From NCBI RefSeq assembly GCF_004212215.1, contig NZ_QVFV01000001.1:692814-756813 (forward strand): a stretch of 64,000 bases of DNA, written 5' to 3'. The notes beneath the pieces are model-generated. The model saw only the letters and a list, made by a program, of their open reading frames with translations. It did no database searches and was not told the DNA's origin. Source of the stretch: Leptolyngbya iicbica LK (lineage in GTDB: Bacteria; Cyanobacteriota; Cyanobacteriia; Phormidesmidales; Phormidesmidaceae). How positions within the stretch are numbered: the first letter of the stretch is position 1; the number at the start of each line of letters is the position of its first letter. This document shows, piece by piece, positions 1-64,000 of this stretch. The position numbers and the translations under genes were made by a program.

Positions 1-626
1 ATGGCAAACACATACGCCTGAATCACGCCGACCAGCAGTCCAAACGCCTGCATCACCACAGGAAAGAACAGCGGCACAATGGACAGCAAAATCGCCACCA
101 GCAAACTCGTGCTCATGACATTGCCAAAAAGCCGAATGGCGAGGGCGATCGTGCGCGAAAGTTCACTGATGAGGTTGAACGGCAGCATGACTGGCGTCGG
201 CTCGATGTAATGCTGGAGATAGCGTCCCCACCCCAAACTTTGAATGCCAAACAAGGGCACGGCGATGAACACGCACAGAGCCAAGGCCAGCGTGGTAGAC
301 AGTGACGCCGCTGGCGACATCAGGCCGGGGATGATCTCGATAATGTTAGCGGTCGCAATGAACAAGAATAAGGTGCCGATAAACGGCAAAAAGGGCCGCG
401 CATCCTGACGGCTGGCGTCGCCGATTTGGTCACGCATGGCGGTCACGATAATTTCGACTCCGTGCTGCCAGCGCGATATGCGGTCTGGCCCGACGGCGAG
501 GTGGCGCGTCACCCACCCGGCCATGAAGACTAGCACCAGCATCGTCACCCAGGAAAACACCAGCGTCGCATTGAGCTTAAAAAAGCCAGACTGCCAGTAA
601 ATGATGTGGTCAGGGGTGATTTCCAT
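1..626 (-). CDS. atpB: F1Fo ATP synthase subunit a, N-ATPase type (partial)
   Basis: Membrane subunit a forms the half-channels through which Na+ or H+ reaches the c-ring. Seen: reading leftwards from the ATG at 624-626, the protein begins M-E-I-T-P-D-H and runs about 208 codons to the window edge without a stop. It contains several hydrophobic helices, the phrase E-L-S-R-T-I-A-L-A-I-R-L-F-G-N (the conserved helix with the essential Arg) and G-V-I-Q-A-Y-V-F-A near the end, which is typical of the subunit a C-terminus. It starts 4 bases after the atpR stop, so the two are co-transcribed. Pairing with atpR, a gene found only in N-type ATPases, makes this the accessory rather than the housekeeping enzyme. 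The last few codons lie outside the window. Confidence 0.88.
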   Translation of the reverse strand, partial: MEITPDHIIYWQSGFFKLNATLVFSWVTMLVLVFMAGWVTRHLAVGPDRISRWQHGVEIIVTAMRDQIGDASRQDARPFLPFIGTLFLFIATANIIEIIPGLMSPAASLSTTLALALCVFIAVPLFGIQSLGWGRYLQHYIEPTPVMLPFNLISELSRTIALAIRLFGNVMSTSLLVAILLSIVPLFFPVVMQAFGLLVGVIQAYVFA

Positions 627-630
627 CGGC

Positions 631-924
631 TTACCCCACCGCGTCCGGGGTGCGCGATCGCCCCAACGGCAAGCGCCGCATCAGCATGAACCGGGCCGTG
701 ACAAACCCGACCAGTCCCGCGATCGCTCGCCGCCAATCGCCCTGCATAATCAGGTAAAAGCCGAGGAGCGCGATCGCCATGCGCCCAAAGTAGCTGCCCA
801 CCATCAGCCGCACCGGCCACCCCGTGGTGGGCAACTGACGCACCGTAAACCACAGGCTGCCAAAGAAAAAGCCGCCTAACCCCGCACCCGCCAAAAAAGC
901 CAGGATCAAAGTGCCCGCTGACAT
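631..924 (-). CDS. atpR: N-ATPase subunit AtpR
   Basis: A 97-residue membrane protein with three hydrophobic segments: around residues 3-25 (with a G-A-G-L-G-G-F-F-F-G-S-L-W pattern), around 40-60 (Y-F-G-R-M-A-I-A-L-L-G-F-Y) and around 65-82. In N-type ATPase operons the usual order is atpD-C-Q-R-B-E-F-A-G, and AtpR is thought to stabilise the c-subunit or assist assembly. Here it sits directly before subunit a (4-base gap), which fits that order. An excellent Shine-Dalgarno, AAGGAGGT, lies 5 bases before the ATG. Odd point: nothing resembling atpQ, atpC or atpD lies upstream, so atpR appears to lead the transcript. The family assignment rests on the TM pattern plus the neighbour and is fairly secure. 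Confidence 0.82.
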   Translation of the reverse strand: MSAGTLILAFLAGAGLGGFFFGSLWFTVRQLPTTGWPVRLMVGSYFGRMAIALLGFYLIMQGDWRRAIAGLVGFVTARFMLMRRLPLGRSRTPDAVG

Positions 925-1365
925 CTTTTACCTCCTTGCAGCGTTGATGCGAAAAATCACTGCTGTCTCGATGGTAAGCAACGATCAGCGGGAAATTTCC
1001 TGGCTGACGGAAGACTTAAAGTTCGAGTTGCAAAAGTTCAACTCTTGGCCCCTCTACTTACCAGTGCATCTTGTGGGGCGTCTCAGACTTGACGCGATCG
1101 CGGCCTTTTTTAGCCGAATCGCATGATCGCTGGGTCGCTGAGAGCCACAATGTAGAAAGGCTCGGTTTGTAAACATACACTGCTGCAACGCCAGGAAATC
1201 GGAGCTGTGAGCTAGGTTGAAGGCGTTGGGGCTGCTCTGGATATGGTTCGTCGCCGGATGCGGCGCTGTGTTTATCGCCCCGAGTCCACCGGCCACATCG
1301 CTCTGCTCAACGACGCTCGCGATGTTGCCCATCCTGGAGTGATCGCCCCTCCGCCATTAATTGCC
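925..1365. other. Intergenic region upstream of atpR, no gene seen
   Basis: About 440 bases between the divergent atpR and the coiled-coil gene. I looked for atpQ, which normally precedes atpR, in the minus-strand frames and found only short, non-hydrophobic open frames. Apart from the atpR ribosome binding site (AAGGAGGT at about 930-937, minus strand) and one GCGATCGC (1095-1102), I see no defined element. It presumably holds both divergent promoters. Confidence 0.6.
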
Positions 1366-1704
1366 ATGTCATTTTCCCGCCCCCCTAGCCGCATTCATCC
1401 CAAAGTCAGTACGATGCCTCGACAACAGTCCGAGTCGTCGCACTATTTGAATCTGTACAAACTCACCGTCGAGCGCAAACGGCTGCATCAAGAACTCAGT
1501 AGCTTGGAGAAGCGCCGCGATCGCATCCAAAATCGGCTCGCGGCTTTAGACCAAGAAATTGATCACCTCAGCAACCAAGCCCGGGAAATGGGTGAAACCA
1601 GTGCGCCGACGCCGCGATCGCTATCAGAACCCAACAGCGTCATTTATCCACCCGCCAGAACCGATCAGGCTGATCCGTACAAAACCGTCACATTGGATTA
1701 TTAA
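1366..1704 (+). CDS. Small coiled-coil protein, gas-vesicle GvpV-like
   Basis: A 112-residue soluble protein. Seen: an N-terminal phrase H-P-K-V-S-T-M-P-R-Q, then Y-L-N-L-Y-K-L-T-V-E-R-K-R-L and a long charged heptad-rich helix (L-E-K-R-R-D-R-I-Q-N-R-L-A-A-L-D-Q-E), followed by a short, probably disordered tail. The S-T-M-P-R segment followed by Y-L-x-x-Y-K-L and a coiled coil resembles what I remember of cyanobacterial GvpV-type gas vesicle accessory proteins. No gvpA/gvpC is visible here, so the gas vesicle role is uncertain. I chose the ATG at 1366; the frame stays open up to 1243, and an internal ATG at 1414 is the next alternative. It could simply be a cyanobacterial coiled-coil protein of unknown role. 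Confidence 0.6.
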   Translation: MSFSRPPSRIHPKVSTMPRQQSESSHYLNLYKLTVERKRLHQELSSLEKRRDRIQNRLAALDQEIDHLSNQAREMGETSAPTPRSLSEPNSVIYPPARTDQADPYKTVTLDY

Positions 1705-1834
1705 GTTTAATTTTTTCGCGCTTCAGAGCCGGCACAACGGTTGCTAGTTGGTAGATATCGGCAGGGTTGTGGCGCCTTTGTCTGACCGCAGTGACTGAAT
1801 TTGGCATAATGCTCTGACCGAGTCAGAAAGCCCT

Positions 1835-3097
1835 ATGTCTCCGACTGAGATTTTGCGCCAATTATTTGATACTGCAGTGGCCGCCGCTCAACCTGAATGC
1901 CGCATCCCCGCCTTTTTGCCACCGCCCCCCAAGGGCAAGACGGTGGTGGTCGGGGCTGGTAAGTCGGCGGCGGCGATGGCCCGGGCAGTCGAACAAGCCT
2001 GGTCGGAACCCTTGTCGGGGGTGGTGGTCACCCGTTACGGGCATGGTGCCGCGACCCAACGAGTGGAAGTGTTGGAAGCGGCGCATCCCGTCCCCGATGC
2101 CAATGGGATGGCGGCGGCGGAGCGCATTCTTGAAACGGTGACGCCGCTGGGGGCCGACGATTTGGTGATTTGCCTGATTTCCGGCGGGGGGTCAGCGCTG
2201 TTAACCCTGCCTCCCGTCGGTATTGGGTTAGAAGTGTTGGCCGATTTGAATCGGCAACTGCTGCGATCGGGCGCAGATATTGGCGAAATGAATGCCGTGC
2301 GCAAGAATCTCTCTCGCTCTAGCGGCGGGCGATTGGCGGCGGCGGCGTATCCGGCTCAGGTGGTGTCGTTGCTGATCTCCGACGTGCCGGGGGATGACCT
2401 GCGGGCGATCGCCTCGGGTCCCACGGTGGGTGACACGGCGACGGCTCAGGATGCGCTGCGCATTTTGCAGAAATACGACATTCATGTACCGCCGGAGGTG
2501 TTGGCCTATTTGCAAGCGAACCCGGATCCGGTCATCGCCCCGGGGGATGAGCGCCTGAGCACCACCACCAATCACCTGATCGCCGCGCCGCAGCAATCGC
2601 TGGAAGCCGCCGCCCAGAAGGCGCAAGCGTTAGGCTACCAACCGCTGATTTTGGGCAGTGCGATCGAGGGCGAGGCTCGCCAGGTGGGCATTGTGCATGC
2701 AGGCATTGTGCAGCAAGTGGTGCAGTATCAGCAGCCGATCGCGCCGCCTTGCATCATTCTCTCGGGGGGAGAGACCACCGTAACCGTGACTGGAGAAGCG
2801 GGGAAAGGAGGCCGCAACAGCGAATTTTTGCTCTCCCTCGCGGTAGCGCTCAAAGGGCGAGAAAAGGTGTGGGCGATCGCCTGCGATACCGATGGCATTG
2901 ATGGCAGTGAAGATAATGCCGGAGCCGTGATTTGGCCGACCATCGTGCCCCAGGGTCGCGATCGCGGCTTCAAAGCGGGGGAGCTGCTGGCAGCCCACGA
3001 TAGCTATTCGTTCTTTGAGGGGGTGGAGGCACTGGTGACCACTGGCCCCACCCTCACCAATGTGAATGACTTTCGCGCCATCTTGATCGATGCCTAG
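1835..3097 (+). CDS. Glycerate 2-kinase, MOFRL family
   Basis: ATP-dependent kinase converting glycerate to 2-phosphoglycerate; in a cyanobacterium it would act at the end of photorespiratory or glyoxylate salvage. Seen in 420 residues: V-V-V-G-A-G-K-S-A-A-A-M-A near residue 36, the glycine-rich L-I-S-G-G-G-S-A-L-L and N-A-V-R-K-N-L-S in the N-terminal domain, S-D-V-P-G-D-D, and in the C-terminal MOFRL domain I-L-S-G-G-E-T-T-V-T-V-x-G, G-G-R-N-S-E and A-x-D-T-D-G-I-D-G. Length is normal for the family. The last 8 bases overlap the start of coaX, implying translational coupling. Kinase family is firm; the exact hydroxyl phosphorylated is from family knowledge. Confidence 0.9.
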   Translation: MSPTEILRQLFDTAVAAAQPECRIPAFLPPPPKGKTVVVGAGKSAAAMARAVEQAWSEPLSGVVVTRYGHGAATQRVEVLEAAHPVPDANGMAAAERILETVTPLGADDLVICLISGGGSALLTLPPVGIGLEVLADLNRQLLRSGADIGEMNAVRKNLSRSSGGRLAAAAYPAQVVSLLISDVPGDDLRAIASGPTVGDTATAQDALRILQKYDIHVPPEVLAYLQANPDPVIAPGDERLSTTTNHLIAAPQQSLEAAAQKAQALGYQPLILGSAIEGEARQVGIVHAGIVQQVVQYQQPIAPPCIILSGGETTVTVTGEAGKGGRNSEFLLSLAVALKGREKVWAIACDTDGIDGSEDNAGAVIWPTIVPQGRDRGFKAGELLAAHDSYSFFEGVEALVTTGPTLTNVNDFRAILIDA

Positions 3098-3947
3098 TTC
3101 GTCCTCTGCATCCTCCTCGGCGGCGCCGTGGTTGGGGCTGGTGGTGGGCAACACGCGACTGCACTGGGGACTCTTTTATCAACAGCAGTGGCAGGCCGTT
3201 TGGCACACACCCCATTTAACGGCGCCTCAAGTGGCAGCGTTGATTGATCAACAGTTTGACCTGGCAGCCTGGCGATCGCTCCAACTGCTCGATCAGGACA
3301 CGCTCGACGAGTTGGCCCCGCTCACAGCCATTGCGACATCCCCATCGCCCCTGCGGCTATATGGCGCTTCCGTCGTCCCGGCCCAAACGGCACTGTGGCA
3401 GAGCTATTCTGGCTTCCGAGAGGTGACGCTGGCCGACATTCCCCTCGCCAATCTGTATCCCAGCCTAGGCATCGATCGCGCGTTGAACTTGCTGGGGGCG
3501 GGCGATCGCTACGGTTGGCCCATCCTGGTCATTGATGCGGGCACGGCGCTGACCTTCACCGCTGGCACGGCAGAGCGCTTCATCGGCGGAGCCATTTTGC
3601 CGGGACTGACCACCCAGTTCGCCACCTTAGCCGCCAACACCGCCAATTTGCCGACGGCTCACCTGCCGACAGCACTGCCATCGCGTTGGGCTAGCAATAC
3701 CGCCGCCGCCATCCACAGTGGCGTCATCTATGGCACGTTAGCCACCCTGACCGACTATCTCCAAGCCTGGCAGCAGGAGTATCCCACGGGGTATGTGGTG
3801 TTGACCGGGGGCGATGGTTCCCGCCTTTATCAGTGGTGGCAGCAGCACCATCAAAAAACGCCAGGAATGGCCGTAGAGCCGCACCTGACGTTTTTCGGTT
3901 TAAGTCGTCTCCAGCCTGCTTTGCTGGCTACAGACCCGCAATTCTAG
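3090..3947 (+). CDS. coaX: Type III pantothenate kinase
   Basis: Phosphorylates pantothenate in the first step of coenzyme A synthesis, using the potassium-dependent CoaX fold. Seen: N-terminal L-V-V-G-N-T-R-L-H-W-G (the phosphate-binding loop), S-L-G-I-D-R-A-L-N-L-L-G-A, V-I-D-A-G-T-A-L-T-F and G-G-A-I-L-P-G-L, all CoaX hallmarks. The usual Asp before G-N-T/S is a Val here; I recall similar substitutions in other cyanobacterial CoaX proteins, so this need not mean inactivity. The start overlaps the glycerate kinase stop by 8 bases. Its 3' end overlaps the convergent M48 protease gene by 20 bases. 285 residues, somewhat longer than typical bacterial CoaX. Confidence 0.88.
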   Translation: MPSSSSASSSAAPWLGLVVGNTRLHWGLFYQQQWQAVWHTPHLTAPQVAALIDQQFDLAAWRSLQLLDQDTLDELAPLTAIATSPSPLRLYGASVVPAQTALWQSYSGFREVTLADIPLANLYPSLGIDRALNLLGAGDRYGWPILVIDAGTALTFTAGTAERFIGGAILPGLTTQFATLAANTANLPTAHLPTALPSRWASNTAAAIHSGVIYGTLATLTDYLQAWQQEYPTGYVVLTGGDGSRLYQWWQQHHQKTPGMAVEPHLTFFGLSRLQPALLATDPQF

Positions 3948-4773
3948 AGCGATAGATTTCCGGGTTGGTGCCGTAGGTCGCCTCTTCCCGGTGCGAATCG
4001 GCATACATTTCCTGCAGTCGGTTCACTCGGTTGCCGGGATCCGGGTGAGAGCTAAAAAATTCGGGCGTGCCGCTGCGCAGGTTTTGCATGAAGGAAATCA
4101 AGCCCCGTTGGTCATACCCCGCTTGTCCCAGGTTTTCGTAACCCAGTTCATCTGCCTCGTACTCAGCGGTGCGGCTATTGGGCAAAAACAGCGCCAGCTG
4201 CACGCCAATATTGACCAAGTCGTCTTGTGAAACTCCGAGTGCGCCGACAATGCCGTTGGCCAAAGTGATCTCCCGCATCCGGTTGATGGAGTGGCGACCC
4301 ACAATGTGACCGATTTCGTGGGCAACGACCCCCGCCAGCTCGGCTTCATTGTTAGCGGCTTTAATCAACCCAGTGTTGAGGTAGACGAACCCGCCCGAGG
4401 TGGCAAAGGCATTGATGCTGTCGTCCGCCACGATTTGGAAGGTGTAGGGGATTTGGTTGCGATCGCTCACCATCGCCAACCGCTGCCCAATCTCGTTGAT
4501 GTATTGCGAAACAGGGACATCCTGTCTTAGCACCCGGATCCCTTGTCGCTTGAGGGCGCGATCCGTTTGGCGGCCAATGTCAACTTCCTGTTCATCACTC
4601 AAATTTGAGAGTTGAACATATTGGATACCGTTAAAAATGAGATCAAAAATATTGATATCCGCTTTGGATGGCTGGGGCGTGGTGACGACTAAACCCGTAG
4701 CCACCACGAGCGCGATCGCGCCATATAGCCAGCGCCGACTCAATCGTTTTAGTGAGTGCATCAAATCATTCAT
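3928..4773 (-). CDS. M48 family zinc metalloprotease, exported
   Basis: A membrane-anchored or periplasmic zinc protease of the BepA/Oma1-like M48 group, probably involved in envelope protein quality control. Seen in 281 residues: a basic N-terminus then a hydrophobic segment at about 16-30 ending P-Q-P-S-K-A, reading as a signal peptide or anchor; H-E-I-G-H at 152-156 with the following H (G-R-H-S); and E-Y-E-A-D-E-L-G supplying the third zinc ligand. N-A-F-A-T-S-G-G-F-V-Y is the conserved strand before the active site. It ends with P-D-P-G-N-R-V-N-R-L, also family-typical. Convergent with coaX and overlapping its 3' end by 20 bases. Substrate unknown. Confidence 0.9.
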   Translation of the reverse strand: MNDLMHSLKRLSRRWLYGAIALVVATGLVVTTPQPSKADINIFDLIFNGIQYVQLSNLSDEQEVDIGRQTDRALKRQGIRVLRQDVPVSQYINEIGQRLAMVSDRNQIPYTFQIVADDSINAFATSGGFVYLNTGLIKAANNEAELAGVVAHEIGHIVGRHSINRMREITLANGIVGALGVSQDDLVNIGVQLALFLPNSRTAEYEADELGYENLGQAGYDQRGLISFMQNLRSGTPEFFSSHPDPGNRVNRLQEMYADSHREEATYGTNPEIYRSRIAGL

Positions 4774-5072
4774 GAGTATTCTGTTCCTGCCCTTGCGTTG
4801 TTCTGGCTCCTCACATCCCCTATTCCTGCGAATAGAGTGCCTAAATTGGTGGCTTAACTCCCATTGACGTTAAAATTTGCCTCGAAGTTGCCAGCGGGGT
4901 GATTAAATATGTGTTTGATGACATTGCCCCCGTTACATAGCTGACGCACAGATTCGCGTTGCAGCTGCTGACGGTCTTTGCGCGTTGCCCAGTCCAAACC
5001 CTGACAGTCGTCAACGGGTTTGCAACGTGTGGATAAACGGCTGATTGCAATCACATAGAGGAAAGTCTCACA

Positions 5073-5615
5073 ATGCAAATTTTGGACGCTAAAGGTCGGC
5101 TGTTTGGCAAAGTCAGCTTGTTAGATATTGGAGCCGCTCTCATCATTTTGATGGTGTTAGTGGGAATTTTCATCTTTCCAGGAACCGGAGGCTCCGTGGC
5201 CCAAGTGGGCGGCGGCAATACTCGCCCCGTAGAAGTGGATGTCATGGTGCGGGGCTTAACGGTGTCTGATCCGGAAGGCTTCTTCCAAATGCTGCAAGAG
5301 TCCGAAACGACGAACGTCATCATTCGCAACCAGCCCCACGGCGAAGTGCGCATCCAAGACGTGCAGCAGCTACCGCGTAGCCAAGCGGTGCCGCAACCCG
5401 ATGGCACCGTCAAGTCCTTTCCCGATCCGCGCCCAGAGATGGACTACACCATTGATTTGCTGATCACCCTGGCCGATGATGCCCTGATCACCGATAACGG
5501 CCCGGTCGTCGGCAACAGCCCGGTCAAAATCGGCACGCAAATCCAAATTGAAGGCGACCTTTACAGCTTTTACACCAGCACGGTGGGGGTGCGCATTTTA
5601 GACGCCGAAAGTTAG
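5073..5615 (+). CDS. DUF4330 domain protein
   Basis: A 180-residue protein with one N-terminal membrane helix. Seen: M-Q-I-L-D-A-K-G-R-L-F-G-K-V-S-L-L-D followed by a hydrophobic stretch at about 20-40 (A-A-L-I-I-L-M-V-L-V-G-I-F-I-F), then an extracytoplasmic beta-rich part. The K-G-R-L-F-G-K-x-x-x-L-D start is the DUF4330 signature, widespread in cyanobacteria and of unknown function. GAGG about 12 bases upstream of the ATG is the likely ribosome binding site. The next small membrane gene follows after 31 bases and is probably co-transcribed. Confidence 0.82.
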   Translation: MQILDAKGRLFGKVSLLDIGAALIILMVLVGIFIFPGTGGSVAQVGGGNTRPVEVDVMVRGLTVSDPEGFFQMLQESETTNVIIRNQPHGEVRIQDVQQLPRSQAVPQPDGTVKSFPDPRPEMDYTIDLLITLADDALITDNGPVVGNSPVKIGTQIQIEGDLYSFYTSTVGVRILDAES

Positions 5616-5646
5616 GCTAGGGCCGTTGACGTTCGGGCTCACGAAC

Positions 5647-5982
5647 ATGGCTGGTTCACGCTCTATCAAGCGATCGTCCCACCTCAATCGGTGGGTTGCC
5701 TTGTTCTTACTCTCGATGCTGGTGCCGCCCGTGCTGATCAGCCTGTCGTGGATTCTGCCGGGCGCGATCGCGGTGATCCAAACGGGCAGTTGTCCCCCCG
5801 CGCCACCCGATATTCCGCCTCATCCGTGTTCCCTGGGCCAGTATTTGGTGCGCATGACGGTGGGTGCCTGGGCATTGATGGGGCACCTGCTAACGTGGAT
5901 GGCCTGGTTCGCAGTGAATTTCGTTCTCTGGGGCGTGGGATTGTTTGGCGTGGCCCTCTATCGCAGTTGGCGATCGCACTAA
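5647..5982 (+). CDS. Small membrane protein of unknown function
   Basis: Not recognised. The product (111 residues from the ATG; an in-frame TTG at 5626 would add 7) has a basic N-terminus, a hydrophobic segment (W-V-A-L-F-L-L-S-M-L-V-P-P-V-L-I-S-L-S-W), a proline- and cysteine-containing loop (G-S-C-P-P-A-P-P-D-I-P-P-H-P-C-S) that may form a disulfide on the outer face, and a second long hydrophobic part near the C-terminus. Two or three membrane helices are likely. It follows the DUF4330 gene on the same strand, so a shared envelope role is possible but unproven. Confidence 0.55.
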   Translation: MAGSRSIKRSSHLNRWVALFLLSMLVPPVLISLSWILPGAIAVIQTGSCPPAPPDIPPHPCSLGQYLVRMTVGAWALMGHLLTWMAWFAVNFVLWGVGLFGVALYRSWRSH

Positions 5983-6232
5983 GGCATGGGGATTTAATGA
6001 TGTGTAGACAGCTGTCTCGGCTGCTCCAGTGCAGACAAAATACCGGCCCGACAAAACTTGGTTTTCATCAAATCCTGATGCCTCAGCCCACCTGACATTT
6101 TCCCCTTTTGAGCGGGCTCCTGGGTCAAAGTCACCTGGCCACCCTGAGCGGCTGGGCCTCCCACCATCCGAGCAGCACCTGTTCCCCAGCGACTTACAAT
6201 ACGGGCTGGGAGATTGTGAGGCAGCCATCACC

Positions 6233-8806
6233 ATGGCGAAAGCGCCAACTAGCTGGGTCGAAGATATCGTACGGATAGGAGTGCTGTGGGGCGGCGCGAT
6301 CGCGATCGCGGCCATCTGGATCATGCTCGACCGCACGCCCCCCGCCTGGGATCAGGCCGAGCATTTGTCGCTCTCGATGAACTTTTGGTGGACGCTGCCC
6401 CACAGTTCCTGGTGGACTGCTGACGGCCTGCGTCATTTGTGGATGCTTTCCCCAAAATATCCCCCGGTGCTGTATTTGGTGACCGCGGGGGTGCATACGG
6501 TGTTCGGTCCGGGCGCAGATATCGCGATCGTCGCGAATGCCATCTTTGGGCTGATTTTGCTCATCGCGACCTACGGCCTCGGGCGGCATCTCTTCAGTCC
6601 CCAAATCGGCTTGCTGGCAGTCGGCCTCGTCCTGTTGATGCCGCGACTCGTCAAACTTTCGTTAGATTTTCAGCTTGACTATGCCCTGACCGCGCTGGTG
6701 GTGGCGAGTCTTTGGAGCCTCACGGTGTGGCGCGATGCACAGTCACCACTGCGGCAATGGCTTTGGGCCGGGGCCTTTGGCCTGAGCTACGGGCTGGCAT
6801 TAATGACGAAGCAGTCAGCCCTATTATTTTTGCTGGTGCCCTTACTCTGGGTCGTACTCGCTACGCTTTGGCGGCGTCGTTGGGGGCGCTTACTGCAACT
6901 CGTGGTCGCGGGCCTGTTAACACTGGGCGTCATGCTGCCGTGGCTTTCGGTTAACTGGCTGTTTCAGTTCAGCATTATCGGCAATACGAATGTCGCCTCG
7001 GCCCAAGCGGAAGGCGACCCCATGCTCAACACCGTCGCCGCTTGGACGTATTACTGGCGTGATCTGCCCTCGGCTATTTCTTGGGGGCTGCTCATTGTGC
7101 CGTTAGTGGGGTTGGTGCTGTGGGCCGTGGGCCTGTTACCTGGTCGCAAATCAACCTTGCAGCTAGACGGCACTCCAGCGGGACGACTCTGGCTACTGGC
7201 CTACATCGTCGGGGGGTATGTGCTGTGGTCGGGCATTGTCAACAAGGACTTGCGATACATTGCCCCGGTGTTGCCCGCGATCTCGGTCCTGCTCGCCTGG
7301 GGCTTGGCCTGCTGGTGGCGCAAATGGCCCTGGGTGACGACTGCAACTTATCTGGTGGGACTGTTGACGGCTTTACTCACCCTGTTTCCCACGGGATTGC
7401 CCAGTTTGGATTGGGTGAGCCAGACCCTTGCCCCCAACGCGACCTTTTATCCCTACCTGGGCGAGCCTTACCCCCACGATGAGGTGATCGCCCAGGTGGC
7501 CCAAACCCAGCCCTACCAGCTTTCCACCGTGGGGGGGCTGCAATCCACAGCGGCGTTTAATCAGCACACCGTCAGCTACTACGGCAAGCTGGCCGACTAT
7601 CAGGTGTATGGACGGCAGGTGGGCAGTCGCCCCAGCAAACATGAGCAAGATCTGCGATCGCTCTCCTGGTTTTACGCGCAAGGGGCGATCGACGCGCCTT
7701 GGCCGCCGCCAGCCAGCCCTGAGGATGAACAAGCCCAACTGGTCAATCTGTTAGCAGCCAGTCCCGACTTTGCGATCGACCAGACTTGGGATTTGCCCAA
7801 TGCCACCCGCCTCTACCTTTATCGACGGCAGCAGTTGCCCGTGACAGTGACCACATTGCCAGAAACGGCCTGCACCAGTGATATCCCACAGCTTCGTCGG
7901 ATTGATGTCCCCACGGCAGTGCCGCCGGGGCAACCGATTCCCGTGACTTATCAATGGGTGGGCCGTTGGGCCGCCCTCAGAACCGGGCTGGCCGTGCTGA
8001 CCTGGGAGCCCACTGCGACAGAAGCAAGTTCGGTCGTGCGGCCCTGGATTCATGATCACGGGATTGGCTTAGGCACCCTGCGGCCCCATCCCATCCAACC
8101 GCAGCAAACCACACTCAGTGCGGCAGAAATCAACCCTGACGGATGTTTCCAAATCATTGAACGAACGGCGACCTTGCCCCCAGCGATGACTCCCGCAGGC
8201 AATTACCGCTTAGTCGCCCGCTATGTGGATAAAGCGGGTCGCGAATCGGCGCCCTTGTCAATTCCGGCAACGGCGATCGCGCTATCTCCCACAGCGGCCA
8301 GCATCGCGGCTCCGGAGGTAGATTGGGTGACGCAACTACGCGAAGTCAGCCAACTCTTGCCCCTGGGCCCCGACTATTTGGACGAGGTCTTTGATCCCAT
8401 TGGGCGGTTGAATCTATACGATCCAATCCAAAACTATTTAGTCCAGGCTGAGCAGAGCCTGCAGCGCCGCTGGGAGGGTCCCGACGATGCTGTGAACTAT
8501 GGTTACGGGCTCGTTCTCTCACAGGTCTTGCAACTCAAGGTCGATGAGGCGATCGCATCCCTAGAGCTCTTGGCCCAGCAAGATGCCGCCAATCCCTATG
8601 TCCATGCCTATTTAGGCTTCGTTAATCTGTATGCTTGGCGACCTCGCGCGGCTCAGGCAGCGCTAGCTCCCGCTTTGGCCATGGCTCCTGATGTGCCAGA
8701 AATTCAAGGCTTGAGTGCGATCGCGGCGTTGATGCAAGGCAACCTCTGGAGCGCCTGGCAAGCCGGGCAACAGGCGATCGCGTTACTCAATGCTGACGCT
8801 GAATGA
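6233..8806 (+). CDS. GT39-type membrane glycosyltransferase with TPR tail
   Basis: An 857-residue polytopic membrane protein of the ArnT/PMT (GT-C fold) superfamily, which moves a sugar from a polyprenyl-phosphate donor to protein or lipid. Seen: first membrane helix, then P-P-A-W-D-Q-A-E-H, matching the conserved acidic loop after TM1; about ten hydrophobic helices over the first 430 residues; L-S-P-K-Y-P-P; a soluble periplasmic domain; and near the C-terminus alpha-helical repeats with A-N-P-Y-V-H-A-Y-L-G-F-V-N-L-Y resembling TPRs. I start at ATG 6233 because the open frame upstream (to 6029) is low-complexity and not family-like. Convergent with kaiA. The TPR-like tail is unusual and may bind a partner or acceptor. 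Confidence 0.78.
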   Translation: MAKAPTSWVEDIVRIGVLWGGAIAIAAIWIMLDRTPPAWDQAEHLSLSMNFWWTLPHSSWWTADGLRHLWMLSPKYPPVLYLVTAGVHTVFGPGADIAIVANAIFGLILLIATYGLGRHLFSPQIGLLAVGLVLLMPRLVKLSLDFQLDYALTALVVASLWSLTVWRDAQSPLRQWLWAGAFGLSYGLALMTKQSALLFLLVPLLWVVLATLWRRRWGRLLQLVVAGLLTLGVMLPWLSVNWLFQFSIIGNTNVASAQAEGDPMLNTVAAWTYYWRDLPSAISWGLLIVPLVGLVLWAVGLLPGRKSTLQLDGTPAGRLWLLAYIVGGYVLWSGIVNKDLRYIAPVLPAISVLLAWGLACWWRKWPWVTTATYLVGLLTALLTLFPTGLPSLDWVSQTLAPNATFYPYLGEPYPHDEVIAQVAQTQPYQLSTVGGLQSTAAFNQHTVSYYGKLADYQVYGRQVGSRPSKHEQDLRSLSWFYAQGAIDAPWPPPASPEDEQAQLVNLLAASPDFAIDQTWDLPNATRLYLYRRQQLPVTVTTLPETACTSDIPQLRRIDVPTAVPPGQPIPVTYQWVGRWAALRTGLAVLTWEPTATEASSVVRPWIHDHGIGLGTLRPHPIQPQQTTLSAAEINPDGCFQIIERTATLPPAMTPAGNYRLVARYVDKAGRESAPLSIPATAIALSPTAASIAAPEVDWVTQLREVSQLLPLGPDYLDEVFDPIGRLNLYDPIQNYLVQAEQSLQRRWEGPDDAVNYGYGLVLSQVLQLKVDEAIASLELLAQQDAANPYVHAYLGFVNLYAWRPRAAQAALAPALAMAPDVPEIQGLSAIAALMQGNLWSAWQAGQQAIALLNADAE

Positions 8807-8950
8807 GCCGACGATGGCGGAGCAATCTTCGTGCGGGTGACTCGGTGGGCGATCGCTTCCAGGCTCCGAGTATCCCCATTGAGCCATCTGTAATACCCCG
8901 AACATCCTAGGGGAACCAGTCGCCGCTAACCCGTCCCTAATGCTCCAGCC

Positions 8951-9883
8951 CTAACGCTCAAAGGTTTCGCGGGGAATGGAGCGGCGATACATCTCACAGA
9001 GATGGGCGATCACATCAATCAGCGTCAAGCGGTAGTCGAGCAAAATCTCTTCGCTCCGACCTTCCAGCTTCAGCTGCTTCGCAAAAGTCTCCATCAGCTC
9101 CATGTGGATTTCGACAATTTTAGAAACTGAGACATCGGCAAAAAAAGCCGTGTTGACCAAGCTATCGATCTTGTCATTCAAAGAACTGTTGTCTTTGAAA
9201 TAGGACAGCACCAACAGGCGATAGTCTTTGCGGAGTTGGGCAAACAGAGCCGCTCGTTGCTCTGGGTCCAGGTTTCGGACAAAATTGCTCGGATCACGCT
9301 TATAAAACACCCCCATATATCCCAACCGTTCGCGCAGCTTCTCGGCGAGGCGCTGCTGCTGCAAACTCAAGGTGAAGTGAGGATCATCAGCCGACGGGGG
9401 AGCTACATCTTCAGTAGCAGGCTGCCCATACGGCAGCTTGAGAAACTGACTAATGGCCTGTTGGATGTAGTTATCGAGCTGTCTTAAATCAGAGGCGGCC
9501 ACACAAATCACCTTTTCGTGATAGCTAACGGCCAGGGTTTGGCAGCTCGCTGAAACTTGGATGACGTTAGTCGGGGCGTGGTCTTCAGCGTCCGAATCGC
9601 ACACCACATTACTCGCCAAATCAACCAGCAGCACTGGCAGCAAAATATCTTGCTCCTTGAGTTGCTCGAGCGGCGTGGCCAAGTCCGATGAAAATTCCAG
9701 CACTAAGCAATCAATACGATGGCGATTTTGCTGCGCCCATTGCAGAAAAGAAGTGATTTCCGGATCCGTATAAACTTGATAGGTGCGCTTATCCAGCACG
9801 GTTTCTAAGGCGTGTTGCAGCGAGCCACTGGGGGTAAAGCCGCCAACTAGAAAATGTGCATGCAAGGGTTTCAACTCTCTCAA
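8951..9883 (-). CDS. kaiA: Circadian clock protein KaiA
   Basis: KaiA binds the KaiC A-loop and stimulates KaiC autophosphorylation in the cyanobacterial clock. Seen: 310 residues, full length, with an N-terminal pseudo-receiver region (about 1-135, poorly conserved as usual) and a very well conserved C-terminal helical domain: L-G-Y-M-G-V-F-Y-K-R-D-P, V-L-S-Y-F-K-D-N, A-F-F-A-D-V-S-V-S-K-I-V-E-I-H-M-E-L-M, E-G-R-S-E-E-I-L-L-D-Y-R-L-T-L-I and C-E-M-Y-R-R-S-I-P-R-E. The start is not an ATG: the first usable codon is TTG at 9881-9883 and an in-frame stop lies about 48 bases upstream. Odd: kaiB and kaiC are not downstream. The gene ends 144 bases from a convergent glycosyltransferase gene. Confidence 0.95.
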   Translation of the reverse strand: MRELKPLHAHFLVGGFTPSGSLQHALETVLDKRTYQVYTDPEITSFLQWAQQNRHRIDCLVLEFSSDLATPLEQLKEQDILLPVLLVDLASNVVCDSDAEDHAPTNVIQVSASCQTLAVSYHEKVICVAASDLRQLDNYIQQAISQFLKLPYGQPATEDVAPPSADDPHFTLSLQQQRLAEKLRERLGYMGVFYKRDPSNFVRNLDPEQRAALFAQLRKDYRLLVLSYFKDNSSLNDKIDSLVNTAFFADVSVSKIVEIHMELMETFAKQLKLEGRSEEILLDYRLTLIDVIAHLCEMYRRSIPRETFER

Positions 9884-10432
9884 ATAATCAGGAACTCGGT
9901 TAGAACAGTTGACTTGGCAACAAGGGGATCACTCCTGCGGCACAATCAGATGAGAACTGAAACACTCTCTATCTCATCCTTGATGCAAGGGGATTAGTAT
10001 GCCGTCAGGGCATAGAGCAGCTGTTTCAGCACAAACGTCTAATCCTGGTTATGCTACTGAAACAGTCGGACCTCGGTGAATCTATGGTGAGGTTTATACA
10101 ACGGTATGAACGACAGATCCATAAGTTGACATGAGCGCCTGACAGCCTACGATGTTTGCATTTCTTAAATTAAGCGTACCGTAAACCTCGACGAGCTTAG
10201 TGGCAATGATCATTATTCGTTTTATGAGCGCCGTTGATCGGTTGAAAATCTGCCCTGTTGATCGATGATGATGATCGATATTAGCAATGGGCCATTGGTA
10301 TCTTCGTTGGAAAAGGTGGCGCTGGGGTCAACGATCGCCCGGCGGAGCGATCGCCCATACCCTTATCTAAGCCATATTCTGAAGCTGTCTTCAGCATTTC
10401 GCCGCGTTTGTTCATGAGGTCTTGGTTCCCAT
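9884..10432. promoter_or_regulatory. Divergent control region between kaiA and the kinase-like gene
   Basis: 549 bases carrying both start regions. Besides the folded element described separately (9949-10065) it holds a perfect 10-base palindrome AATGATCATT at 10205-10214, an inverted repeat ATCGAT-7-ATCGAT at 10261-10279, and two copies of CGATCGCCC separated by 7 bases near 10331-10355. These are candidate operator sites, inferred only from symmetry. I could not assign -10/-35 boxes with confidence. Confidence 0.45.
9949..10065. ncRNA. Candidate structured RNA or leader upstream of kaiA
   Basis: A run of contiguous stems: GATGAGA (9949-9955) with TCTCATC (9972-9978); CCTTG-ATG-CAAGG (9978-9990); then GGATTAG (9991-9997) closing with CTAATCC (10039-10045) around two hairpins, TATGCC/GGCATA (9998-10014) and GCTG-TTT-CAGC (10020-10030), i.e. 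a three-way junction. CTGTTTCAG (10021-10029) can instead pair with CTGAAACAG (10057-10065), giving an alternative fold. On the minus strand it would lie in the kaiA 5' leader about 70-180 bases before the start. Strand and function are unproven; it matches no riboswitch class I know. Confidence 0.4.
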
Positions 10433-12439
10433 ATGACACTGCCATCGCTGGCTGAATTCATCCGGTTAATGCCGGCTAGCGTGGTAACTGCACCCCCGAG
10501 CCGCTGGCTAGCCGATTGCTTAGCGAGTCAGGGCGACTATTTGGTATTGATGGATCAAGAGCACGCTCCCATTTATGGCCTATCGTTGAGCCAACTGCTG
10601 CAGCTCAACCAAACGTCGAATGCAGCGTTAATGCCCCCCGTCTCAAACCATCTCAAGGCTTCATCCGCCCCGGTCACAGAAACCGCCCAAATCGATGAAA
10701 TTGCCGATGAGCTGCATCTGATTGAACAACAAACACCCCTAGACACGGTCATTCAACAGGTGGTGACGGCACCCGATCAGCCTTGGGCCGTGGTCGACCA
10801 TCAGGGTCGCTACCAGGGCATGTTAGATATTCCTCGCCTGTTGGCTAATATCGTGCGGTCGGCAGCCGTTGCCCAAGCGGCTGATGCGGAGGCGATCGCG
10901 CCCCCAGCACCAGACTCTATGGCGTCGCAGAGTCAGACGGCGTTGCTCACCTACCTGGGGCACGAGCTCAAAACGCCGCTGACCTCGCTGTTAGGCTTAT
11001 CCAGTCTGCTCAAAATGGGGAGCGAAAATCTCACGCCCCGGCAAATCCGCTATACCGGCCTGATTCAGCAGCATTGTCGGCGATTGGCCGCCTGGGTCAA
11101 CACCCTGGTGGATCTAGGGCGAATCGAAAGCGGCACCCTGCGCCTGGTGCCTCAAGTGATTGATTTATCCTCCCTTTGGGCCGAAGCTTACAGCCAAGCC
11201 GCTCTTAGGGCGGGACTTGAACAACACACTCCGGGTTTATCCGTTCCTCTCGCGTTACAGAGCGCCTCTCCCCCGCTCACATTGGTGGCCGACGAGGTGC
11301 GCCTGCGGCAAATGCTCAGCTGTCTGATGCAAACCGCTTTGGTTAATCGCGACGCAGTCCCCGCAGGAGAATCTCGCCTGCTCGATATTGTGCAGTGGGA
11401 CAACTGGCTGGGATTTGCCATATCGGGTATGACCGATCGCTTTGCCCTAGAGCATCTATCACAGGCCATGACGATTCGCCCGTTTGCGGCGGCTCCGGCG
11501 GCGGCCACCCCCTTATCCGCCGAAATGGGGCATTGGCTAGAGTGGTTGCTCGTGCGCAAACTCGCCCAACTGCACCAAGGCGAACTCGTAATGACCGTGC
11601 ATCACGACACAGAAACCGTCATTCGGCCCACTTTACTGCTGCCCATTTCACCCCTGCCCGATGCCACTAGAAGCAGTCGCTTTTTGCTGGTGGTGGCCCC
11701 GTTCGAGTCCGATTCACTCGCCCGGCTTTGGCAACAGGCCAATCAGTTGAATTATCAGTTGTTGATCACAACGCACAGCCAAGCCGCGATGGAGATAGCC
11801 GCCCACTTGCCCGTGGCGGCAGTTTTGGTGCTGCTGCAATCGCAGCAAATGCGGGAAGATTTGCAAACGCTGAAGGCTGGTTTGGCGGCTAATAATCAGT
11901 TACTTATTGCGCTGGTGCCGCCGCATCTTTCGGCTTATTTGGGTGAACTGCCCGTTGATCGAGAACTGCTATGGCCAACGGATGGGTTGGGCAGCGTGTT
12001 GCTACAACCGCCCACGACCCTGCCAGCACCAAGTCGCCTGACGATTTTATATTTGCGATCAGAAGAACAAACCGCTTCGCCTAACCCTAAATTCCCCCAT
12101 GTTTTTCATGATTTTGGCTGTCGGGTCTTAGAGGTCGATGACTTGCAGCAGGCCAGTTTACTCAAGCGAGTGTGGCGACCGGATGTAGCGGTACTCGACC
12201 CGGAAATAGTCGATCCGCAGACTTACCTGCAAACGTTGAGTCAACTCAGCGAATTAACCGCACTGCCCCTGATTACGCTGACCATGGGGGCCACTCAGGC
12301 CGCCCATGCGATCGCTCAATTGTCAGTGTTTCCCTGCCTGGTCGCCGAAACGGCGTGGAATACGCCCGAATCGGCGGAGCGCATGTCGGCCTGGTTAGTG
12401 CAAGTGCTGCAAGTTGCCGCCACCGAAAGCACGAGTTAA
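10433..12439 (+). CDS. Degenerate hybrid histidine kinase divergent from kaiA
   Basis: A 668-residue soluble protein. N-terminal part (about 1-140) has two segments resembling CBS motifs (D-Y-L-V-L-M-D and W-A-V-V-D-H-Q-G-R-Y-Q-G-M). A HisKA dimerisation helix follows with an intact H-box, L-G-H-E-L-K-T-P-L-T-S-L, His about 177. The region where a HATPase domain should be (about 250-400) lacks recognisable N, G1 (DxGxG) and G2 motifs: the N-box position reads C-L-M-Q-T-A-L-V-N-R. The C-terminal 250 residues look like two worn receiver domains (L-L-V-V-A-P-F; V-A-V-L-D-P-E-I). So it probably cannot autophosphorylate and may be a scaffold or phospho-acceptor. Next to kaiA, a clock-related role is tempting but is only inference. 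Confidence 0.72.
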   Translation: MTLPSLAEFIRLMPASVVTAPPSRWLADCLASQGDYLVLMDQEHAPIYGLSLSQLLQLNQTSNAALMPPVSNHLKASSAPVTETAQIDEIADELHLIEQQTPLDTVIQQVVTAPDQPWAVVDHQGRYQGMLDIPRLLANIVRSAAVAQAADAEAIAPPAPDSMASQSQTALLTYLGHELKTPLTSLLGLSSLLKMGSENLTPRQIRYTGLIQQHCRRLAAWVNTLVDLGRIESGTLRLVPQVIDLSSLWAEAYSQAALRAGLEQHTPGLSVPLALQSASPPLTLVADEVRLRQMLSCLMQTALVNRDAVPAGESRLLDIVQWDNWLGFAISGMTDRFALEHLSQAMTIRPFAAAPAAATPLSAEMGHWLEWLLVRKLAQLHQGELVMTVHHDTETVIRPTLLLPISPLPDATRSSRFLLVVAPFESDSLARLWQQANQLNYQLLITTHSQAAMEIAAHLPVAAVLVLLQSQQMREDLQTLKAGLAANNQLLIALVPPHLSAYLGELPVDRELLWPTDGLGSVLLQPPTTLPAPSRLTILYLRSEEQTASPNPKFPHVFHDFGCRVLEVDDLQQASLLKRVWRPDVAVLDPEIVDPQTYLQTLSQLSELTALPLITLTMGATQAAHAIAQLSVFPCLVAETAWNTPESAERMSAWLVQVLQVAATESTS

Positions 12440-12560
12440 CTGAGCGTGGCCGAGCGACAGCCATGGACAAATCACGAGTCAGACATGCACAACCTGAACT
12501 TCAGGAGCAATCACCTGAATTTAACTGAACTTTTCCCCGTTGTCGTTCCTCAGGGGCTAA

Positions 12561-12652
12561 GCGAGTATGTAGACATCCTGTAGACTCGCGTGTGCTCCTT
12601 GAGCACGAGCCGAGCTGGAACTCCTTTTAGAAGGCGATCCAGCTCGGTTTTT
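12561..12652 (+). ncRNA. Candidate small RNA of three hairpins
   Basis: Three consecutive hairpins in a non-coding stretch 120 bases after the kinase-like gene: GCGAGT/ACTCGC (12561-12566 and 12584-12589) enclosing the direct repeat TGTAGAC-4-TGTAGAC, GTGCTC-CTT-GAGCAC (12592-12606), and a 10-bp terminator stem with a T-run (12610-12652). This arrangement is what an independent small RNA looks like, but it could equally be the structured 3' end of the upstream mRNA. No promoter was assigned. Confidence 0.4.
12610..12652 (+). terminator. Rho-independent terminator
   Basis: CCGAGCTGGA (12610-12619) pairs perfectly with TCCAGCTCGG (12638-12647) across an 18-base loop and is followed at once by five Ts (12648-12652). 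It ends transcription from the kinase-like gene or from the candidate small RNA just upstream. Confidence 0.82.
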
Positions 12653-12908
12653 CATATTTAAAGCACCCCGTTGATGGGGAGGGCGATCGCTCCACCAAAA
12701 TCCCCGATGCCCCATCCCGACGTTGCCAAATCATGTGACGGACTGAGCATCCCTGTTGCCGGTCTCTTGCGGTCAAAGAGACGCCTTGCAGCGGCAGACG
12801 TTGTTGCGCCGTCAGGAATTGGGTTATCCCCTATGTCGTTGTCGGCCTTTCCCTGGTCGGTCCAGCAGGAGGTGTCACAATGGAACCGTGCAGAAACGAG
12901 GATTTCTC

Positions 12909-13019
12909 ATGCCTGAAGAAAAAAACTATTCCTGGAAAGGCAGTCCGAATGCGGGATTAGTCTTAGCGCTGATTGCTTTAGGTGCTGGAGTGTTGCTAAT
13001 CTTGGCGGGATTTAGCTAA
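12909..13019 (+). CDS. 36-residue single-helix membrane peptide
   Basis: Not recognised. The ATG at 12909 has AACGAGG upstream (spacing about 8) and opens a 36-residue frame: a polar start M-P-E-E-K-N-Y-S-W-K-G-S-P-N followed by one clean membrane helix (A-G-L-V-L-A-L-I-A-L-G-A-G-V-L-L-I-L-A-G) and the end F-S. This is the profile of cyanobacterial small photosynthetic or NDH-associated subunits, although it does not match PetN, PetM, PsaM, PsbX/Ycf12 or NdhP as I remember them. A hairpin follows 6 bases after the stop. The frame is open further upstream, but the upstream peptide is not protein-like. Confidence 0.6.
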   Translation: MPEEKNYSWKGSPNAGLVLALIALGAGVLLILAGFS

Positions 13020-13024
13020 TGGCA

Positions 13025-13066
13025 AAGCGGCGATCGCCCACGGATTGTTAGGAGCGATCGCCGCTT
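13025..13066 (+). terminator. HIP1-containing hairpin, probable terminator
   Basis: AAGCGGCGATCGC (13025-13037) and GCGATCGCCGCTT (13054-13066) form a 13-bp perfect stem around 16 bases, right after the 36-codon gene. There is no good T-run, so it may act as an mRNA 3'-end stabiliser rather than a true terminator. The stem arms are built from two HIP1 octamers. Confidence 0.5.
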
Positions 13067-13150
13067 AAGTGAATATGCAACTGTGCTTGGTGGAGGGTTA
13101 GCCCTGAATTTGCTGCTCAGGCAGCTCGTCAGCACCGCCCCTCTACAGTG

Positions 13151-14284
13151 TTAGTCACCATCGTTGCTGCCGCCGTGGGGGCGAGAGTTGCCCGGATCAC
13201 AGCCTTCGGAGCCATTGCCTCGGCCCTGATTGCAGTTGCGGCGGCGATCGTCGTCGTCATCATCGTCGTCGTCGTCAACAATGACTGTGTTTGTCTCAGT
13301 CGTGGTGGTCGTGGTCTCCACTGTCTCAAAGAAACCCACCACATCCACGATGTATTGCGAATAGAACATGTCCACGAGATTCATACTCGCCATCGCTTGA
13401 TACAAGTAAGAGCACGCTTCGGCGCGAGTCACCAATTCAAAGAGATTTAATTCGGTGACCACCGGATAGTTGACGATGATGCCCCGTTCTACCAAGGCCG
13501 CAACAATCTCGCGATATTCCACCGGAATGGTGTCGGCATCATCAAAGACACTGAGGATTTCTTCCACCGTGGTCGTGGTCGAGGTGATTTCGGTATAGCC
13601 GAGCGATCGCGCCAGCATCACCCACATTTCCAGCTTGGTCAGGGTCGATTCGGGGTCAAAGGTATCGTCATCGGCCAGATCGATCCACCCTTCGGCATAG
13701 GCTTCACGCAGTGCATCGTAGGCCCAGTAGTACTGGGAGACATTGCGAATATTGACCACCTCGCGCACCGCAGTTTTGTTGAATGCTTTGGTCACCATGG
13801 CCGCATAGTGGGCCTTGGTGAGATAAGTATTGGGCAAAAATTCGCCATCGGGATAGCCCGAAACCACGTTAATGGAGGCGAGTCGGTAAATAAAGTCGCC
13901 CGCCCAGTAATCCGTTGAAATGTCGGTATAGGTGACTTCGGTGACGGTTGTAGTCGTGGTGGTTTCGCGAATGACTTCGGTTTCTACGCGCTCATAGCCA
14001 TCGTCATCATCATCGTCGTCATCGTCGTCATCGTCGTCATCATCGTCGTCGTCGTCATCCCCATCGTCGTCATAGTCGTCATCATCCCCATCGTCGTCCT
14101 TGAGTTGGTCTTCGGGCAGTTCTGCGACTTGCCCTGCGTCGGCATTGGCCTCAAGGGTGGCAGCGGTGGCCGCATCGGTCACCAGTGATAAGGCAGCGAA
14201 TGGCGACAAGAGAGGCGCAAACAGCGCGAGGAGCGTGGCAAGAGATGTACCGTTCAGCAGCAAACGATAAACAATCTGGCTCAT
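13151..14284 (-). CDS. SLH-domain protein with poly-aspartate tracts
   Basis: A 377-residue exported protein. Seen: N-terminal hydrophobic signal (about 10-38) ending near A-A-T; an extremely acidic region (about 62-97) with an uninterrupted run of some 20 aspartates; three SLH repeats (Y-T-D-I-S-T-D-Y-W-A-G-D-F-I; A-Y-D-A-L-R-E-A-Y-A-E-G-W-I; V-E-Y-R-E-I-V-A-A-L-V-E-R-G-I) with G-Y-P-D-G-E-F and T-R-A-E-A; Thr-rich linkers (E-T-T-T-T-T-T-V) and a second Asp run before a basic, glycine/asparagine-rich tail. SLH domains bind cell-wall-linked polymers. Asp tracts suggest divalent-cation (Ca2+) binding at the surface; that is inference. The tracts are coded by GAT/GAC repeats and may be length-variable. 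Confidence 0.85.
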   Translation of the reverse strand: MSQIVYRLLLNGTSLATLLALFAPLLSPFAALSLVTDAATAATLEANADAGQVAELPEDQLKDDDGDDDDYDDDGDDDDDDDDDDDDDDDDDDDDGYERVETEVIRETTTTTTVTEVTYTDISTDYWAGDFIYRLASINVVSGYPDGEFLPNTYLTKAHYAAMVTKAFNKTAVREVVNIRNVSQYYWAYDALREAYAEGWIDLADDDTFDPESTLTKLEMWVMLARSLGYTEITSTTTTVEEILSVFDDADTIPVEYREIVAALVERGIIVNYPVVTELNLFELVTRAEACSYLYQAMASMNLVDMFYSQYIVDVVGFFETVETTTTTTETNTVIVDDDDDDDDDDRRRNCNQGRGNGSEGCDPGNSRPHGGSNDGD

Positions 14285-14502
14285 GATTCAGTTACCCACA
14301 ATTTGGTTGAAAATTTTCAGCAAAATCAGTCGAAAACTTCCAGCAGCGGAAATTTTCTGGTGATAGCTAACGTTTTGATTGCAGTTGCAATTGCTAGCGG
14401 CAGCGCGCCCTACCTTTGCAGCTATTGACCAACAATCTTTGCTGATGTTCCCGAAATTAAGTACGAGTTGCAGGTGTTTGATATTGCTCGCGTTTGCGGA
14501 AC

Positions 14503-14940
14503 TTACGGAGTCGGTTGCTCGTCTGAACCCCGCCAGAATTGTTGGAGAATTTCGCCTGGCGATCGGTCCCAGGTGTCGCGGTGATCATAAATTTTGCCGT
14601 CTTCGTTCAAGGCATAGAGGGAATAGCCGTTAAAGAAGAGGCGGGGCTGCCAGGGCAGGCGCAGGGTGCCGCGCACAGTCCAATCGACGCGAATGGTGAG
14701 CTCGTCGGCTACGCGCACCTCGTGCACATCAAAGTGCAAATCACTGAAGAAGAGACGACCGTGGAAGCGCAGGGTCCAAAAAATGATGCGATAGTTCAGC
14801 TTGCCTTTGAACTGGTTAACGGGGTCTTTGAAGCAGATGTCGCGGGTGTAAATGTCGTAGGAAATATCTTGCTCAAACAAGGTGGGCAGGTCGGCCCGCA
14901 AGGTCGCCAGAATCGGCTCATAATCTACCGCGATCGCCAT
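14503..14940 (-). CDS. DUF2358 domain protein
   Basis: A 145-residue protein of the DUF2358 family, an NTF2/SnoaL-like fold common in cyanobacteria and plastids, function unknown. Seen: L-R-A-D-L-P-T-L-F-E-Q-D-I-S-Y-D-I-Y near the start, F-K-D-P-V-N-x-F-K-G, R-V-D-W-T-V-R-G-T-L-R-L-P-W-x-P, and Y-x-L-N-E-D-G-K-I-Y-D-H-R-D-T-W-D-R-S-P, all characteristic of the family. The ATG at 14938-14940 is divergent from the DUF1499 gene, with only 67 bases between the two starts. Confidence 0.85.
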   Translation of the reverse strand: MAIAVDYEPILATLRADLPTLFEQDISYDIYTRDICFKDPVNQFKGKLNYRIIFWTLRFHGRLFFSDLHFDVHEVRVADELTIRVDWTVRGTLRLPWQPRLFFNGYSLYALNEDGKIYDHRDTWDRSPGEILQQFWRGSDEQPTP

Positions 14941-15007
14941 CTTTCGCCCTCTCAGTCCGCTACACTGCTCAGTGAATATTGTCGTTCACCCGGTCCGATT
15001 CCATCTT

Positions 15008-15529
15008 ATGGTTAAGGTCTTTAAGACGTTTGTGCTGGCGAGTCTACTCGGAGCATTATTGATTTTTGGATTACCCTCATCTGCCCACGCGGAGACTTCA
15101 CCGATGATTGCTGCACTACCTGGATTCAAAGCTCTTTTTAGCGGTTCGCGCCCTAGCAACATTGGGGTAAAAGAGGGCCGTTTGGCCGCTTGCCCCAGCA
15201 GTCCCAACTGCGTCGTGAGCCAGGGGGAAGAAGATGCGGAACACGCGATCGCCCCTCTGACCTATGACAGTGACATGGCCACTGCCGTCGCCAAACTACG
15301 CGAAGTGGTGGCAGCCCAGGAAGGCAGCGAAGTCATCGAACAAACCGACACCTACCTCTATGCCGAGTTCACCAGCAAGCTGATGGGCTTTGTGGATGAT
15401 GTGGAATTCTACTTTTCGCTGGCGGAACCGGGCACGATTCATGTGCGATCGGCGTCGCGACTGGGCCAGTCCGACCTGGGGGTAAACCGCAAGCGCATTG
15501 AGGCCATTCGCGCTGCCTTTGCGGCGTAA
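15008..15529 (+). CDS. DUF1499 domain protein, exported
   Basis: A 173-residue protein. Seen: signal peptide (K-V-F-K-T-F-V-L-A-S-L-L-G-A-L-L then S-S-A-H-A-E), followed by the DUF1499 signature A-A-C-P-S-S-P-N-C-V, and Y-L-Y-A-E-F-T-S-K-L-M-G-F-V-D-D-V-E-F-Y with R-S-A-S-R-L-G-Q-S-D-L-G-V-N-R-K-R-I-E. Family function is unknown; it is found across cyanobacteria and chloroplasts. I start at ATG 15008; a GTG at 14972 is in frame but precedes the signal peptide by residues that do not fit. Confidence 0.85.
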   Translation: MVKVFKTFVLASLLGALLIFGLPSSAHAETSPMIAALPGFKALFSGSRPSNIGVKEGRLAACPSSPNCVVSQGEEDAEHAIAPLTYDSDMATAVAKLREVVAAQEGSEVIEQTDTYLYAEFTSKLMGFVDDVEFYFSLAEPGTIHVRSASRLGQSDLGVNRKRIEAIRAAFAA

Positions 15530-15586
15530 CCCACGGGTCAACCGCGCTGCGATCACGGGCATTGAATATTGGTCCGCAATGCAATC

Positions 15587-15660
15587 GTAGGGGCGAGGCA
15601 TTTTCGTTGTCACCCTTTGGTTTTGACCGAAATGTTATTCAGAAAATGCCTCGCCCCTAC
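15587..15660. repeat. 18-bp perfect inverted repeat, dispersed-repeat type
   Basis: GTAGGGGCGAGGCATTTT (15587-15604) is repeated inverted at 15643-15660 with a 38-base centre. Palindromes beginning GTAGGGGC and ending GCCCCTAC recur in many cyanobacterial genomes as short dispersed elements. Here it sits between convergent DUF1499 and PPC genes and may double as a bidirectional terminator. Confidence 0.75.
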
Positions 15661-15694
15661 CGGGATATCGGTCAACCAAACGGGGGGTTAAACA

Positions 15695-16150
15695 TCAATC
15701 CGTCAGGCGGGTGGATTCATCGGGTGTGCCGCCGGCGATCTCCAATTCCCGATATCCCGTTTGGGCATCCAACCGCCGCTGGAAGGTCACCCCTGACAGT
15801 CCTCCCACGACAATTTCCGCTGTGGTGTAAATCAAACAGCCCGGCATGACGTGGCCGCCGATCATTTGGCCTTGGCTATCTGCGATCGCCAAATGCAGGT
15901 GCAGGCCTTCGGGCGACAGGGTGCCCACCAGCGACACGATTTCAAAGCGCCCAGTGAGAAGCGTGGCGCGATCTTGTCCGGCAAAGCGCAAGCTCGCCTG
16001 CTGCAAGCTGCCTACCGTCGTCAAAATGCACCCCGCCGCGATCGCCTGCGATTCAGTAAAGCTTTGCAGGCATTGCTTTAGATCATCGCCCGGTGAGAGT
16101 CGCAGGCAATAGGGGGTCAGGGCAGTTGCTGCGACAGCGGAGTGAGCCAT
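15695..16150 (-). CDS. PPC/DUF296 domain protein
   Basis: A 151-residue protein made up of a single PPC (plant and prokaryote conserved, DUF296) domain. Seen: L-R-L-S-P-G-D-D-L near the N-terminus, A-G-C-I-L-T-T-V-G-S-L-Q-Q-A-S-L-R-F-A, S-L-V-G-T-L-S-P-E-G-L-H-L-H-L-A-I-A-D and the conserved G-G-H-V-M-P-G-C-L-I-Y-T-T-A-E-I-V-V. The G-G-H-V histidine is part of the family's metal- or ligand-binding site. In plants the domain accompanies AT-hooks in AHL proteins; bacterial stand-alone versions are uncharacterised. ATG 16150 has AAAGGTGA upstream; a GTG two codons earlier is possible. Confidence 0.85.
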   Translation of the reverse strand: MAHSAVAATALTPYCLRLSPGDDLKQCLQSFTESQAIAAGCILTTVGSLQQASLRFAGQDRATLLTGRFEIVSLVGTLSPEGLHLHLAIADSQGQMIGGHVMPGCLIYTTAEIVVGGLSGVTFQRRLDAQTGYRELEIAGGTPDESTRLTD

Positions 16151-16304
16151 GGTCACCTTTCCAATCCGATGGTTTCAGTTGTAAAGCACACTGGCACCCA
16201 AGCGCCATCCTGCGCCGAAGCCCCGGCCAATGACGGATACTATGGGAAGCATTCTGCCGCTGCGGCACGAACGCGGTTCAGCATTTCACCCTCTCTCCAG
16301 ACTG

Positions 16305-16988
16305 ATGGGCAAATCGCTTTCATTTCAAAATAAAGTGGTGGCCGTGACCGGCGCGTCGGGCACCATGGGCCGCGCGCTGATTACCGAATTGCAGCACCAA
16401 GGGGCCACCGCGATCGCCCTCACCACTTCGCCCCAAGCGGATTTTGTCGACGACGTGCGAGTGGTGTCCTGGCAGGCAGGTCACGAGGCCGAGTTGCAAG
16501 CAGTTTTCCGAGAGGTGGATATTTTGGTGATTAACCACGGCATCAATGTCCACGGCGATCGCACTGCGACCGCGATCGCCAAATCCCTGGAGATCAACAG
16601 CCTGTCTGTTCTCGCCCTGATGGATACTTTCATCGCGGCTCACGCCGACCCGACCGACAAAGAAATTTGGGTCAACACTTCCGAAGCGGAGGTCGGTCCT
16701 GCCCTCAGCCCCCTCTACGAAATTTCGAAACGGCTCATCGGCGATCTGATCACCCTGAAACGCCAGGATGCCCCCTGCACGATTCGCAAAATCATCCTCG
16801 GCCCCTTTAAAAGCAACTTGAATCCCGTCGGGGTGATGTCTGCTGATCGGGTCGCGAAAGGGGTGATTGCTCGGGCCAAGCGCGATCGCCGCAACATTAT
16901 CGTCACCATCAATCCCCTCACGTTTGTGGCCTTTCCCCTCAAAGAAACGGCCCAGTCACTGTACTTTCGATTGTTTTCGCGATCATAG
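16305..16988 (+). CDS. Short-chain dehydrogenase/reductase family protein
   Basis: A 227-residue Rossmann protein. Seen: V-A-V-T-G-A-S-G-T-M-G-R-A-L (nucleotide-binding glycine loop), D-I-L-V-I-N-H-G-I-N (the NAG-like strand), W-V-N-T-S-E-A-E-V-G and Y-E-I-S-K (the Y-x-x-x-K catalytic pair). It resembles the reductase half of the cyanobacterial two-domain 'sterol desaturase/short-chain dehydrogenase' proteins, but no desaturase domain is encoded here. Start at ATG 16305 chosen because residues before it are not family-like. Substrate unknown. The next gene downstream belongs to a compositionally different island. Confidence 0.8.
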   Translation: MGKSLSFQNKVVAVTGASGTMGRALITELQHQGATAIALTTSPQADFVDDVRVVSWQAGHEAELQAVFREVDILVINHGINVHGDRTATAIAKSLEINSLSVLALMDTFIAAHADPTDKEIWVNTSEAEVGPALSPLYEISKRLIGDLITLKRQDAPCTIRKIILGPFKSNLNPVGVMSADRVAKGVIARAKRDRRNIIVTINPLTFVAFPLKETAQSLYFRLFSRS

Positions 16989-17062
16989 CTACCAGTCACA
17001 TTTAAGCTGTCTCTTAAAATCAGAATTTTCCAGAACTTCTAAAACTATAAATATTTAGACTC

Positions 17063-18004
17063 ATGAATAATAAAGAAAATTTCTTTGATAGTTTCTTCTC
17101 ATCCTATAGTTATGAATTAAAGAGCCAGATGAAGCGCTTGGACACATTGATAGGCAGAGATCATTGGCTAAGTGTAGGAAATTACAAAGAGTCGATATTG
17201 AGGAAGCTTATCCGGAACACGATACCGAAAAAATTTGAGGTTAGCACTGGATTCATCTTGGCTTCTGATGAACAGGGAAATCCTATCAAGTCCAAACAAA
17301 TTGACATTATCATATGGGATTCGCATGAATTTTCGCCTGTATTTCAGGATGAAGAATTTGTGATCGTACCACCTGAGGCTTGTCGTGCTGTCGTAGAAGT
17401 TAAAAGCACTTTCAATAGAAAAAGCATGCTTAAAGCTCTGAGCTCACTTGATACAATCCTCGAATTTGTCCGAACTCCTCTTCTGCAAAACTGCCAGATC
17501 AAGAAGTATGCATTCTTTTTCGATAAAAAAAGCGATTGTTTTCCAGATGACATCTTTGATTGCTTGATTGAATTTTATTCGGACATTTCTGATTTCCCCT
17601 TGCAAGTAAGAGTCGATTGCACTAAGTCCAGGTGGCCTCAAGATAGATCCTGGCAATTATTCTCCATTGATGGAATCTTTGTTTTAGGAGAGGGGATGGT
17701 TTTGCGAAGAGTTAGAGGCTTTAATCAAAGGGATGTCAAATTCATGTTTGAAGCTTATAAGACTGCTGGCAAAAACTTGGATTTAGACCATACTTACTCT
17801 GTTTTTGAACACGAAATTCAAAGATCAATAAATAATAATTACAGTCCCGGCTTGTACTACACTAAGCAACCTGGATTGCAATCTATCATCAATAATATTT
17901 CAATAGCTAAGCTTTTGAGAGATGCAGTTATGATTTTTCCCGCAATAAGTGAGAAGGATCTTTATAATGACATCCCTAAAGAAAGCGTGTACAAGCTGAA
18001 ATGA
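17063..18004 (+). CDS. DUF6602-type PD-(D/E)XK nuclease-like protein
   Basis: A 313-residue protein with markedly AT-rich codon use compared with its neighbours. Seen: G-N-Y-K-E-S-I-L-R (Glu 43), S-K-Q-I-D-I-I-I-W-D (Asp 81) and A-V-V-E-V-K-S (Glu 112-x-Lys 114); together these give the E...D...ExK spacing of PD-(D/E)XK nuclease-fold domains. The sequence resembles the DUF6602 family, proteins of unknown function often found in bacterial accessory regions. The second half (170-313) has no motif I recognise. It stands alone, with no methyltransferase or helicase partner nearby. The lack of HIP1 sites and the base composition argue for recent acquisition. A DNA-cleaving or defence role is inference. 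Confidence 0.68.
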   Translation: MNNKENFFDSFFSSYSYELKSQMKRLDTLIGRDHWLSVGNYKESILRKLIRNTIPKKFEVSTGFILASDEQGNPIKSKQIDIIIWDSHEFSPVFQDEEFVIVPPEACRAVVEVKSTFNRKSMLKALSSLDTILEFVRTPLLQNCQIKKYAFFFDKKSDCFPDDIFDCLIEFYSDISDFPLQVRVDCTKSRWPQDRSWQLFSIDGIFVLGEGMVLRRVRGFNQRDVKFMFEAYKTAGKNLDLDHTYSVFEHEIQRSINNNYSPGLYYTKQPGLQSIINNISIAKLLRDAVMIFPAISEKDLYNDIPKESVYKLK

Positions 18005-18148
18005 AATTTGTACGGCAATAATCAGTCTAGTGAGTGAAAGTTTGAATCTGAGGTTTATTGGTAGCAAGGGTTTCAGGATTAGTGCCTTACCTCATCTCAT
18101 GTGTACGGAAACTGCTGTGGCAGTTAACAGATCAAAGCATTTTTTTAG

Positions 18149-18544
18149 ATGACTGACTTTCAAGAAATCTTGAACATTGCCCAAGCGGCCTTTGCAGATT
18201 TTGCCGCCGGACTCGCCAATGGTGACTGGCAACCCTTTCTCGATCGCCTCAGCAATGACGTGACTTTTTGGTTTCCTGCTGGCCCCTTCAAAGGTCACAA
18301 CCAGGGCAAAGAAAAGATCGCGGCCTTTCTCGCCATGGTGCCCCAGGTCTTCCCCGGTGGACTGACGCTGGAAGTCGTGCAGATCACGAGCAATGCAACC
18401 ACCGTCGTGTTTGAAGTGCGATCCACAGGCCGCATGGGGAGCGAGCCATACGAAAATCAGGCCGCGATCGCCTTCGACCTTCGGGATGGCCAAATCTGCG
18501 CTTACCGCGAGTATCTGGGCGTCGTCTTCCAACTGGGACAGTAA
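18149..18544 (+). CDS. SnoaL-like/NTF2-superfamily protein
   Basis: A 131-residue single-domain protein with the cone-shaped NTF2 fold pattern: an N-terminal helix region (I-L-N-I-A-Q-A-A-F-A-D-F-A-A-G-L), W-Q-P-F-L-D-R-L-S-N-D-V-T-F-W-F-P-A-G-P-F-K-G, G-K-E-K-I-A-A-F and a terminal R-D-G-Q-I-C-A-Y-R-E-Y-L-G, all typical of SnoaL-like polyketide cyclase relatives. Such proteins bind small hydrophobic ligands or act as isomerases or hydrolases; no specific substrate can be read. Composition is back to the genome norm with a GCGATCGC inside, so it marks the end of the AT-rich island. Confidence 0.75.
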   Translation: MTDFQEILNIAQAAFADFAAGLANGDWQPFLDRLSNDVTFWFPAGPFKGHNQGKEKIAAFLAMVPQVFPGGLTLEVVQITSNATTVVFEVRSTGRMGSEPYENQAAIAFDLRDGQICAYREYLGVVFQLGQ

Positions 18545-18715
18545 GCCGACAGCCGCTCTCGCCTGTTTGAGCGTCCTCATCCCCCTACAAATCACTGGCG
18601 ATGCCGAAAAGTGCCAATCACTTCACCGAAACCCGCCGCTGCGCTGTCTGAAAGATGGAGTGGGCTACCCCCTCGGCTTATCTATTGTTGTAGATGAAGG
18701 TCACCCCCCAAGATC

Positions 18716-18958
18716 ATGCAAAGCTCCCTCCAGCTCCCAAGTATTACTGCCAAGATCGCCATGGTGTTGCTGAGTAGTATTGACGACGCGGTAATCATTA
18801 CCCTCAGCAAACTCGGTATTCCGGTGCCGGGGTTACAGGGATTAAGCACGATCTTGATGACCATCACGGTCTGCTTTTGGCTATATCGCTTGCTGCGCTT
18901 TGTGAGCCGTTGCGATCGCCGCCTCATCTGGCCCCGCCTCTGTGATGCGCTGAAATAA
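18716..18958 (+). CDS. Possible small membrane protein
   Basis: An 80-residue frame from ATG 18716. The N-terminal half has moderately hydrophobic stretches (A-M-V-L-L-S-S-I-D-D-A-V-I-I-T-L) and the middle a plausible membrane helix (S-T-I-L-M-T-I-T-V-C-F-W-L-Y-R-L-L), followed by a basic C-terminus. No family recognised and no clear Shine-Dalgarno. It fills an otherwise gene-free gap before the DUF928 gene. It may be real, but I would not be surprised if it were a chance frame. Confidence 0.35.
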   Translation: MQSSLQLPSITAKIAMVLLSSIDDAVIITLSKLGIPVPGLQGLSTILMTITVCFWLYRLLRFVSRCDRRLIWPRLCDALK

Positions 18959-19038
18959 ATTGAGGCATCGACCTGACTCTTCATTCGCCTTACTGCGATC
19001 GACCCGTTATCCTAAGCCCACGTCGAGATTCATTCACC

Positions 19039-19830
19039 ATGTTTGTGTCACATTCGCCCCAACCTCACGTTTTATCTGCACTGCGCGCCTTTGCTGGCGG
19101 GATCAGTTGTCTGCTCGCGATCGCCAGCCCCACTTGGGCTCAGTCATCGCCTACCCCCGCACCCTTATCCGCCGACGTTCTCATCAGCAATGCCCGCGCC
19201 TATGATCCGCCCGCTGGTTCCACTGGGGGCGGTGCGAATACCGGGGGTGGCATTCGGGGCTGTAACGGTGAAATGATTGCCCTCGCCCCAGCCTTTCATA
19301 CCCCTGGTCAAACCTTCTCGGCATATCCCACGTTTGTGTGGTACCTCAGTGAAGACGTTGCCGATCGCTTGGAATTTACCCTCTTTCACCAGGGCCCTAC
19401 CGGCGAAACCGAAATTTTCAGCCAAGAAATTCTCCCCGGCGAAGCGGGCTATCAAGCCTTCACGCTACCAGCCGATGCTGAGCCGCTCGGAGTCGGTGAA
19501 ACCTATCGTTGGCAAACCACACGGTACTGTGATGCCAATAATCCAGGTGCCATTCAGTGGGTTGAGTCCGAAATCACTGTCGTTGAGCCGCCCCGCAGCT
19601 TAGCATTGCTAGAGACTGTAGCGCCGACCCCCTGGCAAAAGGGCATCCGATTTGCCCGCGCCGGTTACTGGTATGACGCCTTGGCCCAGGTCTACGCTGC
19701 TAACACCGTGGACGATCAAGCTCTGCGCCAAGCCTTGCTGCTGGATATCGCTGATCTCGCAGCAGAAACCAATAACAGCACCGCGAATCGCTGGAGCGAT
19801 CGCCTGCGAAGCCTGGTCGAAACGCCCTAA
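19039..19830 (+). CDS. DUF928 domain protein, paralogue 1
   Basis: A 263-residue exported protein. Seen: signal peptide (hydrophobic 15-32, then S-P-T-W-A-Q), a Gly-rich linker, R-G-C-N-G-E-M-I-A-L-A-P, Y-P-T-F-V-W-Y-L and Y-R-W-Q-T-T-R-Y-C-D-A-N-N-P, which are the two cysteine-containing motifs of DUF928, then a helical hairpin near the C-terminus (A-G-Y-W-Y-D-A-L-A-Q-V-Y). DUF928 is almost confined to cyanobacteria and has no known function; the core looks like a periplasmic beta-sandwich. Unlike the other two copies in this window (near 47.5 and 57 kb) this one has no CHASE2 gene beside it. Confidence 0.85.
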   Translation: MFVSHSPQPHVLSALRAFAGGISCLLAIASPTWAQSSPTPAPLSADVLISNARAYDPPAGSTGGGANTGGGIRGCNGEMIALAPAFHTPGQTFSAYPTFVWYLSEDVADRLEFTLFHQGPTGETEIFSQEILPGEAGYQAFTLPADAEPLGVGETYRWQTTRYCDANNPGAIQWVESEITVVEPPRSLALLETVAPTPWQKGIRFARAGYWYDALAQVYAANTVDDQALRQALLLDIADLAAETNNSTANRWSDRLRSLVETP

Positions 19831-20130
19831 CCTCAACGAAGCCAGCGGCGAAAACAGCAAGAGTCTGGAGATGATTGGTCAGCGAGCTCGTCAGTCAGGG
19901 GAATCCAATGTAAAGCATGAGCCCATGTCAGGCATTTGAAGACATCCCTAACCAAGTCATCAAGGCCATGATTGGCTCCCTCACGTCCCTGTCCCGCCGC
20001 CCCGCCGACTCTCCAGGCTTTAATCTTCACCAACCGGAGACTTTACCAATCGCACTCATTAAAGAATTTGCGGCCTAACCACCCATAATTTCTTTTAAGC
20101 TTTGAACACAGCGTTTGAAAGGAATCCTCC

Positions 20131-22206
20131 ATGGTGAAGGTTGTTCAGGTGACTCGGGTGGGCGTTGCTGCGGGAACTGCGATCGCGCTCTTCGCACCCG
20201 GTTGGTTCAACATTGCGGCCCAGGCTCAAAGTCTCGCTCCTGATGAGGTGACTGCGCTTCCTGTCGTGCCCGATGAAGTTGTGGCTTGTGACCTGTTGAT
20301 TGTGGGGGGCGGGTTGTCCGGCACAGCAGCGGCCTATCAGGCTCTAAAAGCAGGCCACACCGTTTGTCTGACAGAAATGACCGACTGGGTCGGCGGGCAA
20401 ATTTCATCTCAGGGCACCACCGCGCTGGATGAATCTCGTCGCCAGCGCCAACTCCTCTTTTACCCCGCTGGCTACAACGAGTTACGCCAACGAGTCGAAG
20501 CCAAGTATGGTGAACTTGATCCCGGTCGCTGCTGGGTCAGCGCCACCTGCTTCTTGCCCTACGACGCCCACGCCATTTTGTTCGACATGCTCGAAGACGC
20601 GGCTGACGAAGGGCATGGGGTCTTGAAATGGTTTCCCAACACCGTCCCCAAAGAGCTAGAATTCAGCGCCGACGGCACTCAAATCGTCAGTATGGTGGGC
20701 ATTCAACACCGTCCTCAACCGGGGACACCGCCCCTGAATACGGAACCCCTATCGGCGGTGATTGAAGACTTTTACACCTACGAAGATTCGGCCCGCTTTG
20801 CCAAAAGTGCGATTCAATTTGTGCCGCCCGGAAATCCTCCTGAAGGCCCAGCCGACTGGTACGTCATCGAAGCGACGGAAACCGGCGAACTGATTGCCAT
20901 GGCTGATGTGCCCTATCGATTGGGGCTTGATCCCAAGTCTCACCTCAATCCCTCGTCGCCAGTGACCGAACAAGATCCCTATTGCACCCAGGGCTTTACC
21001 TACACCTTTGCAATGGAAAAGACCGAGGAACCGACGATCCCAGCCGTTCCCGAGTACTATCCTCAGTACGAGCCCTACTTTAGTTGGGAGCAAGTGCGCG
21101 ATTTTGACGCCCAAGACTATTACGATTTTGTCTTTACTTATCGCCGCATTTGGGCCGCTGAACCCGAGCGCACGGAGACGATCGCGGGGGTTCCTCGTCC
21201 CCGTCCGGGCGATATCTCGATGCAAAACTGGACGTGGGGCAACGACTATCGTCCCGGCAACGCCGTAGATAACCTGATTTATTCCCATGATCAGCTAGCG
21301 GAGTTGGGACAGCTAGAACCGGGAGGCTGGCTTGGGGGGCTGCGACAAGAAACCCTGCGGCGCGGCGAAGAGAATGCCATCAGCTACTACTACTGGATGG
21401 TGATTGGCGAAGGCGACTCTCAATTGGATGACAGCCTTAAAGAACCCGTACTGAACAGTCGCTATGTGTCTGGCTATGACTCACCGATGGGCACTGCTCA
21501 CGGACTGTCGAAATTCCCGTATATCCGGGAGGCGCGGCGAATTGTGGGTCGGCCCTCTTTTGGCTACGACGACGGATTTGAAATTAACGAGGTCGATTTC
21601 ACTTGGATTGATTTCAATGACCCGTTTTATGAAGAAAACCTGGATCCCGCTACCTATGAACGGCTGCGGGTAGAGGTCGCTGGGCAAGGCGCGATCGATG
21701 CCCTGGTCAATGAAACCCCACCCGGCGAAATTCCCCAACGGCAGCGGGCCAGAATTTATCCCGACTCCATTGGCATTGCCCAGTATGCGATCGACTTTCA
21801 TCCCTGCATGTTAGAGAGTCCTCCGGAAAAACCGGGCAATATTGAACGCCCCGGGGTGCGGCAGGCTCACGGTCAGGCGTATCCGACACAGATCCCGCTG
21901 CGGGCGTTGATTCCCCAACGAGTCGATAACTTGCTGGTGACGGGCAAAGGGTTGGCGATGAGCACGATCGCCGCCGCCGCTTACCGGGTTCATTCTTACG
22001 AGTGGTCGGTGGGAGTCGGGGCCGCGGCCACCGCTGACTTTGCCTTACGCAACAACGTCTTGCCCTACCAGCTAGTTGATGAGACTCCCATGCTCGACCC
22101 ACTAATGTATGAACTGAGACGCGAGCTCGAACTCAGCGGCAACCCCACCCAGTTTCCAGGCACGTCCATTTTCAACGAAGATTGGGAAGATTGGCGGCCT
22201 TGGTAG
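20131..22206 (+). CDS. Exported FAD-dependent oxidoreductase
   Basis: A 691-residue protein of the FAD_oxidored (PF12831-like) group. Seen: an N-terminal signal-like stretch (V-G-V-A-A-G-T-A-I-A-L-F-A-P-G-W then A-Q-A-Q), the dinucleotide fold C-D-L-L-I-V-G-G-G-L-S-G-T-A-A-A-Y-Q-A-L, T-E-M-T-D-W-V-G-G-Q-I-S-S-Q-G, and near the C-terminus L-L-V-T-G-K-G-L-A-M-S-T-I-A-A-A-A-Y-R-V-H, the second FAD-contacting motif. AAAGGAATCC lies just before the ATG at 20131. An FAD enzyme with an export signal is probably Tat-independent or folded outside; I see no twin-arginine. Substrate unknown. Confidence 0.8.
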   Translation: MVKVVQVTRVGVAAGTAIALFAPGWFNIAAQAQSLAPDEVTALPVVPDEVVACDLLIVGGGLSGTAAAYQALKAGHTVCLTEMTDWVGGQISSQGTTALDESRRQRQLLFYPAGYNELRQRVEAKYGELDPGRCWVSATCFLPYDAHAILFDMLEDAADEGHGVLKWFPNTVPKELEFSADGTQIVSMVGIQHRPQPGTPPLNTEPLSAVIEDFYTYEDSARFAKSAIQFVPPGNPPEGPADWYVIEATETGELIAMADVPYRLGLDPKSHLNPSSPVTEQDPYCTQGFTYTFAMEKTEEPTIPAVPEYYPQYEPYFSWEQVRDFDAQDYYDFVFTYRRIWAAEPERTETIAGVPRPRPGDISMQNWTWGNDYRPGNAVDNLIYSHDQLAELGQLEPGGWLGGLRQETLRRGEENAISYYYWMVIGEGDSQLDDSLKEPVLNSRYVSGYDSPMGTAHGLSKFPYIREARRIVGRPSFGYDDGFEINEVDFTWIDFNDPFYEENLDPATYERLRVEVAGQGAIDALVNETPPGEIPQRQRARIYPDSIGIAQYAIDFHPCMLESPPEKPGNIERPGVRQAHGQAYPTQIPLRALIPQRVDNLLVTGKGLAMSTIAAAAYRVHSYEWSVGVGAAATADFALRNNVLPYQLVDETPMLDPLMYELRRELELSGNPTQFPGTSIFNEDWEDWRPW

Positions 22207-22226
22207 TCACCCTTCTCCCCTAACGT

Positions 22227-22868
22227 TTGGATACCGCTTTGAGCAATTTTCTCTTTGATTTTGATGGCACCTTGGCGGATAGCTTATCCGCGATCGTGCT
22301 CATCACGAATCGGTTAGCCCCTGAGTTTGGCTTTCGCCCCACCCCTCTGGCAGAGGTCGAAGCGCTCAAAGGGCTGACCGCCCGCCAATTAATTCGCTAT
22401 TCCGGCATTCCGCTGCTCAAAATTCCGGCGCTGTTACGGCGCGTCCGGGCTGAGTTGAGTCAACAGGGGGGCCACATTACCCCCTGCCCGGGCGTCATTG
22501 AGGTGATTCGCACCCTATATGCGCAGCACCATACGCTGGCGGTGGTCACTTCTAATTCGCCTGCCACAGTGGAAGCCTTTTTAGCAGCCCATGACTTAAC
22601 GCACTGTTTTCTCAGTGTCGATGGCGGCGGCACCCTCTTTCGCAAGGGCAAGTTGATTATGCGCTGTCTGGAAAAACATCAGCTCGTCCCTCGTGAAACC
22701 GTATATGTGGGCGACGAAATTCGCGACATTGACGCCGCGCAGTTTGCTGGGGTGAGGCCAGTTTCCGTAACGTGGGGCTTTAATAGTCGTCCGCTGTTGA
22801 TGAAGATGTCCCCGGACTGGCTGATTGATGATCCCGAGCTGCTGCTGGCGATCGCCGACCAGCTGTAA
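22227..22868 (+). CDS. HAD-family phosphatase, phosphoglycolate phosphatase-like
   Basis: A 213-residue haloacid dehalogenase-type hydrolase. Seen: motif I F-L-F-D-F-D-G-T-L-A-D-S at the N-terminus, motif II V-V-T-S-N-S, a Lys in F-R-K-G-K, and motif IV Y-V-G-D-E-I-R-D-I-D-A-A, with a helical cap between. Related to Gph/PpaX-type phosphatases; the substrate could be 2-phosphoglycolate or another small phosphate ester. No ATG is available before motif I: the likely start is TTG at 22227, or TTG at 22239. It begins 20 bases after the FAD gene stop, so it may be co-transcribed. Confidence 0.82.
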   Translation: MDTALSNFLFDFDGTLADSLSAIVLITNRLAPEFGFRPTPLAEVEALKGLTARQLIRYSGIPLLKIPALLRRVRAELSQQGGHITPCPGVIEVIRTLYAQHHTLAVVTSNSPATVEAFLAAHDLTHCFLSVDGGGTLFRKGKLIMRCLEKHQLVPRETVYVGDEIRDIDAAQFAGVRPVSVTWGFNSRPLLMKMSPDWLIDDPELLLAIADQL

Positions 22869-23195
22869 CATCCTCAGCGGTCACAACTGAACGACAAATC
22901 ATCCACCGTTTCGACCACAAGGTGCTATAGTTAGAAGCCAACTCAAATGGCTACGGACGTTAGGAGAGTCAGCCGTTTTGTCGCGGTCAGCGTCACGTTT
23001 AAGTACAAAGGTTTTGTGAAAATAAAACTTTGCCATTTGTTACATAACGTTAATTAAGCTACTATTAGATTCTCCAAGGTGCATTCTGGTCTGCACCTAC
23101 AGTCTTCTCTGTTTGAGGAGGCGCATAGCAATACACCGCCTAGACTAGGCCCAACTTGACCTTTGGGGTAGGCGCTTACCGGAATTACACACTGT
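22869..23195 (+). promoter_or_regulatory. Long leader of the DEAD-box helicase gene
   Basis: 327 non-coding bases, AT-rich in the middle (about 23005-23070, including TTACATAACGTTAATTAA), then a hairpin AGGTGCA-8-TGCACCT near 23079-23100. Long structured 5' leaders are usual for cold-inducible cyanobacterial RNA helicase genes (crhR type), where they control expression; that this one does so is inference. No Shine-Dalgarno precedes the ATG at 23196. Confidence 0.5.
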
Positions 23196-24527
23196 ATGTC
23201 TTTTGAATCTCTTGGCTTGTCTGGCAAGCTACTGCGGGCGATCGCGGATGAAGGTTATGAAACGCCAACTCCGATTCAGGCGGAGGCGATTCCTGCGGTT
23301 TTGGCAGGCCATGATTTACTCGCCAGTGCGCAAACGGGCACGGGTAAAACTGCCAGTTTCACGCTGCCGATCTTGGAACGTTTGAACCAAACCAAGCCGG
23401 CTCGTAACCGTCGCATTCGGGCCCTTGTGCTCACACCCACACGCGAACTGGCGGCACAGGTAGAAGCCAGCATCAAAACCTACGGCAAATATATGCCGCT
23501 ACGCATTGCCTCAATTTACGGGGGCACTCGCATGGGACCGCAAATTGCCCGCCTGCGCAAAGGCGTGGATGTGTTGGTTGCGACTCCCGGACGCTTGCTC
23601 GACCATTTAGGTCAAGGCACTGCCGATCTTGCAGCGGTGGAAACCCTGGTACTGGATGAAGCCGATCGCATGTTGGATATGGGCTTTATCCACGACATTC
23701 GCAAAATCATTGAGCATACGAGAAGCGATCGCCAAACGCTGTTGTTTTCCGCCACCTTCTCGCGCCAAATTCGTAAACTGGCCGACGATCTCTTGGATAA
23801 TCCCAAGGTGATTGAGGTGGCGCGTACCAACACCGTCGCGGAGAATGTGACTCAGGTAGTGCATCCGGTAGATCGGCACCGTAAGCGCGAACTGCTGTCA
23901 CACATGATCGGCTCGAAAAATTGGGGGCGAGTGCTCGTTTTCACTCGCACCAAGCATGGCGCGAATCGGTTGGCTGAGCAGCTGCAAAGCGATGGTCTGA
24001 CTTCCGACACCATTCACGGCAACAAGAGCCAAAGTGCTCGCGCTCGCGCACTAGATTCGTTTAAGCGCGGCAAGGTCCGGGTCTTGGTGGCAACGGATGT
24101 GGCAGCCCGAGGGTTGGACATTGACGAACTGCCCCACGTGGTGAATTTCGATTTGCCCAACGTGGCCGAAGACTATGTGCACCGCATTGGCCGGACGGGC
24201 CGGGCCGGGAATGAGGGCGACGCCGTTTCCCTCGTCTGTGTCGATGAGCATTATCTGCTGCGCAATATCGAACGGTTGCTCAAGCGCGATATTCCCTCAA
24301 CTATCGTGCCGGGGTATGAGCCGGATCCTTCCATTGAGCCGCAGCCTATTCCCGGTGCCAAGCGGCCTTCCAGTCGAAATGGCCATAGCAAAAGCTACTC
24401 CCGTAATGGCCAAAATCGTCGTTATGGCAGCCGCAATAAGGGGCGGTCATCGAGTCCCAATGCTCGTCGCAACGGCAAGTCGCTGCCTGCGCCCGTGCTG
24501 AATAAAGGGAAGCATAAGCAGGCGTAA
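23196..24527 (+). CDS. DEAD-box RNA helicase, RhlE/Crh type
   Basis: ATP-dependent RNA unwinding enzyme. Seen in 443 residues, in order: F-E-S-L-G-L (F motif), [10 protein letters not shown] (Q motif), A-Q-T-G-T-G-K-T (Walker A), P-T-R-E-L-A, T-P-G-R-L, V-L-D-E-A-D (DEAD box), [27 protein letters not shown] and H-R-I-G-R-T-G-R. All catalytic motifs look intact. The C-terminal 70 residues are basic, rich in Arg, Ser, Asn and Gly, an RNA-binding tail. A long leader precedes it and a strong terminator follows 32 bases downstream, so it is monocistronic. Cold-stress RNA remodelling is the likely role. Confidence 0.92.
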
Positions 24528-24558
24528 TTGCGCACTATCTGATTAGAGTTTTGCAGCA

Positions 24559-24591
24559 GGGGATGGTCACAGTTGTGGCCATCCCCTTTTT
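24559..24591 (+). terminator. Rho-independent terminator of the helicase gene
   Basis: GGGGATGG (24559-24566) pairs with CCATCCCC (24579-24586); the loop adds a CAC/GTG pair, and five Ts follow. It lies 32 bases after the helicase stop and before the convergent DUF6159 gene. Confidence 0.88.
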
Positions 24592-24637
24592 GCGTCGGCT
24601 GCAGCAGCGGACAGGGGTGCTGCCGTTTAGTGCAACA

Positions 24638-25525
24638 TCAGGTCGGGAAAGCATTACGGGCCAAATCGTTGTCGATAAAGCGTCCTGCATCACCGGTCTG
24701 CGCATAGTGGTATAGCGAAGCTTGAAAGACTCCGTTGATCGCTCCAGTAATCAGGGCTAAAGCCCCAAACGCCACAACGCCAAACAAAACAGTCAACACA
24801 ATGAGGGGGATAAAACCGGTGGATATGGCCACCACCAATAAACCCACAAATACTGCCAATAGGACGAACTGTACTAAGAAGCCAACGCCCCCAATCACAG
24901 CGCGCCCCGTAAAGCCTTCGCCCCAGGTTTGCTTAAAGATGTCCCAACTGCGGCTGATGGCTTGGACGGGACCGACATTTTCCACCACATAGACTGGAAT
25001 CGCGAAAAAGACCACCACACTCCACACTCCTTGAATCAGTCCGCCAATCAAGGACGTAATAATAGCGACAACGATGTTCTCGGAGTCTCGTCCGGCGTCC
25101 CGAAGCATGTGGGCCACGGTGCCAATAGTGGCCGATATTAGGGCAAAACCAATAATCTGCCCCCAGCGGCTGATGGCGATCTCGAGACCATCCCCCACGT
25201 CAGCCGATTCACCCTTAAGCAGTTTGAGCGCCACCCCGACCAACGCCGTATTGGAAAAGATGATGACGGTGTAGCACACGAAATAATACAGAAACAGCAT
25301 GACAATGCCAAACACCCATTGCACGCTAGATTCATCACCGTTGGTGGCAACTTGACCATCTCCTAATAACAGCGCCCCACCGACCGTGGGAATCAAGAAG
25401 ATAATCCCAACGATCACCAGAGTAATGCCGGAGATTAAAGGAAAAATCATTAACTGCGGATTATGCTTGAGGGCTTGCCAGCATTGTTGAGTTAGCTGGA
25501 CTCCATTAGCGATTTTGCGTGCCAC
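24638..25525 (-). CDS. DUF6159-type polytopic membrane protein
   Basis: A 295-residue integral membrane protein with six or so helices: L-M-I-F-P-L-I-S-G-I-T-L-V-I-V-G-I-I-F, F-G-I-V-M-L-F-L-Y-Y-F-V, I-I-G-F-A-L-I-S-A-T-I-G-T-V, a pair around V-V-F-F-A-I-P-V-Y-V-V, and two at the C-terminal end. The phrase P-V-Y-V-V-E-N-V-G-P-V-Q-A-I-S-R-S and the terminal Y-H-Y-A-Q-T-G fit the DUF6159 family, of unknown function. The start codon is GTG (25523-25525). Convergent with the helicase gene. Confidence 0.75.
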   Translation of the reverse strand: MARKIANGVQLTQQCWQALKHNPQLMIFPLISGITLVIVGIIFLIPTVGGALLLGDGQVATNGDESSVQWVFGIVMLFLYYFVCYTVIIFSNTALVGVALKLLKGESADVGDGLEIAISRWGQIIGFALISATIGTVAHMLRDAGRDSENIVVAIITSLIGGLIQGVWSVVVFFAIPVYVVENVGPVQAISRSWDIFKQTWGEGFTGRAVIGGVGFLVQFVLLAVFVGLLVVAISTGFIPLIVLTVLFGVVAFGALALITGAINGVFQASLYHYAQTGDAGRFIDNDLARNAFPT

Positions 25526-25807
25526 AATACTCTCCGTTTGCTAGATGACTGGATGCTGCTCGCCACATACCGAGAAAGCGTAGGGTGAGCCAACTTCCCT
25601 GGTTATGGCATAGCTACTCAGACTGAGCAAATTTTTTGGGCGTTCTTGAAATCTGCGATCGCCTGCAAGTAGCTCATCCCTCTGAACTAAGAGGGAAAAC
25701 GTCAGCCGCAACGACGGCACGCCAAAAGCACCTCGCCAAAACTGTCAAGTTTTCAGTTACTGCAAGGGCTGACGACTGGTTATGATGCAAAGACGCAGCC
25801 GCTCTGA

Positions 25808-26035
25808 ATGCAGATATTTATGCTCGATCAAATTGGATTTGTCGCGAAGGTGTTGGGGGTGTCGCTCGCGCTCGCGATCGCCTTCAAAACCATTGCGCCC
25901 CGGCTACCCATTCCCGCGACCTCAGCAGTGAGTCTAGCGATCGTGCTCTTGCCCTCAGCGATTGTCGGGGCTATTCTGACCTGGCAACTGTGGAAGATGA
26001 ATGATGCCGACGCCGCGCACCCTCGCCGAGATTAA
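25808..26035 (+). CDS. Small two-helix membrane protein
   Basis: A 75-residue frame (ATG 25808; ATG 25820 also possible). Seen: helix 1 around F-V-A-K-V-L-G-V-S-L-A-L-A-I-A-F, a short P-R-L-P-I-P loop, helix 2 A-V-S-L-A-I-V-L-L-P-S-A-I-V-G-A-I-L-T-W, then a charged tail. The sequence is protein-like and hydrophobic in the right places, but I know no family. It overlaps the start of the homocysteine-biosynthesis gene by 35 bases, suggesting coupled translation. Confidence 0.55.
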   Translation: MQIFMLDQIGFVAKVLGVSLALAIAFKTIAPRLPIPATSAVSLAIVLLPSAIVGAILTWQLWKMNDADAAHPRRD

Positions 26036-27206
26036 CGCCAAGATCCGCGCCCAAACCGTGGTAGTGGAAACGGCCGAAACCTTCAAACAGCGAGCGGCTG
26101 AGTCCAGCATTGCGGCAGCGTTCGCCGCCGTGGATGTGGTGACGACGGGCACCTTTGAACCGATGGAATCTTCCGGAGCGGTACTCAACATTGGGCACAC
26201 CGATCCGCCCATCAAAATCCGCGACTGTCGGTTGGATGGGGTGCCCGCCTATGCGGGAATCGGGGCGGTGGATTTGTATTTGGGGGCGAGCCAACCGGCT
26301 GACTCTGGCCCCCCTGGCGACAACACTCCCACCAAAGACCGGGGTGGCGGCCACGTCATTGCTGATTTGGTGGCGGGCAAGGCGGTGCAATTGCAAGCGA
26401 CCGGGCACGTCACAGACTGCTATCCCCGCAGCAGCTTGGATACCACCATTTCCCGCGAGACAATCAATCAGTTTTATCTGTTTAACCCGCGCAACCTCTA
26501 TCAAAATTTCATCGTGGGGGTGAATGGCGGCGATCGCCCCCTCGCGACATACTTGGGGCCACTCCAACCGAATCTGGGCAATGCCGTGTACGCCAACTCC
26601 GGCGCGCTGTCGCCGCTCATGAATGATCCCAACTTGAACGTGGTGGGCATTGGCAGCCGCATTTTCCTCGGCGGCGGCGTGGGATACGTCGCTTGGGAAG
26701 GGACCCAGCATTTCCCGCTGCAAAAGCGCCTGCCCAATGACACCCCCATTGGCCCCGCCGCCACCGTGGCTTTAATCGGCGATGCGAAACAGATGCAGCC
26801 GCAGTGGGTGCGCGGCTGCTATTTCAAAGGCTATGGCCCCTCGCTAATGCTGGGCATTGGTCTGGCCATTCCCTTATTGAATGAGGCCATCGCCTGCCAC
26901 TGCGCGGTGCAAGACCAAGATCTGGTGGCGCCCGTGATGGATTTTTCGATTCCCCGACGGGTGCGCCCCACCTTTGGCTTGGTGAGCTATGCCCAACTCA
27001 AGTCAGGGCGCATCACCCTGAATGGCCAAAAAGTCCGCACTGCCCCCCTTGCCAGCATTTATCTGTCGCGCCAAGTCGCCGCCGAGCTGAGGGACTGGAT
27101 TGCCCAAGGTCAGTTTGAGCTGACGGCACCCGTGGCTCCCCTGGCCCGCGATCGCGCCTTCCTCGCCCAAGATACGTGGAATCCCCAGAGTGGACTCAGA
27201 GAGTGA
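26001..27206 (+). CDS. Homocysteine biosynthesis protein, DUF39/HcyBio family
   Basis: Member of the HcyBio (DUF39) family, implicated in methanogens in a route from aspartate semialdehyde plus sulfide to homocysteine. Seen in 401 residues: I-N-A-K-I-R-A-Q-T-V-V-V at the start, V-V-T-T-G-T-F-E-P-M-E-S-S-G-A, A-Y-A-G-I-G-A-V-D-L-Y-L-G-A, G-G-H-V-I-A-D-L-V-A-G-K, Y-P-R-S-S-L-D, N-P-R-N-x-Y-Q-N, G-S-R-I-F-L-G-G-G-V-G-Y-V-A-W-E-G-T-Q-H and W-V-R-G-C-Y-F-K-G-Y-G-P-S-L. No ferredoxin-like or CBS domain is fused, as in other cyanobacterial members. Start ATG at 26001 or 26004. Conventional methionine genes are not adjacent. Confidence 0.85.
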   Translation: MMPTPRTLAEINAKIRAQTVVVETAETFKQRAAESSIAAAFAAVDVVTTGTFEPMESSGAVLNIGHTDPPIKIRDCRLDGVPAYAGIGAVDLYLGASQPADSGPPGDNTPTKDRGGGHVIADLVAGKAVQLQATGHVTDCYPRSSLDTTISRETINQFYLFNPRNLYQNFIVGVNGGDRPLATYLGPLQPNLGNAVYANSGALSPLMNDPNLNVVGIGSRIFLGGGVGYVAWEGTQHFPLQKRLPNDTPIGPAATVALIGDAKQMQPQWVRGCYFKGYGPSLMLGIGLAIPLLNEAIACHCAVQDQDLVAPVMDFSIPRRVRPTFGLVSYAQLKSGRITLNGQKVRTAPLASIYLSRQVAAELRDWIAQGQFELTAPVAPLARDRAFLAQDTWNPQSGLRE

Positions 27207-27304
27207 GACGGATATCCCCCGATCAGCCGGATGAATCGCTCAGGAATCCTCGTTAGTATGTCAATAGACATTTACAAACGTTTACGAGGAGACAGTTCGG
27301 CTTG

Positions 27305-27568
27305 ATGATTGACTTACTGCAAGCGACCCGCGACTATTGGCGCAAGCTTGACGAAGTAGAAGCGGCTTACCAACGGGGAGAACTCTCTGTGCCCGAAGTC
27401 AATGCGCGGGTGCATGAGCTGATGACGGAACTGGGCGAGGCTCGTCGCCAAACTTTCAAAGATTTGTGGGCCAGCCTACAAGTGACCGTGTCGCAACAGC
27501 GAGAAGCGATCGCGGGCACTGTCGCGGTTGGACTCTTGGCCTATCTTTGGCTGGCAACTCTAGCTTGA
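27305..27568 (+). CDS. Small helical protein with C-terminal membrane anchor
   Basis: An 87-residue protein of unknown function. Seen: a charged helical body (R-K-L-D-E-V-E-A-A-Y-Q-R-G-E-L; V-H-E-L-M-T-E-L-G-E-A-R-R-Q) and a C-terminal hydrophobic segment (A-G-T-V-A-V-G-L-L-A-Y-L-W-L-A) that reads as a tail anchor. CGAGGAGA lies about 13 bases before the ATG at 27305, with a TTG directly preceding. It ends 19 bases before the convergent NmrA-type gene. Codon use is normal for the window, so I take it as real. Confidence 0.62.
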   Translation: MIDLLQATRDYWRKLDEVEAAYQRGELSVPEVNARVHELMTELGEARRQTFKDLWASLQVTVSQQREAIAGTVAVGLLAYLWLATLA

Positions 27569-27587
27569 TGCGTCTCTTCTCACCGCT

Positions 27588-28283
27588 TCAAAGTGCGAGG
27601 ATGGCGGCTTCGATGGGCTGCTCACTGCGGAGACGATCGCGATCAACAGCTGAGAGCACCTGATTGACTGCATCGGGCGATCGCAGACAACGAATCACGA
27701 GGTCGGCCACGTCGGCGCGAGTGATACTGCCCGCCACTCGTTCATCAGTAACCACAATGCCGTTGCCGGTCGCGGGTTCAGACAGTAGACCGCCTGGTCG
27801 CACAATGGTGAAGGGCAAACCGCTGGCCATCAAATGTTCTTCGGCCTTGGCCTTGGCGAGCAGCGCCGGACGCAACGTTTCTAGCACCTGTTCGGGCAGC
27901 GCCACTGCACTCTCCCGCACGCCAATGGAAGAGACCAGAATGAACCGTTCACAGGGCAAGGCTTTGACCGCATCTATCAAGTTGCGATTGCCCAAATAGT
28001 CGGCCCGAGGCTCGTCACGGGTAAACCCCTTGCCCCCGAGGGTCGTCACCACAACAAACGACTCATCCCCAAAGCACTGCACCGCCGCTTTCATCACGTC
28101 GGGGTCGAGGGCGTCGCCAATGTAAACGTCTGCCCCCAAAGCCGCGAGTTGCGATCGGGCATCATCTGTCCGCAGCAGTGCCATAACCCGACAGCCTTGT
28201 TGCCGCAAGCCCTTCACCACTTCAAAGCCGACGCCGCGACTCGCGCCTGCGACAAAACAATTACGAAAGTTCGCGACGGTCAT
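27588..28283 (-). CDS. NAD(P)-binding NmrA/atypical SDR protein
   Basis: A 231-residue atypical short-chain dehydrogenase with NAD(P)H-binding fold. Seen: C-F-V-A-G-A-S-R-G-V-G-F-E-V-V (glycine-rich loop), V-M-A-L-L-R-T-D-D (end of strand 2), V-Y-I-G-D-A-L-D-P, F-I-L-V-S-S-I-G-V-R-E-S, A-K-A-K-A-E-E-H-L and F-T-I-V-R-P-G-G-L. The Y-x-x-x-K active site of classical SDRs is not evident, as in NmrA-like members, so it may be a redox-sensing or assembly protein rather than a dehydrogenase. Similar proteins in cyanobacteria and plastids include photosystem assembly factors; the specific role here is open. Confidence 0.8.
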   Translation of the reverse strand: MTVANFRNCFVAGASRGVGFEVVKGLRQQGCRVMALLRTDDARSQLAALGADVYIGDALDPDVMKAAVQCFGDESFVVVTTLGGKGFTRDEPRADYLGNRNLIDAVKALPCERFILVSSIGVRESAVALPEQVLETLRPALLAKAKAEEHLMASGLPFTIVRPGGLLSEPATGNGIVVTDERVAGSITRADVADLVIRCLRSPDAVNQVLSAVDRDRLRSEQPIEAAILAL

Positions 28284-28490
28284 GGTTACCTATTTGCATC
28301 GATCAAGTCACAGTGTGTCATATCGGTCACGATAAATCGCAATGAACGAGCTTTGCCTGTCGAGATGAAGGGCCTGAATATCGGGAAGATTTCCCTGCCT
28401 AAATCAACTTCTGTGTCGCAACGCCGCTGGCCAACCGATCGCGACCCAGACAATCTTAGTGAACATCAGTTCGATAGTCTGATTTGGCCC

Positions 28491-28691
28491 TCTCTCCCAG
28501 AGCTCCTGTGTATACACATCTCGGCCCTCACCCCCTCAGTCCCCCTCTCCCAAAAATGGGCGAGGGGGAGGCCAGACAAAGCTTTCCGGCTCCCCTTCTC
28601 CCAGAGCGGGAGAAGGGGTTGGGGGATGAGGGTAAAGCCATGACGGCAAGGGTTTCAAGACTTATGTGTACACGGTAGCTCCCAGAGGGAG
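28491..28691. repeat. Nested inverted-repeat element, MITE-like
   Basis: Outer arms: TCTCTCCCAGAGCTCCTGTG continuing to ATACACAT (28491-28519) and, inverted and imperfect, ATGTGTACACGGTAGCTCCC continuing to about 28691. Inner arms: CCCTCACCCCCTCAGTCCCC onward (28526-28565) against the G-rich 28591-28633 stretch ending GGGGGATGAGGG. The whole could fold into one long cruciform of about 200 bases. Repeats of the CCCTCACCCCC...GGGGGTGAGGG kind are dispersed in many cyanobacterial genomes and carry no gene. It lies in a roughly 900-base gene-free gap (28284-29187); I see nothing else definable in the rest of that gap. Confidence 0.65.
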
Positions 28692-29187
28692 AAAGACTTC
28701 AAACCCTGGTGGACTCGTGAGGAATTTTCAGGGGCAACCGCATCACCCAGAATTTTCACTGTTTCATCGAACTCACGTTAGTGAGGCACAAGTTGCTGCC
28801 TATCTCTACGGCCAAAGACATGCAATGTTCCTCCACTAATCCATCACCCACACAACGGCATTTTCTATCCCAACCATTGAAGTCAATTAGCAAGTGGGCG
28901 ATGAGGCCGCCAACCGCTATTCACAGGACTGATTTACCAGAGCGAGATGTTGTGAAAGCGGCGATCGCGCTCGAGCCGCCAAGGTTTTCAAAAGTTGATT
29001 GTGAGACACATTGCCCTGGCTAGATCAACGTCCTAGCCCCGCTGGCAGAGGCGAATTTGGGCCGAGGAAGCGATCGCACCACTGTCAGAAACCTGGTCAA
29101 TACACCCGATTCTCTACGCCGAATCACCCCGTTCTGTGGCACTCTGAAAACAGACAAAACCACAAATCTTTATTCAGATTCAGGGCC

Positions 29188-30408
29188 ATGCAAACCCTTC
29201 CTTCACCTCCCGCCTCCACGCCCGTCGATACCGCCTTCGACACGACGATTCATCGCCGCCAAACCCGTCCCGTCCCCGTCGGCAACGTCACCATTGGCGG
29301 CGGGGCACCGGTGGTTGTCCAATCGATGATCAATGAAGACACCCTCGATATCGAGGGATCGGTCAGTGGAATTCGGCGTTTGCACGAAATCGGCTGTGAA
29401 ATTGTGCGGGTCACCGTCCCCAGCATGGCCCATGCCAAAGCCCTCGCCACCATTCGCGAGAAGTTAGAGACCACTTATCAGCCTGTGCCCCTCGTGGCTG
29501 ACGTCCATCACAACGGCATGAAAATTGCGCTGGAAGTCGCCAAGCATGTCGACAAAGTCCGTATCAATCCCGGTCTGTATGTCTTCGAAAAGCCCCAAGC
29601 CGGACGCACCGAATACTCTCCTGCCGAGTTTCAAGAAATCGGCGAAAAAATTCGCGAAACTCTAGAGCCCTTGGTCGTTTCCCTGCGAGACCAGGGAAAG
29701 TCTATGCGCATCGGTGTCAACCACGGCTCCCTGGCCGAGCGCATGCTCTTTACCTATGGCGATACCCCTGAAGGCATGGTGGAATCTGCCCTCGAATTCA
29801 TCCACATTTGCGAATCTTTAGATTTCCGCAATTTGGTGATCTCCCTCAAAGCCTCCCGAGTGCCCGTGATGCTGGCCGCTTATCGGCTCATGGTCAAGCG
29901 TATGAACGAACTGGGCATGGACTATCCATTGCATTTGGGCGTCACCGAAGCCGGTGATGGCGAATATGGTCGCATTAAATCGACTGCGGGCATTGGTACC
30001 CTGCTGGCCGAAGGCATCGGCGATACCATTCGCGTCTCCCTGACCGAAGCGCCAGAGAAAGAGATCCCGGTCTGCTACAGCATTCTCCAAGCCCTGGGTC
30101 TGCGCAAAACCATGGTGGAATATGTAGCTTGCCCCTCCTGTGGCCGCACCTTGTTCAACCTTGAGGAAGTGCTGCACGAAGTCCGCGAAGCCACCAAGCA
30201 CCTGACCGGGTTGGATATTGCCGTCATGGGCTGTATCGTCAACGGTCCCGGCGAAATGGCCGATGCCGACTACGGCTATGTGGGCAAAACCCCTGGCTAC
30301 ATTTCGCTATATCGCGGCCGCGAAGAAATCAAAAAAGTTCCTGAAGATCAGGGGGTAGCCGAGTTAATCAACCTCATCAAGTCAGATGGCCGTTGGGTTG
30401 ATCCTTAA
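29188..30408 (+). CDS. ispG: 4-hydroxy-3-methylbut-2-enyl-diphosphate synthase
   Basis: IspG (GcpE) makes HMBPP from methylerythritol cyclodiphosphate in the plastid-type isoprenoid (MEP) pathway, using a [4Fe-4S] cluster fed by ferredoxin in cyanobacteria. Seen in 406 residues: [58 protein letters not shown], and the cluster cysteines in V-A-C-P-S-C-G-R-T and [10 protein letters not shown]. Length matches other cyanobacterial IspG. The frame is open upstream to 29011 but the family N-terminus begins near the ATG at 29188. Confidence 0.96.
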
Positions 30409-30618
30409 ACGTTGGCTGGGCTGATTTTTGTCAATTTATATCGATATTGACGGTTGCCCGATCGCCTGCACCTGCGATCGGATACTCTTTCTGGCACACT
30501 CACTCAGAAAGCTCTCAGGTGAGCTCGTTATCATGGCTGTAACTGGATGAGGGAACCACCCCAACACCCAGGATTGCTTGTGTTAGATTGAGCATAATTG
30601 CCAACGGAAATTAGATAT

Positions 30619-31905
30619 ATGGCGATCGCAAAGCGAGGATTGGTTTTAGGCGCAACAGCCGTAGCTGCTGCTGGAGTCATCGTTACGGGTGCTGGTCTGC
30701 ACTTGTCTCAAAGCAAAGCTTTTTTTGAGGAAAGCCCCAAAGAAGTTATTGATGAAGTTTGGCAGCTAATTGACAACACCTACGTCGATGCGACGTTTAA
30801 CCAAACTGACTGGGAAGCGGTGCGGACTGACTATCTCAGCCGCGACTATAGCTCGCCAGAGGCAGCCTATGATGCTGTGCGCGAGATGCTGGAACTGTTG
30901 GAAGATCCCTACACCCGCTTCATGGATCCCGACGAGTTCCGCAATATGCAGATCGACACCTCTGGTGAACTCACCGGGGTCGGCATTCAAATCACCCAGG
31001 AAGAAGAAACAGACGAGATTGTCGTCGTTGCCCCTATCGAAGATACCCCTGCATTTGAAGCCGGACTCCGTTCTAAAGATGTCATCGTCGAGATTGACGG
31101 GCAATCGACAGAAGGCATGGAGCTCAATGATGCCGTGAGCTTGATCCGTGGGCCGGTCGGGTCAGGGGTCACTCTGACGGTGCGGCGTGATGCAGAAATC
31201 ATTGATTTCGATCTGACGCGAGCCCGCATTGAAATCCACCCCGTACGCTACTCCGTCAATGATGCTCCGGAAGGGCCGATTGGCTACATTCGCCTGACTC
31301 AGTTCAGCAGCAATGCCGCCAGTGAGATGAAGGAAGCCATTGACGATTTAGAATCGCAAAACGTTGTGGGCTACGTTCTCGACCTGCGCTCTAATCCTGG
31401 TGGATTGCTGTATTCCAGCATTGAGATTGCCCGCATGTGGATTGACGAAGGCGGCATTGTATCGACCGTCAATCGCCAAGGGGTCGCTGATGAAGAAATT
31501 GCAAATAACCGTGCCCTGACCGATCGCCCATTAGTGGTGTTAGTCGATGGCGGTTCTGCGAGTGCCAGCGAGATTTTATCCGGCGCTTTGCAAGATAATG
31601 GGCGAGCACAGCTCGTGGGCACTCAAACCTTTGGGAAAGGACTTGTACAGTCTGTACGCAGTTTGCCAGATGGGTCGGGTGTGGCGATTACTATTGCCAA
31701 GTATTTGACCCCTAGCGGGCGCGACATCAACCAACAGGGGATTGAACCTGACATCGTGGTTGAGCTATCGGAAGAAGAGCAGGAAGAGCTCTCAGATAAT
31801 CGCGATCGCATCGGCACGCTGGAAGATCCGCAATATCGCCAAGCTCAAGAGTTGGTGCTGCAAATCGTCAGAGCCAACCAAAATACCGCGATTGAGCCGC
31901 AGTAA
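30619..31905 (+). CDS. C-terminal processing protease, S41 family (Ctp)
   Basis: A periplasmic or lumenal serine protease of the tail-specific type; cyanobacterial CtpA matures photosystem II D1, while CtpB/CtpC paralogues serve other substrates. Seen in 428 residues: N-terminal hydrophobic signal (L-V-L-G-A-T-A-V-A-A-A-G-V-I-V), a PDZ domain (G-V-G-I-Q-I-T, A-G-L-R-S-K-D-V-I-V-E-I-D-G), Y-V-L-D-L-R-S-N-P-G-G-L-L, the nucleophile in V-D-G-G-S-A-S-A-S-E-I and the lysine in T-F-G-K-G-L-V-Q. Then T-P-S-G-R-D-I-N and an acidic C-terminal tail. I begin at the ATG at 30619; a TTG at 30598 is in frame. Which paralogue it is cannot be decided by eye. Confidence 0.92.
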   Translation: MAIAKRGLVLGATAVAAAGVIVTGAGLHLSQSKAFFEESPKEVIDEVWQLIDNTYVDATFNQTDWEAVRTDYLSRDYSSPEAAYDAVREMLELLEDPYTRFMDPDEFRNMQIDTSGELTGVGIQITQEEETDEIVVVAPIEDTPAFEAGLRSKDVIVEIDGQSTEGMELNDAVSLIRGPVGSGVTLTVRRDAEIIDFDLTRARIEIHPVRYSVNDAPEGPIGYIRLTQFSSNAASEMKEAIDDLESQNVVGYVLDLRSNPGGLLYSSIEIARMWIDEGGIVSTVNRQGVADEEIANNRALTDRPLVVLVDGGSASASEILSGALQDNGRAQLVGTQTFGKGLVQSVRSLPDGSGVAITIAKYLTPSGRDINQQGIEPDIVVELSEEEQEELSDNRDRIGTLEDPQYRQAQELVLQIVRANQNTAIEPQ

Positions 31906-31962
31906 GCGGTTCCCAAGAGAATCTTGCGGCTGATCAGTGTGTATCCGCGCCTGCGGAACTGA

Positions 31963-32142
31963 CTAAGCGGGCTGACACTTGCCCGCTCGAATCAGTCCTA
32001 CCCGTTTGGCGATCGCTTCGCCCTCAGTAGCGTACGGCCCCCAGCTCTCAGAGTTGGGGGCCGATTTTAATTCGGCGTCAGTCAAGATTTGACACGTTCC
32101 CGCACTCGCCTTTACCACGTACCAGTTTGTGGTCTGTGACAT
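31963..32142 (-). CDS. 59-residue conserved-looking small soluble protein
   Basis: Read leftwards from ATG 32140-32142 with GAGGGA about 7 bases upstream. The peptide begins M-S-Q-T-T-N-W-Y-V-V-K-A, continues A-G-T-C-Q-I-L, and ends with W-G-P-Y-A-T-E-G-E-A-I-A-K-R-V-G-L-I-R-A-G-K-C-Q-P-A before TAG. The W-G-P-x-A-x-x-x-E-A-I-A-x-R-V-G-L-I-R-A-G-K-C ending resembles short cyanobacterial hypothetical proteins I have seen, and two Cys sit in a pattern that could matter. Function unknown. A GC-rich palindrome inside it (32036-32062) is coding sequence. It is convergent with the Ctp protease gene. Confidence 0.7.
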   Translation of the reverse strand: MSQTTNWYVVKASAGTCQILTDAELKSAPNSESWGPYATEGEAIAKRVGLIRAGKCQPA

Positions 32143-32574
32143 CGCTTTCCCTCGGCAATACGGGTTTTATCCTACAACGATGAGAACTACAGTTGTGCGG
32201 CCAGGGGACGGGTCCCTGCCGGAAAAACCGACACTCTCAGGCATGAGACAAGGGACCCGTCCCCTAATCTCCAACGATCGCTGACCCAAATGTTGAGGCG
32301 ACAAGCACTTCCTACGGGGGGTGCGTAACCGATTTGTTACAGGCCAGACAATTTGTCATATTTGACGGCTTGAATTGTCAGCAATTTCACCAGCATCCTG
32401 ACAGGCGGGGCTGAGTAGATATAGGTGCCGTACCAGAGACTACTGAACATCGCCATTTTTTTCAAAAAAGATTGATCAGGGTGATATGAAACGAAAATGC
32501 CGGGGGTAGTCTAACGACATGGAGCTAGACACAACACATTTCGCCTAACGGCTTCTCAAGGAGAAAATCTAACC
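32143..32574 (+). promoter_or_regulatory. pilA upstream region and leader
   Basis: 432 bases without a gene. The left part holds an inverted repeat (annotated separately); the right part, about 32330-32570, is less GC-rich and ends in AAGGAGAAAATCTAACC, a strong ribosome binding site for pilA. Long leaders and strong RBSs are usual for abundant pilins. I did not assign a transcription start. Confidence 0.5.
32203..32265. repeat. 15-bp inverted repeat
   Basis: AGGGGACGGGTCCCT (32203-32217) and AGGGACCCGTCCCCT (32251-32265) are exact inverted copies 33 bases apart, each arm itself near-palindromic around GGGACnnGTCCC. Motifs with GGGACGGGTCCC are scattered through several cyanobacterial genomes, so this is probably a member of a dispersed repeat family. 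Confidence 0.7.
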
Positions 32575-33207
32575 ATGAAAATGAACTTTGCCTACAACCT
32601 GCTCAAGAGCCTACGCAGCAAGAAAGATGAAGGTGGTTTCACCCTGATTGAACTGCTGGTGGTTATCATCATCATCGGTATCTTGGCCGCCATCGCTCTG
32701 CCTTCCTTCCTCAACCAAGCCAACCGCGCCCGTGAAACTGAAGCCACCAACGCAGTCGGCTCGCTAAACCGAGGACAACAAGCCTATTACCTAGAGAGAG
32801 TCAACTTTGCGACTGAGTTTGCTCAGCTAGACGTCGGCGTTGCCATCAACTCAGAAAACTATGCCTACGGCACATCTGCCGACGCGCAAACTCCCGAACA
32901 AGATGTGGGTGATGGCCAATTTATCGTAGACGATGCAGATGATCCTCAAGTTGCAGCAGTAGTTGCTTCGCCCAGAGATGGTTTACGGGGCTTTGTGGGC
33001 TTTTCGTACATCGACGTCCAGCAAATCGACGACGGAGCCGGTGGCACGATTGATAAAAATGTTTCGGTAGCGGCTCTCTGCCGTGAAGTTGCTGGTGATG
33101 TAGCAGATGGCGGCGTGGCAAATGCCCCAGATGCTGTTGACGAGCCTGCTGCTGGCACCACCGCTGAAACTCTTTGTGAAGACACCGGGATGGAAGCTGT
33201 GAACTAG
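32575..33207 (+). CDS. pilA: Type IV major pilin-like protein PilA
   Basis: Structural subunit of type IV pili (motility, DNA uptake). Seen in 210 residues: short basic leader K-S-L-R-S-K-K-D-E-G-G, then the prepilin motif G-F-T-L-I-E-L-L-V-V-I-I-I-I-G-I-L-A-A-I with cleavage after the second Gly by PilD, then A-L-P-S-F-L-N-Q-A-N-R-A-R-E-T-E-A and the cyanobacterial A-V-G-S-L-N-R-G-Q-Q-A-Y-Y-L-E. The globular domain is unusually acidic (D-D-A-D-D-P, D-A-V-D-E-P) and has a C-terminal Cys pair (L-C-R and L-C-E-D-T-G) likely forming the disulfide loop. Strong AAGGAG ribosome binding site and a strong terminator downstream imply high, monocistronic expression. Confidence 0.92.
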   Translation: MKMNFAYNLLKSLRSKKDEGGFTLIELLVVIIIIGILAAIALPSFLNQANRARETEATNAVGSLNRGQQAYYLERVNFATEFAQLDVGVAINSENYAYGTSADAQTPEQDVGDGQFIVDDADDPQVAAVVASPRDGLRGFVGFSYIDVQQIDDGAGGTIDKNVSVAALCREVAGDVADGGVANAPDAVDEPAAGTTAETLCEDTGMEAVN

Positions 33208-33244
33208 GCTTTCCGTCTGTCAACATCAGCTTTAGTTCATCTGA

Positions 33245-33280
33245 TGGCTCTGCTATTGTTAGCAGAGCCATTTTGGTTTT
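33245..33280 (+). terminator. Rho-independent terminator of pilA
   Basis: TGGCTCTGCTA (33245-33255) pairs perfectly with TAGCAGAGCCA (33260-33270) around a 4-base loop, followed by TTTTGGTTTT. 37 bases after the pilA stop. Confidence 0.9.
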
Positions 33281-33374
33281 CTAGAAAGTGGTCAGGCTGG
33301 GGTCGGCTGCTTCAAGTGCTCCCAGCTTTGCTACCTTTTGATTTGAGATAGTCACAGTCACCAAGCAGTCACGT

Positions 33375-34199
33375 ATGAATCCTCATCGTCAAAATTGGCC
33401 CCTGCAGGTGGGCGCGGTTATTTCTCTACTCATTTTGAGTATCGCGCTCCTTGGTCTGCAAAAACAGCGATTACAGGCGATTCAAACGCCTAATCCAGAG
33501 AGTCTAGCGATTGATGCTGCCAATGAAGAACAGCAGCGAGAGCTACAGCTAACGTTGCTCCAGTCACTGCCAGATTTCGGCTTTCAGAATCTCTGGGCTG
33601 ACTGGACTTTTCTAAATTTTTTGCAGTATTTTGGCAATTTTGAATATCGTCAGGAGACCAGCTATCGTCTCAGTGGCGATTACTTTGAGATCATTCTCGA
33701 TCGCGACCCTTATGCTTATTTACCCTACGAATATCTTTCGAGCAGTGTTTCGCTGTTTGCGGGCGAACCCGAACGAGCGGTGGCCATGCAAGAAGCGGGG
33801 TTAGCGTTACTTGCGCCAGATTTGCCACCGAAAAGCTATTTTATTTGGCGGCATAAGGGCATTGATGAAATCTTATTTCTGGACGACTATGACGCATCAG
33901 CCAAATCTCATGCAATGGCGGCTGCCTGGGCTGCACAATCCTCTTTCCCAGGTGCCAAAGAAGACCAACATTCTCTAAAAGACACAGCTGATTTTTTGGC
34001 TAAAGGTGACTTTGATCCGCGGGCGGTGCAAATCACTGCTTGGGCGCAGCTGATTCGTACGGCTCCGGATGCTCAGACTCAAGACAAAGCCATCGAACGG
34101 TTGAGAAGCTTGTTCGACATCGAAGTCGTTTGGCAGGAGGATGGCACCTTCTTGCTCCAACAAATTGCCCCCTCTGAGGTAGAGGATGCAGAGACCTAG
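33375..34199 (+). CDS. Membrane-anchored helical protein downstream of pilA
   Basis: A 274-residue protein with an N-terminal anchor (V-G-A-V-I-S-L-L-I-L-S-I-A-L-L-G-L) and a helical, TPR-like periplasmic part (D-F-G-F-Q-N-L-W-A-D-W-T-F-L-N-F-L-Q-Y-F-G; R-L-S-G-D-Y-F-E-I-I-L-D-R-D-P-Y-A-Y). I recall a similar hypothetical protein next to pilin genes in other cyanobacteria (the gene after pilA1/pilA2 in Synechocystis), which suggests a pilus- or secretion-related role, but I cannot verify it. It lies 167 bases after pilA, beyond the terminator, so has its own or read-through transcription. Confidence 0.7.
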   Translation: MNPHRQNWPLQVGAVISLLILSIALLGLQKQRLQAIQTPNPESLAIDAANEEQQRELQLTLLQSLPDFGFQNLWADWTFLNFLQYFGNFEYRQETSYRLSGDYFEIILDRDPYAYLPYEYLSSSVSLFAGEPERAVAMQEAGLALLAPDLPPKSYFIWRHKGIDEILFLDDYDASAKSHAMAAAWAAQSSFPGAKEDQHSLKDTADFLAKGDFDPRAVQITAWAQLIRTAPDAQTQDKAIERLRSLFDIEVVWQEDGTFLLQQIAPSEVEDAET

Positions 34200-34284
34200 C
34201 CACACTCTCGCCTAAGGATTAATACCATCCCTGTGCGATCGAGAAATCCAAATGGCTCTCTTTCAGCATCAGTACAAGGCTGTA

Positions 34285-35847
34285 TTAGTGCAAGAAGTGG
34301 CGGATGCCGGTCATCGCCATAACGAGACCGAGTTCGTTGGCCGCTTGGATGGAGTCGGCATCGCGTTTGCTGCCGCCGGGCTGCACGATCGCCCGAATCC
34401 CCGCTGCCGCTGCCGTCCGTACGGAGTCGTCAAAGGGGAAGAAGCCATCGCTGGCGAGCACCGCGCCTTGGGATCTTTCTCCGGCTTGGTCGAGGGCGAT
34501 TTTGGCAGCCCCGACCCGATTCATTTGTCCGGCCCCGACGCCGAGGGTAGTGCGGTGATTGGTCACCAAAATGGCGTTGGACTTGATGTGCTTGACCAAG
34601 CGCCAGGCAAACAAGAGTTCTTCGAGGGTGTCGGCGTCGGGCTTATGTTCGGTGACGATTTCCCACTCTGAGGGGTCGTCTTCGATATTGTCGGTCTCTT
34701 GGACGAGGAAACCACCCGCGATCGCTCTGGGGGCGTGGGTCGGCCCGGTCAACAAGTCTTCGAGTAGCAACACCCGCAGGTTACTCTTTTTCGCCAAAAT
34801 CGCTCTCGCGTCATCATCACACCCCGGCGCGACAATACATTCCAAAAAGGTTTGGGTCATGGCGGTGGCGGTGTCGCCATCAATGGGGCGATTGAGTGCG
34901 ACAATGCCGCCAAAGGCCGATACCGAGTCGGCATCAAAGGCTTTTTGATAAGCTTCGGCGAGGGAATCGCCTTGAGCAGCGCCGCAAGGATTCGTATGTT
35001 TGAGCACTGCCGCCGCTGGCACATAGGCCGGAAACTCGGCGATGATGCGACGGGCCGCTTCGAGGTCCACCAGATTATTGTAGCTGAGGGGTTTGCCCTG
35101 TACCAAATCAGCGGCGGCCCAGCCAGATGGGATATTCCCGGTTTGATACCAGGTGGCAGGCTGGTGAGGATTTTCGCCATAGCGCAACTGCTGCCGCTGG
35201 ATACCGCTCAGAGTCCACCGTTGCGGCAGTTCGGTAGCGACGTCGATGTTGGCTTCGGAGTCCGCAGCGGAGAGGTAGTGGGCGATCGCTTGGTCATAGG
35301 TGGCCGTGTGCCAAAAGGCTTGGCGGGCACAGTCTTGCCGAAAACCAGGTGTGACTTCGCCTTCATGTTCCGCCATTTGCGCCAGGTAGAGCGCATACTG
35401 TTCGGGATTGCAGAGAATCGTGACGAAAGCGTAATTTTTAGCCGCGGCGCGCACCATGGTGGGGCCACCAATGTCAATTTGCTCGATCGCTTCTGGCAAG
35501 GTGACATCGGGCTTAGCAATGGTTTGCTCAAAGGGGTAGAGGTTCACCACCACCAGGTCAAAGGCGCGAATGTCGTGGGCGGCCATCTCTTCGGCGTCGC
35601 TGGGCAGGGCAGGACGGCCAAGGATGCCGCCGTGAATGCGGGGGTGCAGGGTTTTGACGCGACCGCCGAGAATTTCGGGCGAGCCCGTGTAGTCAGAGAC
35701 TTTAGTGACAGGGAGGCCAGCGTCAGCGATCGCCTTTGCCGTGCCGCCGCTGCTGACAATTTCAAAATCAAATGACTCGACCAGGGCTTTGGCCAACTCA
35801 ATCAGTCCGGTTTTGTCTGACACACTTAGCAATGCTAGCCGCGACAT
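34285..35847 (-). CDS. purH: Bifunctional AICAR formyltransferase/IMP cyclohydrolase
   Basis: Catalyses the last two steps of IMP synthesis. Seen in 520 residues: A-L-L-S-V-S-D-K-T-G at the N-terminus, S-S-G-G-T-A-K-A-I, G-G-R-V-K-T-L-H-P-R-I-H-G-G-I-L (cyclohydrolase), D-I-G-G-P-T-M-V-R-A-A-A-K-N, then in the transformylase domain L-R-Y-G-E-N-P-H-Q, L-K-H-T-N-P-C-G-A-A, A-F-G-G-I-V-A-L-N, K-H-I-K-S-N-A-I-L, G-A-G-Q-M-N-R-V and A-S-D-G-F-F-P-F-D-D. I use ATG 35847; an ATG three codons earlier (35856) sits too close to the GAGAGGGG. Divergent from an esterase gene across a G-rich stretch. Confidence 0.96.
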   Translation of the reverse strand: MSRLALLSVSDKTGLIELAKALVESFDFEIVSSGGTAKAIADAGLPVTKVSDYTGSPEILGGRVKTLHPRIHGGILGRPALPSDAEEMAAHDIRAFDLVVVNLYPFEQTIAKPDVTLPEAIEQIDIGGPTMVRAAAKNYAFVTILCNPEQYALYLAQMAEHEGEVTPGFRQDCARQAFWHTATYDQAIAHYLSAADSEANIDVATELPQRWTLSGIQRQQLRYGENPHQPATWYQTGNIPSGWAAADLVQGKPLSYNNLVDLEAARRIIAEFPAYVPAAAVLKHTNPCGAAQGDSLAEAYQKAFDADSVSAFGGIVALNRPIDGDTATAMTQTFLECIVAPGCDDDARAILAKKSNLRVLLLEDLLTGPTHAPRAIAGGFLVQETDNIEDDPSEWEIVTEHKPDADTLEELLFAWRLVKHIKSNAILVTNHRTTLGVGAGQMNRVGAAKIALDQAGERSQGAVLASDGFFPFDDSVRTAAAAGIRAIVQPGGSKRDADSIQAANELGLVMAMTGIRHFLH

Positions 35848-35884
35848 GGCGCTCATCCCCTCTCTTTGCATCCTTAAATATACC

Positions 35885-35996
35885 GGGGCTAGGGGGAGTG
35901 AGGGTAGGGGGGGGAAGAGTGTGAGGGTCAGAGAGTTTGAGGGTAGGGGGGAAGAGATGGGGAGTAGGGGACTGGGGGACTGGGGGCGCGAGGGTA
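35885..35996. repeat. G-rich low-complexity stretch with quadruplex motif
   Basis: About 110 bases on the + strand made almost only of short G runs split by A/T/GA. It contains a canonical four-tract motif at 35959-35986: GGGG-AGTA-GGGG-ACT-GGGGG-ACT-GGGGG. Similar GGGAGTGGGGA-type filler is common in cyanobacterial intergenic regions. Here it separates the divergent purH and esterase starts and so lies in the purH leader or promoter as the C-rich strand. Confidence 0.7.
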
Positions 35997-36029
35997 GAAT
36001 CGAGACCGAATGTTGCGAGGAGATAGGAA

Positions 36030-36665
36030 ATGGTGTTGAGGGCGATCGCAAGAGATGCCGATACGGCAGCGGATAAGCTGCTGATTGGGCTGCATGGCTG
36101 GGGGGCGAATGCGGAAGATTTGGCAGCGTTAGCCGATTATTTGCCGTTGCGAGGCTTCAAAATGCGGTTTCCCGATGCGCCGTTTCCGCATCCCCACGCA
36201 CCAGGGGGACGGATGTGGTATGGCTTTCCGCTGGGGTATGACTTTCAGAGTGATCACGATTTTGCACAGCAGGCCGATTTGCAAGAAAGTCGGGCATTGC
36301 TGGGGCAGTGGTTAGTCCAAGTGGCAGAGGAGACGGGCATTCCACCCGAGAGGACAGCGATCGCGGGCTTTTCGCAAGGGGGCGCAATGACGCTGGATGT
36401 GGGGCTGCAACTGCCGCTCGCGGGGGCACTGATTTTGAGTGGCTACATGCATGGCTCAACGGCTCCCAATGCTGAATTGGGGCCAGTTTTGATGGTTCAC
36501 GGCAGGCAAGATCCAGTAGTGCCGATCACCCGAGCCCATCAGTCGCGGGATGCCCTGAAAGCGCAAGCGGTGGATTTGACTTATCAGGAATACGACATGG
36601 GCCATGAGATTTCGCCGCTGGTGTTGCGAGAGATTCGACTATTTTGTGAGCAGTTGCCGATTTGA
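36030..36665 (+). CDS. Phospholipase/carboxylesterase family alpha/beta hydrolase
   Basis: A 211-residue small serine hydrolase of the YpfH/carboxylesterase 2 group. Seen: L-I-G-L-H-G-W-G-A-N-A-E-D-L (oxyanion loop), P-D-A-P-F-P-H, the nucleophile elbow I-A-G-F-S-Q-G-G-A-M, the catalytic Asp in V-H-G-R-Q-D-P-V-V-P and the His in Y-D-M-G-H-E-I. GAGGAGA precedes the ATG at 36030. The natural ester or thioester substrate is unknown. Confidence 0.87.
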   Translation: MVLRAIARDADTAADKLLIGLHGWGANAEDLAALADYLPLRGFKMRFPDAPFPHPHAPGGRMWYGFPLGYDFQSDHDFAQQADLQESRALLGQWLVQVAEETGIPPERTAIAGFSQGGAMTLDVGLQLPLAGALILSGYMHGSTAPNAELGPVLMVHGRQDPVVPITRAHQSRDALKAQAVDLTYQEYDMGHEISPLVLREIRLFCEQLPI

Positions 36666-36670
36666 TCAGA

Positions 36671-36729
36671 GCTGGGGAGTTGGGGAGCAGGGGGGGTAAG
36701 GGAGCGGAGGGGGTAAGGGAGCGGAGGGG
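36671..36729. repeat. G-rich tract with 17-bp tandem duplication
   Basis: After the esterase stop a G-rich run includes two tandem copies of GGGGGTAAGGGAGCGGA (36692-36708 and 36709-36725) and then GGGG. It belongs to the same low-complexity class as the stretch at 35.9 kb. Length polymorphism between strains would be expected. Confidence 0.7.
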
Positions 36730-36862
36730 CACATCCACTCTGCCACCTGTCCACTGGGGAGGACTCATCAATAAATCTGTGAACTAACCTGAAAAGAGGT
36801 ACGAGTGCCTGTCTAATGTGGGGACTCTGAACTGATGCCGTTTACCCCAACTGCGATCTGCC

Positions 36863-39541
36863 GTGACTCAAGAATTTCATTTATCTATCACTGCCCTGGG
36901 TAGCGATCGCTATCTGATTCGCACTGAAGACACAGCGGCCGGGGTCCCCGTGGCGGAGTCACAGGTGGAGTGGCCGGTGGAAGACTGGCTCCAAATGGCG
37001 CAACCAGCGATGGACGACCCAGTGTTGGGGCTGCTGCAGGGGCAGGTGGATTTGAGCGGTCCCTCAGGACTGCAAGCTCTGGGTCAGGAACTGTATCAGG
37101 CCTTGTTTCAAGACGACGCGATTCGCGAGAGCTGGCTGCGGGCGCAGGGCATCGCCCAAAACCGTAACGAAATTTTGCGCTTGCGCCTGGGACTCAAAGA
37201 CAGTCGCTTGCAACGCCTGCCCTGGGAACTGCTGCGTCAGGGGCAACAACCGATTACGACTCAGGGGAACCAAACCTTTGCCCGCTATGCCGCGAATCTG
37301 CTCGTGACCCAAACGGCAGAAATGCAGGCGCTGTCAGGAGTAGATGACACGATTCGCGTGTTGATGGTGCTAGCGAGCCCTCACGATCAAGATCATTTGC
37401 AACTGTTGCAAGAGGTGCGCCAGATTCAAGATTTGCTGGCGCGGCCTACAGTCCAGGCCACCGCGATTCAGATTGATATTTTGGAGCAACCCGATCGCAG
37501 TCAACTGGCCCAAAAGCTAGAGCAAGAGCACTATCAAGTACTGCACTATGCCGGCCACAGCGACTTTGGCCACAGCGGCGGCGATCTCTCGCTCGTCAAT
37601 CGCCAAACGGGGTTGACGGAGCGGCTGTCAGGCGATGACTTGGCGGGTCTGCTGGTGAATAACCAGGTGGCGCTAACGATTTTCAACTCTTGTCGTAGCG
37701 GTCATACCGCAGGCGATGATGCCGAAATGGACTGGCGGCAGCAAAATTTGGTGCAGGCGTTGGTGACGCGCGGGGTGCCCAGCGTCATTGCTATGGCAGA
37801 GCGCATTCCGGATGGGGTGGCGATCGCCTTTACTCAACTCTTTTATCAAAATTTGCGCCGGGGCTTTCCCATTGATGTGAGCTTGAGCCGCACTCGCCAA
37901 GGCTTGCTCGCCAGTTTTGGCTCAGACCAGCATTACTGGGCCTTGCCCATTTTGTACATGCATCCGGAATTTGATGGGTACTTGACCCGACGCGATCGCG
38001 CAGCCGACGCCCAGCTCAATCCCGATGTGCTCTCCGCCCCAGAAACGGCTCCCTCGCCCCTTGACCTGGAAGCAGCCCCCAACGCTAACTCAGCCAACGT
38101 AACTGGCCCGGCAGCAGCAGTCGCCAGTGCCTCAGTGACCGTGCTACCGCCCGAATCGGGAACCGATACTGCGGTGCCGTTGCCCGATTTACCGGCTGAC
38201 GCAGGAGTCGCCGCGACCCTGCTGAGCCAACTAGAGACGTCCAATTCTCCAGCTGCAGAAGAGGACGAACTGCTTGCCAGCTATGTGCAACAACTGTCGC
38301 AAAACTCGGCCAATACCAAGGAATCGCCGATCACCGCCGATGCCGAAGAAGTGCTGATCGATGATCAGAATCACCGGGCTGGGATGGCGATTTATGACAC
38401 GTTGCCAGACGTCTCACCGCCGGATGGCACGACGGAGCGATCGCCAGCAGAGCCCACGATCTCCTCCTCTAGCCCGCCACCCTCAACCGCCTCTCGCTCA
38501 TCAGCCCCGTCATCCACTCACACAAGACCGAATCGCCCCCCTGAAAAGCCCATCCTGGTCTGGTTTGCCTTGGGGCTGGTGGGCATCGTCGGGGTCTTAG
38601 GACTGAGTTTGGTGGCCCTGCGTTGGGGGGGCAATGACACCGCCAATCTTGCCCAAGGAGACTCGCCCAGCTCGGTAGTCACGGAAGACGATGTTGCCGT
38701 CACTCCGGCTGCACCCCAACCTGCTAACGACGACCCAGACACCCTGATTCGCCGAGCTGAAGAGGCTATTCGGGGCGATCGCTACGCCGATGCTCGGGAA
38801 GATTTCAACCTGGCGTTAGATCAAGCGTTGATGGGCAATGCCACCCATAGCGACGTTAGCGATCCTATTTGGACTTGGGTCAAAGACGCTACCCAGTCCG
38901 ATTTACTCTTCATCAAGGGGCGTCTAGCTTGGCAAGAAGCGAAGCTCATCGCAAATGAGCAGGGCGAGTTTGATAGCCGCTTTAACCAACGCACCTACAT
39001 CGCCCAGGCCCGTGAAGCTTGGGATCGCACCGATGACACCTTGATTGAGGGACGCATCGCCCGCGGCTTTGCCGCTTATGCCCAGGGCGACTGGAATGCC
39101 GCGATCGCCAACTGGGAAGCGGCCCTGACCTTGCACGATGCACAACGAGAGCGCCAGCCCAACCCCGCTGGCAACGTGCCCGCCGATCCCGTTGTGCTGC
39201 ACGCCTATGCCGGGCTGATTATGGTTAACACCCGATTAGCCAACATGAATCTTGCGGCCCTAGAGGAAGATGCTGCCCTGAGCGCGGCCAGCGAGACTGA
39301 CCAGGGAATTTTGAATGCGGAGGCAGAGTTGAATCGAGCGATCGCCCGCGAATACTTCTTGCGCTTACAAGAGATAGACGAGCTGAGTTGGATGGATCCG
39401 CAAAAGCTGGGTATTGTGACCGACGCCCCCGAAGACCAATTCAATTGGATTTGGAGTCTCGATTTGTTAGAAGACTGGCGCACGGCCTATCGCTTTTGGG
39501 AGCAAGAAACGAGCAGTTCAGTGCTTCCTGACCCAGAATAA
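36863..39541 (+). CDS. CHAT-domain protein with membrane helix and C-terminal helical repeats
   Basis: An 892-residue protein starting at GTG 36863. Seen: a beta-rich N-terminal region (1-110); a CHAT (caspase-like) peptidase domain at about 110-375 with the His in L-H-Y-A-G-H-S-D (H232) and the Cys in I-F-N-S-C-R-S-G (C277), i.e. the dyad is present; a 180-residue low-complexity Pro/Ser/Ala linker; one membrane helix at about 563-588 (I-L-V-W-F-A-L-G-L-V-G-I-V-G-V); and a C-terminal 300 residues with TPR-like helices (G-R-I-A-R-G-F-A-A-Y-A-Q-G-D-W-N-A-A-I-A-N-W). So a cytoplasmic protease joined through the membrane to an outer helical sensor or partner domain. Target unknown. CHAT genes often accompany DUF928 and CHASE2 genes in cyanobacteria. 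Confidence 0.83.
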   Translation: MTQEFHLSITALGSDRYLIRTEDTAAGVPVAESQVEWPVEDWLQMAQPAMDDPVLGLLQGQVDLSGPSGLQALGQELYQALFQDDAIRESWLRAQGIAQNRNEILRLRLGLKDSRLQRLPWELLRQGQQPITTQGNQTFARYAANLLVTQTAEMQALSGVDDTIRVLMVLASPHDQDHLQLLQEVRQIQDLLARPTVQATAIQIDILEQPDRSQLAQKLEQEHYQVLHYAGHSDFGHSGGDLSLVNRQTGLTERLSGDDLAGLLVNNQVALTIFNSCRSGHTAGDDAEMDWRQQNLVQALVTRGVPSVIAMAERIPDGVAIAFTQLFYQNLRRGFPIDVSLSRTRQGLLASFGSDQHYWALPILYMHPEFDGYLTRRDRAADAQLNPDVLSAPETAPSPLDLEAAPNANSANVTGPAAAVASASVTVLPPESGTDTAVPLPDLPADAGVAATLLSQLETSNSPAAEEDELLASYVQQLSQNSANTKESPITADAEEVLIDDQNHRAGMAIYDTLPDVSPPDGTTERSPAEPTISSSSPPPSTASRSSAPSSTHTRPNRPPEKPILVWFALGLVGIVGVLGLSLVALRWGGNDTANLAQGDSPSSVVTEDDVAVTPAAPQPANDDPDTLIRRAEEAIRGDRYADAREDFNLALDQALMGNATHSDVSDPIWTWVKDATQSDLLFIKGRLAWQEAKLIANEQGEFDSRFNQRTYIAQAREAWDRTDDTLIEGRIARGFAAYAQGDWNAAIANWEAALTLHDAQRERQPNPAGNVPADPVVLHAYAGLIMVNTRLANMNLAALEEDAALSAASETDQGILNAEAELNRAIAREYFLRLQEIDELSWMDPQKLGIVTDAPEDQFNWIWSLDLLEDWRTAYRFWEQETSSSVLPDPE

Positions 39542-39588
39542 ACTTTCTCCTTGCCGCTACAGTGGAGTCAGTCGCGCTGGCCTGTGTT

Positions 39589-40083
39589 ATGACTTCCTCG
39601 TCCGCCATCCTTAAATCCCTGAAAGCTGAGTCGATCACCGCAGCCGCATTTGCCCCCTTCGGGCAGGTGATTTTTCCTTCAGAAGACGGTGCTCCCTATG
39701 GCCCCGATGATGCTCAGCTGAAGCTGGATGAAGGGATTCCTCGCTTTTACATCATGCGCTTAGCGGGCAAGGGACAGCAGTTTCATGCGATTACCCGACA
39801 TCGCCGCTGCACACAATGTTTGGGTTCGCTGGCAGGCGCCGAGTGGTTGATGGCGGTGGCTCCCCCCAGCGATGCTGATGAGCCGAATCCTGAAACGATT
39901 CAAGCGTTTCGCATTCCCGGTAATTGTTTTGTCAAGCTCCACGTCGGCACCTGGCACGCGGGACCGCTATTCAACGCACCCGTCGTGGATTTCTATAATT
40001 TGGAACTGAGTGATACGAACGTGGTGGATCACCAAACCTGCAACCTGCGATCGCGCTTCCACGTAGAATTTGAAATCGTGTAG
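39589..40083 (+). CDS. allA: Ureidoglycolate lyase family protein
   Basis: AllA-type enzymes release urea from ureidoglycolate at the end of allantoin (purine) breakdown. Seen in 164 residues: I-T-A-A-A-F-A-P-F-G-Q-V-I at the start, I-M-R-L-A-G-K-G-Q-Q-F-H-A-I-T-R-H, C-L-G-S-L-A-G-A-E-W-L-M-A-V-A-P, and the signature V-K-L-H-V-G-T-W-H-A-G-P, then F-Y-N-L-E-L-S-D-T-N. ATG 39589 chosen; a GTG at 39562 is in frame. No other allantoin-pathway gene is visible nearby, so it may serve a different or scattered pathway. Confidence 0.85.
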   Translation: MTSSSAILKSLKAESITAAAFAPFGQVIFPSEDGAPYGPDDAQLKLDEGIPRFYIMRLAGKGQQFHAITRHRRCTQCLGSLAGAEWLMAVAPPSDADEPNPETIQAFRIPGNCFVKLHVGTWHAGPLFNAPVVDFYNLELSDTNVVDHQTCNLRSRFHVEFEIV

Positions 40084-40099
40084 AGAACAAGGACGATTG

Positions 40100-40369
40100 A
40101 TGGCGAAATTTGTGATGTGGGGCAGCTATTGCGAAGACGCCCTCGAAAAACGTACGCCTTACCGTGCCGATCACCTGGCGGGGCTGCAATCGCAAAAGGA
40201 CCGCGGCGTGTTGCTCTCCCTCGGCCCAACCATGGATAACACCAAGGTCTTTGGCATTTACGAAGCGGATGATCAAGCCACCGTGCGCCAACTCATCGAG
40301 AACGATCCCTACTGGCAAAACGGCATCTGGACAGAATACGAGCTGTACGCCTGGAATCAAGTATTTTGA
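40100..40369 (+). CDS. YCII family protein
   Basis: An 89-residue single-domain YCII protein with the ferredoxin-like fold. Seen: R-A-D-H-L-A-G-L-Q-S-Q-K-D-R-G, with the family's conserved His (H-L), G-P-T-M-D-N-T-K-V-F-G-I-Y-E-A-D, then E-N-D-P-Y-W-Q-N-G-I-W-T-E-Y-E-L-Y-A-W-N-Q. ACAAGGAC precedes the ATG at 40100. It starts 17 bases after the AllA stop and is probably co-transcribed. YCII proteins are of unclear function; the conserved His/Asp pair suggests an enzyme. Confidence 0.85.
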   Translation: MAKFVMWGSYCEDALEKRTPYRADHLAGLQSQKDRGVLLSLGPTMDNTKVFGIYEADDQATVRQLIENDPYWQNGIWTEYELYAWNQVF

Positions 40370-40427
40370 ACCCAGACGAGAGCCGCCGCCGCTCCCGAAC
40401 CTAGCCTGAAGTTTCTCATTTTCCACC

Positions 40428-40766
40428 ATGTCAGAAATCACCTGGGATGACTTTCAAAAAGTTGAATTAAGAGTCGGCACCATCATTGAGGCGAGCGATT
40501 TTCCCGCGGCGCGAAAACCGGCGTACATTTTGCAGGTAGATTTTGGCGACGAGCTGGGCGTCAAAAAGTCGAGTGCGCAAATTACGGCGCTGTACTCAAA
40601 GGAAGACCTGATCGGCAAACAAGTGATTGCAGTCGTGAATTTTCCGCCCAAACAGATTGGCCCCATTCAATCAGAATGTTTAGTCACGGGCTTTTACAAC
40701 TCGGAGGGCCAAGTGGTGCTGGCAGTGCCCGATCAAAACCTGCAAAATGGGGCAAGACTGGCATAG
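40428..40766 (+). CDS. csaA: CsaA-type tRNA-binding protein
   Basis: A 112-residue stand-alone tRNA-binding (OB-fold) domain, like Bacillus CsaA, which binds tRNA and has been reported as a secretion chaperone. Seen: D-F-Q-K-V-E-L-R-V-G-T-I-I-E-A, A-R-K-P-A-Y-I-L-Q-V-D-F-G, K-K-S-S-A-Q-I-T, L-I-G-K-Q-V-I-A-V-V-N-F-P-P-K-Q-I-G and S-E-C-L-V-T-G-F. Full length for the family. Same direction as the YCII gene, 58 bases on. Confidence 0.9.
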   Translation: MSEITWDDFQKVELRVGTIIEASDFPAARKPAYILQVDFGDELGVKKSSAQITALYSKEDLIGKQVIAVVNFPPKQIGPIQSECLVTGFYNSEGQVVLAVPDQNLQNGARLA

Positions 40767-40877
40767 CAATTAAGCCTGGATGCGCCGCGAGTCACAGCGG
40801 CAACAGATAATTGCCGAAAAATAAGTTAGCGTGGAATTACGAAAATATTAAGAATTGCATTTTTATGCCTTAGAGCC

Positions 40878-41447
40878 ATGAAACCTTCAGTTCCTCAGCC
40901 ACTGCTGTTAGTGGATGGCTACAACATCATCGGTGCTTGGCCTCGGCTTTCACGCCTGCGCGATCGCGAAACCTTAGCGATCGCCCGTGATCAATTGGTT
41001 GAAGAACTCACAAATTACAGCGCCTACCAAGGCTTCAGAACTCGGATTGTCTTTGACGCCTACGAACAACGGCAACCGAGCTGGCAGGAGCCAGTGACCC
41101 AAGACGTCCTCATTCACTACACCGATTACGGCCAAACCGCCGATAGCTGCATTGAAAAGTGGTGCGCAAAATTGCAAAAAGATGTGCAGTATTTCAATTT
41201 GCGTTTGATTGTGGCTACCTCTGACCAGGCCCATCGTCACACCGTCACGGGCTATGGTGCTGAGTGGATGTCGGCTCAGCGCCTGGCCCAAGACTTACGG
41301 GCCACCGTGCAGCAGGGACGCAAGAATCATCGCGGCAGGGCTGGTAAGACGTCTCAGCGGTTTAATACCGCTCTTAAACCCGCTGTGCACGATCGCCTAC
41401 GGGCTCTCCGCAATCAGTTAGAGCAACGTCCCAATATCGGTTCCTGA
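40878..41447 (+). CDS. NYN domain endoribonuclease-like protein (YacP/Rae1 family)
   Basis: A 189-residue PIN-like NYN protein. Seen: L-L-V-D-G-Y-N-I-I-G-A-W-P at the N-terminus (the first catalytic Asp), R-I-V-F-D-A-Y (second acidic strand), Y-T-D-Y-G-Q-T-A-D-S-C-I-E-K (third acidic cluster) and L-I-V-A-T-S-D-Q-A-H-R (fourth Asp). These acidic residues coordinate the metal in NYN nucleases; Bacillus Rae1 of this family cleaves mRNA on ribosomes. The C-terminal 50 residues are basic. The RNA target here is unknown. Confidence 0.88.
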   Translation: MKPSVPQPLLLVDGYNIIGAWPRLSRLRDRETLAIARDQLVEELTNYSAYQGFRTRIVFDAYEQRQPSWQEPVTQDVLIHYTDYGQTADSCIEKWCAKLQKDVQYFNLRLIVATSDQAHRHTVTGYGAEWMSAQRLAQDLRATVQQGRKNHRGRAGKTSQRFNTALKPAVHDRLRALRNQLEQRPNIGS

Positions 41448-41529
41448 CGAGGGGTTTCAAAAAATTCCCGCAAATTTTCCGGAAGCGGTTGCCAAAGGTG
41501 ACGAAATCTCGCTAATATAGCATTCGCGT

Positions 41530-41601
<72 letters not shown>

Positions 41602-41606
41602 TTTAA

Positions 41607-42722
41607 CTAAATAGCGCCTTGGACAAAGTGCCAAGGTTGTTGCCAGCCTTTGCCTCCGACTTCGAGGGCCGCCAGGTGAGTTTCAGCCTTGAGAATCAGT
41701 GACTGGTCTGAAATCGAGAGGGGCGATCGCTGCCACACTTCCACGGTGAGTTGGCCGCGAGTCGTATCCCAGCACTCAAAACGCAATCCTTCCAAGGTGG
41801 GGACTCTTACCTGGGCAGGGGCGCTCTGAGATCGTCCTTGCAACACAATGCGATAGCGATGATCGGCGATCGTCATCTGCCAATGGCCCCAGGGCGCAAC
41901 TTGCCAGGTGACCGCCGCTCGCAACGAAGTCATCGAGATACATTGGCCCGCCCAATGCAATCCCACTAACCCCACGGTTTCCTCGCGACCTAGCACCTGC
42001 CGTTTGCCACCCACAGCGGTAATGGTCAGATCGGGTAGAGCGGCAAACGCATTCGCCTGGACCCAAAACCAGCGCTGCGGAAAGGCTCCGCCCCAGTTTT
42101 TTTCCATGTAGGTGGGGGCTTGCTCAAATTCATAACGACGGCCCTGCCATTCCGCCCAGCCCGTAGCGAGTCCGTGAGCCATCAGCACTTGCCAACCCGG
42201 CTCAAAAATGGGCAAATAGGACAGCCATCCTGCCGTGGCCTGCGCAGTTTGGTTGGCGGCTCCCCAGCCGTACACAGGGTCAATGTCGTAATGCCAGCGA
42301 GCGATCGCCCCTGTTGCCGCATCTACCAAGCAGCCCTGATGTTGCGTCGCCGTCAGTTGATAGCCTTGTTGGGCAATGTCCCAAAACTCAGCGGATGGTA
42401 GATAGCCGCCCCGCTGACCGTCCGCCGTTCGTTGCCAATGCCCGACGCCTAAACGATGGGGCCAGGCCCAAAATCCGCGCAACTCGGGCAGCCAGGTCAG
42501 GTGATACTGCTCCTCTGGGCCGAGAATTTGCGCCGCGCCACCACTTAAGGTCGACTGTCCCGCTGGGTCGTCAATGGAGTACATGAACGCAAACGTTTCA
42601 CCCAATGTCGGCAACGTGAGGCGGACGTACCACCCTTCAAAGAATCGCCTGGCCGACCCATCCCAGTGATAACCGCTGTGAGGCGTCCAAAAAAAATCAG
42701 GCATCGACCCAGCTAGGGACAT
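41607..42722 (-). CDS. Tocopherol cyclase
   Basis: Closes the chromanol ring in vitamin E synthesis (plant VTE1, cyanobacterial Slr1737 family). Seen in 371 residues: W-T-P-H-S-G-Y-H-W-D-G, F-F-E-G-W-Y-V-R-L, A-F-M-Y-S-I-D-D-P, A-A-Q-I-L-G-P, W-H-Y-D-I-D-P-V-Y-G-W, and Y-M-E-K-N-W-G-G-A-F-P-Q-R-W-F-W-V-Q, all classic for the family. ATG 42722 has AGAAAGG upstream and overlaps the end of the preceding peptidase gene by 26 bases; an ATG at 42704 is the alternative. The first tocopherol-pathway steps are not encoded nearby. Confidence 0.92.
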   Translation of the reverse strand: MSLAGSMPDFFWTPHSGYHWDGSARRFFEGWYVRLTLPTLGETFAFMYSIDDPAGQSTLSGGAAQILGPEEQYHLTWLPELRGFWAWPHRLGVGHWQRTADGQRGGYLPSAEFWDIAQQGYQLTATQHQGCLVDAATGAIARWHYDIDPVYGWGAANQTAQATAGWLSYLPIFEPGWQVLMAHGLATGWAEWQGRRYEFEQAPTYMEKNWGGAFPQRWFWVQANAFAALPDLTITAVGGKRQVLGREETVGLVGLHWAGQCISMTSLRAAVTWQVAPWGHWQMTIADHRYRIVLQGRSQSAPAQVRVPTLEGLRFECWDTTRGQLTVEVWQRSPLSISDQSLILKAETHLAALEVGGKGWQQPWHFVQGAI

Positions 42723-43461
42723 AGTGCCAACCTTTCTTGAGGTCAGTCTTGGCTTGGTCTAACTCGGGATAATATTGCCGCACCAATTGCCAGAACGCTT
42801 TGGAATGATTCATATGCACGGTGTGGCACAGCTCATGAATTAGCACGTAGTCCACCAGGGTCGACGGCAAAAATAGCAGCTTGTAGTTGAGACTGATGGA
42901 CTGTTTAGAAGAGCAACTGCCCCAGCGAGTGCTCTGACCACGGACGGCCATGCGACTATAGGCGAGATCACAACGCTGGCTCAACTGCTGCAACCAGGGG
43001 GCGAGCTCAACGCGGGCTTTACGCTGCAGCCAATTGCGCAGCAACTCGCGGCAGGCGATCGCATCTTCGATCGGGCCGCGCAGGGTAAGTTCTTGAGGAT
43101 TACTCTGCGTCAACGCCACCGTCGAATCGCGCGTTGACTTGTACACGACCTGCCAGACTTCATTCAGCGATCGCAGTTCCAACTCCGTTGGCGTTTCTAC
43201 ACTATGGGCGGCGGGCAAGGTCGCTCGTTGCTTTTCAATCCGCTTGAGGGTTTTGGTAATCCACCCGCGCCGTCGCTCTAAAATGCTGGGAATCTCAGTT
43301 TCGTTAAAACCGGGCGGCACCACCACCTCTAGCGTGCCCTGGAAAGAAATTTTGAGAGAAACATGACGCGCCCGCTGACTTTCGCGCACTTGATATTCCG
43401 GCAATGGAGACTGATGGTCACTCAAGGCAAATAACGTAAGTTGCTGAACAGTTTCTGTCAT
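42697..43461 (-). CDS. YgjP-like M48-related metallopeptidase domain protein
   Basis: A 254-residue protein with a DUF45/YgjP domain. Seen: R-H-V-S-L-K-I-S-F-Q-G-T-L-E-V-V-V-P-P near the N-terminus, R-W-G-S-C-S-S-K-Q-S-I-S-L-N-Y-K-L, the zinc motif I-H-E-L-C-H-T-V-H-M-N-H-S-K-A-F-W, then Y-Y-P-E-L. E. coli YgjP has been reported to act on UTP. I begin at ATG 43461; the frame continues to a GTG at 43551, which adds a less typical 30 residues. Overlaps the tocopherol cyclase start and is likely co-transcribed with it. Confidence 0.85.
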   Translation of the reverse strand: MTETVQQLTLFALSDHQSPLPEYQVRESQRARHVSLKISFQGTLEVVVPPGFNETEIPSILERRRGWITKTLKRIEKQRATLPAAHSVETPTELELRSLNEVWQVVYKSTRDSTVALTQSNPQELTLRGPIEDAIACRELLRNWLQRKARVELAPWLQQLSQRCDLAYSRMAVRGQSTRWGSCSSKQSISLNYKLLFLPSTLVDYVLIHELCHTVHMNHSKAFWQLVRQYYPELDQAKTDLKKGWHYVPSWVDA

Positions 43462-43887
43462 GGGAGGAGAAGCGATCGCGATCGCATGAGACTCAATTTT
43501 ATCGTTTTCTGGGAGGCTGTAATCGCCCACATTACAATTCAAATGTACCACTCGGCGTCACCCACCCAGTTAGGATGAGCGGATCACGACGCTAGCCCTT
43601 ACCCGGCAACACTCAACTCATTGCGTTGAGCAATAACACCACAAGCACTTTGCCTCGTCCTAGCCACTTTGCCCATTGATCCTGTTAAGCGTTAATTTAC
43701 AAACATGACAGTTTGGCGACATCGGCGTGGGGTAGCTGACGACTACGTTGCGTCATCGCGTTGAGCGTTCGCTCCGGCTGAGAGTGTCAACGGTTGCCCC
43801 CAACACTCGCTCTTCTGACCATCGACTGCTTGCTTGGTAAGCGACCAACTTTTTTGACTGCGTTCTATCGATCTTGGTGCCGCACCC
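43462..43887. other. Intergenic region, no gene seen
   Basis: About 425 bases between divergent genes; the first 90 bases could encode an N-terminal extension of the YgjP-like protein. A weak inverted repeat CTCAA-8-TTGAG lies near 43613-43630. The sequence shows no conserved reading frame. It should contain both promoters. Confidence 0.5.
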
Positions 43888-44280
43888 ATGTTTACGGAAC
43901 TGTTCCCATTTTCATTCTCGGTTGATCCATTAGCCGTCTCAGGGGCAACCCTATGGGCATTATCGCTGTATCTGGCTTTTTCACCAGTCAGCGATTGGGT
44001 GACACTGCAACTCACTCGCTGGTTCAACTTTGCTGAGCGATCGCTCTATCTCTCAGAAGAAGAATTTGAGAAAACGCGCGCCGGACGTGAATCACAAAAC
44101 GCCTTCTGGGCATCAATGTTCAGTGTTTTGCCCTTCATCGCCCTGGGCACGGTCATCCACTATGGCGTCATTTGGGGATTAGGCGGCAGTTGGTCAGTCA
44201 GCCTGGGCCTACTCTGCGCTGTTGGCAGTGGCGTTTATGAGTTGGGACGTCGCGACAGCCAAGCTTCCGACCCTGACTGA
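43888..44280 (+). CDS. Small membrane protein of unknown function
   Basis: A 130-residue protein with three or four hydrophobic segments: V-S-G-A-T-L-W-A-L-S-L-Y-L-A-F, A-S-M-F-S-V-L-P-F-I-A-L-G-T-V-I-H-Y-G-V-I-W and S-V-S-L-G-L-L-C-A-V-G-S-G-V. Between the first and second lies a charged stretch (F-N-F-A-E-R-S-L-Y-L-S-E-E-E-F-E-K-T-R). Family not recognised. Normal codon use and an internal HIP1-like site argue that it is real. Confidence 0.65.
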   Translation: MFTELFPFSFSVDPLAVSGATLWALSLYLAFSPVSDWVTLQLTRWFNFAERSLYLSEEEFEKTRAGRESQNAFWASMFSVLPFIALGTVIHYGVIWGLGGSWSVSLGLLCAVGSGVYELGRRDSQASDPD

Positions 44281-44820
44281 ACACATTGTTAGCAACCCCT
44301 AAAAAAATAAATTTATATCTCAACATTCGGTCAGCAAAACGTATCGGGCAGTACCCAAAATCGCCCTTGGCAACCGGACTTTGTTCGCCACAATAGATCT
44401 TGCTCAGAAAATTTTCTGGTGCGCTCTAGACTCATTCAAGTCAACAAAAGAAACACCAATATTTGGCCCAACTTCTTGTCATGGACTGATGACTTTTATG
44501 TTTGAATGTTTGACTCTGATAGATCACAAGTCACATCGTCAAGCCCTCTCTACACAGTCTATTAGTCGTTTTCAACGAATGCTCAGAGAGTATGTGCAGA
44601 AGCTTGTTCGGGGGTCGCACTCCCAAACATTTTTCACAGCTGTTTGAATTGGCGTCAAGAGATACATTGCGCAACAATTAGGACAAGAGAAATAAGGCAA
44701 AAAAAACGTAAAAATTTCTATCTTTCCGGTTATTTCGTGCGTGAGTCTGTGGAAGGCTAAGGATGAGGCTCTAAAGCTTCATTTGAGATTTAAACAGTTG
44801 TTAACTTAAACTTTTGAATT
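44281..44820. other. AT-rich intergenic region and leader of the next small gene
   Basis: 540 bases, more AT-rich than the surroundings. One open frame (44381-44647, non-ATG) is not protein-like. The last 100 bases (GTTGTTAACTTAAACTTTTG and around) look like a promoter and leader of the 52-codon gene. Nothing else definable. Confidence 0.5.
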
Positions 44821-44979
44821 ATGCAGGCATTTAAAACACCTTCCCGCGATTTTGACACTTGGGCTTCTGCCGTTCGGCAACAAATGTTGGATTCTCTAGC
44901 TAAGCGTCGTAACACTCTACAAACTGACGATGATCAGGCGATCGCGGCCAAACAGATCCTTGAGTCTGATAACGAATGA
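44821..44979 (+). CDS. 52-residue small acidic/basic helical protein
   Basis: ATG 44821 to TGA 44979. The peptide has F-D-T-W-A-S-A-V-R-Q-Q-M-L-D-S-L-A-K-R, an amphipathic helix, then a charged tail. The D-F-D-x-W-A-x-x-V-R-x-Q-x-L-x-S-L pattern seems familiar from short cyanobacterial hypotheticals, but I cannot name a family. No strong Shine-Dalgarno. A hairpin 94 bases after the stop may end the transcript. Confidence 0.5.
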   Translation: MQAFKTPSRDFDTWASAVRQQMLDSLAKRRNTLQTDDDQAIAAKQILESDNE

Positions 44980-45072
44980 TCAGGAACGCGGCCAAAGCCT
45001 GACAGGGATGATCTCTAACCAAGGCTGAGGATGAAACGCCGGGCAATCTGGCTGTTGCGACCATCATTGAAA

Positions 45073-45122
45073 GCGCCACTTTACTGTTGAGGCAATATCG
45101 AAGCAACGGAGTAAAGTGACGC
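45073..45122 (+). terminator. Long hairpin, possible terminator
   Basis: CACTTTACT (45078-45085 region) pairs with AGTAAAGTG (about 45110-45119), extended inward by GTTG/CAAC and outward by GCG/CGC, followed after a few bases by TTTT. The stem is long but interrupted, and the T-run is short. Confidence 0.4.
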
Positions 45123-45171
45123 TCTCAGTTTTGAAGGGCTCTCGTCAGGGAGGAAATGGCGCAAGCATTGG

Positions 45172-45585
45172 CTAACGATTGAGCTCTCGACATGCAGCTC
45201 GCCAAGCGGCAGGCACATTGCGAGCGATTTGAGTAATTTTGCGAGTAGCCTGTTGCAGCACTTGCCGCGATCGCTCCAAACTCTGACTTACAGCGCCTGC
45301 AGACTCATCCTCAGGGCCGTCAGTCATAACTTGAATATGTCGCGGGGATGAGTGTGACCAGCGAGTGTCGAGCCCTGGGACAGTGTCCTGAGTAAAGTCA
45401 GGCAGCGTAGTCGCAGATCCCCAAAAATCATCAAACCATTCAGCGTTAGGAAACGAGTCATCAGCGTTGAAATAGCGCACATGACGCCGACCATTCAGAT
45501 CAATTTCTTCCCAACCTTGCACCTCCGGCTCACGACCATTGGGCTGAATAACTGTGATTTGATAACGACGAGCTTGATAGCGCAT
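45172..45585 (-). CDS. Hypothetical protein
   Basis: A 137-residue soluble protein that I do not recognise. The N-terminal half is beta-like (Y-Q-I-T-V-I-Q-P-N-G-R-E-P-E-V-Q-G-W), the middle is acidic with aromatic residues (D-A-E-W-F-type F-D-D-F-W-G), and the C-terminal part is a basic amphipathic helix (R-S-R-Q-V-L-Q-Q-A-T-R-K-I-T-Q-I-A-R). Ordinary codon use with two HIP1 sites nearby. Divergent from stpA, 185 bases apart. Confidence 0.6.
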   Translation of the reverse strand: MRYQARRYQITVIQPNGREPEVQGWEEIDLNGRRHVRYFNADDSFPNAEWFDDFWGSATTLPDFTQDTVPGLDTRWSHSSPRHIQVMTDGPEDESAGAVSQSLERSRQVLQQATRKITQIARNVPAAWRAACRELNR

Positions 45586-45770
45586 CTTCCGCTCCTCCGC
45601 TAATCTTCTCAGTCCCTTTGAGTGTAGACAGCCTGGTGAGCGGCATGGGTTCGGTTTAATGATCGCTACGAGTAGTGATTGCAGTATGGGGCAGCGGCAT
45701 CAATCCCCCGGCAGAGCCCTCAGCGACAGCATCCTGATAGGCTGAGGCAGAAGCCAACCTGACATCCACC

Positions 45771-47054
45771 ATGACCTCTGCCACTGATCTGCCGTTGCAC
45801 GCTCAAACGTATTCTCTCGATCACGATCGCTTCATAGCGCTGCTCAGCCAAACCGAAAATCTACTGATCATTCAAGATTTGGATGGCGTATGTATGGGCC
45901 TGGTCAAAGACCCCCTCGACCGCCAAATTTCGACCGAGTATGTAACAGCAACCCAGGCATTTGATGGCCATTTTTTTGTGTTGACCAACGGCGAACATAT
46001 TGGTGAGCGGGGCGTCAACGGCATCATTGAACGAGCCTTTGGCGATGCCACCACCGTCAAACAAGCAGAGCGTTACTTACCTGGCTTGGCCGCTGGGGGC
46101 GTACAGTGGCAAACCCGTCAGGGCCACCTATCGCATCCTGGTGTTAGCAAAGCCGAGTTAGCTTTTTTAAAGCAGGTCCCCGATCGCATTCGTGCCTGTT
46201 TACGGCAATTTGTTCAGACTCACCCGCTGCCGCTAGATGCTGAAACCATCGAGCATTGTATTCAGTCTTCGGCGCTGGAAAATGTGGCATCGCCAACCGC
46301 CAACCTCAACACCTTCCATAGCGCTTTGGACGGCGATCACAAAACTTACTTAGCCCTTCAAAAAGCCATGCAGTCACTGATGGATGACTTGTTGGCCGAA
46401 GCCGCCGCCCAGGGACTAGAGGATGCGTTCTTTGTCCATTACGCCCCAAACCATGGTCGCGATCAGCACGGACAAGAGGTCATTTGGCTCAGCCAGGGAG
46501 CAGAATCAGGGACGACTGATTTTCAGTTCATGTTGCGGGGCGCGATCAAAGAAGCGGGCGTGTTGGCGCTGCTCAATCGCTATTATGCGCAGCGCACCGG
46601 ACACTATCCTCTTGGGGAAGATTTCAGCGTGCGGGTGGCCCCTCATGATCATCAGGCGCTGATTCAACTCGTGCAAGATAAGTTTGACCCGGCGCTGATG
46701 CCGCTGATGGTCGGCGTCGGCGATACCGTCACCAGCAAAGTGATGGTAGAGGCGGGGCAGTCGGTAGCCAAGCGGGGCGGCAGCGATCGCAACTTTTTGC
46801 AACTGGTGCAAGATATTGGGCGATCGCTGGGGGTCGGCAATGTTGTGACCTATGTGGATAGCAGTGGCGGCGAACTGAAGAATCGCCGCCCGCTCACGGT
46901 TGAGCAACGTAATGGTCAACCAGTCGTAACTGCTGGACCGGGAGATCCCGCCGACCAAAGTGATCCCCTCACGCTAAATGTTGTTTTTCCAGGGGGCTAC
47001 CAGGAATACTGTGCCGCCTTCCAAACGGCAGCGACGAACCGCCGCCAAGCTTAA
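45771..47054 (+). CDS. stpA: Glucosylglycerol-3-phosphatase
   Basis: StpA removes the phosphate from glucosylglycerol-phosphate to give glucosylglycerol, the main compatible solute of moderately halotolerant cyanobacteria; it works with GgpS, which is not in this window. Seen in 427 residues: L-I-I-Q-D-L-D-G-V-C-M-G-L-V-K-D-P (the acid-phosphatase Asp loop), F-V-L-T-N-G-E-H, F-V-H-Y-A-P-N-H-G-R-D, Q-F-M-L-R-G-A-I-K-E-A-G, V-G-V-G-D-T-V-T-S, and R-G-G-S-D-R-N-F-L-Q-L-V-Q. Length agrees with Synechocystis StpA. This is the strongest single marker of a salt-adapted lifestyle here. Confidence 0.93.
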   Translation: MTSATDLPLHAQTYSLDHDRFIALLSQTENLLIIQDLDGVCMGLVKDPLDRQISTEYVTATQAFDGHFFVLTNGEHIGERGVNGIIERAFGDATTVKQAERYLPGLAAGGVQWQTRQGHLSHPGVSKAELAFLKQVPDRIRACLRQFVQTHPLPLDAETIEHCIQSSALENVASPTANLNTFHSALDGDHKTYLALQKAMQSLMDDLLAEAAAQGLEDAFFVHYAPNHGRDQHGQEVIWLSQGAESGTTDFQFMLRGAIKEAGVLALLNRYYAQRTGHYPLGEDFSVRVAPHDHQALIQLVQDKFDPALMPLMVGVGDTVTSKVMVEAGQSVAKRGGSDRNFLQLVQDIGRSLGVGNVVTYVDSSGGELKNRRPLTVEQRNGQPVVTAGPGDPADQSDPLTLNVVFPGGYQEYCAAFQTAATNRRQA

Positions 47055-47193
47055 GCCGTCGATGACCGGGCAGGCATTGTAGTTGGGCAGTCAGTTGACG
47101 CAATGCTGCTGGAACAGGCTCGTTCAGCGATGAAAAAGGCCGCTGGCTGAGGCTGACAATGGCCTGTCTGAAAAAATGAACTTTGAGCAGTGG

Positions 47194-47931
47194 CTACGGC
47201 ACCATCGACGCTGCGTCGGGTAAGGCAGAGAGACTCAGCAAATCGGCCGGAATCAAGTCATCCAGCTCCACTGCATCGAGTAGCGCATTCCAATCGTCAG
47301 AATTTTCGGCATCTTGCTTCAGGCGGGCCGAGGCCGCGATCGCGTCGTACCAGAGCCCCGCTTCGGCATAGAGAGCCGGTAACTCAGCCTCGCTAGCACT
47401 CGCTGCGATTTCCAGGGGCTCGACTCGCGCCATTTGGCCTTCGGCGACCACATCAGCGCTGGGGTCAGCCGGATTACAAATGACTGAGATGTACCAAACA
47501 TACGCTTCACCTACGGCGAGCGGCTGCTGAATCCCGTTATCAGGTAAGCTCACGCTCGCAATGCCAGCACTACCGTCAATCTTGAAGCGCCCTTCGTAAA
47601 GTAATTCATTGGTGCTTTCGTTGAGCAGCACAAATTTCAGATGCTCGGCGGTCGTTTCTGGCAGGTAAAAATAAACGGTGGGAAAAGCGCTCTCCGTCAG
47701 CCCATAGTTGCTCTCTGGTATGAGCGCCACCAGCCTCTCGTCAGGGGCGATGCAAGTAGCACTGCGAGTTGAACCGGATTCGCGGTTGCCGGGGGCGCTG
47801 ATGTCAGGCAATCGTAATTGGATATTGCTTTGGGCGATCGCAGGCCCCACTAGCGACAGCACACTCCCGCCTAATAACAAACCAGCGGATACAGACAGAG
47901 TCCAACTTGATAATGGCAAACGACTTTTCAT
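47194..47931 (-). CDS. DUF928 domain protein, paralogue 2
   Basis: A 245-residue exported protein. Seen: signal peptide (hydrophobic W-T-L-S-V-S-A-G-L-L-L-G-G-S-V-L then P-A-I-A-Q), T-C-I-A-P-D-E-R-L-V-A-L-I-P, P-T-V-Y-F-Y-L-P, and V-W-Y-I-S-V-I-C-N-P-A-D-P, with the two Cys of the DUF928 core; a helical hairpin L-Y-A-E-A-G-L-W-Y-D-A-I-A follows. Start at ATG 47931, since residues up to 47976 precede the signal. Divergent from a CHASE2 gene 415 bases away. Function unknown. Confidence 0.85.
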   Translation of the reverse strand: MKSRLPLSSWTLSVSAGLLLGGSVLSLVGPAIAQSNIQLRLPDISAPGNRESGSTRSATCIAPDERLVALIPESNYGLTESAFPTVYFYLPETTAEHLKFVLLNESTNELLYEGRFKIDGSAGIASVSLPDNGIQQPLAVGEAYVWYISVICNPADPSADVVAEGQMARVEPLEIAASASEAELPALYAEAGLWYDAIAASARLKQDAENSDDWNALLDAVELDDLIPADLLSLSALPDAASMVP

Positions 47932-48346
47932 AAACCTGAATCCACCTAACTTACGGATGTGACGACTGACTAACAAAATTCAAAATTAATGACAATGACA
48001 ACGCAGCTTTTAGTCGTAACGCCTGACCAGAGCAGTGTCACCTACTCGTTTTTCACCGTCGGTAGGGTAACCTACTATGCCAAGGCGCAAGGGCTGCGTG
48101 GGGAAGCTGATGTTTCGCTTCGACAACAGTGTATTTAACAGGGTAGCGAAGTTCACTCTGAACCTAGTACCTCAGTTATAAGCGCAGTCACCGGGAACTA
48201 CACCCGAAGATGTCGGGATTACAGATCACTGTTACAGTTCTTGAGTGAATTTTATAATCACGGCATCCCCACGTGCGGCAGCGATCTCCCCCGTTAGAAT
48301 TAGATGACGTTGCTGACTGACTTTTGCTCCCGCTTACTTGATCAAT
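47932..48346. promoter_or_regulatory. Divergent region between DUF928 and CHASE2 genes
   Basis: 415 bases that must hold both promoters. A short hairpin GTAGG-GTAA-CCTAC occurs at about 48061-48075. No clear operator. The middle is locally AT-rich (ACTGTTACAGTTCTTGAGTG). A shared control of both genes is inference from the arrangement. Confidence 0.45.
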
Positions 48347-49972
48347 ATGGCTTTTCCGCCCCCTCCTAAAAGTTCCCCGCAATCGTCCCGATGGCAACGT
48401 CTGCTGGCCCAGGCGGGCAAAGTTGGTCAGCCGTCAGTGCTCGCGACGCTGGCAGCCAGCGCATTAGTGCTCGGGGTGCGTGCCGTCGGTGCCTTACAAG
48501 GGCTAGAGCTAGGGCTGTACGACCAGATGATGCGGCTGCGACCCACGCCCTTGCCTGACGATCGCATCCTCGTCGTGGGTATCGACGAAACCGATATTCA
48601 ATCGCGCCAAGAATGGCCCATTCAAGACGACACGATCGCGGAACTCTTATCTGTCTTGATTGAGGCCGAGCCCCGCGCTGTCGGCCTTGATATGTTTCGA
48701 GATTTGCCCATCGGCGAGGGGCGAGACACGCTGCTCGAGCAAATTCAAAACAACAGCACCATTTTTCCGGTTTGCAAAATTAGTAGTCCCGATAATCCAG
48801 GGGTACCGCCCCCCCCCGGCACTCCAGAAGCCCAAGTTAGCTTTTCTGATTTAGTCGTTGATCCGGGAGGGATCTTGCGGCGGAGTCTGTTGATTGCGGC
48901 GCCACCGACTGATGCCGATACGGTCGGCACCCACATTTGCAATGATCCCAACGCTCAACTGTTTTCGTTAGGGTTACAACTGGCGCGACAATACCTCACC
49001 ACCGAAGGCATAGAACTTGAGGTGACCGCTGAACAAGAGCTTCGTTTCGGCAACGTCGTTTTGTCGAGACTGCAATCGAACCTGGGCGGATATCACAACA
49101 TTGATGCCCAAGGGTATCAAATCATGTTGAACTATCGGGCAGCGAGAATGGCGGTGCCCCAGGTAAGTTTGACAGATGTGTTGTCGGGGGATGTCGGTGC
49201 TGCTCAGATCCGCGATCGCATCGTGCTGATCGGGGCCACCACCCCAGAAGCAAAAGACGAGTTTTATACCCCCTTTAGTGGCGGCTTACGCGACAGTCAA
49301 AAAATGGCGGGCGTGATCGTTCATGCCCAATCCGTCAGTCAAATTTTGAGCGCCGTGTTGGATGATCGGCCCCTGCTGTGGAGTTTGCCAACCTGGGGCG
49401 AGGCCCTGTGGGTCGTCATTTGGGGCCTTGGCGGGGCGCTGTTTGCCACTTATATTCGCCGTCCTGTGACTTACGGAGCCGTCGCGATCGCTCTACTGGG
49501 GGGACTCTATGGCCTGTGCTTTGTTGTCTTCCTACAGGGGGGATGGCTACCGATTGTGCCCGCCGCTTTAGCCCTGGGTTTTGCCTCAGGCGGCGTAGTC
49601 TTGCTCGATCGCTTCAACAAGAGCGATTACGGCCAAGCCGTTTACAAACAAATGAAGGTGCTCCTGCGCTTAGACATTGAGATTGACCACAGCAAAGTGG
49701 GCGAACAGGTCGCCGAAATCACCGATACGGAATACTTCAACACCCTGCAAGCCCAAGCCCGAGAGTTGCGCGCCCGCCGCCAAGGCAAGCAGTCGACAAC
49801 TCCCACCGATACCAGAACGAGCACAACGCCAGCGGCAACATCAGCGTCTGACGAGCCATCGGAGCCCATCACCACCGATGATTATTTGCAAAATTTGAAG
49901 CAGAAAGCGGAGCGCTTCAAATCGACCAGCGACCTCAAGTCCAAATCAGACAAACCGGACGCAGAGAGCTGA
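48347..49972 (+). CDS. CHASE2-domain membrane sensor without output domain
   Basis: A 541-residue protein. Seen: N-terminal TM (about 25-45), an extracytoplasmic CHASE2 domain with L-Y-D-Q-M-M-R-L-R-P, I-L-V-V-G-I-D-E-T-D-I, A-V-G-L-D-M-F-R-D-L-P, Y-H-N-I-D-A-Q-G-Y-Q-I, F-Y-T-P-F and M-A-G-V-I-V-H-A-Q-S-V-S-Q, three C-terminal membrane helices, and a 115-residue cytoplasmic tail (charged, Thr/Ser-rich) with no cyclase, kinase or GGDEF. So it likely signals by protein contact. An in-frame TTG at 48338 is possible; I use ATG 48347. Divergent from DUF928 paralogue 2. Confidence 0.83.
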   Translation: MAFPPPPKSSPQSSRWQRLLAQAGKVGQPSVLATLAASALVLGVRAVGALQGLELGLYDQMMRLRPTPLPDDRILVVGIDETDIQSRQEWPIQDDTIAELLSVLIEAEPRAVGLDMFRDLPIGEGRDTLLEQIQNNSTIFPVCKISSPDNPGVPPPPGTPEAQVSFSDLVVDPGGILRRSLLIAAPPTDADTVGTHICNDPNAQLFSLGLQLARQYLTTEGIELEVTAEQELRFGNVVLSRLQSNLGGYHNIDAQGYQIMLNYRAARMAVPQVSLTDVLSGDVGAAQIRDRIVLIGATTPEAKDEFYTPFSGGLRDSQKMAGVIVHAQSVSQILSAVLDDRPLLWSLPTWGEALWVVIWGLGGALFATYIRRPVTYGAVAIALLGGLYGLCFVVFLQGGWLPIVPAALALGFASGGVVLLDRFNKSDYGQAVYKQMKVLLRLDIEIDHSKVGEQVAEITDTEYFNTLQAQARELRARRQGKQSTTPTDTRTSTTPAATSASDEPSEPITTDDYLQNLKQKAERFKSTSDLKSKSDKPDAES

Positions 49973-50073
49973 TCGGCTTATCCAGTCCTCAACTCTCTGC
50001 GTACAGGTCGTGGCGGAACCGCTGGGGGCGGAGTTTGGAGATTCCAGACCAGTGAGTCAAAACCATGGGGACA

Positions 50074-51528
50074 CTATCGCGGCGGCGACGGTGAACTGGG
50101 TTGATTGCGGTAGCGATCGCAGGTAGCGACAAATTTTTCTGCTAGAGCGGGTTGCCCCCCCCAGTGCACGTGGACATACGCTGCATGCAGCGTCGCTCGT
50201 CCCCAGCCATCGGTGCCCGTTGAGCTAGCTGGCTCATGCAGTAGGGGATAGCTACTGAGGGCAGACAAAGGAGCCGTGGGAGTCGGGGCGATCGCAGAGC
50301 GGTGAAATTCGTGCCCCCAATAGCGTTGGCCGACAGTGGCGACGGCACTATTTTGCAGCGCCGTGACCTGGCGGTAGCCTAGAGTAAGTTGACCAGTCAT
50401 CGTTGTCGTCGCGGGAATCGTCCCCACCATCGGCCACGATCGCCCGTCCAAATCCACCAGCGACTTACACAGATACATCAGGCCGCCACATTCGGCATAG
50501 GTGGGCAAACCTGCGGCCAGAGCTTGAGCGATCGCTCGTCGCATCGCGGTATTTTGAGCCAGCGCTTCCGCAAACATTTCGGGAAAACCGCCGCCGAGCA
50601 GCAGGCCACTTAAATCTGTCGGCAGAGCCGCATCCACCTGGGGACTGAACGGCACCAACTCAGCCCCCAGGCGATTCAAGTAGGCCAAATTATCTTCGTA
50701 ATAGAAGTTGAAAGCGAGATCGCGTGCAATCCCGATCTTCAGTGGTCTGATGGTACGAGCAGAGTGGGCAAGCGGTGGGATCGCGGCCCTAGATACCTCA
50801 GCACTGGGGAACGCATCGGTAGCTTTGGCAGAAACCGGGACATTGTTTCCAGAAGCTTGCAATACCCGCTCTAAGGCAGGCCAGTCAAAACATCGCTGGC
50901 CCAAGGCCGCCAAATGTTGGAACCGCTGCGGTAAGTCGGATAACTCGTCTGTGGGCACGAGCCCCAGATGGCGATCGGGCAGGGCCACCGCATCATCGCG
51001 CCGCAATACTCCCAATACGGGAATCTGTAGCGGCGCGATCGCGGCTTGCAACATGGCGAGATGGCGATCGCTGCCTACCCGGTTGAGCACCACGCCCACC
51101 AGCTGCACTTCAGGATCGAGCGTTTGATAACCGTGGACAATCGCCGCCAGCGATCGCGACAGGCGGGCACAATCCACCACTAGCAACACGGGGCAGCCCA
51201 GCAACCGAGCAATGTGGGCCGTGCTGGCCCAGTCCGTCCCCCCGGCCCCGTCAAACAGTCCCATCACCCCTTCGACAATGGCGTAGGTCGCCGTCCCTGC
51301 ATGCCTCTGAAAGCATTGCTGAACATAGCTTTCAGAAGTCATCACCGGATCTAAGTTATAAGCTGGACGTCCGGTGATGGCCCGGTGAAACATCGGATCA
51401 ATATAATCAGGCCCAACCTTGAACGCCTGCACCGTGACGCTACGCTGCCGCAGGGCCGAGAGCAGCGCCATGGTTACCGTCGTTTTGCCCGCACTGCTGC
51501 GATCGCCCGCAATAATCAATCCACCCAT
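50074..51528 (-). CDS. cobB: Cobyrinate a,c-diamide synthase
   Basis: CobB/CbiA amidates the a and c side chains of cobyrinate in vitamin B12 synthesis, using glutamine and ATP. Seen in 484 residues: L-I-I-A-G-D-R-S-S-A-G-K-T-T-V (P-loop), F-K-V-G-P-D-Y-I-D-P-M-F-H, V-E-G-V-M-G-L-F-D-G, L-L-L-G-G-G-F-P-E, and the amidase Cys in T-Y-A-E-C-G-G-L-M-Y-L, with G-H-E-F-H at the end region. Downstream of hpt on the same strand, 148 bases apart. No cobalamin riboswitch seen upstream. Confidence 0.94.
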   Translation of the reverse strand: MGGLIIAGDRSSAGKTTVTMALLSALRQRSVTVQAFKVGPDYIDPMFHRAITGRPAYNLDPVMTSESYVQQCFQRHAGTATYAIVEGVMGLFDGAGGTDWASTAHIARLLGCPVLLVVDCARLSRSLAAIVHGYQTLDPEVQLVGVVLNRVGSDRHLAMLQAAIAPLQIPVLGVLRRDDAVALPDRHLGLVPTDELSDLPQRFQHLAALGQRCFDWPALERVLQASGNNVPVSAKATDAFPSAEVSRAAIPPLAHSARTIRPLKIGIARDLAFNFYYEDNLAYLNRLGAELVPFSPQVDAALPTDLSGLLLGGGFPEMFAEALAQNTAMRRAIAQALAAGLPTYAECGGLMYLCKSLVDLDGRSWPMVGTIPATTTMTGQLTLGYRQVTALQNSAVATVGQRYWGHEFHRSAIAPTPTAPLSALSSYPLLHEPASSTGTDGWGRATLHAAYVHVHWGGQPALAEKFVATCDRYRNQPSSPSPPR

Positions 51529-51676
51529 GCGTTTCTCTCACGACTCTCAACAGATGCCTGACGCGGCTCAACCAACACCTGTTGGATCAACGAATTGCAC
51601 CTGTTCAACAGCTTGCGCCCGCTGGACAAATCACATTCACCCCAGGGCGCAGCACGATTCATCATGGCAAGCCAGA

Positions 51677-52210
51677 CTATTCCACCGATTCAATGGCGTA
51701 GATATCAGGCAAGTCGCGGTAGCGCTCATCCCAATCGAGGCCGTAGCCGATCACAAACTTGTCTTCAATGGTGATGCCGCAGTAATCAATATCGACGGGC
51801 ACCACCCGCCGCTCAGGCTTACTCAACAGGCTACAGAGCTTGATGGAAGCGGGCTGTTGTGCCTTCAGTAGGTTCAGGGCCACGGTGGTCGATCGCCCCG
51901 AATCCACAATGTCTTCCACCAGCAAGACGTGCTGATTGGTGACGGCACCCGGAGGTAACTCGACCAGCACCCGCACCTCGCCAGAACTCTCAGTACCCGC
52001 ACCATAGCTGGATAGCCGCAACAGCTCAACCCGGTCGACGGGGGTCTTGAGAGCGCGAATCAGATCGGCGACAAAAATAAACGCCCCTTTGAGTACGGTG
52101 ACCACAACCAGCGATCGCCCCACATAATCTCGGTCAATTTCAGCCGCCAAGGCTTGCACCGTTTGGGCAATTTTCTCCTTTGAGATATAAACCACCCACT
52201 GATCGTTCAT
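51677..52210 (-). CDS. hpt: Hypoxanthine phosphoribosyltransferase
   Basis: Purine salvage enzyme joining hypoxanthine (or guanine) to PRPP. Seen in 177 residues: V-L-K-G-A-F-I-F-V-A-D-L-I (first loop), S-S-Y-G-A-G-T-E-S-S-G, the PRPP motif V-L-L-V-E-D-I-V-D-S-G-R-S, C-S-L-L-S-K and Y-C-G-I-T-I-E-D-K-F-V-I-G-Y-G-L-D-W-D-E-R-Y-R. Start ATG at 52210; the upstream in-frame part to 52282 is not family-like. Complete catalytic set. Confidence 0.95.
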   Translation of the reverse strand: MNDQWVVYISKEKIAQTVQALAAEIDRDYVGRSLVVVTVLKGAFIFVADLIRALKTPVDRVELLRLSSYGAGTESSGEVRVLVELPPGAVTNQHVLLVEDIVDSGRSTTVALNLLKAQQPASIKLCSLLSKPERRVVPVDIDYCGITIEDKFVIGYGLDWDERYRDLPDIYAIESVE

Positions 52211-52405
52211 TGCCGCATCCTCTCCAACTGGCTTCTGTATTTTGCCAGAGTGTTTACTCGCCCAACGCCACGACCGCAACAAACCAGCGATAAGCTCACC
52301 TTTTCAGCCTTATCAACAAAATTTCACACCTTCAAGACTTACATCTAAGCGACATTGAAGATAGACTTTAGTTAATGGGAATTAATTTTTGATAGCATTT
52401 AATCT

Positions 52406-52852
52406 ATGGACGCTCTTGGGGTAATTCCGGTGTCGACACATCCTGAACTAGCTGAATTGGCTGCGCTGGTGCCCGTGCTCGGCTTAGCAGATGCCTCGAC
52501 CTTAGCTCCGAAGTCGGTGTTGGAAGCCTGCATTTTTGCGACGGTTTTGATCGGCTTCATCGGCATTATTTGGAAGCGTAACTTAATGATGAAAACCCTG
52601 GCAATGGATGTCATGAGCACCGGGGTCATTGCCTTTTATGTGTTGGTGGCCGCTCGCCCGGGCCTCTTTTCGCCCATTTTGACCGAGGGGCGCGAAGTGG
52701 CGTATGCCGACCCAGTGCCGCAGGCGGTGATTTTGACGGCGATCGTCATTGGCTTTTCGGTTCAGGCGTTGATGTTAGTAGGCGTGATGAAGCTGTCGCG
52801 CGATAACCCCACCCTGGATACCCAGGAGATCGAGCGGAGCCACACGCCATGA
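52406..52852 (+). CDS. mrpC: Mrp Na+/H+ antiporter subunit C-like
   Basis: First gene of the Mrp operon. MrpC/MnhC is related to NuoK of complex I and helps ion exchange. Seen in 148 residues: three hydrophobic segments (A-C-I-F-A-T-V-L-I-G-F-I-G-I-I-W; V-M-S-T-G-V-I-A-F-Y-V-L-V; A-V-I-L-T-A-I-V-I-G-F-S-V-Q-A-L-M-L) with D-P-x-x-Q-A-x-I-L-T-A-I-V-I-G, the MrpC/NuoK hallmark. The N-terminal 40 residues are a less typical extension. Stop overlaps the next start by 4 bases (ATGA). No Shine-Dalgarno visible. Confidence 0.85.
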   Translation: MDALGVIPVSTHPELAELAALVPVLGLADASTLAPKSVLEACIFATVLIGFIGIIWKRNLMMKTLAMDVMSTGVIAFYVLVAARPGLFSPILTEGREVAYADPVPQAVILTAIVIGFSVQALMLVGVMKLSRDNPTLDTQEIERSHTP

Positions 52853-54288
52853 CGATGAACACGTTCACCATCTTTTGGATTGCGCTCCCGCTGTTTCTCG
52901 GGTTCAGCAGCTATCTGTTTCCGCGCTCGGGGCGCATCCTCACTTTGGGCGTCGCCTTGACTTCGCTGGTTTACAGTCTGATGTGCTTGTTTCAGGAGGC
53001 GCCCACCACCTTGCAACTGGTGGACAACTTTGGCGTCTCGTTGATGATTGACGACCTCAGCGGCTTCTTCATTCTGACGAATGCGCTGGTGACGGCGGCA
53101 GTGGTGTTTTACTGCTGGCAGCTCAACAAATCCAAATTCTTTTACACGCAGACCGTGATTCTGCACGGCAGCGTCAATGCAGTGTTTATCTGTGCCGACC
53201 TCATTAGTCTGTATGTGGCGCTGGAAGTGATTGGCATTGCGGCATTTTTGCTGATTGCCTACACCCGCAGCGATCGCTCCATTTGGGTGGCCCTGCGCTA
53301 TTTGTTTGTCAGCAATACGGCCATGCTGTTTTTCCTGCTGGGGGCAGCGTTGGTGTATCAGCAGAGTCAATCGTTTGCCTTCACGGCCCTGGCGAATGCG
53401 CCGATGGATGCGATCGCGCTGATTTTTGTCGGCTTACTGACCAAGGGCGGCATTTTTGTGTCGGGGTTGTGGCTGCCGCTCACTCACTCGGAATCGGAAA
53501 CCCCCGTGTCGGCCATGCTGTCTGGGGTGGTGGTGAAGTCGGGCATTTATCCGCTAGCCCGCTTTGCCCTGATGTTCGAAGACATTGACCCGATTGTCCG
53601 CTTCTTTGGGGTGGGTACGGCATTGCTGGGCGTAGGCTACGCCGTGTTTGAAAAAGACACCAAACGTATGTTGGCCTTTCACACCGTGTCGCAGTTGGGG
53701 TTTGTGTTGGCCGCGCCAGAGGTGGGCGGGTTCTATGCGCTGACCCATGGTTTGGTCAAGTCAGCCCTGTTCTTAATTGCGGGTAACTTGCCCAGTCGCA
53801 ATCTCAAAGAATTGCGCCACCAACCCATTCCCCGCGCCGTCTGGGTGGCGTTGGCGATCGCCAGTTTCTCCATCTCCGGCTTCCCCCTGTTGTCAGGCTT
53901 TGGGGCCAAAGTGTTGACGATGAAAAATCTCTTGCCCTGGCAGGTCATCGGCATGAACGTGGCCGCCTTGGGAACAGCGATTTCCTTTGCCAAATTCATC
54001 TTTTTGCCCCATAGCAGTGAGGTACAAAGTTCGGTGAAGTCTGGCTTCTGGGGTGCCATGACACTGCTGTTGGGCGGCTTAGTCTTTGCCAATGTGGTGT
54101 ACTACGAAGCCTACACCCTGGGCAATATCGTCAAACCGCTGGTCACGATTTTCCTGGGGTGGCTGGCCTACTGGTTCATCTTTCGCCGGGTGGCGATCAA
54201 GCTGCCGCGCGTGGTCGAGCAATTTGACCATTTGATTGGCGTCATGAGCCTGATGTTGATGTTCTTGTTTGGGATGGTGCTGGCATGA
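52849..54288 (+). CDS. mrpD: Mrp Na+/H+ antiporter subunit D
   Basis: Proton/cation-conducting membrane subunit related to NuoN/NuoM. Seen in 479 residues, about 13-14 membrane helices: I-S-L-Y-V-A-L-E-V-I-G-I-A-A-F-L-L (the conserved Glu), G-L-L-T-K-G-G-I-F (conserved Lys), W-L-P-L-T-H-S-E, and S-G-V-V-V-K-S-G-I-Y-P-L-A-R, all typical of the antiporter-like family. Overlaps neighbours on both sides by 4 bases. Only one MrpD gene is present here. Confidence 0.9.
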   Translation: MTMNTFTIFWIALPLFLGFSSYLFPRSGRILTLGVALTSLVYSLMCLFQEAPTTLQLVDNFGVSLMIDDLSGFFILTNALVTAAVVFYCWQLNKSKFFYTQTVILHGSVNAVFICADLISLYVALEVIGIAAFLLIAYTRSDRSIWVALRYLFVSNTAMLFFLLGAALVYQQSQSFAFTALANAPMDAIALIFVGLLTKGGIFVSGLWLPLTHSESETPVSAMLSGVVVKSGIYPLARFALMFEDIDPIVRFFGVGTALLGVGYAVFEKDTKRMLAFHTVSQLGFVLAAPEVGGFYALTHGLVKSALFLIAGNLPSRNLKELRHQPIPRAVWVALAIASFSISGFPLLSGFGAKVLTMKNLLPWQVIGMNVAALGTAISFAKFIFLPHSSEVQSSVKSGFWGAMTLLLGGLVFANVVYYEAYTLGNIVKPLVTIFLGWLAYWFIFRRVAIKLPRVVEQFDHLIGVMSLMLMFLFGMVLA

Positions 54289-54686
54289 TCGGATACCTTG
54301 ACCTGCTGCTGCGGCTGACCATCTGGTTTTTGCTGACGGCGGATCTCAGCCCCGCCAACATTATCATCGGGGTTTGTATCGCCTTGATTTTGCCCCGCAA
54401 CCGTACCGTCACGGCGGTGCTCAAAGATTGGCTCCATGCGATTTGGGAAATCATCGTCGCCATTCCCACGGCCTATATCGAAGCGGTGGAAATCATCTTG
54501 CGCCCCCACACAGCCGAAGACACCGTGATGGAGCGGGTGAAGCCAAACCGCACCCCGGGCCTGATTTTTTTGGACATCTTTTTGATTACCTTTACGCCCA
54601 AAACCATCGTGCTGAAATATCACGAAGACGGTCGCTATGAGGTGCATCGCGTGCGCCGCCGAAAACTCAAGCAAGGAGGGGAGTAG
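54285..54686 (+). CDS. mrpE: Mrp Na+/H+ antiporter subunit E
   Basis: A 133-residue membrane protein of the MnhE family. Seen: L-T-I-W-F-L-L-T-A-D-L-S-P-A-N-I-I-I-G at the N-terminus, A-I-W-E-I-I-V-A-I-P-T-A-Y-I-E-A, T-P-G-L-I-F-L-D-I-F-L-I-T-F-T-P-K-T-I, then a basic tail. The N-terminal W-F-x-L-T and P-G pattern fits MnhE. Start ATG overlaps the mrpD stop. Confidence 0.85.
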   Translation: MIGYLDLLLRLTIWFLLTADLSPANIIIGVCIALILPRNRTVTAVLKDWLHAIWEIIVAIPTAYIEAVEIILRPHTAEDTVMERVKPNRTPGLIFLDIFLITFTPKTIVLKYHEDGRYEVHRVRRRKLKQGGE

Positions 54687-54687
54687 C

Positions 54688-54939
54688 ATGAACGGCATTT
54701 TGATTGCCATGATTTTGGCGTTGCTCATCCCCATTTACGAAGCGTGGCAGGACGAAGATATTTGGCAAAAAATGTTGGCCTTTGCCAGTATCGCCACCAA
54801 AACCTCCATCATGATTTTGGTCGTGTCAGTGCTGCGAGATGACTGGATGATCGGCCTCGTCGGCGTGTTGATTTTGAGTGTGGGCAATGCCGCCCTCATG
54901 CTGTTGGCCCACATTATTCGGAGGTTGAACGAAGCATGA
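54688..54939 (+). CDS. mrpF: Mrp Na+/H+ antiporter subunit F
   Basis: An 83-residue protein with three predicted helices (G-I-L-I-A-M-I-L-A-L-L-I-P; T-S-I-M-I-L-V-V-S-V-L; I-G-L-V-G-V-L-I-L-S-V-G-N-A-A-L-M-L-L). Size and position between E and G identify it as MnhF/MrpF, which was implicated in bile-salt and Na+ export in other bacteria. Strong AAGGAGGGG before ATG 54688. Confidence 0.85.
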   Translation: MNGILIAMILALLIPIYEAWQDEDIWQKMLAFASIATKTSIMILVVSVLRDDWMIGLVGVLILSVGNAALMLLAHIIRRLNEA

Positions 54940-55214
54940 TCGACTTTTTCAGTTACGGCCTTATGGTCTTGGGGGTCATCTTTTGGTTTTGGGGCACGTT
55001 GCCCCTCTTGGGACATCGCTCCGTGCTGTTCAAACTCCACAGTCTTTCGGTGGCCGATACCTTGGGCTCTATGAGCATCGTTGCGGGCCTCTTGCTCAAA
55101 ATTCCAGGTGAATGGCCGCTACTGGTTTTAGCGATCATCTGCCTGGCGATTTGGAATACGGTGCTGGGCTACGTGCTGGCTTACTGTTCGAGTACGGGAG
55201 GGGAAGATGCTTGA
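54936..55214 (+). CDS. mrpG: Mrp Na+/H+ antiporter subunit G
   Basis: A 92-residue MnhG/PhaG-family protein with three helices. Seen: G-V-I-F-W-F-W-G-T-L-P-L, H-R-S-V-L-F-K-L-H-S-L-S-V-A-D-T-L-G-S (the R-x-x-x-x-K-L-H-S and A-D-T-x-G signature of MrpG), then hydrophobic helix I-V-A-G-L-L-L-K. Overlaps mrpF by 4 bases and the next gene by 8. Confidence 0.9.
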   Translation: MIDFFSYGLMVLGVIFWFWGTLPLLGHRSVLFKLHSLSVADTLGSMSIVAGLLLKIPGEWPLLVLAIICLAIWNTVLGYVLAYCSSTGGEDA

Positions 55215-55845
55215 GAATTTAGATGTGGTGGCGATCGCGGCGCTCTTGCCCATCACCGCCTGCATGTTGGTCACCCAAGTCAATCCCTATCACGCGCTGA
55301 TTATCCGCGGCATTGTGGGCGCAGTGGCAGCGCTGGTGTATGCCCTGTTTGGCGCGGCCGATGTGGCGTTGACCGAGGCTTTGGTCGGCACCATGCTGTC
55401 GATTACGCTGTATGCGATCGCCGTGCGGTCTTCCATGAGTTTGCGCCTGGGCACCTTGGCCCCTGCCCTGCCCAATCCTGACGCAGTGTCCGCCCCCCTA
55501 ACTCAGCAGCTCTTTCCCGCTCTTCGCCAGGCCTTGAAAAAACATCACCTGCGTTTAGAGGTCTTACCCTACACCAGTGCTCAGGCCTTGCAGCTAGCGC
55601 TGGAAAATAAAGAGATTCACGCTGTGTGTCTACCCGCCGCTCAGCTCGACCCAGGGGAGACTACCGACGATTTAACCGCCCCCTACGTGTTGAATATTCG
55701 CCTGCCCCGACTGTATGAAATTTTGGGTGCTGCCCTGCCGCCTGAAATTGCGGCGGTGAACTTTTCACGGGCGCTACGGTTGATGCCAGCGGAGCCGCCC
55801 TCCCCTGACAGCCAATTACAAAATGCCTTGGAGGGTCAGCCATGA
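55207..55845 (+). CDS. DUF4040/MbhD-type subunit with soluble tail (MrpA C-terminal equivalent)
   Basis: A 212-residue protein. The first 85 residues form three helices with I-R-G-I-V-G-A-V-A-A-L-V-Y and G-A-A-D-V-A-L-T-E-A-L-V-G-T-M-L-S, i.e. the DUF4040/MbhD module that in Bacillus is the C-terminal part of MrpA. The N-terminal NuoL-like part of MrpA is absent, as is common in cyanobacterial Mrp operons. The remaining 125 residues are soluble (L-R-L-E-V-L-P-Y-T-S-A-Q-A-L-Q-L-A-L-E-N-K) and reminiscent of a solute-binding-like or regulatory fold that I cannot name. Confidence 0.8.
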   Translation: MLENLDVVAIAALLPITACMLVTQVNPYHALIIRGIVGAVAALVYALFGAADVALTEALVGTMLSITLYAIAVRSSMSLRLGTLAPALPNPDAVSAPLTQQLFPALRQALKKHHLRLEVLPYTSAQALQLALENKEIHAVCLPAAQLDPGETTDDLTAPYVLNIRLPRLYEILGAALPPEIAAVNFSRALRLMPAEPPSPDSQLQNALEGQP

Positions 55846-56504
55846 AGTGGATTTATATTGCCGCCGCGATCGCCCTCTATTTGAAAATGCTGGTGTTTCC
55901 CAGCCCCGCCGTCGACACCGCCGAGCTCTCCATCGTCGAGTTGGTGGTCGAAGATAGCGGCGTTGTTAACGCGGTGTCGGGCATTATCTTTCGCAATCGG
56001 TTGTACGACACGATCTTTGAGGTGGTCGTGTTCAGCATCGCTATTATGGGCGTGCGGTTTTTGCTGGCCGATGAGCAGCCTTCCTGCACGGTTTACCAAT
56101 TCACCGATGATCCCTCAATCGTTCTGGCCCGTTTGGGGGCGACGATCGCGGCGCTGGTCAGTATCGAACTCGCTATTCGCGGTCACCTGAGTCCTGGCGG
56201 CGGTTTTGCCGCAGGGGTCGCTGGGGGCACTGCGATCGGTCTGGTCGCCATCACCTCATCGTCGAGCCTGATGGAATCGATCTACCAGCGCTGGCAGGCC
56301 GCCACCCTCGAAAAAGTATCGGTATTAATCTTTATTGTGATCGCGGCCCTGTCGCTCATCGGCATTGAACTGCCTCAAGGCGAACTTGGCTCCCTCCTCA
56401 GCGGCGGCTGGATTCCCCTGCTGAATATCTTGGTCGCCATCAAAGTAGCCCTCGGCGCCTGGGCGGCGATTCTAGTCTTCATTCGTTATCGCGGTTTGCT
56501 GTAG
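55842..56504 (+). CDS. mrpB: Mrp Na+/H+ antiporter subunit B
   Basis: Last gene of the operon, 220 residues, MnhB family. Seen: five or six helices; S-I-E-L-A-I-R-G-H-L-S-P-G-G-G-F-A-A-G-V-A-G-G-T, which is the conserved H-x-S-P-G-G-G-F motif of MrpB; and the N-terminal D-T-A-E-L-S-I-V-E-L-V-V-E-D-S-G-V-V-N-A-V region. The two last helices are long and hydrophobic. ATGA overlap with the preceding gene; about 290 non-coding bases follow. Confidence 0.9.
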   Translation: MKWIYIAAAIALYLKMLVFPSPAVDTAELSIVELVVEDSGVVNAVSGIIFRNRLYDTIFEVVVFSIAIMGVRFLLADEQPSCTVYQFTDDPSIVLARLGATIAALVSIELAIRGHLSPGGGFAAGVAGGTAIGLVAITSSSSLMESIYQRWQAATLEKVSVLIFIVIAALSLIGIELPQGELGSLLSGGWIPLLNILVAIKVALGAWAAILVFIRYRGLL

Positions 56505-56811
56505 CCGCCAGACCAGCCTCGTTGGCAATAACGACCGAGGAAAATCGGCGGTGTTGGCGGCGATCTGAGGTCCCGGGCGAGCCATCGCTGGTTGGCTTAG
56601 GCGAGACCGTGACCGCGCGATCGCTGACTGGTCCCGTTGGCCCTTGTGGTTGGCCAAAGGGATTGGTAGATCTCATTCTGTCATCGCTGAAATGAACCGA
56701 TATTGAACGAAATCGCGGTGGTTTTTCCTCAAAATAAAAAATGATGTTGTAGAGCTATGGAGAGAGCGGTTCGTCCGATTACACTGCAAATACTTGACTC
56801 AGGGACTGTTG
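56505..56811. other. Intergenic region after the Mrp operon
   Basis: About 307 bases with two HIP1-like sites and an AT-rich stretch (CTCAAAATAAAAAATGATGTTG near 56725) probably belonging to the promoter of the next DUF928 gene. A short minus-strand frame here is not supported. No terminator with a T-run was seen after mrpB. Confidence 0.45.
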
Positions 56812-57501
56812 ATGATGATTTCAACTTCTACCAAACGAATTAGTCTAGCCTTACCCATCAGTGGCTTAATGCTGGCTACAGCGATGGTCTGGCCTGCCGT
56901 CGCCCAAGACCAAAACGAGTTTCCGGGACGGCGAATCGGTGGGGGAACCCGTGGCGGCTGCGTGATTAACGCGGCTGGCGTCATCGCGATCAATCCTGAA
57001 AACAATTTGGGGGTCACCCAGCGTGAGGCACCGACCTTATATTTCGCGGTGCCCGCCACGGCGGAGCCTTATCAAGTGACGTTTTACTTAGAAACTGAAG
57101 ACGCCGAGCCCCTCTATGAGACAACCGTAGCAGCGGGGGACAAAGCGGAACTGATCGGGGTACAGCTTCCCGCAGACACCCTCACGGCGGGGGAATATTA
57201 TCCCTGGTCCTTTGCGGCGAATTGTGATGAAACCAACCCAGCAACCGCGATCGTGGTGAACGGCTGGTTGCAACAAACGGCGCTGGACTCAGAGGCGATC
57301 GCCGAAGCTGAGTCACCCTTGGCCCAGGTGCAAGCCTATCAAGCGGCAGGGCTGTGGAGTGACGCGATCGCCCTGACAGCAGAACTGCTGGCAGCTAACC
57401 CTGACTGTGAAGAATATCAGGCGCAGTGGTCGGCACTGTTAGAAGCGTTAGGCCTGGAGCAGGCAATTGATGCCCCAATGTCAGTGCGTCTACCGATGTA
57501 A
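56812..57501 (+). CDS. DUF928 domain protein, paralogue 3
   Basis: A 229-residue exported protein: signal peptide (L-A-L-P-I-S-G-L-M-L-A-T-A-M-V-W then P-A-V-A-Q), Gly/Arg-rich linker, G-G-C-V-I-N-A-A-G-V-I-A, P-T-L-Y-F-A-V-P, Y-P-W-S-F-A-A-N-C-D-E-T-N-P (the second DUF928 Cys motif), then Q-A-A-G-L-W-S-D-A-I-A-L-T-A-E-L-L, the helical hairpin. It precedes a CHASE2-GGDEF-EAL gene by 19 bases in the same direction, so the two almost certainly form an operon. ATG 56812 used; ATG 56815 or TTG 56794 are alternatives. Confidence 0.85.
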   Translation: MMISTSTKRISLALPISGLMLATAMVWPAVAQDQNEFPGRRIGGGTRGGCVINAAGVIAINPENNLGVTQREAPTLYFAVPATAEPYQVTFYLETEDAEPLYETTVAAGDKAELIGVQLPADTLTAGEYYPWSFAANCDETNPATAIVVNGWLQQTALDSEAIAEAESPLAQVQAYQAAGLWSDAIALTAELLAANPDCEEYQAQWSALLEALGLEQAIDAPMSVRLPM

Positions 57502-57520
57502 CCGAGTGAGGATGTGAAGC

Positions 57521-60058
57521 TTGCCTCGACTGGCAACTTTTTTACAACAGGTGCGATCGCGGGTGAGTCGTCGGGGACAAGCGCCGCAATCGCCTCGCGT
57601 TGTGCCGCAAATCTTTTGGGCCGCATTACGCTCGGTGCTGATTTCTAGCACGGTGGTAGTCGGCGTGTGCGGGGTCGCCCAGCGCGCCGGCTGGCTAGAA
57701 CCGCTGGAACTCGCGATGTACGACCAATGGGTGCGATCGCGATCGGCCCTGCCCCCGGATGAGCGGCTGCTCATCATCGGGATCGAAGAAGCCGACATTC
57801 GCCGCTATGGTTGGCCGCTCAGCGATGAAGTATTGGCTGATGCGCTCAACCGGCTGCAGACGGTCAATCCCAGCGTCATCGGACTCGATATCTATCGCGA
57901 CTTGCCAGTGACACCAGGCGAAGCAGCCCTGGTTGAGGCATTAGCGGCGACTAATGTCATTGCCATTACTAACCAGGCGTTTGCGATTCCGCCCCCGCCG
58001 ACGGTGCCCCCAGAGCGAGTCGGATTTAATGACTTTACCCTCGACACCGATGGCGTGCTACGGCGCAACTTATTGCAGGTGGGTGATGGCGCCGACCCTT
58101 ACTTTTCGTTTGCACAACAGGTCAGCCGCTTACATTTAGCCCAGCAGGGCAAGACGTTCGACTACACATCTCAGGCCCTAATTTGGGATGAGGTGGTTTT
58201 AGAGCGCTTGCAACGCACGGATGGCGGCTATCAAACCGCCGATGTGCGGGGTTACCAAATTTTGTTGGACTATCGGGGTGCTGAGGCGATCGCCCCCACC
58301 CTGACCCTGCATGAACTGCTGACTACCCCCCCGGCTGCGCTCCCCGACCTTACGGACCGGGTGGTGTTGATTGGCAGTGTCGCCCCTAGTCTCAAAGACT
58401 TTTTGCCCACCCCTTACAGCGCCGTGCAGCAAGAGTCCTTTCAAATGTCGGGGGTGATGGTGCATGCCCAGATGGTCAGCCAGGTACTGGATGTAGTCGC
58501 CGGTACGCGCCCCCAGTTTCGTTACTGGCCACAATGGCTAGAGGTGCTGTGGCTCTGGGCTTGGGCGATCGCGGGTAGCCTGTTGGCGTGGCGATTACGG
58601 CGACCGATTGTGTTAACCATCGTCGCGCTGGGCGGCATCAGTGTGATTGTGCTCACCAGTGCCACTTTGTTCACAATCCACGTGTGGATTCCGGTGGTGG
58701 GGCCGGTGCTGGCATTTGTCGGGGCGTTGGGCTTGGCCATGACCCACCGGGTGTTTTACACCACCTCGCACGACGCTTTGACGGGTGCCCTAAACCAAAG
58801 TTCTCTGACGGCTTACCTGCGGCGATCTCTGAAACAGCGTCAACGGCAGCACCAACCACAACCGCTGGGCCTCTTATACGTGCATCTCGATCAGTTGGGC
58901 CTGGTCAATAGCAGCCTGGGCCAAACAACGGGCAATTACATGTGGCTGGAACTCATGTCACGACTGCGATCGCGGCTGCCCAAGACGGCCCGCATTGCCC
59001 GCATTGATGAAGACGATTGTGCGATCGCCCTTCCCGCTTTCGATAAAGCCGCCCTGGAAACCCTGGCGAACCAACTGCGGGACGATGTCGCCCAGCCGAT
59101 CGTCATTCCCCCGCAACAGTCAGTGGTGACCGACACCAATATCGGCATTGCTATTACCCAGCCCGACTACGTTCACACCGCCGAAAACCTCATGCGCGAT
59201 GCCCATACCGCCATGTTTCGCGCTCGTTCGCTCGGCCAAACCCAATATCAAGTGTTTGCCACTGGCATGTTAGAAGCCAATGTGCAGCGCTTTGCCCTAG
59301 AGGGGGAACTGCGTCAGGGGCTGGCGAACCAACAGTTTGAACTGTATTACCAGCCCATCGTCTCTCTAAAAAGCGATCGCATCGCCGGGTTCGAGGCCCT
59401 CATTCGCTGGCAACATCCTCAACGAGGCTTCATCTCGCCGGGCATGTTTGTTCCCCTCGCCGAAGAAACGGGCTTGATCATTCCTCTCGGCAAGTGGATT
59501 TGTGAAACCGCCTGCCAACAAGCCTACGTTTGGAAACAACAATTTCCCGACTGGCCCCTGCTCATCAGCATTAACCTCTCTGGTCGGCAGTTTGAGCAGC
59601 CCGATCTGGTGGAACAATTAGCCGCCATCATGCACGATCGCCAACTGTATGGCCTCACCTTTAAGCTCGAAGTGACCGAAAGCATGGTGATGGGCGATGT
59701 GGAAGCCGCCATTGACCTGATGTTTAAGCTGCGATCGCTCGGCTGCAAGTTGAGCCTCGATGACTTTGGCACGGGCTATTCCTCCCTCAGCTATCTGCGC
59801 CGGTTTCCCATCGATACCCTCAAGGTCGATCAATCCTTTGTGCGCAATATGCATAGTGCTGAAGACTTTGCCATTGTCCGCACCATCGTGGATCTGGCCC
59901 ATACCCTCGGCATGGACGTGATTGCCGAGGGAGTCGAAACCCTTGAAGATGTGGCAGCCTTGCGATCGCTCGGCGCCGAATATGGCCAGGGCTACTACTG
60001 GGCCAAGCCACTCGCCGCCGCCGCCGCCACCGAGTTTTTGGCGCAAAGTTTTCAGTAA
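57521..60058 (+). CDS. CHASE2 receptor with degenerate GGDEF and EAL domains
   Basis: An 845-residue membrane receptor starting at TTG 57521 (GAGGATG upstream). Seen: TM 1 at about 33-55; CHASE2 at about 60-320 (M-Y-D-Q-W-V-R-S-R, L-L-I-I-G-I-E-E-A-D-I, I-G-L-D-I-Y-R-D-L-P); three helices to about 408; a GGDEF-like domain (about 415-575) starting D-A-L-T-G-A-L-N but with R-I-D-E-D-D in place of GGDEF, so no diguanylate cyclase activity is expected; and an EAL domain (about 590-840) with G-F-E-A-L-I-R-W, N-L-S-G-R-Q, E-V-T-E-S, D-D-F-G-T-G-Y-S-S-L and V-I-A-E-G-V-E-T, which looks catalytically competent. Predicted to lower c-di-GMP in response to an extracytoplasmic cue, perhaps via the DUF928 protein encoded just upstream. 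Confidence 0.9.
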   Translation: MPRLATFLQQVRSRVSRRGQAPQSPRVVPQIFWAALRSVLISSTVVVGVCGVAQRAGWLEPLELAMYDQWVRSRSALPPDERLLIIGIEEADIRRYGWPLSDEVLADALNRLQTVNPSVIGLDIYRDLPVTPGEAALVEALAATNVIAITNQAFAIPPPPTVPPERVGFNDFTLDTDGVLRRNLLQVGDGADPYFSFAQQVSRLHLAQQGKTFDYTSQALIWDEVVLERLQRTDGGYQTADVRGYQILLDYRGAEAIAPTLTLHELLTTPPAALPDLTDRVVLIGSVAPSLKDFLPTPYSAVQQESFQMSGVMVHAQMVSQVLDVVAGTRPQFRYWPQWLEVLWLWAWAIAGSLLAWRLRRPIVLTIVALGGISVIVLTSATLFTIHVWIPVVGPVLAFVGALGLAMTHRVFYTTSHDALTGALNQSSLTAYLRRSLKQRQRQHQPQPLGLLYVHLDQLGLVNSSLGQTTGNYMWLELMSRLRSRLPKTARIARIDEDDCAIALPAFDKAALETLANQLRDDVAQPIVIPPQQSVVTDTNIGIAITQPDYVHTAENLMRDAHTAMFRARSLGQTQYQVFATGMLEANVQRFALEGELRQGLANQQFELYYQPIVSLKSDRIAGFEALIRWQHPQRGFISPGMFVPLAEETGLIIPLGKWICETACQQAYVWKQQFPDWPLLISINLSGRQFEQPDLVEQLAAIMHDRQLYGLTFKLEVTESMVMGDVEAAIDLMFKLRSLGCKLSLDDFGTGYSSLSYLRRFPIDTLKVDQSFVRNMHSAEDFAIVRTIVDLAHTLGMDVIAEGVETLEDVAALRSLGAEYGQGYYWAKPLAAAAATEFLAQSFQ

Positions 60059-60132
60059 CGCTGCGGTACCTCGTAATTTGGCATCATAGGCTGGAGGTCT
60101 ATTCGGGCGCTCAGTCGCTCCTGGTCAATTCG

Positions 60133-62670
60133 ATGCCATCTTTTCAGACACCCGCTTCCACCCAGCCAGCATCCGCGATCGCCTTGCCCGAACTGCTCGC
60201 CCCAGCAGGCAATTGGGACTGTGCCAAAGCGGCGGTAGAAAATGGGGCCGATGCCATTTATTTCGGTCTTGATCGCTTCAATGCGCGGATGCGGGCCAAC
60301 AACTTTACCGAAGCGGACTTGCCCGAACTCATGGCCTTTCTGCATCGCCGGGGCGTGAAGGGCTACATCACGTTAAACACCCTCATCTTTACGGCAGAAC
60401 TGCCCGAAATCGAGCAGTATTTGCGGACGGTGATCGCGGCTGGGGTGGATGCGGCGATCGTTCAGGATATTGGTCTCTGTCGGTTGATTCGCGCGCTGTC
60501 GCCCGACTTTCCGATTCACGCCTCGACCCAGATGACGGTCACCAGTGCCGCCGGAGTCGCCTTTGCCCAGGGGCTGGGCTGCCAGCTTGTCGTCCTTGCC
60601 CGCGAAACGTCGATCAAAGAAATCAATCGCATTCAGCAGCAGTTGAGCGATCGCGCCATCGCCATGCCGCTTGAAGTCTTTGTCCACGGGGCGTTGTGTG
60701 TTGCGTACTCGGGTCAGTGCCTCACCAGTGAGGCGTTGGGCGGGCGATCGGCCAATCGCGGCGAATGTGCCCAAGCCTGCCGCATGACCTACGACCTGAT
60801 CGCCGATGGCCAGCCAGTGGACGTGGGCGATCGCCAATATCTGCTCAGTCCCCAAGATTTGTCGGGCCTCCCCGTGCTTACCGACCTGATCGCGGCAGGC
60901 GTCTCTTGTCTCAAGATCGAAGGTCGGCTGAAAGCGCCCGAATATGTGGCTAACGTCACCCAGGTCTATCGCCGGGCACTGGATCAGGTCGCGGCGCAGT
61001 TAGCGATCGCAACGGCCACGCCTCAACGCTATGTCCCCACCGACGACGAGCGCTATCGTCTGGAAATGGCTTTTTCTCGCGGGCTCTACACCGGCTGGTT
61101 TGAGGGCATCGATAATCAAGCCCTCGTTCATGCCCGCTTTGGCAAAAAGCGCGGTGTCTTGCTCGGCCAGGTCAAAAGCATCAAGCCCGACGGCATCACG
61201 CTCGAACTCCAAGCGCCGGTCAAGCCGGGTGACGGCGTGGTGTTTGACAATGGCCATCCTGCTGCGAAGGAAGAAGGCGGGCGCGTGTATGGGGTGCAGC
61301 GCCAGGGCCGCACTACATTGCTGACCTTTGGCCGCCGCGATGTGAATCTGAATCGCCTCAACGTGGGGGATTACGTGTGGAAAACCAGCGATCCCGAGTT
61401 GGATAAAACGGTGCGCCAAAGCTACGCCGGGGAGACGCCTCAATTCCAGCAGCCCATCACGGTCGAAATTTATGGCGCGGTGGATGAACCGCTGACGGCG
61501 ATCGCCCGCGATCCCCAAGGTCACATCGCCCAGGCTGAGTCCGCCATGCCACTGGTCAGTGCCCATAGCCAACCCCTCACCACTGACAAACTCACCCAGC
61601 AATTCAGTCGCTTGGGCAATACCCCGTTCCGCCTAGACGCCCTCACCAATCATGTTGAAGGCGACGTGATGCTGCCCGTCAGTGAACTCAATCGGCTGCG
61701 GCGATCGCTGGTAGAGTCTCTGGAAACTCAGCGATCTCGTCCCCGGATCTGGCAACTCGCCGAGCCGGCCCAGTTACCGACCCTGTTGCCCGAGCCGGAG
61801 CAACCCCCGACCCGTCAGCCGGAACTGATTGCCTTGGTGCGCAACCAAGCCCAACTGGCCGCCGCGATCGCCACCGAAGTTTCCACCTTTTACTGCGAAC
61901 TCGAAAATCCTGCCGCCTACAAAGACCTGGTGGAATGGTTCCGCCATAACCGTCGCACCGAGGCGCAAACGATCTGGGTCGCCCCGCCCCGCATCACTAA
62001 ACCGCTGGAAAACTACATTTTGGAACAGGTCGCGCGATCGCAGGCCGACGGCTATCTCATTCGCAATTACGATCACCTTGCCTGGTTCCGCGATCTTCCC
62101 TGCATCGGCGACTTCTCGCTCAATGTGGCGAATCCCCTCACCGCCGCCTATTTCAAAGCGCAGTACGGGCTGGAACGGCTGACCGCTTCCTACGACCTGA
62201 ATATTGACCAGCTCGAATCGCTACTCCAGGGCAGTCCTGCCCACTGGTACGAAATCACCCTGCACCAGCACATGCCGATGTTTCATATGGAGCACTGCGT
62301 CTTCTGCGCGTTCCTCTCTGACGGCAAGGACTTTCGCGACTGTGGTCGCCCCTGCGAAACGCAGACCGTGACGTTGCGCGATCGCACCGGCACCGAACAC
62401 GTTTTGCAAGCCGACGCGGGCTGCCGCAATACCCTTTACAACGGCGTCGCCCAAACCGGAGCCGAATACGCTCAACGCCTGATCACAGCCGGGGCGCGAC
62501 AGTTTCGCATCGAGTTCCTCAACGAGTCGCCCCAGCAAGTCTCGCAAACCCTACGCCATTATCAACAGCTACTCTCCGGCGAGTTATCCGGTGCCAAACT
62601 CTGGAAAAAACTGCAACTGCAAAGCAAACTCGGCGTTACCCGTGGCCCGATGGACAAAGACCAGCGTTAG
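60133..62670 (+). CDS. U32 family peptidase-like protein, RlhA type
   Basis: An 845-residue U32 protein with C-terminal DUF3656-type region. Seen: L-L-A-P-A-G-N-W-D-C-A-K-A-A-V-E-N-G-A-D-A-I-Y-F-G at the start, H-A-S-T-Q-M-T-V, E-V-F-V-H-G-A-L-C-V-A-Y-S-G-Q-C, N-R-G-E-C-A-Q-A-C-R, K-I-E-G-R-L-K-A-P-E-Y-V, and a later Cys cluster H-C-V-F-C-A-F-L. U32 proteins such as E. coli RlhA act in hydroxylation of 23S rRNA, others in tRNA modification; the Cys residues hold an Fe-S cluster. The assignment as an RNA hydroxylase rather than a peptidase follows family knowledge. Confidence 0.88.
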   Translation: MPSFQTPASTQPASAIALPELLAPAGNWDCAKAAVENGADAIYFGLDRFNARMRANNFTEADLPELMAFLHRRGVKGYITLNTLIFTAELPEIEQYLRTVIAAGVDAAIVQDIGLCRLIRALSPDFPIHASTQMTVTSAAGVAFAQGLGCQLVVLARETSIKEINRIQQQLSDRAIAMPLEVFVHGALCVAYSGQCLTSEALGGRSANRGECAQACRMTYDLIADGQPVDVGDRQYLLSPQDLSGLPVLTDLIAAGVSCLKIEGRLKAPEYVANVTQVYRRALDQVAAQLAIATATPQRYVPTDDERYRLEMAFSRGLYTGWFEGIDNQALVHARFGKKRGVLLGQVKSIKPDGITLELQAPVKPGDGVVFDNGHPAAKEEGGRVYGVQRQGRTTLLTFGRRDVNLNRLNVGDYVWKTSDPELDKTVRQSYAGETPQFQQPITVEIYGAVDEPLTAIARDPQGHIAQAESAMPLVSAHSQPLTTDKLTQQFSRLGNTPFRLDALTNHVEGDVMLPVSELNRLRRSLVESLETQRSRPRIWQLAEPAQLPTLLPEPEQPPTRQPELIALVRNQAQLAAAIATEVSTFYCELENPAAYKDLVEWFRHNRRTEAQTIWVAPPRITKPLENYILEQVARSQADGYLIRNYDHLAWFRDLPCIGDFSLNVANPLTAAYFKAQYGLERLTASYDLNIDQLESLLQGSPAHWYEITLHQHMPMFHMEHCVFCAFLSDGKDFRDCGRPCETQTVTLRDRTGTEHVLQADAGCRNTLYNGVAQTGAEYAQRLITAGARQFRIEFLNESPQQVSQTLRHYQQLLSGELSGAKLWKKLQLQSKLGVTRGPMDKDQR

Positions 62671-62696
62671 CGATCGCACTCGCCCAGTAACCGTTT

Positions 62697-63239
62697 CTAC
62701 AGCAAGGCTCGAACGTCAATAATAAGGTCTGGAAATGCTAGCGGCGCGATGGTGCCGTCGTTCAAGCGTTGCTCTTGCTGATAATCATCCCCCTGGGGAT
62801 CGCGATACACAATCAGTACGCCATCCCGCAGATTAGCCACCCAATAGTCGGCAATCCCAGCAGCCGCATAGGCGTGCCGCTTCTCATCGGTATCTTTTTC
62901 CAGCGACGAGTTGGCGAATTCAATAATTAAAAACACATCAGCAGGCGTGGGATGTCCTTGGCGATACGCTTGTCGCCGCACCAAGGCAATGTCAGGCTCA
63001 GGCTCGCTTCCGGTCTCCGTGATGGTGATCGGTTTGGCGTCCCTCACTTGGTAACGCCCCTGCGATCGCGTGATCAAAAACTCCGCCACCCCCGTTGAGA
63101 GATCCGCATGATCTGGGCCTTCGGGAGCCATTTCCAGAACCAATCCATTCAGTAACTCAACGCGGCGATCGTCTAACAAGCCCGCCTCAATCATGCGGTG
63201 ATAGTCAGCGATCGTCCAACGCAGCAGAGTCGCAGCCAC
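62697..63239 (-). CDS. Uma2 family endonuclease-like protein
   Basis: A 180-residue DUF820/Uma2 protein with PD-(D/E)XK fold, GTG start (63237-63239). Seen: E-L-L-N-G-L-V-L-E-M-A-P-E-G-P-D-H, E-P-D-I-A-L-V-R-R, V-F-L-I-I-E-F-A-N-S-S-L-E-K-D-T-D-E-K, Y-A-A-A-G-I-A-D-Y-W-V-A-N. The ExK-like pair is E-F...K. Cyanobacteria carry dozens of these genes; activity in cells is largely unknown. Confidence 0.85.
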   Translation of the reverse strand: MAATLLRWTIADYHRMIEAGLLDDRRVELLNGLVLEMAPEGPDHADLSTGVAEFLITRSQGRYQVRDAKPITITETGSEPEPDIALVRRQAYRQGHPTPADVFLIIEFANSSLEKDTDEKRHAYAAAGIADYWVANLRDGVLIVYRDPQGDDYQQEQRLNDGTIAPLAFPDLIIDVRALL

Positions 63240-63414
63240 AAATAGTCTTTCCTACTGAGCCATTGCCTCTATCTTAGCGGTCACGAAGTTCATACCATGC
63301 CAACAACGGATAGCGTCCCGCTCGTAGCTGCTAAACATCAGCAACGACTCTGAGGCATTAGGATCAAACCGTCAGGCTAAGATTTAGACACAGGCGCAAT
63401 TTCGCAATATCAAG

Positions 63415-63999
63415 ATGACTGCACAGTTGCTCTCCCCTCATATCCGCGAAGCCCACGTTTTTCCCAAGATTAACTGGCAGCAGTTCGAAGCCATTGATCA
63501 GGCCTTTGACTCCGTGCCGGGTGTCAAGTTTCGATATCTCGATGGCGCGTTAGAAATCATGCCCATTAGCGAAGAGCACGAAGACTTTAAAACTATTCTG
63601 CGAATGTTACTGGAGGCTTATCTGCGATCGCAGGGCATCCGTTTCTATGGTCGCGGCGGCCCCTCATTAGGGGATGCAACATTGGGTACTCGCAGTGAAC
63701 CAGACGAAGCTTATAACATTGGTGAGCGAAAGCCATATCCTGATCTGGTGATCGAGGTTGTCGTGACGAGTGGCGGCATCGACAAATTAGAAGGTTATCG
63801 TCGGTTGGCCATAGCTGAAGTATGGTTTTGGGAAGATGGCGTGCTCCAACTTTATCACTTGAAATCTGACCAAAGTGCTTATGAGCAGGTGGAGAACAGT
63901 GTTCTACTCCCTCAATTACCGCTGGATGTTTTCTGTCGCTATGTCACGTATCACGACCAATTTGATGCTGTTGACGAGTTCCTCAAGAGTCTTCCATGA
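63415..63999 (+). CDS. Uma2 family endonuclease-like protein
   Basis: A 194-residue Uma2/DUF820 protein from another subfamily than its divergent neighbour. Seen: F-R-Y-L-D-G-A-L-E-I-M-P-I-S-E-E-H-E-D, Y-P-D-L-V-I-E-V-V-V-T-S-G-G-I-D-K-L-E-G-Y, L-A-I-A-E-V-W-F-W-E-D-G. The D-L-V-I-E-V-V motif contains the acidic pair. The stop codon ends at 63999, so the gene is complete. 175 bases separate it from the other Uma2 gene, on opposite strands. Confidence 0.88.
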   Translation: MTAQLLSPHIREAHVFPKINWQQFEAIDQAFDSVPGVKFRYLDGALEIMPISEEHEDFKTILRMLLEAYLRSQGIRFYGRGGPSLGDATLGTRSEPDEAYNIGERKPYPDLVIEVVVTSGGIDKLEGYRRLAIAEVWFWEDGVLQLYHLKSDQSAYEQVENSVLLPQLPLDVFCRYVTYHDQFDAVDEFLKSLP

Positions 64000-64000
64000 T

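Follow-up and report, generated by a model that had tools for sequence, protein, structure and literature searches.

The locus raises the question of why a gene for a secreted-type DUF928 protein should lie opposite the gene of a CHASE2 receptor that carries no recognised output domain. The ligands of CHASE2 domains have been described as unknown (PMC10581220). A preliminary description of the 64,000-nucleotide stretch analysed here (the window) had proposed that DUF928 proteins are extracytoplasmic partners of CHASE2 sensors, and this proposal has gained support from adjacency, matched inheritance, the tracking of the CHASE2 domain by DUF928, a gene fusion and a structural match to MtxA. We regard DUF928 as the secreted periplasmic cognate subunit, or co-receptor, of cyanobacterial CHASE2 receptors, which it would bind directly, and assign this reading a probability of roughly 70%.

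ORF calling and Pfam searches have confirmed the divergent arrangement of the pair. The DUF928 ORF (47194–47976, minus strand; PF06051, E 6.5e-44) opens at a TTG, and since an internal ATG at 47931 begins a typical signal peptide, the probable gene spans 47194–47931. The signal peptide (47833–47931, minus strand) has been read by eye from its hydrophobic core and an AIA before Q, and by a crude hydropathy rule a hydrophobic N-terminal stretch recurs in 104 of the 114 DUF928 proteins of our alignment (A3), which took in 114 of 117 non-redundant DUF928 ORFs. Such a signal-like N-terminus would fit export to the periplasm. The DUF928 domain itself (47251–47778, minus strand; residues 67–242 of the 260-aa ORF) is predicted to form an Ig/FN3-like sandwich followed by a helical, TPR-like C-terminus (AF2 model, mean pLDDT 86.5), and its two conserved cysteines are both present in 109 of the 114 aligned proteins.

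The CHASE2 receptor gene (48338–49972, plus strand; likely start ATG 48347) encodes 544 residues and matches PF05226 with 228 bits (E 1.8e-67; curated cut-off 26.3), the domain covering 48458–49438 (plus strand; residues 41–367, Pfam search). In the AF2 model (mean pLDDT 89.1), helices at 11–46 and then at 349–369, 373–396 and 404–425 would fit one transmembrane segment before the domain and three after it. Besides PF05226, no Pfam family has been found in the receptor at E ≤ 0.01, and neither Pfam nor NCBIfam has given an output domain above cut-off. The earlier statement that the receptor has no output domain except a short charged tail is wrong in detail and understates the tail, which is a conserved and putatively cytoplasmic module of 52 residues (49628–49783, plus strand; residues 431–482), common to HAMP receptors and also situated C-terminally in dCache-HAMP and other receptors. 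A second, degenerate copy of its motif (49847–49933, plus strand; residues 504–532) is weak and coincides with a model helix at 510–532. Across 20 stretches with 22 tail proteins, no recurring partner gene of the module has been observed, save apparent vertical synteny and scattered common families. Convincing CHASE2 relatives have not been found in the PDB by sequence (best E 0.1) or by Foldseek (best E 1.7), and the best VIA-align match (Z 6.6) falls on the C-terminal transmembrane helices.

Between the two genes, an element ACTGTTACAGT and a promoter-like GTTACA-16-TATAAT, pointing to CHASE2, have been read from the sequence at 48228–48258. The 8-base core (GTAACAGT, minus strand) is identical in all five aligned sequences, the window among them; the full palindrome is exact in two of the five, and the TATAAT is not conserved throughout. 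The promoter-like match agrees in 10 of 12 positions, in a region that gave three such matches vs 1.9 in shuffles, and Rfam has matched nothing in window positions 45000–62000. In loci of the window type, two genes diverging from a shared intergenic stretch whose core is conserved would also suit another reading, in which the CHASE2 pathway has DUF928 as its target or exported effector, the genes stay together for co-regulation, and the protein makes no contact with the receptor. The frequent occurrence of CHASE2 without DUF928 points the same way (39 of 70 CHASE2 matches lack a DUF928 gene within 3 kb).

A count of adjacency against random expectation had been set as a check beforehand, and its result lies well above chance: of the 46 DUF928 genes in five near-complete genomes, 32 have a CHASE2 match at most 3 kb away, with 0.72 expected under uniform placement (tail probability 2e-47). 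The 32 pairs comprise 26 tandem, six divergent and no convergent arrangements. For this count, one same-frame second piece in genome G006 has been removed from 47 DUF928 matches, and part of a split G005 gene from 71 CHASE2 matches; a DUF928 fragment in a 56-residue frame of G011 has been counted as unpaired, and rounded genome sizes have been used for G006 and G011. A larger locus set has given 65 of 91 DUF928 paired with CHASE2, one of the 65 in convergent orientation. Chance or passive hitch-hiking could draw on the abundance of CHASE2, of which the window's genome holds 11, though the expectation of 0.72 already includes this abundance; given the tail probability, the strand bias and the conservation of adjacency over families and on plasmids, we give this explanation next to no credence, and chance adjacency as such has been ruled out by the count.

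The co-occurrence extends to whole genomes. DUF928 is present in 49 of 146 genomes, every one of which also carries CHASE2; all 49 are among the 67 sampled Cyanobacteriia, and the 11 Cyanobacteriia lacking CHASE2 have no DUF928. The copy numbers per genome are closely correlated (Spearman 0.91, and 0.83 after genome size). A CHASE2 match accompanies DUF928 on 16 of the 17 plasmids that carry DUF928, and on 11 the best places lie at most 3 kb apart. Of 14 well-known control genomes, none contains a DUF928 match and two contain a CHASE2 match. Any CHASE2 count drawn from one list of 19 genomes is a lower bound. The association is not complete in either direction: 14 of the 46 DUF928 genes have no CHASE2 within 3 kb, including an orthologous group (L018, L028, L050, L098, L103) with none in view, and in the 79 genomes from other classes of the phylum CHASE2 occurs in 77 and DUF928 in none. 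The neighbours of CHASE2 in those classes have been surveyed in 14 genomes (27 CHASE2 matches, 20 stretches, 18 with a profile-found CHASE2 ORF); by eye, no general secreted neighbour recurs in the 18 loci, save in L235 and L236 of a single genus, and the DUF928 profile has no match there (best E 0.71). Four of these loci (L223, L226, L230, L231) have a protein-kinase gene 3' of CHASE2.

The window itself contains two further DUF928 genes. The second (56794–57501, plus strand; PF06051, E 3.7e-40) stands in tandem with a CHASE2-GGDEF-EAL receptor (57521–60058, plus strand; Pfam search), on the same strand and with 19 bp between the genes; the preliminary description had already placed these two in an operon. 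The DUF928 proteins of the divergent and the tandem pair score 150.3 and 138.1 bits on PF06051 (curated cut-off 26). The third gene (19039–19830, plus strand; E 2e-25, 90 bits) lies 28.7 kb from the nearest CHASE2 match; from synteny and identities, it is separated from a likely cognate, a CHASE2 kinase-like protein encoded near position 160 kb on this contig. A FecR match at E ≤ 0.01 is absent from all three window DUF928 proteins.

Paired inheritance has been assessed by a mirror-tree comparison of DUF928 and CHASE2, in which 57 pairs gave r 0.70 vs 0.12 (sd 0.06) for within-genome reshuffling (0 of 2000), and 49 non-redundant pairs r 0.60 vs 0.13 (sd 0.07). The 57 pairs derive from 91 DUF928 ORFs. 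Excluded were DUF928 hits in several pieces or below 80 bits, CHASE2 hits that were split or short, pairs more than 2.5 kb apart, and any second DUF928 copy next to the same CHASE2. Linkage alone can give rise to such paired inheritance. The divergence of DUF928 follows the CHASE2 domain (partial r 0.64) and not the output (partial r 0.09), where 3 of the 57 pairs are unassigned to an output class and the kinase-like class (9 pairs) lies under the Pfam cut-off in the scanned proteins. At least seven output types, the tail included, occur on CHASE2 proteins adjoining DUF928, and in Gemmatirosa one ORF, a single case, joins CHASE2, a cyclase and DUF928 in one chain. An effector that never meets the receptor would hardly be expected to accompany so many outputs while tracking the sensor domain, nor to be fused with it, and we consider the effector reading unlikely.

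Genes for two-partner secretion (TPS), CHAT-TPR and ShlB proteins recur around DUF928 loci, and a TPS gene lies within 8 kb of 16 of the 46 DUF928 genes, with 1.8 expected. DUF928 might accordingly assist two-partner secretion, or secreted CHAT proteins, as a periplasmic escort, with CHASE2 regulating the cluster, and a few loci (L094, L056, L082) indeed have TPS, CHAT or ShlB near DUF928 and no CHASE2 in view. A TPS gene is, however, near only 1 of 14 DUF928 genes without CHASE2 vs 15 of 32 with it, so TPS associates with the DUF928–CHASE2 pair rather than with DUF928 itself; at the window pair, moreover, no TPS neighbour is in view. An accessory function in secretion therefore appears improbable to us. 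For the co-receptor reading, the co-location with TPS exoproteins suggests that the signal for the pair is a cell-surface state.

If DUF928 is the co-receptor, the signal peptide would export it, the protein would fold into its Ig/FN3-like sandwich with TPR-like helical C-terminus, and it would dock onto the CHASE2 domain on the outer side of the inner membrane. The two would form an exchangeable sensing head, fitted to different cytoplasmic outputs, and in the window pair the conserved tail module would serve as the output, presumably by docking a cytoplasmic partner. What the pair senses would lie outside, and the TPS exoproteins and CHAT proteins of neighbouring genes may be part of it. The pairing thus offers a concrete route to what CHASE2 sensors detect: if each cyanobacterial CHASE2 of the group has a cognate secreted subunit, CHASE2 recognition becomes testable, and DUF928, a domain of unknown function found in 49/67 sampled Cyanobacteriia, would gain a role.

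The best structural match of the DUF928 model is MtxA (4z29; Z 9.0, rmsd 3.9 over 142 residues, model residues 66–230, 14% identity), ahead of a runner-up at Z 7.2. This is a modest score, which barely exceeds the 7 to 8 usual for models without a clear match. The best 50 Foldseek matches do not include MtxA and are headed by a chain of a glycopeptidase (8dek_A; E 3.5e-4, TM-score 0.23). Searched against PDB sequences up to E 10, the DUF928 profile does not recover 4z29; its hits are weak (best E 0.012) and mostly T-cell receptor chains. MtxA is a secreted Ig-TPR protein with a crystal structure, and its deletion has shown no phenotype in the conditions tested; in magnetotactic bacteria, a CHASE2-adenylate cyclase gene is described as coming after mtxA (PMC4439547). 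Like DUF928, MtxA is secreted and has an Ig/FN3-like domain followed by TPR-like helices (both predicted for DUF928), and it is encoded adjoining a CHASE2 receptor gene; unlike DUF928, it is described with an additional N-terminal region, it belongs to a different phylum, and its Ig domain is described as having no disulphide, where DUF928 has the two conserved cysteines. If the partnership is real, it suggests a role for MtxA as well. More tentatively, CHASE2 may be a protein-reading receptor domain and not a small-molecule sensor, its reader being a cross-phylum secreted Ig-TPR superfamily (represented by DUF928 in cyanobacteria and Gemmatimonadota and by MtxA in magnetotactic bacteria) that would relay the state of the cell surface, e.g., TPS exoprotein assembly or proteolysis, to the fused output, with the output-less subtype acting via a docking tail that it has in common with HAMP receptors.

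Parts of this arrangement have been touched upon before. In Nostoc punctiforme, a cluster with CHASE2, DUF928 and WD40 genes together has been called species-specific among those surveyed (PMC5587647), an earlier notice of one such neighbourhood in a passage that proposes no partnership. In the EACC2-caspase systems, a caspase is fused to variable domains including CHASE2, and most loci are reported to carry ECF sigma factor and DUF1822 genes (Kaur 2021, PMC8195603), which part of the DUF928 loci resemble in their CHAT/caspase domain and DUF1822 neighbour; that paper does not name DUF928. Neither CHASE2 protein of the two window pairs contains a CHAT or caspase domain, and no DUF1822 tag lies near their DUF928. 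Among the papers searched, none combines CHASE2 with "CHAT domain", and the one that combines it with hemagglutinin is unrelated, judged by its title. On two Ruegeria plasmids, a FecR gene lies immediately 5' of a CHASE2-cyclase gene; the idea that this FecR protein is a hidden relative of DUF928 or MtxA has been rejected on one of the two proteins, which matches neither the DUF928 profile nor MtxA in the PDB. There are precedents for outside partners of CHASE2. The Burkholderia BiofilmReg operon is described as encoding a response regulator, a secreted LysM-FecR protein and a CHASE2 histidine kinase, and insertion in it as abolishing biofilm (PMC5192318). As described, it resembles the DUF928 pairs in that a CHASE2 receptor is co-encoded with a secreted protein, and differs in having FecR/LysM in place of DUF928 and a kinase as output. 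In Sinorhizobium, the CHASE2 cyclases CyaK, CyaD1 and CyaD2 are reported to depend on NsrA for signalling. NsrA is described as an outer-membrane beta-barrel, unlike DUF928, which the NsrA papers do not mention; as proposed here for DUF928, it is reported as a further extracytoplasmic protein required for CHASE2 output.

The divergent DUF928 (PF06051; 47194-47976, minus strand) and CHASE2 (PF05226; 48338-49972, plus strand) genes of the window, which point away from each other, both score far above their Pfam cut-offs, and a second pair is present in tandem, formed by a DUF928 gene at 56794-57501 and a CHASE2 gene with GGDEF and EAL domains at 57521-60058. The association that the preliminary description had suspected from these two pairs extends far beyond chance, as 32 of the 46 DUF928 matches in five near-complete genomes are no more than 3 kb away from one of CHASE2, against 0.72 expected under uniform placement (tail probability 2e-47), with 26 pairs in tandem, six divergent and none convergent. 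In the window and the fetched loci together, a CHASE2 ORF lies within 3 kb of 65 of 91 DUF928 ORFs (55 tandem, nine divergent, one convergent). Two or three DUF928 genes also occur in tandem (locus L075 in genome G011, L081 and L077 in G016, L085 in G017); some of these arrays adjoin one CHASE2 gene and others none.

The two families are likewise coupled at the level of genomes. DUF928 occurs in 49 of 146 genomes of the phylum, all of them among the 67 Cyanobacteriia sampled, and CHASE2 is present in each of these 49; DUF928 is lacking in all 11 Cyanobacteriia that have no CHASE2, and seven carry CHASE2 alone (Fisher 2.5e-8). Copy numbers correlate with a Spearman coefficient of 0.91, or 0.83 with genome size removed; since the genomes are related, the p-values do not refer to independent events. 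Plasmid records give a similar picture: the window DUF928 is matched in 17 and CHASE2 in 30, with 16 of the 17 in both sets and the best places of both no more than 3 kb apart in 11, and a conjugative Nostoc plasmid is annotated with consecutive genes for a hemagglutinin, CHASE2 and DUF928. The window's own genome (G000) holds six DUF928 and 11 CHASE2 matches, and 14 well-known control genomes hold a DUF928 match in none and a CHASE2 match in two. Four of the six DUF928 in the window's genome adjoin CHASE2 within 3 kb, and a fifth is explicable by a broken pair. The third DUF928 gene of the window (19039-19830) shares 61% identity with that of locus L036 in a congener (G005), where one ORF separates it from a CHASE2 kinase-like protein; the latter has 82% identity to an isolated protein of this kind at ∼160 kb of the window's contig (C1). 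Based on these identities and the flanking genes common to L036 and its counterparts, the two genes seem to have become separated in the window's genome, with neither lost.

Against a partnership counts that 39 of 70 CHASE2 matches in the five near-complete genomes are without DUF928 within 3 kb, that CHASE2 occurs in 77 genomes from the phylum's other classes, all without DUF928, and that one DUF928 orthologous group (L018, L028, L050, L098, L103) has no CHASE2 neighbour in view. The neighbours of 18 loci from these other classes contain no general secreted partner of CHASE2; at four loci (L223, L226, L230, L231) a protein-kinase gene follows CHASE2, as judged by eye.

Regarding the part of the receptor that DUF928 follows, the outputs of adjoining CHASE2 proteins vary widely, with CHAT, hybrid histidine kinase, cyclase, GGDEF, GGDEF-EAL and three TIR above Pfam cut-offs, and kinase-like regions below cut-offs or a tail only in the others; the constant part is the CHASE2 domain. 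DUF928 distances correlate with those of the partner CHASE2 domains (r 0.70, 57 pairs), a value reached in 0 of 2000 reshufflings of partners within genomes (r 0.12, sd 0.06), and 49 non-redundant pairs yield r 0.60 versus 0.13 reshuffled (sd 0.07). The partial correlation is 0.64 for CHASE2 given output class and 0.09 for output class given CHASE2. These matched trees fit a DUF928 that would be a partner of the outside domain, as support and not as proof, because linkage alone could also yield them. Among individual loci, three TIR are fused to CHASE2 at L020:8566-16353 (∼247-255 kb of contig C5 in the window's genome), with DUF928 downstream and a divergent two-partner secretion (TPS) exoprotein, and a Kovacikia plasmid carries a DUF928 gene ∼2 kb from a TIR-annotated CHASE2 protein. 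Where DUF928 accompanies a kinase-like CHASE2 gene, the locus also encodes a receiver-LuxR regulator and another small protein that matches no Pfam family, as at L019:11621-13182.

A direct fusion has been found on a plasmid of Gemmatirosa kalamazoonensis, outside Cyanobacteria, where a single ORF of 924 residues (L220:4929-7703) combines CHASE2 (E 1.7e-23), a cyclase domain and DUF928 (E 3.4e-7, 30.6 bits with a cut-off of 26). The hydrophobic, signal-like stretch ahead of DUF928 would put this domain back outside the membrane. The separate ORF set examined contains no single ORF with both families.

The short CHASE2 protein of the window had been described as having no output except a short charged tail; this falls short, as the tail comprises a conserved 52-residue C-terminal module (residues 431-482; 49628-49783) with a weak second copy at residues 504-532. 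The module recurs in each of the seven short CHASE2 proteins that were aligned, exceeds the cut-off of no Pfam or NCBIfam model, and is matched 49 times across 14 of the 19 genomes searched, including C5:183397, C9:14407 and C10:52043 of the window's own. In the 30 matches fetched as loci, it is C-terminal in dCache-HAMP, other small HAMP, receiver-HAMP (one) and Cache-PAS-like proteins, two of which have been Pfam-scanned and the remainder labelled by eye. By their coordinates, no fewer than nine of the 49 belong to CHASE2 proteins, and a DUF928 gene diverges from each of these nine; in the genome-contig set, ten CHASE2-plus-tail loci (four seemingly the same loci) have DUF928 within 3 kb in seven cases and not in three. 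The neighbourhoods examined show no partner gene of the module, which may be a docking tail common to cyanobacterial receptors. Between the divergent genes, a palindrome at 48228-48258 (ACTGTTACAGT) overlaps a promoter-like site; the five aligned sequences agree in its 8-base core, and two of them carry the full palindrome exactly. The promoter-like site has little meaning on its own, with three found versus 1.9 expected.

Recurrent neighbours of DUF928 are TPS-domain exoproteins, CHAT-TPR proteins (some being TPS-CHAT fusions), transporters of ShlB type, DUF1822 and a sigma-like family. A TPS gene lies within 8 kb of 16 of 46 DUF928 genes versus 1.8 expected, and it accompanies the pair: TPS is nearby for 15 of 32 DUF928 with CHASE2 versus one of 14 without, and for 15 of 31 CHASE2 with DUF928 versus five of 39 without. 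This suggests that what is sensed has to do with the cell surface, which is the weakest step of the argument. At the window pair itself, no neighbour of this kind is in view. A recurring family ahead of DUF1822 and CHASE2 (L106:2951-3856 and relatives) is perhaps a divergent sigma factor, because it is weakly similar to sigma-70 ECF (NCBIfam E 0.0066) and HEPN_AbiU2 (Pfam E 0.0025).

AlphaFold2 gives a confident model for the window DUF928 (mean pLDDT 86.5), a beta sandwich backed by helices; among 114 relatives, two cysteines are both kept in 109, and an FN3-type tyrosine corner is conserved (L in 112, Y in 111, W in 109). Of the 998 chains that were re-aligned, the best match is the C-terminal portion of MtxA, a secreted Ig-TPR protein of magnetotactic bacteria (4z29_B, rmsd 3.9 over 142 residues), with a Z of 9.0 compared with the 7 to 8 usual for models that lack a clear match; it covers sandwich and helices, and the runner-up (Z 7.2) the sandwich alone. 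4z29 is absent from the Foldseek top 50, the best row of which is 8dek_A (E 3.5e-4, TM-score 0.23), and sequence profiles have given no link between DUF928 and MtxA.

Most likely, DUF928 is exported and would then dock on the CHASE2 domain, whereby it may control or inform a receptor of variable output; in the CHASE2 protein of the window pair, the tail would serve to recruit a protein from the cytoplasm. Among the open-licence papers searched, only one mentions DUF928, for a Nostoc punctiforme cluster with CHASE2 that it terms species-specific (PMC5587647). New here is a putative outside partner for CHASE2 from a new family, widespread in Cyanobacteriia; outside partners as such are known. 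Earlier examples are a LysM-FecR protein in a Burkholderia biofilm operon (PMC5192318) and Sinorhizobium NsrA, and two Ruegeria plasmids have annotated FecR genes directly 5' of CHASE2-cyclase genes. DUF928 would be the solution of the cyanobacteria. MtxA is reported (PMC4439547) to be secreted and to have a fold termed unique by the authors, its deletion gave no phenotype under the conditions tested, and its gene is followed by one with CHASE2 and adenylate cyclase domains. This common neighbour is an independent hint, because the structure search was blind to CHASE2.
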